DNA from: a virus
DNA: 22,092 nucleotides
IMG/VR virus record: IMGVR_UViG_3300025098_000321
Location: 1 to 22,092 of that record
Direction: 5' to 3' (one strand)
The notes beneath the pieces are model-generated. The model had not been told where the DNA came from, searched no databases, and saw only the letters and a list, made by a program, of their open reading frames with translations. Position numbers and translations under genes: made by a program. Below, one piece after another: positions 1-22,092 of this stretch (position 1 is its first letter; every line of letters starts with the position of its first letter).

Positions 1-119
1 GCGTTAATAAAATGTTCTGGTAGAATTTCTAATATGTCAGATGTTGTTTTAAACATATTGTTAAATTTTTGCCAGTTATTTAGTGTTTTTATATTGTAAA
101 TTTTATATTCTGTATTCAT
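1..119 (-). CDS. N-terminal fragment of an unidentified tail-region protein (cut by window edge)
   Basis: An open frame starts at the ATG at 119-117 and runs off the window after 39 codons. It begins MNTEYKIYNIKTLNNWQKF and ends in a stretch containing DILEILPEHF. The amino-acid mix (K, N, I, aromatic residues) matches the neighbouring phage proteins. It follows the hub-like gene by 44 bp in the same direction, so a further baseplate or wedge component is a reasonable guess from position only; no family is recognised. Unlike nearly all neighbours, it has no visible Shine-Dalgarno sequence, and a small AT-rich inverted repeat directly abuts the start codon. An in-frame GTG at 137-135 is an alternative start, but it also lacks an SD. 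A stop in this frame at 152-150 limits any further extension. Confidence 0.6.
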   Translation of the reverse strand, partial: MNTEYKIYNIKTLNNWQKFNNMFKTTSDILEILPEHFIN

Positions 120-135
120 GTTTATTAATATAAAC
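120..135 (-). repeat. Small AT-rich inverted repeat abutting a start codon
   Basis: Arms GTTTAT (120-125) and ATAAAC (130-135) flank a 4-nt TAAT loop. The repeat touches the ATG of the partial gene at 119-117. It could be a weak mRNA hairpin affecting initiation, or a chance palindrome in AT-rich DNA. The 44-bp spacer between the hub-like gene and this start contains no obvious promoter or terminator. Confidence 0.3.
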
Positions 136-163
136 ACAAAATTTAAAATTTACACGATATTTT

Positions 164-3100
164 TTACCTTACAAGATTTTTTTCAATATTTTCCTTCATT
201 TTTCTTTCTAAAGTGAAATAATTTAATGCATATAAAGAAGTATAAAATATTTCAAAAGTCTGATTTATGCTTCTTTTTTTACTAGAATAATTAATCTTAA
301 TGCTTTTTTCTAATAATTCTATTGAACTTATATCAAATTTGTCTGTATAAATAAACTCTTTTAAAAAATCTTTATTTATTGCTTTTTTAAATTCTTTATT
401 AAATAGTTCTATAAAATCATTTGATTTATTTATCTTGATAGATGCTTTACACTTCGAAGCTGCTTTTTGTAGATCAGACTTTTTATTATCTATATAGTTA
501 ATTTTATAGCTATATGATAATTTATTTGTATTAATAATATTGATAAAAAAATCTTTTAAAGCTTTATCATCTTTATACCATTTTATAGCTTCATTGCTTT
601 CTTTTATTTTTTTTGAGTTAAATAGTTTGCTTTTTCTAGTAATATTATAAAAAGAACTTCTTCTTCGATTAATTATTTTATTAGAGATATAATTTTCATA
701 TTGTTCATTAAAAAATTTATTATTAATAACTTTAGAATTTTTTACAAAACTAGAAATATCTAGATTTACATGAATATCTTTATTAAAATCTTTATCAAAA
801 TCTAGAAAATGGAAAAAATTAATATTTACTGTAGTATCAGAATCGTTAGTTTTAACACATATAATATTTCTATTGTAAATTAAAAAATTAGTATTTATAT
901 TATATGTTATACCACCTAGGTCAAATGATAGTGTAGGTCTTATTGAAGCGTCTAGATTTAAAACACTTTCAGGTACTATCATTTTCTTTGTAAAGTCTAT
1001 AACAGACTTTTTAGTGATCTTGACTTTATTATCTTTACTTGAATTAGAAGAGTCAGGCTCAGTCGCAGCATTAGGCTTAGTTTTGTTCTCTGCTTTTTTT
1101 TCTTCTTTAGTTTTATTATCATGCTTCTTTCTATCATCTAACTCTCTTGCAATAGTCTTAGCAGCATTTTCATATTTTCCATAAACGTCGCCATATGAAA
1201 GAGTAATAGATGTAGTAAATTTTCCAGGTGTCATACTGTGCTTAATACCTGTAACAGCATATGCATTGTCTATTGTCGTGCCAGTTTCAAAGTCTAAAAA
1301 GATGTATTGTGCAAAGTTAATAAATGGACAGCCCCAAGTTGTAACAGTTGACTGTGATGGTAAGACTCTTAAAGGTAAGTCTTTTTGAAATTCAACTTTT
1401 GTTTCAAGCTGTTTTTTCCTGTTATTTCTATCTGATCTTGTCAAATAAACAGTATTTAATTTTGATTCGTTTACAGTTGTAACAGATGCATCAATAATCG
1501 CAGAGTTTTGAGTTCCATATGTAATAGAAGGCATAATATTTTTAATGCTATTTTTTATTGTATCTAATTGAAATGTGTCTACTATTTTATAAAGACCTGA
1601 ATCGTCAATCTTGACTAACTTACCTTCTCTTTCTAATCTGTCAAGTATTTCATTTTGTTTTTTGTAAAATCTTTCTTTTGTTACTTTTTGTTGATTTTTG
1701 TTTTTTGATCCTGCTTTGTATTCTGCTCTTAATTTATTAAGTTTAGCTGATACTGCAACAACACCATCTTCATCATATACTTTTTTCATTATTGTATGAA
1801 CAGAGCCGAAAGGATTATCATTTTGATCAAAAATAGAAATTCTGCATATTGTTTTTTGAAATGATGATTTTTTTGATGTCATTGTATCAAACGTAAACTT
1901 TATTTTAGGCATAATAAATTTTATATCTTCATAACCTGTAATTTCTTGACCTTTACTTGCATCAGTACTTTTATCAACTGCTAAGTTTGTATAAATTTCA
2001 AAAAGTTTTTTATTTATATTTTCTTGTAATATTTTTGTGTTTCCAGATCTTTTTTTGTTTATTATTGTGTTTTTTGCTGCATCTCTTTCGTAGAATTCGC
2101 TTAAACCATAACATATTTGAAGTCTTGTAGAAATAAAACGTTCTATAACTTGTTTGATAATACTTTCTAAAGTCATACTAGTTCCTGCTTTAAATAAATC
2201 TTTTAAAAATATTTCTAAGTCAAGTCTAGGAAGCAAGAAGGATGCAATGTTTAAATTAGACATTAATCCGCAAAATTCATTTGCTGTATAACTTACAACT
2301 TGAATTTCATTAAATTTACCCGTACATGTCATATGGGTCCCAATCAATCCAGTTATAAATGCACCAAAAGAAACATAAGAAGTACCACCTAATTTAGATT
2401 TACCAATTCCTGAAATTGTTGTACCGGTATTTTCAACGTCTTTTTTACCTACAACAATCTTTAACCACTGATTTAACCACTCTTTATTATAAAAAGGATC
2501 TATCTTATCTAACCCGCCAATTATTTCATGTACTAAAGTGTTCGCCTTAGACGCATTGCCTGCTTTAACATTAACAATACTTTTTATATTAATAATTGCA
2601 TCTACTAAATTTACTTTTAGTGCATCTGTTATTTCATCAAGAAGCACTCCATCAAGCCCTTCAGTAACGATCGGGTTTCTAATATAATATTTACCCTTCT
2701 TGTTTTGACTTAATGAAATTATAAATTCTTTTAATTTTTTTACTTCTTTTATATTTTTTATTTGATTTTCTAGTTCTTTTCTATTTTTGCCTTTTATTAA
2801 TTTATTTTTGACTAGATTGTTACATGCAGTTAATGATGCTTCTGTAATAGAAGCAGTATTTATTGCTCCAATTTCATCATGAAACGTACTTATAAATCTT
2901 TCTAGACTAAAATTTTCAAAGCTAGCTAATGATTGATTTAAGCTATTTAATGATGTCATTGCTTTGTCTTTTGAAGCTTCTACTGGAGGACTTGATTTAA
3001 TTACAATTTGTTTTACATCTAAAGGACCTCTCATAGCAATAGACAAGTCAATATTTACCTGCCCATTATTATCCATTGAAAAAGAAGAATTTGTAATGAT

Positions 3101-4609
3101 GTATTTCTCTACAACTCTAGAATTATTTAAGAAATCTCCTAAATAGTTTATGTTTCCGCCACCATCAATATGAGACCAACCATACTCAACAGCTATTTCT
3201 GCTCCAAACGAACCAAAAAGATCGGGCTTAATAAAAGGAGCAATATCTGTCATTCTCGTTCTATCATGTAATATTAAAGATAGCTTACCAGTTTTAAAAG
3301 ACATAAGACCTTGTGTAGGTGCTACGTCAATATCAAAGCTCTTTATTGTCATAAAAGGTCTTGTGTAGTCATGTATTGACGTAGATCTTCTAAAATTTTT
3401 ATTTTTATACGGTTGAACGTTTTCATTGTGTCCGACAAATATTTCATCAAAGTTATTTATTGTTTGAGGCATAGTAAATGCAGAAAGATTTGTATTTACT
3501 GCATTAGACTCTAACACTCCATCTCTAGTGTTTTGTGTTCGAACAAAAGAAGCCTCTAATGTTTTATAAACATCAGAAGTAAATCCTTCACTTATAGGTG
3601 TTCCATTAAAAAATTGTGTTATAGATGCAGTTTTAAATACTTTACCTGATGAATTTTTAACTTCGCCAGGTAATATAAACACTGCATTAAAATAAGGTTG
3701 ACATTTACTCAACTCTATCGTGCTAAGTGTGTTAAAAAAAGTTGCTAGTTCTAGACTGTTTCTAGTTCCTATTCTTAAATCAGCACTATCCATCATTATA
3801 AAAGCAAAACTAGTATCTGACTTTGTTGCTTTTACTCTTCCTTCAAAAGAATTACTTGGTATTGAATCATCTTTAGTGTATTTTGCATTAGCAAACTGTA
3901 CTTCAAGGCCTTTACCTCTATCTCCTCTAGGTGGTTTTGTGCCTATAATTTTGTTGTTTATTATACCGTCAGCACTAAAAATTACGCCAGAAGATATATC
4001 ATTTTGAGAAGCATCATTTGTTTTTCTTAATAAATTTCCCATTTTTTCATATAATGCATTTATACCGTCAGATTCTAAATTTTTTTCATTATTTTTATTT
4101 TTATAAATACTTTGTATAACTTCAGAGGATACTAGACCATAGGTTGAAGAATGCTTATATTTGTTACCTGTCTTAACCGGAAGTGCATTATCAAAAGGTA
4201 TTGCAAAAGGTGTATTTTCAAAAAGAACTTCATCTCTCCCAGTATTATTGCCACTTTGTATTATAACGTTTTGAGGTGCATGAACTATTTTAATGAAATC
4301 GCCTAAAGCATTTATAACATCATCACTATAGTTTTTATAAAGGTGCTCTAAGAGTTCTGAAATTGTCATGCATTCTGTCGTAATTGATTGCAAAACATCA
4401 GAAACTGCATTTAAAACTGTTTGTTTTGTTTCACTGTTTTCATTTAAAAGTTTTTTTATGTTTTCTTCTTTTTTAGTAGTAGTAGTAGATCTACCTAGAA
4501 GTGTTGTTAAAACATCCTCATCAGACATTATATTAACATAGTTGACTATATTAGACTCTCTAATACTTGATAAAACTCTTGAAGACTGTGTTCTGTCTGA
4601 AGTATTCAT
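164..4609 (-). CDS. Very large baseplate hub-like protein (gp27 / late-control-D type role)
   Basis: This 1481-aa protein is probably the central baseplate hub, the ring to which the tube and central spike attach. Residues about 415-530 form a beta-rich block with the motifs KLSLILHDRTRM, KPDLFGSFG and EIAVEYGWSH. Residues about 1075-1145 carry RVLPSQSTVTTWGCPF, DNAYAVTGIKHSMTPGKF and TTSITLSYGDVYGKYE. This 'TPGKFTTSITLSYGD' block is what I associate with hub proteins of myoviruses. A charged, Lys/Glu-rich linker follows at about 1150-1200, then a roughly 280-residue C-terminal region very rich in N, I, K and S with no recognised fold. The length far exceeds T4 gp27 (391 aa). No lysozyme or peptidase motif was seen. 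The gene starts 18 bp after the LysM-like gene, with a purine-rich AAAGAAAG stretch upstream of the ATG. The hub role is inferred from motif resemblance and position; it could instead be another large baseplate component. Confidence 0.72.
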   Translation of the reverse strand: MNTSDRTQSSRVLSSIRESNIVNYVNIMSDEDVLTTLLGRSTTTTKKEENIKKLLNENSETKQTVLNAVSDVLQSITTECMTISELLEHLYKNYSDDVINALGDFIKIVHAPQNVIIQSGNNTGRDEVLFENTPFAIPFDNALPVKTGNKYKHSSTYGLVSSEVIQSIYKNKNNEKNLESDGINALYEKMGNLLRKTNDASQNDISSGVIFSADGIINNKIIGTKPPRGDRGKGLEVQFANAKYTKDDSIPSNSFEGRVKATKSDTSFAFIMMDSADLRIGTRNSLELATFFNTLSTIELSKCQPYFNAVFILPGEVKNSSGKVFKTASITQFFNGTPISEGFTSDVYKTLEASFVRTQNTRDGVLESNAVNTNLSAFTMPQTINNFDEIFVGHNENVQPYKNKNFRRSTSIHDYTRPFMTIKSFDIDVAPTQGLMSFKTGKLSLILHDRTRMTDIAPFIKPDLFGSFGAEIAVEYGWSHIDGGGNINYLGDFLNNSRVVEKYIITNSSFSMDNNGQVNIDLSIAMRGPLDVKQIVIKSSPPVEASKDKAMTSLNSLNQSLASFENFSLERFISTFHDEIGAINTASITEASLTACNNLVKNKLIKGKNRKELENQIKNIKEVKKLKEFIISLSQNKKGKYYIRNPIVTEGLDGVLLDEITDALKVNLVDAIINIKSIVNVKAGNASKANTLVHEIIGGLDKIDPFYNKEWLNQWLKIVVGKKDVENTGTTISGIGKSKLGGTSYVSFGAFITGLIGTHMTCTGKFNEIQVVSYTANEFCGLMSNLNIASFLLPRLDLEIFLKDLFKAGTSMTLESIIKQVIERFISTRLQICYGLSEFYERDAAKNTIINKKRSGNTKILQENINKKLFEIYTNLAVDKSTDASKGQEITGYEDIKFIMPKIKFTFDTMTSKKSSFQKTICRISIFDQNDNPFGSVHTIMKKVYDEDGVVAVSAKLNKLRAEYKAGSKNKNQQKVTKERFYKKQNEILDRLEREGKLVKIDDSGLYKIVDTFQLDTIKNSIKNIMPSITYGTQNSAIIDASVTTVNESKLNTVYLTRSDRNNRKKQLETKVEFQKDLPLRVLPSQSTVTTWGCPFINFAQYIFLDFETGTTIDNAYAVTGIKHSMTPGKFTTSITLSYGDVYGKYENAAKTIARELDDRKKHDNKTKEEKKAENKTKPNAATEPDSSNSSKDNKVKITKKSVIDFTKKMIVPESVLNLDASIRPTLSFDLGGITYNINTNFLIYNRNIICVKTNDSDTTVNINFFHFLDFDKDFNKDIHVNLDISSFVKNSKVINNKFFNEQYENYISNKIINRRRSSFYNITRKSKLFNSKKIKESNEAIKWYKDDKALKDFFINIINTNKLSYSYKINYIDNKKSDLQKAASKCKASIKINKSNDFIELFNKEFKKAINKDFLKEFIYTDKFDISSIELLEKSIKINYSSKKRSINQTFEIFYTSLYALNYFTLERKMKENIEKNLVR

Positions 4610-4627
4610 TTTTAAACTTTCTTTTTA

Positions 4628-4927
4628 TTATCTTTCTTTTATCGCAATAACATCACTTATATTAGGAATAAATAAAACAGACTTTTCATCTTCTATTTTA
4701 TTACCATCACCATCACCTATTCCCATTCCCCATCTAATTCCACTTGCTGCTGCTATAATCCACCAATTTAATCCATTTCCGTAATATTCATGTGCATAAT
4801 GATCTAATCTTCTTCCATCTGATGTTATTGTGTCTATAATTCCTATCGTACCATTTTCTACACCAAAGTAAATGTCACTTACTATACTTTTTCCTCTTTT
4901 ATTGTATCGACTAATATATTCAGACAT
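4628..4927 (-). CDS. Small LysM / tail protein X-like baseplate protein
   Basis: This 99-aa protein matches the pattern of gpX/LysM-like baseplate proteins that bind between hub and tube or at the inner baseplate. It has RRLDHYAHEYYGNGLNWWII followed by AAASGIRWGMG, then a Gly/Asp turn (GDGDGN) and the closing segment SVLFIPNISDVIAI. That order (residue pair ahead of a tyrosine, a YYG turn, WW-I-A, then 'L-IP' near the C-terminus) is the layout of P2 gpX-type LysM domains and also resembles T4 gp53 family members. It sits between the 1062-aa baseplate protein (9-bp gap) and the hub-like gene (18-bp gap), a common place for a LysM gene in contractile tail operons. An AAGGA SD lies 7 bp before the ATG at 4927. 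Family placement is by eye; whether it is closer to gpX or gp53 is open. Confidence 0.68.
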   Translation of the reverse strand: MSEYISRYNKRGKSIVSDIYFGVENGTIGIIDTITSDGRRLDHYAHEYYGNGLNWWIIAAASGIRWGMGIGDGDGNKIEDEKSVLFIPNISDVIAIKER

Positions 4928-4936
4928 TATTTTTCC

Positions 4937-7900
4937 TTACTTGTTTTTATTTTTTGCATTCATAAATCTTTCATATTTTTGTAAGGAAGCACTTCTTCCT
5001 CTTCCAATCTTATATTCACTTTTTTCATTTTGTGTTATTCCATCCTCACTATAATCAGAATAACCATCATGTGGGTCACCAAAAAACTGGTTGTTTATTT
5101 TACCTACATTGTAGACAGGAGCACGAAGCATACCATTGTGATCAAGCCCTGGTGGTATATCATGAATTGGAGAAAATGCAATGTTTACTTTGACAAGTAT
5201 AGGTGCTTTAGATCCTATTCTACTAGTTTCCCAAGTAGATTCATTATAACCAAGGTCTAAATTTGTAATAAATCCTGCTAATCCTCTACTCATTCCACTT
5301 TCATAAGCTCTAGTTATCGGATTGTTTGAAAACACATTGCCCTTTTGATCTTTGTGAACAGGCTTTAATATTCTATCTGCATCTTTAATTGTATTTTTAA
5401 TTGTTTTAGATAGAATTTCATCACCAGCAAAATATTTCAAGCTGTTCTTTAATATTTTATTTGAGTCAGCAAATAACTCATAGTTTCTACCTCCAAATTT
5501 TACTTTAACTATATAAATATTTCCATTAGTTGATAATATTTCAACTATAGGCGTTTCATGTGTAATATTAATAGCTCTTTTTCCAGACTTGTTTTTGTAT
5601 ATTCCAGGCAAAAGATAATCTGAATGTGCACTTTTCATTTTTTTAATTTTTGCTCTTATTGCAGCATTTTTTTTAGTTAAGCTTACCAAATCATTAGTAA
5701 GTTTAGTTACTTCCTCTTTCTTTTTTTCTAATAATTTTGTATTTTTTTCTTTATTTTTTCCTTTCTTTTCTAAAGCAGATACACCTTTATTATATGACTC
5801 GGTATTTTTCTTGTTTAGTTGCTTATCTAATTTATCAAGTACTGCTTTCTTTTCTGCAATTAACTTATTTGCATAAAAAGTCACAAAATTATCAGATCCA
5901 TTTGAAAAAGTTGCTTTATTACCATCTTTAGAAACATTTATCGCAGCTACTGGGTTAGTAACATTTACACCTAATCCTATTAACTTATTCACTTTTGCAT
6001 TAATTTCACTTAATATTTCATCAAGCTCAACCTCGGCTTTTTCGTAAATTTTTAAATTTTCATCAATCTTTCTCATCTCTTTTTTGATTGCAACTTGATC
6101 TTGCATTAAATTATGAAGATCAGAAGCAGCTTCTGTTTGACGCACAGAAGTATCGGCTTCTTGATCCCTTGATGCACTATGCGCTTTATTAAAACTTTCT
6201 AAGTTGTCTGAAAGGTGGAATTCTTTATCTAACCCTTCACGATCACCTAAACCATGTAATCTCGATAGATTAACTCTACTATAGTTACTTTTAATTAAGT
6301 CTCCTACTCTAAGTCTAATTAAAGGTGAAGCTGTTGGAACTTGTGTAAAAGGATATTTAAACTGGCCGGGAAGTATATTGCCTTCTTTATCTTTTGTTTG
6401 AACTGAAAATGCATCAGACCATTGTGGGTAACACATTGCTACGACTTTATTTATTTGATACCACATTAAGTCGTGATCTGTTTCTGATGTAGCTGCTAAA
6501 ATAAATGATAAATTTATATTTCTAGTTGTTTTAACATAAGATCTTACTTCATCAATTCTACCAAATCCAGAAGCAGAATTATAGTCTGGTGTAAAAGAGT
6601 CACTTATATTCTCTATAAAAGCATGAAACGATATTATCTCGTTTGTTCGTAGATCATGAAAGTAAAAAGGCATATATTCAGACTCTAGTTGATGCTCTAT
6701 TTCTCTTACTAGAGAAGAAGGTAATCTTCTTTCTTCACTTGTGTAAAAATTTTGAAATAAACTATTATCTAGACTAATTGAATTTTTATTGTTTAATGCT
6801 AATGATTTGTAAAAAGTGTGATTTAAGTTTAATCCTTGTGGAAGAGCTCTTATTCTAGTAGGTAAACTTGGCTTCTGCCCTAATGACTTGTTACTTCCAG
6901 AGTCACTTGCTTTCCATAGATATTCTTTACCACTAACAATTGTATTGTATACACTATCATCTGCATGAGATCTATTTCCACTGACTCTTGTTAAAGGTGT
7001 TTCTGGACTATTTGTGTCCATATAAGTCAGTCTATCGTAATAGTAATCTAAAAGTTTTAAACCTACTTGAACTCTTTCAATATAAAATCTAAAATAATAG
7101 TAGTTTAAGTCTGTAAACCAATCTAAAACTAAGTTTTTATCTTTAGCATTATAAAGATTTGAGTTCCAGTGTTTTTCTTGATAAAACTTTCTTAAGAGTA
7201 GCTTGACTCTATTAATAACTGTTGTGTTAGTAAAAGCAGATGCTGTTGCTTCTATCGTAGCAGAAAGTGCTGAGTCGATCAGTAAGTGTGCTTCTCTTGG
7301 TATACTAATAACAGAAAAATCAAAACCCGGATTAATCATGTCAGGTATTACCTTAAAAAAGTCTATAGAATTTTTACTATCAGTTTTTAAATCTATAAAT
7401 TTATTAATATCAAAAACCATGTCAGGTGAGAGCCAAGAGGCAAATCCAAAAAAGTAAGCAGCAAGTCTTTCATCTATTGTTGAGTTTTCATGTGGATAAT
7501 TTAAAACATTAAAAACATACTTTGTAAAAATATCAAAATCGTCAAAGTCATATTTGCCTAGTCTAAGATTGTATTTTTCATAAGTTTCGTTTCTATCCGA
7601 CGAAGTCAGTTGATTTAATGCTACAATAGCTTCTAATGTTGCAATTCTTACAACAGATTCTGCGATATAAGTAAACAAAAGACCTATTACTTCGCCAGCA
7701 TCATCTGTAAACTCATCGCCTCTAAGTCTCATTCCTGTGAGCATTTCAAACTCATCAGCAAAAACTTTAGGCATTCTATCTTCTTTTTCAGTTATAGAAT
7801 TAAAAGGCTTGAAAGATTTCTGTGTATTGTCAAGTGTAGGATCTGTAAAGCCAAAAGAAGGGTCATTGTTGCTCTTGCCTAAAATGTAAATTTCATCTTC

Positions 7901-8125
7901 TCGAGCAAGTGGACTATTAGGCTCTAAACCAAAACCAGTTCGATTTCTTCTGAGACTAGTTTGATTTATATTATCACTATTACCTACTACGTTCTGACTT
8001 TTGTTTACTTCAATTAAATAATCGTTTTCTGGTTTATCTTTGTTGTTTAAATTTTTTCTTTCAATACTACCGTTTTCAATTTTTATTATATTTCCAGAAG
8101 GGTCCAGAATGTATTTCGTTGACAT
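4937..8125 (-). CDS. Large baseplate / hub-associated structural protein with central coiled coil
   Basis: This 1062-aa protein is a probable baseplate component. Residues 1-150 are polar and linker-like. Residues about 150-480 are mostly helical. A characteristic beta-rich block at about 485-610 contains YMPFYFHDLRTNEIISFHAF, GRIDEVRSYVKTTRNINLSF, NKVVAMCYPQWSDAF and FTQVPTASPLIRLRVGDL. A long Lys/Glu-rich heptad-like coiled coil spans about 660-830. A C-terminal beta domain at about 950-1005 contains ITNLDLGYNESTWE and IAFSPIHDIPPGLDHNG. I recognise the central and C-terminal motifs as typical of uncharacterised virion structural proteins encoded beside the hub in large myoviruses; the C-terminal block is compatible with a tube-initiator-like fold, which is inference. 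It lies between the 85-aa gene (2-bp gap) and the LysM-like gene (9-bp gap). An AAGGA SD stands 9 bp before the ATG. Confidence 0.65.
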   Translation of the reverse strand: MSTKYILDPSGNIIKIENGSIERKNLNNKDKPENDYLIEVNKSQNVVGNSDNINQTSLRRNRTGFGLEPNSPLAREDEIYILGKSNNDPSFGFTDPTLDNTQKSFKPFNSITEKEDRMPKVFADEFEMLTGMRLRGDEFTDDAGEVIGLLFTYIAESVVRIATLEAIVALNQLTSSDRNETYEKYNLRLGKYDFDDFDIFTKYVFNVLNYPHENSTIDERLAAYFFGFASWLSPDMVFDINKFIDLKTDSKNSIDFFKVIPDMINPGFDFSVISIPREAHLLIDSALSATIEATASAFTNTTVINRVKLLLRKFYQEKHWNSNLYNAKDKNLVLDWFTDLNYYYFRFYIERVQVGLKLLDYYYDRLTYMDTNSPETPLTRVSGNRSHADDSVYNTIVSGKEYLWKASDSGSNKSLGQKPSLPTRIRALPQGLNLNHTFYKSLALNNKNSISLDNSLFQNFYTSEERRLPSSLVREIEHQLESEYMPFYFHDLRTNEIISFHAFIENISDSFTPDYNSASGFGRIDEVRSYVKTTRNINLSFILAATSETDHDLMWYQINKVVAMCYPQWSDAFSVQTKDKEGNILPGQFKYPFTQVPTASPLIRLRVGDLIKSNYSRVNLSRLHGLGDREGLDKEFHLSDNLESFNKAHSASRDQEADTSVRQTEAASDLHNLMQDQVAIKKEMRKIDENLKIYEKAEVELDEILSEINAKVNKLIGLGVNVTNPVAAINVSKDGNKATFSNGSDNFVTFYANKLIAEKKAVLDKLDKQLNKKNTESYNKGVSALEKKGKNKEKNTKLLEKKKEEVTKLTNDLVSLTKKNAAIRAKIKKMKSAHSDYLLPGIYKNKSGKRAINITHETPIVEILSTNGNIYIVKVKFGGRNYELFADSNKILKNSLKYFAGDEILSKTIKNTIKDADRILKPVHKDQKGNVFSNNPITRAYESGMSRGLAGFITNLDLGYNESTWETSRIGSKAPILVKVNIAFSPIHDIPPGLDHNGMLRAPVYNVGKINNQFFGDPHDGYSDYSEDGITQNEKSEYKIGRGRSASLQKYERFMNAKNKNK

Positions 8126-8127
8126 TT

Positions 8128-8385
8128 TTATTTATCCTTGATAATTTTATCATTGTCTTTCATAAAGTCATCCAGTGATAAATCTCGTAAACGTGAAGTA
8201 TCTTGAGGATTAGATTGTGCACTTTGCATAGATTCGCCAATTCTATTTATTTCTTTTTCTATAATATCATTAAAACTTTTTTCAAGATCTTCTTTACTCT
8301 TATTAGTTTTTTGTGCAAGGCTTTCGCATAAAGCTTGCTTTATTCCTAATGCTTCAATAAATTCTTTTATATCTATGGATTTCAT
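8128..8385 (-). CDS. Small helical protein of unknown function between tape measure and baseplate genes
   Basis: This 85-aa acidic/basic alternating, predominantly helical protein begins MKSIDIKEFIEALGIKQ. It ends with a polar serine/aspartate-rich tail (DTSRLRDLSLDDFM). It has no signal peptide, membrane segment or cysteine pair. I do not recognise a family. It is a real gene by context: an AGAGG SD sits 6 bp before the ATG, it starts 14 bp after the second tape measure gene, and only 2 bp separate it from the 1062-aa baseplate gene. A small soluble assembly factor or a minor virion component is plausible from position alone. Confidence 0.75.
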   Translation of the reverse strand: MKSIDIKEFIEALGIKQALCESLAQKTNKSKEDLEKSFNDIIEKEINRIGESMQSAQSNPQDTSRLRDLSLDDFMKDNDKIIKDK

Positions 8386-8399
8386 GTTAACCTCTTTCT

Positions 8400-11300
8400 T
8401 TATGGGCTACTGTAGCTTTGTGTTTGTCCATTGTTAAATGCACCGTCGTCACCGCCAGCAGACTTAGTTGCGCTGCCTGATAATGATTTGCCTAACATCG
8501 TCCAGTCTGCTCTTGTCATTTTTCCTGCAAGATTTCTTTGAATCATGACTTTAGCAATTAAATCAGTAATTTCTTCACTAATGTTCATAAATCCTTCTAC
8601 TTCTATTGGTGTATCTTTTGTTTTTTGCATCTCTTCTTTTAATTTGCTTGATATCTTCGTAAAGTCGTCTTTTGTCATTCTCTTTGTATTTGTTTTAGGA
8701 ATTGACGATCTATTCATAATCATCTCAGTAATGTCAGCTTTTGCTGTGCTTGTATTTTGTGTGACGCCTAGATTTAAATCTTCGTCAGATATAGAAGGAG
8801 AGCTTATACCATAAATCATATTTTTTACAATGTCAAAGTTAGAATTCATAATAGGCATATTACTCATAATTCTATTAAACATGTCTGTAACAAAGTCGTT
8901 TGTTTTAATTACATTTTTTCCTGGATTTGTTGCATCTACTTGTGTAATCTCTTGGGGAACTGATGTTTTTGTTTCTTTGTTAAAAGAAACAGCTGGTGCA
9001 TCAAGTGGGGATACATATCTAAAATGCTTTATAAATTTTGTGCCTGCTTGACCAAATCCTTTTCCGTATTTTTGACTATCACCTAAACCTATAATAGAAT
9101 TAATACTCCAATTAGGTATCCACGGAGAAGTCTTTGATTTCTTTCCTTTATATCCGTGAAAATCTTTAAAGTCATATGATTTGTCTGTTTTTATTGAGTT
9201 TAAGTTTTCTGTTTTATAAGCTTCTTTAAACTCGTCTAAACTACCAAGGTAAGAAGCTATGACTTTATTGCCTGAATAATTGTTTATTAGTCTACTCATT
9301 GTAGAACTAGATCCAAAATTCCAGTGTTTTTTTACTCCAGCATCTTCTTGTTTTTTTGCAATCATTGCAAAAACTTTAGAAAATATTTTAATGTTTTCTT
9401 CCATGCTTTGTGAAGATTCAATTAATTTTCCTTCAACGAGATCTTGTTTGGATCCTGTTGATTTTAAAACATTAGCTGCTCCTGAAAGTATTTCTTTTTT
9501 TCCTTTGTCTGTTTTACCTTCTTCTTCAAACTTTTCTCTTAATGCTGATACTTGACTTTGTAAAGATTTCTTTTTTGTAGGATCTTTGACATCTGAAATT
9601 TTGCTTTCTAAAGATACAACTAAGTCTGCTATACTTTGCGTTGATATATCCTTTCCTCTAGACACCTGTCTTACCACGTCTGTAGCTGCGCTAGCGCCTA
9701 ATCCTTTAGAACCTTGCGGACTTTTTATCGCGTTAATTTGAGCTTGGCTTATCATAGACGATGTAGATTGTTCAAATACTTTTTTGCCTAGTATTTCATT
9801 AACACCTGTTTTTAATGTATCAACAAAAAAGTTAAATACTAAACTAATTGCGTCTGTAATACCTGTCAGAAACCAGCTAAAAATAGTGACGCCTTTATTT
9901 GTTTTCTTCATGTTTTCAAAAAAACCAAGAAAAGCCTTTCGGATTGAATCAGCTATTTTACCAAATTCTCCTGGTTCAAAGTGCAAAAAGTCTTCAATCA
10001 TATTTTTCTTTTTCTTGCCACTATTTTTTGCCTGATCAGCATCAAACTTAGAAGTCTGTGTATTAATTACTTTTAAAAGTGCAGTAAAACCTATAGCAGC
10101 ACCTCTAATTACAGCACCTGCAATTCTACCGCTTAACTTGATTAATTTAGCAAGATTACCAGTGTTTTTATCAACAGTTTCAGTTAAGCCATTAGCTAGT
10201 ACTATATCACTTTTAGCAGTTTTAACTTTTTGAATCTGGTTTGTTTTTTGAGTTTTTATTTTTTGATTAGTCTTGTATTTAACATTTATTTTTTCACCAA
10301 TTGTAACCATCATTTTATCATACATTTTAATTAATGATGTTTGTTTTGGACCTAAACTTTGTTTATATTGATTGAGCTTCCTTATTAAGTCTAAGGGATT
10401 TTTAATTTTTTTCATTTCTTCTAAGTCAACGATACCTGCTAGATGTGTCTCATAGCTTTTGACGCTATCTACTATCATTTTATTAAAGTCTGCTTTTTGT
10501 TTTTTTGTTCCTAACTCTCCTCCTTTTTTCATAGCCATTCCAATGTTTACTTCAAGATTTGAAAGAATAACATCACTCCTTGTTGCACCAAACATTTGTG
10601 CTGTAAAATCTGCAATTGACTTTACAGTGTTAATCAAGCCTCCTTTAAAAGCATCACTCTTTAAAATACTACTCATTATTTCAATAACAAGTTTTATAGG
10701 TTTGATTAATCCTATCCATGTATTAGGATCAAGATTAAGTGCATACTCGTATATTCCTTGATAACCGCTACTCAAAGAAGTTAATGTGCCTCTAAGATCT
10801 TTCGAAAGAGCTACATTACTTGAAAGACCTTTAAAGAAAGCCTGAAATGGTGAATCAAAAGTCATTATTTTTTGAACTTCTTTTATAGCAGAGTTTAGTT
10901 TCTTTATTGATTTCATCTGCTTTGAAGTAGGCTTTTCTGATTCCATTCTCTTAACAGCTTCTTCATGTGTTAGGCCTAAGTCTCTATAGTTCATTAAAGC
11001 ACTTAAACTTTCTGAAGACATTCCGGTATGCTGTGACATCAAGTCTTTTTCAAATCGATTAAGATCTTGAAAGGATTGCCCTGTTTCTAGCATAGAAGTT
11101 CTAAACATATTGATTATTTCTTCAGGGTTTTTTGCTTGAATCATATCCATAGCATCTAAATTCATGCCAAAAGTTTGAGATAACATTGCAACAGAATTTG
11201 CTGCGTCTTGAAAAGTACTAAACTTTTTAAACACTGCAGATGCATCTTCAAGTTTTACTTTCATTTGAGTAAGTCTTGCTGTTGTTCTTGATATTTCTTC

Positions 11301-12551
11301 GTCTGATAAGTGACCAAACTGCGTTATGTCTTTTCTAAGAATCATAAAGTTCTTAGAGAGCCTTTTCCTATCAACACCAAATTCTTTTGCTGTGCTTTCT
11401 AATGTTACACCTAACTCTGCCATTCTTACATTAATATGCTTCATGTTTGTAGCAGCATCTAGTGCCATATATGAAACATCTTCCGATGAAAAACCAAAAC
11501 CTTTTACCATTTTAGCAAAGTTTTTAAGTCTGTCTGGATCTTTCATGAGGCTTTTACCAAAAATTTCAGAAAAATGTCCCATAGCATCAATGTTTTCACC
11601 CATAAAGCCTATCATGTTAGCAATCCCGCTTGCTCCAAATCCAAATAGTTTAACTAGTTCTGCTGAAGGGTTTTGAAATGATAAAAGCATACCCTTACCT
11701 CTTGAAGTCATTGCTTGAATTCCTTTACCTATATTTGAATTCATGTCAAATTTTTCTTTTAAACCTTCAGCAGCACTTTGAATAACTTCAACTAAATCAC
11801 GTCTTATTGTATTTCCTATGTTAACTGCATGCTTCATTATAGTAAAAGGAACAGTTGCAGCAAACTTAACAAACTTTGCAGCTGCGCCGACCAAAGAAAA
11901 AACAAAGCCACCTATACCTTTTACTAAAGCAGAACCCACAGCAAGTGTAGATGAAATTGCCTTCCCAAATCCTGAAAGTAATTTGGATATTTTACTGGCA
12001 ATCTCTTTTACATTTTCAGTAAGCACAGTTAGTTCTTTATTGATATTAACAGAATTTTCATGAAATGAATTAAAAACTTTCTTGCCTTTAGAAAGATGTT
12101 TATTAATTGCAGTTGTACTGTTTTTCATATTATTATTAATAGCTGACGTTGCATTGCTCATTGAAGATACTGTTTCGCTTATTTTTTCTAAAGACTTTTG
12201 TTGTCTATTTGAAGCTTCTTCGTATGAATTTGCAACTTTTTCTAAACCTTTGCTTACTTTTTCTATGTTTTTTTCGCTAAATTTTTCAAGTGCTGATTCT
12301 GAAGCTTCATTTAAAGCTTCCTCCATTTGAGTTGAACTTTCTGACATTCCTGACATGAAGTTTTGCATTTGAGAAAAGCTTTCAGTCATTGAGTTAACAA
12401 AGTCTGATTGTGTTTTTGTAAGTTGTTTTATCTTCTCAAGTCTATTTGAAACTTGTTCTAAAACTCCATTGAGCTCTCTAGCAATGCTAAGTTGATCTGT
12501 ACTTTGTTGTTCTTGTTCTGGGCTATTTGTTGGCGTGTTAGAATTAGACAT
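8400..12551 (-). CDS. Tape measure protein, second paralog
   Basis: This 1383-aa protein is a tail-length determinant that would occupy the tube lumen and be ejected ahead of DNA. Residues 1-190 are heptad-like and rich in S, E, K and N. Residues about 199-239 are hydrophobic, and a second hydrophobic stretch lies near 807-825 (GRIAGAVIRGAAIGF). Residues about 246-580 are a conserved helical core with IGNTIRRDLVEVIQS, MGHFSEIFG, FKKFSTFQDAA and FDSPFQAFFKGLSSN. The upstream gene carries the same core with a constant 12-residue offset, so the two are tandem paralogs. The C-terminal part (after about 850) is divergent, polar and partly Gly/Ser-rich at the end. No lysozyme or peptidase motif was seen. 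It is separated from the first paralog by only 9 bp, with AAAGG upstream of the ATG. Tape measure identity rests on length, helical composition, hydrophobic segments and position. Confidence 0.8.
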   Translation of the reverse strand: MSNSNTPTNSPEQEQQSTDQLSIARELNGVLEQVSNRLEKIKQLTKTQSDFVNSMTESFSQMQNFMSGMSESSTQMEEALNEASESALEKFSEKNIEKVSKGLEKVANSYEEASNRQQKSLEKISETVSSMSNATSAINNNMKNSTTAINKHLSKGKKVFNSFHENSVNINKELTVLTENVKEIASKISKLLSGFGKAISSTLAVGSALVKGIGGFVFSLVGAAAKFVKFAATVPFTIMKHAVNIGNTIRRDLVEVIQSAAEGLKEKFDMNSNIGKGIQAMTSRGKGMLLSFQNPSAELVKLFGFGASGIANMIGFMGENIDAMGHFSEIFGKSLMKDPDRLKNFAKMVKGFGFSSEDVSYMALDAATNMKHINVRMAELGVTLESTAKEFGVDRKRLSKNFMILRKDITQFGHLSDEEISRTTARLTQMKVKLEDASAVFKKFSTFQDAANSVAMLSQTFGMNLDAMDMIQAKNPEEIINMFRTSMLETGQSFQDLNRFEKDLMSQHTGMSSESLSALMNYRDLGLTHEEAVKRMESEKPTSKQMKSIKKLNSAIKEVQKIMTFDSPFQAFFKGLSSNVALSKDLRGTLTSLSSGYQGIYEYALNLDPNTWIGLIKPIKLVIEIMSSILKSDAFKGGLINTVKSIADFTAQMFGATRSDVILSNLEVNIGMAMKKGGELGTKKQKADFNKMIVDSVKSYETHLAGIVDLEEMKKIKNPLDLIRKLNQYKQSLGPKQTSLIKMYDKMMVTIGEKINVKYKTNQKIKTQKTNQIQKVKTAKSDIVLANGLTETVDKNTGNLAKLIKLSGRIAGAVIRGAAIGFTALLKVINTQTSKFDADQAKNSGKKKKNMIEDFLHFEPGEFGKIADSIRKAFLGFFENMKKTNKGVTIFSWFLTGITDAISLVFNFFVDTLKTGVNEILGKKVFEQSTSSMISQAQINAIKSPQGSKGLGASAATDVVRQVSRGKDISTQSIADLVVSLESKISDVKDPTKKKSLQSQVSALREKFEEEGKTDKGKKEILSGAANVLKSTGSKQDLVEGKLIESSQSMEENIKIFSKVFAMIAKKQEDAGVKKHWNFGSSSTMSRLINNYSGNKVIASYLGSLDEFKEAYKTENLNSIKTDKSYDFKDFHGYKGKKSKTSPWIPNWSINSIIGLGDSQKYGKGFGQAGTKFIKHFRYVSPLDAPAVSFNKETKTSVPQEITQVDATNPGKNVIKTNDFVTDMFNRIMSNMPIMNSNFDIVKNMIYGISSPSISDEDLNLGVTQNTSTAKADITEMIMNRSSIPKTNTKRMTKDDFTKISSKLKEEMQKTKDTPIEVEGFMNISEEITDLIAKVMIQRNLAGKMTRADWTMLGKSLSGSATKSAGGDDGAFNNGQTQSYSSP

Positions 12552-12560
12552 TTTTTACCT

Positions 12561-15500
12561 TTAAGTAGCAACATTTACTTTTACGTTATTTGTAACTATT
12601 TTCCTAGAAGAATTTAGTTGCACTATTTCAATACATAAATTTACTAAATTTAAAACTTCTTCATCAGAAACTTCTTTTGTAATTTGATTATTATCAATTA
12701 AAGAATCTTTTAATGATTTATTAGCAATTAAACCTTTATAATAATTTTCAACTTCCAAGATTTTCTTGTTATTGTTTTCTTTTACAATACAAAAAAGCTC
12801 TTCAGTAAACTGATTATGTGTGTCAAAAATTTCAATATACAACTTGTTTAAAAATCCTCCTTTTTTTGATGCATAAATTGCATCATGATCATCAAGGTGA
12901 TATTCTGAATTTCCTATTGTAATAACAGCACCTTTCCCTTTTAAATGATAATCTTTAGTCTTAAAGCGAGACATATGATTTTTTTCTAAAGATATATTTT
13001 TGTTTATTTTATCTCTATATTTATTCATTTCATCAATAGGATCATCACCAAACAAATTAAAGCCTCCGGTATAGCTACTTACAGAATTCATAGGAGTTTC
13101 AGATATTAAATCAGAAAGCTTTTTCTTCATTGCATTTTCTTGTCTTTTATTGTTAATATAACTGCTATTAATTAAATTTAAAGTTTTTGCTTCTGTTTTT
13201 TTATTGTCTAAAAGTCTATGAATTGCTGAAGGCTGATTTGCATTTAATTCTGTTGCGTTACTTAATATATGTAAGCCAGCAGTAATTCTTTCTTCAATTT
13301 CTAGGTCTTCAAAACCTAATAAGAAATCACCTACTTTTAAGTTACCGTGTCCAATATGTTCAGCATTTTTTTCTAAATATTTTATTTGACTAATGACTTT
13401 TGAATCACTCAAGTATTTATATGCATATGAATCTTTATGCAAGTTGTCTTTAAAGCCTTGGATTGTACCGAATATTTTCGGTAAAGCACCCATCTTATAA
13501 TCATAGTCTGCATATTTATTATCTTTAGATTCATCTGTTATGAAACTTCCTGTAATTGCGTCGATGCTTGTTTTCCCTTTTAGGAGATCAAGTCCTTTTG
13601 AAGCATGTGAATATTTTTCTGCTTTTACAAAATCTAGATTTGCAGCCATATATGCTTTTAATAATTTATTATCTGTATTATCGTATATTGATGATGACAT
13701 TTCACCAAAAAATCCAAGTAATCCTCCCGCAAAATCGCCTATTACATCTTTAAAATCAAGTAAAAAGCTTCCTGCGAATGACATAAATGTAGGAAGATTT
13801 AATACAAACTTTGCACTTTCTTTACCGAAATTGTCAGACAGTTCTCCAGTCTCTTTAGTTGATATCCCTAACAAATCTATTGCTCTTAGTTTTTTACCAG
13901 GCTTAATACCAAACTCTTTTCTAAGAGTCTTTGATGTTTCTAAGCCTAGCATATCAACGCCAGCGTCTAAGCTCCCAGAGAAAATCTGAAATGATGCAGC
14001 AATTCCATATCCTATTCCTCTCACGACAGACCCCATAATTCTCCCGCCAATATCTTTAATACTGTTAAAAGTAGGTGTTCCTTCTGTAAGAAGATCCATT
14101 ATGTTTTCATATAAGTTGTTAATTCTTCCTTCAATGCTATGTCTATTTTGAGACTTTTTAATAGAATCTTTTAAGACTTTTTGCGTAAATACATCTAATT
14201 GACTTATTTGTTCTTCGAATTTAGTATCTACTACATTTAATATTCCTAATATTTCTTTTTGAACTGGACTATTGTCATCATATTGCCCACTTATATATTG
14301 CATTTTTCTTAAAATTTCTTCAGTTGTGACATCTTTGGCAACTCTAAACACACCTTTCTTGTATTCCTCTAATATACCCTGCCCTTTCATTTTACCTAAA
14401 AGCTGAGCATTAGCATTTCTTTTTGGATTTGTTAAATCTAAAGTGCTTGATATAGCTTCAAAAATTACTTTTTCTTTTTCTCTTACAGCTTTTATCTGAT
14501 CTTTATTTAATTTAAAAATAACAGATGATACTTGTTTTTCAAGTTTGTAATATTGTTGCGCAGTAGAGTTTTGTAAATCATTACCAATGTCACCTAAAAA
14601 GTCTCCTGCAGTTTTTGTTGCATGCTTTAAAACTTTTTTAAATGTATTACCTGTCAAAGTTCCACTGATTTTATTAAGAATTGTTGTGACTGGTACTAGT
14701 AAAGATTTTATTTGATTAATATCTAGACTAAAGCCTAAGTGATATATGTCTTCATATAAAGAGCTAAGACCAACAACCATATTTCTTAATTCTTTTTGGT
14801 TTGATGCATTACTCGTTAAACCTCTAAAAAATGCTTGAAATGGGCTCTCAAACATCATTGTCTTTTGAAGTAGCTTTATAGTAGAAGTTAAGCCTTTAAC
14901 CATTTTAGTTTGTTGTTCAGTTGGATCTTGTTCTTCCATTCTTTTTCTAGCTTCTTCATATTCTAAGCCTTGAGACATATAATTCATTAGGCTTTGCAAA
15001 CCTTTTTCGCTAACGCCTGTAATGTTAGACATTAAAGCTTTTTCGTGTCTATCTAGGTCTTTAAATGCGCGGCCTGTCTGAAACATTGAATCTCTAAACT
15101 GTTGCAACATTTCTCCAGGGTCTCTTGCAGTCAATAAATCAAAAGCGTCTATGTTCATTTCAAATGACTGAAATAACATTGCTGAAGTTTTAGAAGCTTC
15201 TTCTAGAGAAGTAAACTTTTTAAATACATTAACTGCATCGTCTGTTTGAATACCCATTTTTCTAAGTTTAACAGTTAAGTTTGCAACTTCGTTAGAAGTT
15301 AAATTTCCAAAGTCAACAATGTTTGTCCTTAATGTGTGGAACTCTTTTGTTAATGCTTTAAAGTCTAGACCATTACGATCAGCTGCATTTTTTATTGTTT
15401 CTGACGTTTCGTGCAAAGTGTCAATTGGGCTTTTTCCACTAATATATGATTCCATTGCATAATAAGCAAATTCTTTAGCACTTAGACCCATTGCTCTTTG

Positions 15501-16508
15501 CATTTCTATTAAATATTGCGCGCTTGAAAGATTACCCATAATAGATTGACCAAAGACTTCTGAATAATGTCCCATGTCTGCAACTGCTTTAAATGTTTCT
15601 TTTAAAAAAGAAGCAGCACCAGCTGCACCTGTCCCAAAGAGCCTTGATAGTCTTGACCTAGGAGACTGAAATGTTTTTAATAAACCTTTAGCCATTCCTG
15701 TCATCTTATCAGCACTTTTTCCTATATGCGAAGTTAAGTCAAATGCCTCCTTTGCTTCTTCGCCAGCAGATTGTATAACCTCAACTATATCCCGTCTTAT
15801 TGTGTTTCCTATTTGTGAAGCAAACTTTCCTATTGTAAAAGGCAAAGATAATGAAAACATAAAAAATTTAGTTGCTGCACCGATTAAAGATACAGCAGCT
15901 TTTAACAACCCTTTTAAAAAGCTGAATAAAAATCCAAAAAAGTCGCGTATTAAAGACCTACCAAAAGAAGAAAATGCATCTTTAATTTTCATCATTAGAT
16001 CAATTGCTTTACCAAGAATATAGACACCTATAGATGCAATTTTTAAAATTCTTGGATATTTTTCCATTTTGCTTACTGCACTTGTTAATTCTCTGCTTAT
16101 TACATCTGTCGAATTTTTTAGTGATACATTGATCGCGTTTGTTTTATCTTTTATTTTTTTAAATAACTTATTATTTTTTAAAGCATTTCTTAACGTTTTA
16201 CTAGATTTTGTTGAAGAATTTTTCATGCTAGAATTAATTGCATTAGTGCTGTCTTTAGTTTGATTTTCTATGTTTTGCACAAAACCATCAGCAACAGAGT
16301 TTGACATTTCATTAGATATTGCTTGAGCATTTGAAGCTGTATTACTCAATCTAGTATCTGAGCTTTTCATTTCTTGCATCATTTTTTGCATGAAGCTGTT
16401 TTGGCCATTTGTATTGCCTAGCATACTTTCAAAAGAATTAGTCATTCTGTCTAAAGCTTCTAATAAACTTCGTGATATATCTAGTTGTTGCTGAATTGTA
16501 CTTTCCAT
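12561..16508 (-). CDS. Tape measure protein, first paralog
   Basis: This 1315-aa protein is the other tape measure-like protein. Residues 1-150 are helical and polar with repeated Asn-rich segments. Hydrophobic segments lie at about 154-172 and 185-228, and another near 824-845 (GGRIMGSVVRGIGYGIAASF). The shared core at about 234-567 holds IGNTIRRDIVEVIQS, DMGHYSEVFG, FKKFTSLEEAS and FESPFQAFFRGLTSN. In one 32-residue block (427-458 here, 439-470 in the paralog) I count 16 identities. The C-terminal third shows little resemblance to the paralog. A strong GGAGG SD at 16523-16519 lies inside the end of the preceding 83-aa gene, whose stop is only 4 bp from this ATG, so translational coupling is likely. 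It lies directly downstream of the gp26-like/chaperone cluster, the canonical tape measure position. Which of the two paralogs is the length ruler cannot be decided from sequence. Confidence 0.82.
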   Translation of the reverse strand: MESTIQQQLDISRSLLEALDRMTNSFESMLGNTNGQNSFMQKMMQEMKSSDTRLSNTASNAQAISNEMSNSVADGFVQNIENQTKDSTNAINSSMKNSSTKSSKTLRNALKNNKLFKKIKDKTNAINVSLKNSTDVISRELTSAVSKMEKYPRILKIASIGVYILGKAIDLMMKIKDAFSSFGRSLIRDFFGFLFSFLKGLLKAAVSLIGAATKFFMFSLSLPFTIGKFASQIGNTIRRDIVEVIQSAGEEAKEAFDLTSHIGKSADKMTGMAKGLLKTFQSPRSRLSRLFGTGAAGAASFLKETFKAVADMGHYSEVFGQSIMGNLSSAQYLIEMQRAMGLSAKEFAYYAMESYISGKSPIDTLHETSETIKNAADRNGLDFKALTKEFHTLRTNIVDFGNLTSNEVANLTVKLRKMGIQTDDAVNVFKKFTSLEEASKTSAMLFQSFEMNIDAFDLLTARDPGEMLQQFRDSMFQTGRAFKDLDRHEKALMSNITGVSEKGLQSLMNYMSQGLEYEEARKRMEEQDPTEQQTKMVKGLTSTIKLLQKTMMFESPFQAFFRGLTSNASNQKELRNMVVGLSSLYEDIYHLGFSLDINQIKSLLVPVTTILNKISGTLTGNTFKKVLKHATKTAGDFLGDIGNDLQNSTAQQYYKLEKQVSSVIFKLNKDQIKAVREKEKVIFEAISSTLDLTNPKRNANAQLLGKMKGQGILEEYKKGVFRVAKDVTTEEILRKMQYISGQYDDNSPVQKEILGILNVVDTKFEEQISQLDVFTQKVLKDSIKKSQNRHSIEGRINNLYENIMDLLTEGTPTFNSIKDIGGRIMGSVVRGIGYGIAASFQIFSGSLDAGVDMLGLETSKTLRKEFGIKPGKKLRAIDLLGISTKETGELSDNFGKESAKFVLNLPTFMSFAGSFLLDFKDVIGDFAGGLLGFFGEMSSSIYDNTDNKLLKAYMAANLDFVKAEKYSHASKGLDLLKGKTSIDAITGSFITDESKDNKYADYDYKMGALPKIFGTIQGFKDNLHKDSYAYKYLSDSKVISQIKYLEKNAEHIGHGNLKVGDFLLGFEDLEIEERITAGLHILSNATELNANQPSAIHRLLDNKKTEAKTLNLINSSYINNKRQENAMKKKLSDLISETPMNSVSSYTGGFNLFGDDPIDEMNKYRDKINKNISLEKNHMSRFKTKDYHLKGKGAVITIGNSEYHLDDHDAIYASKKGGFLNKLYIEIFDTHNQFTEELFCIVKENNNKKILEVENYYKGLIANKSLKDSLIDNNQITKEVSDEEVLNLVNLCIEIVQLNSSRKIVTNNVKVNVAT

Positions 16509-16512
16509 TTAC

Positions 16513-16764
16513 TTAGAGCCTCCAAGTAATTCCAGACAAATTTTCAAACTTTCTTGTTATTTCTTTTTTTTGTATAATAGACTTATTGATTACATCTAAA
16601 CTAGCATTTTCGTCTAACTGAATCTTAAGTCTTTTTGAGACTTCTAATAGTTCTATTAAACAATCCATTTCTGCAGGTCTTCCTGAAAGCTCTATGTCTA
16701 CATCTTCACTTACTATGTACTTTGCAGCAATGTGATGTAATAACTTCTCTTTTTGTGTTATCAT
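16513..16764 (-). CDS. Small protein of unknown function preceding the tape measures
   Basis: This 83-aa soluble, helical protein starts MITQKEKLLHHIAAKYI and contains the segment DCLIELLEVSKRLKIQLDE. It has no membrane segment, metal-binding motif or recognised family. It is supported as a gene by an AAAAGGA SD about 7 bp before the ATG and by tight packing: its last codons contain the SD of the first tape measure gene and its stop is 4 bp from that start. Its place between the chaperone-like pair and the tape measure suggests an assembly factor or tape measure chaperone, inferred from position only. Confidence 0.75.
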   Translation of the reverse strand: MITQKEKLLHHIAAKYIVSEDVDIELSGRPAEMDCLIELLEVSKRLKIQLDENASLDVINKSIIQKKEITRKFENLSGITWRL

Positions 16765-16808
16765 TTTAAATTCCTTTTAAATACGATTATAGTATATGTA
16801 ACTATGAT

Positions 16809-16982
16809 TTAAAATGATTTACGAAATACTTTACTACCATTTGTTTGCCTTTTTGATTGCTGGTGTGCCTGATTTTGTTGTTTTGATTCTTCTAAATCTT
16901 TTTTAAATCTACCTATAAACCAAAATCTTTGCCAAACAGGACAGCTATAAGCATCTCGATATGTAAACCCTAAGTGATACAT
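16809..16982 (-). CDS. Overlooked 57-aa ORF; probable tail assembly chaperone extension
   Basis: Read from the ATG at 16982, this frame gives a 57-aa peptide containing GFTYRDAYSCPVWQRFWFIG, then a Lys/Gln-rich tail ending KVFRKSF and TAA. The 'Y-D-A-Y---PVWQR-WFI-R' pattern is, from memory, characteristic of small proteins encoded just after gp26-like genes in other myoviruses, so it is probably real although below usual length cut-offs. No SD precedes this ATG (the upstream bases are AT-only for over 15 nt), while nearly every neighbour has one. The same frame is open upstream through codons reading LTPNNKDLYLEQIYIL, back to a TAG at 17063-17061, and this open stretch overlaps the end of the gp26-like gene. 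It may therefore be expressed as a +1 frameshift extension of that gene rather than from its own start. Alternatives are a leaderless-like or coupled reinitiation start. Its role as a tape measure or hub assembly chaperone is inferred. Confidence 0.6.
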   Translation of the reverse strand: MYHLGFTYRDAYSCPVWQRFWFIGRFKKDLEESKQQNQAHQQSKRQTNGSKVFRKSF

Positions 16983-17016
16983 TAAAATATATATTTGTTC
17001 AAGATATAAATCTTTA

Positions 17017-17865
17017 TTATTCGGTGTCAGGCCAAAAAAACGAGGCTCCCATTGGAAGACCTACCTCACTTTGTTCGTGACAATGTGGACAATTCATCCA
17101 AGATTTCATGTCAATTCCTGGTTCATGTCTATCTAGAAATCGTCGAAGCGCTAGAGAGTCTCTAGCAGGTAAATTTTTGACAAAAAATGAAAGTTTATTG
17201 CGATCGGTTATACCACCTACAGAAACAATAGATCGAGAAAGTCTGTCTGTAATTGCAGACTCAACTTTCATTCCGCTCTTTTTCTTTCTTTCATTTGTTA
17301 TCATCATTTCTCTTTCATCATGACCTGTTAAAAACTTAACTCTTACGTTTTTCTTAGTAACAGGCAACTGAACTTCAAATAAATTATCACCCATAACAAC
17401 AGGATCGACTTCTAATCGCTTAATTGATAAGTCTGATAAATCAAAAGTTTGTTTGCTTTTTGTTCCACACTCAGGACAATCAACTTCAACATCATAATCT
17501 GCGCCATATCCTGTAATTCGAAGAGAAACAAGCAAAGCGTTTCTGTCGCCAGAAATAAGATCGTCAGGTTTAATTGACTTATTAACAATACAAGATTGTA
17601 ATAGTTTTGTTAAAACTGTCCCGCTTTTAATATAAGCACGAGATGTTAAAATATCTTCTTCTCTTGCAGTCATAGGTCTAATATCAATTGTTTCTTGCCC
17701 GTGTAACGAACCATCTTGTGGATAAATCACTCCTCTTGATGGAAGAGGTACACTTTCTTGTGGAATTTCAAATCCAAAGTCGTCTCTCATTACATTTGAA
17801 ACTTGAATAGGCCCTTCCCTGCTAATTTGTGTAGGGTTGATAGGCTTATCTAAAGAATTACTCAT
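17017..17865 (-). CDS. T4 gp26-like baseplate/tail assembly protein with zinc ribbon
   Basis: This 282-aa protein resembles the T4 gp26 family (T4_baseplate), which is required for hub or tape measure assembly and in T4 is not a major virion component. Seen in the sequence: an N-terminal segment with VPLPSRGVIYP, the block IDIRPMTAREEDILTSRAYI at about 60-79, and two Cys pairs, CPEC (C130, C133) and CPHC (C259, C262), which together can form one zinc ribbon. It ends FFWPDTE followed by two consecutive TAA codons. An excellent AAGGAGAT SD precedes the ATG at 17865, and the gene starts 11 bp after the sheath. The last codons contain a run of seven T on the coding strand where a +1 slip would bypass the stop and fuse the protein to the downstream 57-aa ORF. 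Its location immediately upstream of small ORFs and the tape measures mirrors tail assembly chaperone genes (lambda G/GT position). Confidence 0.8.
   Translation of the reverse strand: MSNSLDKPINPTQISREGPIQVSNVMRDDFGFEIPQESVPLPSRGVIYPQDGSLHGQETIDIRPMTAREEDILTSRAYIKSGTVLTKLLQSCIVNKSIKPDDLISGDRNALLVSLRITGYGADYDVEVDCPECGTKSKQTFDLSDLSIKRLEVDPVVMGDNLFEVQLPVTKKNVRVKFLTGHDEREMMITNERKKKSGMKVESAITDRLSRSIVSVGGITDRNKLSFFVKNLPARDSLALRRFLDRHEPGIDMKSWMNCPHCHEQSEVGLPMGASFFWPDTE
17034..17040 (-). other. Candidate programmed +1 frameshift site (T7 run)
   Basis: On the coding strand the gp26-like gene reads TCG TTT TTT TGG near its end (S275-F276-F277-W278). Two Phe-tRNAs on TTT TTT can slip one base forward and re-pair perfectly with TTT TTT. 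Translation then continues Gly-Leu-Thr-Pro in the +1 frame, skipping the TAATAA and joining the 57-aa ORF. The predicted fusion is 351 residues (277 + 17 + 57). A -1 slip is less favoured because the base before the Phe codons is G, and the -1 frame is not the one that leads into the downstream ORF. The site is hypothetical. No stem-loop stimulator was identified. Confidence 0.4.
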
Positions 17866-17876
17866 TAATTATCTCC

Positions 17877-20800
17877 TTAAATTTTAGGTAATAGTACTTC
17901 ATCTTGTCCGCTATTTGTCATCAAGCTTAAATCACTCAATACACTATCTAGTGTCAATTCTATTGTATCAGATTGATCAAATTGTAAAATAATTGAACCT
18001 CTTATAATGTAGTTTTGCATATCTAATATCGTTTTGTCATCCTTACTATTAGGAATATTTATTATATAATTTGTTATATATCCTGCTTTAAGAAAACTCG
18101 TCATTATAAATTCTAACTGTATTTCTAATCTTTGATACAGATTTTGAAAATTAGAATTTTGTGTAAATAAAAAGCCACCTTTGACAAAGCTCTCATTAAT
18201 AAAAATATCAAATTTAATTCTCTTTTTTATTTCTTGAATTGTTCGAACAATACTTTGCACTTGAAAGACTGATTTTCTTTCGCCATGCGCTGTTTTTTCA
18301 CTTAATAAGTTTATTGCGTCTTTATTTAAAGGTTTATATAACAAGTTTATAGAAGATTTTCTTAAGTATAACTTTGCATTATTTTCAAATTCTAAAGAAG
18401 ATTCTTTTAAATTTATTGAATCTATCAAACTAAAACTAGCACCTGCATAAAATAAAGGTAAATCTGTTTGTGTCAAGCTGCTTCTAGGTGTAATTGTTTG
18501 TGCAATTTTTCCTAAAACAAAAGCTTCAGCAGGTATTTGTTTCTGATATCTAAATGCACCTATAGAAATATTTGCATTTAGATCTCCAAAAACTGGAAAT
18601 AAGTATCTACTTGTAATGTTTAGACTATTCCAGTTACTTAAAACTCTAGTATACTGTTTATCTAAAACTTTCTTATAAGAATAGTAAACTGGGCTATCAT
18701 TAAAGTCTTGTCCTAAACTAAATCTTTCATCATTAGTTGCTATTCTTACACTATCTACAGTATAATCATTATTATTATCAGCTGATTCAAATTCATTTAA
18801 AACAAAAGTATTTTTGCCAGATATCCCTAATGATGTTTTAACTAAGTCTCCAGAATCTGAAATTGTGTTTAGATCATTGTTTTTAACAAGCTTGTGAAAC
18901 TGAATTAGATTGTTAGACGCTGCGCCTCCAGTATCTGCTATAAAAAAATGATTTCTGTCTTCTTCACACTTTTTTACTACTTTTTCAATTAAAGGTATTT
19001 CTTTTATTCCAGGTAATATTACTATATCACTTGCACAGTTTGATTCATCCATTGCAATATCAATTGCTTTATCATAAGCAGAGTATGTAGTTTTTTGCTC
19101 ACCTATATTTGCAGTGTATAACTCTCTTGCAATTGCATCGTTTCTTAAAAACTTTTTATCACTATCTCTAATATCAACGCCATCAAAGCCACCGTATGTA
19201 AAAAAGTCAAAAGATAATTTATTTCTAAATTGTTGTATCAGATTTCCTTCTTCATCCCATATTCCTCCTACGTCATTGTTTATGTCTATATAGTTATATG
19301 TAACACCATTAGCAAAAGGACGACCAGAATGCTTATAAATCATATTTCTTGCATTTTTGCCATCATCTAAAGAATTAAATGGACTATCTAGTTCACCGTC
19401 AGTTTTTGTGTTTTTATAAGCAATTTTTTCTAAATGAAAAAATGAGTTTAAATAATTGTTTTCATTATTAAGAACGTTCAAATGTGTATGATTGCTATCA
19501 GTAATTTCGCTTAAAAAATATTTTGTATAGTAATAATGAGGAGAAATCTGTCTTCTATTAACAAGTGCTCTATTGTCTCGTATTTGACTTTGTGTAAATT
19601 TTGGTAAAAATGACGATTTAAGAATACTATCTACTAAATGTTTTTTTACAGCTGCTTGAGTAAACACAATCCCCCAGTTATTTTCAATATCATCTGTATC
19701 TGTTACAAAGTCTGGGTAGTAATTTAATGCATGCATTGGCGGGAGATGATAAACTTTATTTGTATCAAATATAGTTTCTATTACATTATTATTACTGTAC
19801 CAGCTTGTAAAAGCTGACTTTTGTAATTTAATGTGTGGATATGACTCAAATCCTGATGGTAATAAAGCATTTTGATTACTTAAAGACATATACTCAATAT
19901 CATCAGCAATTTCAACTCTCAAGTACTTACTAATATTTTCATAGAGTCCTTTTTCAACAACTTTGTTTGATTTAAAGTCATAGTATTTATGTATAGTGCC
20001 TATCTTAAAGCCGATATAGTTATCACTTTTTGGACTCAAGTTTATATTTTTATAGTATTCTAGTTGTATAAATGTATTGTTTCGAGGCTCATATTCAAAA
20101 AAGTAAATATCAAATGTTGAATATTCGTTTTCAGTTGGTTCTCTATGTAAATCTAATTTTCCTCTGAATGTAGGGTTGATTTTAATTCTATACTTGTTTC
20201 CTGACTCACCATCTGATAATGCATGAAACCTAAAAAGCTTATGTACGTACTCGTGAATGTTTTTTCTATTATTAGATAAACCATGTCTATTAAAAGGTTG
20301 AGACGTAATCCATGGCGTTTTTGCTGTTGTAAATTCACTTTCAAAAGAATTATAATCAGGAAACGTTGGATTAGCGCCAAGAGTAGAATAAGGTTTTACA
20401 GTTAAAATATCAGTCTGGTAAAGTTTAGCAGGATATGGTTTTTCTATTCCATTCAAGGAATAAGATGTGTAAGTCAAGTGTCCTTTTTCTAAGAACTTGT
20501 CTGAAATGTAATTTTTAGATACATTATAATAACCTATAGGCTTTTGTATAACATTAGCAGAAGGTCTTGTGCCTAAAGAAAAAACATTGTTTTCTTTTTC
20601 ATCGTATTTTGGTTTAAAACCTAGTATCTTAATATATGGCTGGATATTTAAAATTTGTTTTGAATCTTGATCTGTATAACTAGAAGCTGCTGTGCTAGAA
20701 TGATCAGCAAATAAATCAGATCCTGGATTAGATATTAAATTAGGTAAATTACCACTTGCAAAAATTAAAACATCAGACAAATAATGCGAATTTAAAGTTA

Positions 20801-21401
20801 AGTCATTATCATTGCCTAGTTCATTTAAATAGTCAACTGTGTCTGGATCAGCATTAGCAGCATCAACACTTGCTGCTCGCGTGCTTGATTCAAGCATTTT
20901 TTTTAAAACAAAAGTAACGTTACCGGGCTTACTATCTGCATCAGTAACAGAGTGTATGTTACCACTTTTAGTTTGAGTTAACGATCCACTAGAAATATCT
21001 TCCGCAGCATTAAACCCGCTATGTAGCATTTTACCGTTACTACCTCTAGTGCCTGTTCCAATACCTAATACTCTAGTAAAAGAAGAGTAAACACCTCCGT
21101 TGTCTTGCCACATAGACAATGCATCGTAAGCCATACTATCTGCATAACATACATAATCATCATATAAATGTGCATGTTGATTTTGTCTATGAGTGCCTAG
21201 AATATTTTCTTTTGTATTATAAACAATGCTGTTAGCAACAGTATTACTAGAGAAAATCTTTTCAGGTACAAAAGCTTTACCTTTATAAGAGGTACCTATA
21301 ATGTTTGCTGCTGCTGTTATGAGACTTTGACCTACGTTTATAGTAGGATCTTGCTCTGTGTCGCCAATTTGAATATTTCTTATAAAACTATGTACTGACA
21401 T
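17877..21401 (-). CDS. Tail sheath protein, extra-long
   Basis: This 1174-aa protein is the contractile sheath subunit that surrounds the tube. The N-terminal sheath domain contains GTSYKGKAFVPEKIF (about 37-51) and a Tyr/Asp-rich stretch near 75-100. A Rossmann-like sheath segment at about 785-820 reads SDIVILPGIKEIP and DRNHFFIADTGG. The C-terminal sheath domain at about 1045-1155 contains IVRTIQEIKKRIKFDIFINE and the terminal beta strands IILQFDQSDTIELTLDSV, the region that makes the inter-subunit mesh. T4 gp18 is 659 aa, so this protein carries several hundred extra residues. Most lie between about 230 and 720, are Asn/Tyr/Asp-rich, and probably form an outward-facing domain. It follows the tube gene (the reverse of the usual sheath-then-tube order) after a spacer with a terminator. 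An AGGA SD lies 6 bp before the ATG at 21401. Confidence 0.82.
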   Translation of the reverse strand: MSVHSFIRNIQIGDTEQDPTINVGQSLITAAANIIGTSYKGKAFVPEKIFSSNTVANSIVYNTKENILGTHRQNQHAHLYDDYVCYADSMAYDALSMWQDNGGVYSSFTRVLGIGTGTRGSNGKMLHSGFNAAEDISSGSLTQTKSGNIHSVTDADSKPGNVTFVLKKMLESSTRAASVDAANADPDTVDYLNELGNDNDLTLNSHYLSDVLIFASGNLPNLISNPGSDLFADHSSTAASSYTDQDSKQILNIQPYIKILGFKPKYDEKENNVFSLGTRPSANVIQKPIGYYNVSKNYISDKFLEKGHLTYTSYSLNGIEKPYPAKLYQTDILTVKPYSTLGANPTFPDYNSFESEFTTAKTPWITSQPFNRHGLSNNRKNIHEYVHKLFRFHALSDGESGNKYRIKINPTFRGKLDLHREPTENEYSTFDIYFFEYEPRNNTFIQLEYYKNINLSPKSDNYIGFKIGTIHKYYDFKSNKVVEKGLYENISKYLRVEIADDIEYMSLSNQNALLPSGFESYPHIKLQKSAFTSWYSNNNVIETIFDTNKVYHLPPMHALNYYPDFVTDTDDIENNWGIVFTQAAVKKHLVDSILKSSFLPKFTQSQIRDNRALVNRRQISPHYYYTKYFLSEITDSNHTHLNVLNNENNYLNSFFHLEKIAYKNTKTDGELDSPFNSLDDGKNARNMIYKHSGRPFANGVTYNYIDINNDVGGIWDEEGNLIQQFRNKLSFDFFTYGGFDGVDIRDSDKKFLRNDAIARELYTANIGEQKTTYSAYDKAIDIAMDESNCASDIVILPGIKEIPLIEKVVKKCEEDRNHFFIADTGGAASNNLIQFHKLVKNNDLNTISDSGDLVKTSLGISGKNTFVLNEFESADNNNDYTVDSVRIATNDERFSLGQDFNDSPVYYSYKKVLDKQYTRVLSNWNSLNITSRYLFPVFGDLNANISIGAFRYQKQIPAEAFVLGKIAQTITPRSSLTQTDLPLFYAGASFSLIDSINLKESSLEFENNAKLYLRKSSINLLYKPLNKDAINLLSEKTAHGERKSVFQVQSIVRTIQEIKKRIKFDIFINESFVKGGFLFTQNSNFQNLYQRLEIQLEFIMTSFLKAGYITNYIINIPNSKDDKTILDMQNYIIRGSIILQFDQSDTIELTLDSVLSDLSLMTNSGQDEVLLPKI

Positions 21402-21520
21402 TTTAATCCTAATATTTTATCTAATGTATTTAATTATTAACAACGAGGTTTTTACTGTTTTTGTTAACTATTAATTATTGATAAAATATACATGTAAGTT
21501 AAAAACTTTTTACAGACAGT
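21402..21520 (-). promoter_or_regulatory. AT-rich spacer upstream of the sheath gene; probable promoter region, boxes not resolved
   Basis: This spacer lies between the tube terminator and the sheath ATG and is the only gap over 100 bp in the window without a gene. As the operon from the sheath downward lies beyond a strong terminator, a promoter is expected here. The best sigma70-like fit (TTGTTA at 21443-21438 and TAAAAT at 21419-21414, 18-bp spacing) would start transcription inside the sheath SD and is therefore unlikely. A TATATT-like hexamer near 21486 has no good -35. No exact T4-type late box TATAAATA is present in the correct orientation. A phage-specific promoter or partial read-through remains possible. 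Confidence 0.25.
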
Positions 21521-21525
21521 AAAAA
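21449..21525. repeat. Distant inverted repeat in the tube-sheath spacer
   Basis: The 10-nt arm TTTTTACTGT (21449-21458) is repeated as its reverse complement ACAGTAAAAA at 21516-21525, with 57 bp between the arms. The distal arm overlaps the T-tract side of the terminator. It may be an operator-like element, part of an extended RNA fold, or chance in AT-rich DNA. Confidence 0.35.
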
Positions 21526-21555
21526 AGAGTACTCTGTCGAAACAAAATACTCTTT
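21521..21555 (-). terminator. Intrinsic terminator with UUCG tetraloop downstream of the tube gene
   Basis: On the coding strand the arms AAAGAGTATTTTGT (21555-21542) and ACAGAGTACTCTTT (21537-21524) pair over 14 positions, two of them G-T wobbles. They close a TTCG tetraloop (21541-21538), followed by a continuous T run ending at 21521. TTCG-capped stems with a U-tract are classic phage and bacterial terminators. The stem begins about 35 bp after the tube stop codon, so it would end the tube transcript or attenuate read-through into the sheath operon. Confidence 0.88.
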
Positions 21556-21589
21556 AATGAAATCAATATTTTTTAATTAAAAAAAGCGA

Positions 21590-22078
21590 TTAGTATTGTA
21601 ACACGCAATTGTCAAATCTAAGTGTCAAAGAAATCTCAGTCATGTCATCGCCGTCGTAACCTAGGTCACCAAAGTTTGCATTTGTTAAAAAAGCTCCTTT
21701 AATATCCCATAGTTCAACAACAGTTCCAACAGGATCTAATAATTTAAGCTGACAGTCTCTTTTATAAAAGTCAGCATATCCAGCACGCCCACTTACTGAT
21801 TCAAAATGAGTCCGTACCCATTCCATAACTTGTTGCGCTCCTGAAGGTGCAATTGGATCATGTAATGTTACAGACATAGTCTCAAAAGTTGTCTTACCAG
21901 CAAGATAACGTGTACTGTTAATAAATGGGATTTGTGTCTCGTTTGTAGAATATGAAGGTCGACTCGCGGTCTTCATAAGAAAAGCATCGATACCCTCAAT
22001 AGCAAAGACCCAACGATTTTTTCTCTTTGGTTCAAACTTATTAGGTATCATCTCCGTTACTGATAGTGTCTCAGCCAT
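21590..22078 (-). CDS. Tail tube protein (T4 gp19-like)
   Basis: This 162-aa protein is the major subunit of the inner tail tube and is about the length of T4 gp19 (163 aa). Diagnostic features are KRKNRWVFAIEGIDAFL near the N-terminus (residues about 18-34), the strand TTFETMSVTLHDPIAP, the AQQVMEWVRTHFE helix in the middle, VELWDIKGAFLTNANFGDLG, and the terminal strand EISLTLRFDNCVLQY. This arrangement (W-x-I-x-G-A, then FG-L-Y, then a beta strand with R-x-D-N) is the standard gp19/Hcp-like tube fold. A TAGGAG SD lies 8 bp before the ATG at 22078. The gene stands upstream of the sheath and is separated from it by a strong terminator, so it is probably transcribed with genes beyond the window and may be expressed at a level independent of the sheath. 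Confidence 0.92.
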   Translation of the reverse strand: MAETLSVTEMIPNKFEPKRKNRWVFAIEGIDAFLMKTASRPSYSTNETQIPFINSTRYLAGKTTFETMSVTLHDPIAPSGAQQVMEWVRTHFESVSGRAGYADFYKRDCQLKLLDPVGTVVELWDIKGAFLTNANFGDLGYDGDDMTEISLTLRFDNCVLQY

Positions 22079-22092
22079 TTTTAAAACTCCTA

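Follow-up and report, generated by a model that had tools for sequence, protein, structure and literature searches.

Tape measure proteins (TMPs) are known as products of single genes that act as homo-oligomers, with a disputed copy number of 3 or 6 (PMC11784142). T4 gp29, lambda gpH, T5 pb2 and the TP901-1 TMP are long, mainly helical proteins encoded between the tube or chaperone genes and the hub genes, and each of these phages uses one TMP as a homo-oligomer. The locus described here is alike in protein length, predicted helical character and gene position, but it carries two diverged tandem paralogs, TMP-A and TMP-B. In the open-access literature, we found no paralogous or duplicated TMP genes; only chaperone pairs and repeats within a gene were encountered.

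The tail operon and its two tape measure paralogs

The window, that is the whole stretch of 22,092 nucleotides analysed, is part of the genome of a contractile-tailed phage. Its main genes are minus-strand genes and follow one another as tail tube, sheath-like, gp26-like, small gene, TMP-A, TMP-B, small gene, 1062-aa gene, gp53-like and probable hub (Table 1). No convincing intrinsic terminator was detected between TMP-A and TMP-B, and an Rfam search of the window returned nothing.

Table 1. Tail genes and sub-gene features of the window
Feature	Coordinates	Strand	Basis or remark
Tail tube protein, 162 aa	21590..22078	-	PHROG 4542 tail tube, E=5e-29
Tail-sheath-like protein, 1174 aa, one of several sheath paralogs in these phages	17877..21401	-	Similar to sheath genes of Mel-JY01 and LR756508
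gp26-like protein, 282 aa (PF12322 T4_baseplate), in tail assembly chaperone position	17017..17865	-	Pfam E=1e-19; PHROG 150 E=5e-24
Candidate +1 programmed frameshift extension of gp26-like protein	16809..17037	-	Slip site TTT-TGG at 17037-17032, stop at 16809; near-invariant site
Small protein before TMP-A, 83 aa, single-copy	16513..16764	-	Orthologs at same place in all two-TMP loci
TMP-A, tape measure paralog, 1315 aa, first of tandem	12561..16508	-	37% identity to TMP-B; A clade 99/99 (46-row tree); strong SD-like ggagg before ATG
TMP-A conserved core, residues 223-555, 333 aa, between PFT and SPFQAF prolines	14844..15842	-	330-333 aa in 11/11 A sequences
TMP-A middle segment, 266 aa	14046..14843	-	134 aa in L004; 122-144 aa in single-TMP relatives
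TMP-B, tape measure paralog, 1383 aa, second of tandem	8400..12551	-	PHROG 167 tail length tape measure, E=8e-7; B clade 98/95; predicted all-helical core similar to phage tape measures (BFVD)
TMP-B conserved core, residues 235-567, 333 aa	10851..11849	-	332-333 aa in 8/8 complete B sequences; 57% nt identity to A core
TMP-B middle segment, 240 aa	10131..10850	-	132 aa in L004
Small protein after TMP-B, 85 aa	8128..8385	-	Orthologs in two-TMP loci
1062-aa protein, probable baseplate/tube-initiator protein (function from position)	4937..8125	-	Syntenic with 716-aa protein after immuto TMP; orthologs follow TMP(s) in every complete locus
Baseplate wedge-like (gp53-like) protein, 99 aa	4628..4927	-	PHROG 7145, E=0.004; homologs in immuto and Mel-JY01
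Probable baseplate hub protein, 1481 aa (function inferred)	164..4609	-	Position; conserved in related loci

The preliminary description had pointed to two adjacent reading frames of 1315 and 1383 aa with a shared core, and both frames were recovered. By BLASTP, 239 of 639 aligned residues are identical (37%, 379 bits, E=2e-114), compared to a best score of 28.9 bits among 500 shuffles of TMP-B. The constant offset of 12 residues previously claimed was exact at all four anchors: IGNTIRRD (233 in A and 245 in B), MGH.SE.FG (312 and 324), FKKF (429 and 441) and SPFQAFF (555 and 567). A second shared motif, GRI.G.V.RG, is present as announced, its positions being 822 in A and 808 in B instead of 824 and 807. 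Similarity between the two single sequences is lost after about residue 640. The profile-profile alignment of the two families carries it to about 917 in A and 920 in B (E=1e-144), in line with the proposal that homology continues beyond the core while the last thirds have diverged. Both cores are under purifying selection: comparison of the window with L162 gave pN/pS values of ~0.14 for A and ~0.10 for B, synonymous sites being near saturation. At the level of sequence, these comparisons confirm A and B as paralogs.

Assignment to the TMP family is supported by several lines of evidence. By synteny, the pair sits where Flavobacterium phage immuto has its one annotated TMP, after the tube and assembly chaperone genes and before the baseplate hub genes. 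The two proteins are long, and the predicted core of TMP-B is all helix (mean pLDDT 68, moderate confidence). TMP-B matched the tape-measure family PHROG 167, and relatives matched PHROGs 1272, 305 and 1535; TMP-A alone gave no significant match to a tape-measure family and is linked through its identity to B. A core profile iterated through intermediate relatives, on which the link to the immuto TMP rests, scored 161 bits with that protein and 148-151 bits with its homologs in Mel-JY01 and LR756508, compared to less than 2 bits for each of the other tested proteins of these three loci. Direct hhalign comparison of the A/B profile with the single immuto and Mel-JY01 TMPs was not significant. 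When the B core model was searched against BFVD, most of the named hits were tape measure or minor tail proteins, with a best E of 2e-6 and low TM-scores; no significant match was obtained against PDB structures. A sequence search of the PDB with the A/B profile returned only coiled-coil and helical-bundle chains, which were taken as composition matches.

Two other features of the operon were observed. At the end of the gp26-like gene, the +1 frame is open across the stop codon in all 33 loci checked, at a near-invariant (T/C)TT-TGG-CC site. This candidate frameshift occurs at the same place in L004, L162, L007, L168, L169, L014, L008 (immuto), L009 (Mel-JY01), L011 and others, and would add a conserved extension of ~50-100 aa (FFGLTP..LEQIF.LMYH.GF) for which a PHROG search gave no match. 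The arrangement is similar to that of the lambda G/GT tail assembly chaperones; the region is present once and was not duplicated alongside the TMP. Sheath-like genes, for their part, are multiple. Two stand in tandem before the tube gene in the wider family, and an additional diverged one follows the tube gene in phages with two TMPs as well as in their single-TMP sisters, while one is annotated in immuto. Multiple copies were seen in the L005, L007 and L175 records and in L025, L106 and L194; the sheath-like gene of the window is at 17877-21401.

Copy number and origin of the pair

Scanning IMG/VR with profiles of the gp26-like protein, the tube protein, A and B yielded about 200 loci, many of them on fragmentary contigs. 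Two TMP genes were visible in 13 contigs, which represent ten distinct lineages (L173 and L177 being near-identical) and show a constant gene order. Among contigs that span the whole interval between the gp26-like gene and the homolog of the 1062-aa gene, about 50 carry a single TMP. Searching whole records for the core gave the same picture, with exactly two cores in three two-TMP records (115-133 kb) and exactly one in six relatives (115-211 kb). Scanning genome contigs with TMP-B uncovered no relative, and INPHARED phages gave no tblastn match to A, B or the hub protein; it was the tube and gp26-like genes that led to the known relatives immuto, Mel-JY01 and LR756508. Mel-JY01 was considered as a further two-TMP phage and rejected, its 2255-aa gene being a homolog of the 1062-aa gene with an extension.

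In a 46-row tree, A and B are each monophyletic (99/99 and 98/95, respectively) and together form a clade (96/94) whose sister consists of sixteen single-TMP sequences. Clean A and B clades next to a single-TMP sister clade support one tandem duplication, which took place after the split from the single-TMP sisters and before the radiation of the ten lineages, both copies being retained. The duplication followed by divergence that was first suggested from the window is thus borne out, and the event can be placed both by the tree and by the search for relatives with one or two copies. Branch lengths in this tree indicate that A generally evolves faster than B. The A sequence of L174 (6239-9469) has a very long branch of 1.28, far above the other A sequences, and the B sequence of the same locus is less extreme (0.72).

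In the wider family, complete TMP reading frames of single-TMP loci (L022-L155) range from ~420 to 2600 aa. This spread suggests that tail length differs widely between related phages.

Coordinated lengths and a putative mixed ruler

To compare lengths, A and B were aligned separately, so that gaps in one could not force gaps in the other. The core between the two conserved prolines measures 330-333 aa in every complete copy, and the flanks vary in step. Total lengths of A and B are strongly correlated in the eight complete pairs (r=0.973, rho 0.98; P=5e-5 by exact permutation), and the correlation persists once phylogeny is taken into account by independent contrasts (r=0.976, P=4e-4). A and B measure, for instance, 1077 and 1111 aa in L174 and 1490 and 1564 aa in L007. 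The start codons used are predictions, and N-terminal lengths could be off by a few residues. No such covariation with A/B was detected for the sheath-like, 1062-aa, hub and gp26-like proteins (r from -0.71 to 0.46). The stretch between the N-terminus and the GRI motif measures anywhere from 688 to 917 aa depending on the genome, while the A and B values within any one genome are no more than 27 aa apart. B is longer than A in every pair, by 34-125 aa.

Three large matched changes were observed among the eight complete pairs. The N-terminal part of L007 is longer in both proteins (A 293 compared to ~221, B 332 compared to ~236, i.e. +72 and +96 relative to near relatives); the middle segment of L004 is shorter in both (134 compared to ~263 and 132 compared to ~242, -129 and -110); and so is the C-terminal part of L174 (290 compared to ~476 and 342 compared to ~532, -186 and -190). 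The middle segment of single-TMP relatives, 122-144 aa, is close to that of L004, whose short middle may therefore be a retained ancestral state or a reversion rather than a fresh deletion; A and B share the state either way. The longer middle inserts of A and B showed no detectable similarity to each other. The two paralogs are thus of matched length and change together, and the paired changes point to a ruler principle that applies to each of them.

Tandem paralogs can recombine, and the matched changes might have arisen as a side effect of exchange between the two copies, by recombination or gene conversion, without functional coupling. This explanation appears very improbable: no A/B recombination tract was seen, nucleotide identity of the cores in the window is just 57%, A and B fall into cleanly separate clades with no mixing, and their variable flanks are dissimilar within most genomes.

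Since lengths covary and the same segments changed in three lineages, we favour a hetero-oligomeric ruler. A and B are probably co-rulers in one tube, forming a hetero-oligomeric tape measure that sets one tail length. After a single tandem duplication had produced two TMPs, these would have specialised and would run side by side, in register, within the lumen of one tail tube, as expected from lengths that match segment by segment, so that A and B jointly set a single tail length; both the shared tube and the mixed ruler are inferred. Three TMP copies are known in siphophages and six have been proposed in some myophages (PMC11784142), which makes an alternating set of 3A+3B one plausible stoichiometry. 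We would give even chances to the more specific picture of two different, co-evolving TMPs in register in one tube (3A+3B, for example), with a pseudo-sixfold lumen and a tail length that changes only when both genes change.

Three options had been offered in the preliminary description. The hetero-oligomeric ruler is the one we retain, whereas alternative tail lengths are disfavoured because A and B are of nearly equal length in each genome. The third is a division of labour, with one paralog acting as ruler and the other as a hub-bound or ejected (membrane-pore) protein. The diverged C-terminal thirds and the faster evolution of A are consistent with it, as are weak hydrophobic stretches, which are present in both proteins, hydropathy giving no separation of A from B. 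Nevertheless, a protein that is not a ruler would not be expected to change length in step with the ruler and in the same segments, and we regard this option as unlikely.

Matched lengths would equally be expected if each protein assembled only with itself, whether the two homo-oligomers share a tail or occupy alternative tails of the same length. Tails or bundles made of A alone and of B alone, differing in ejected content or in the hub bound, would fit the data as well if each ruler has to meet the same sheath and head-tail requirements, and the diverged C-terminal third could provide different ejected functions. On the other hand, no feature that would sort A and B into separate tails was seen, the gp26-like gene, the small gene ahead of the pair and the hub set each being present once, and both copies are kept in all ten lineages, suggesting that both are needed. 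Two such rulers seem to us rather unlikely, though not negligible. An end-to-end ruler, with A and B in series and a sum of ~2700 aa setting a very long tail, can draw on the tandem arrangement only. For such a ruler a fixed sum suffices, and neither equal lengths nor matched segment changes are predicted; we consider it highly improbable.

If the mixed ruler is correct, the locus would show how a homo-oligomeric molecular ruler can evolve into a hetero-oligomeric one. A lineage that keeps two paralogs of matching length is also a natural experiment, in which the A:B ratio and packing would show directly the number of chains that fill the tube.

Comparison with single-TMP phages

The annotated relative immuto (MW353175) has the same gene order as the window, a TMP of 1006 aa from the same core family and the same candidate +1 frameshift site in its gp26-like gene. 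The differences are a single TMP in place of A and B, and a tail sheath that is annotated only once. Microcystis phage Mel-JY01 and the huge phage LR756508 likewise share the core family and the order. They differ by their single TMP and by the long gene after it, a homolog of the 1062-aa gene with a long N-terminal extension (L009 23355-30122 and L011 26128-30864, respectively). The uncultured single-TMP sisters (L014, L175, L179, L182-L192 and others) have the same order, including the sheath-like gene after the tube, and their TMPs are the closest sequences to A and B; they nevertheless carry one TMP, of 988-1254 aa where complete. Duplications of 11-aa and 44-aa repeats have been described within TMPs (PMC3271669). 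These are also cases of length evolution by duplication, but inside one gene, whereas here the whole gene has been duplicated.
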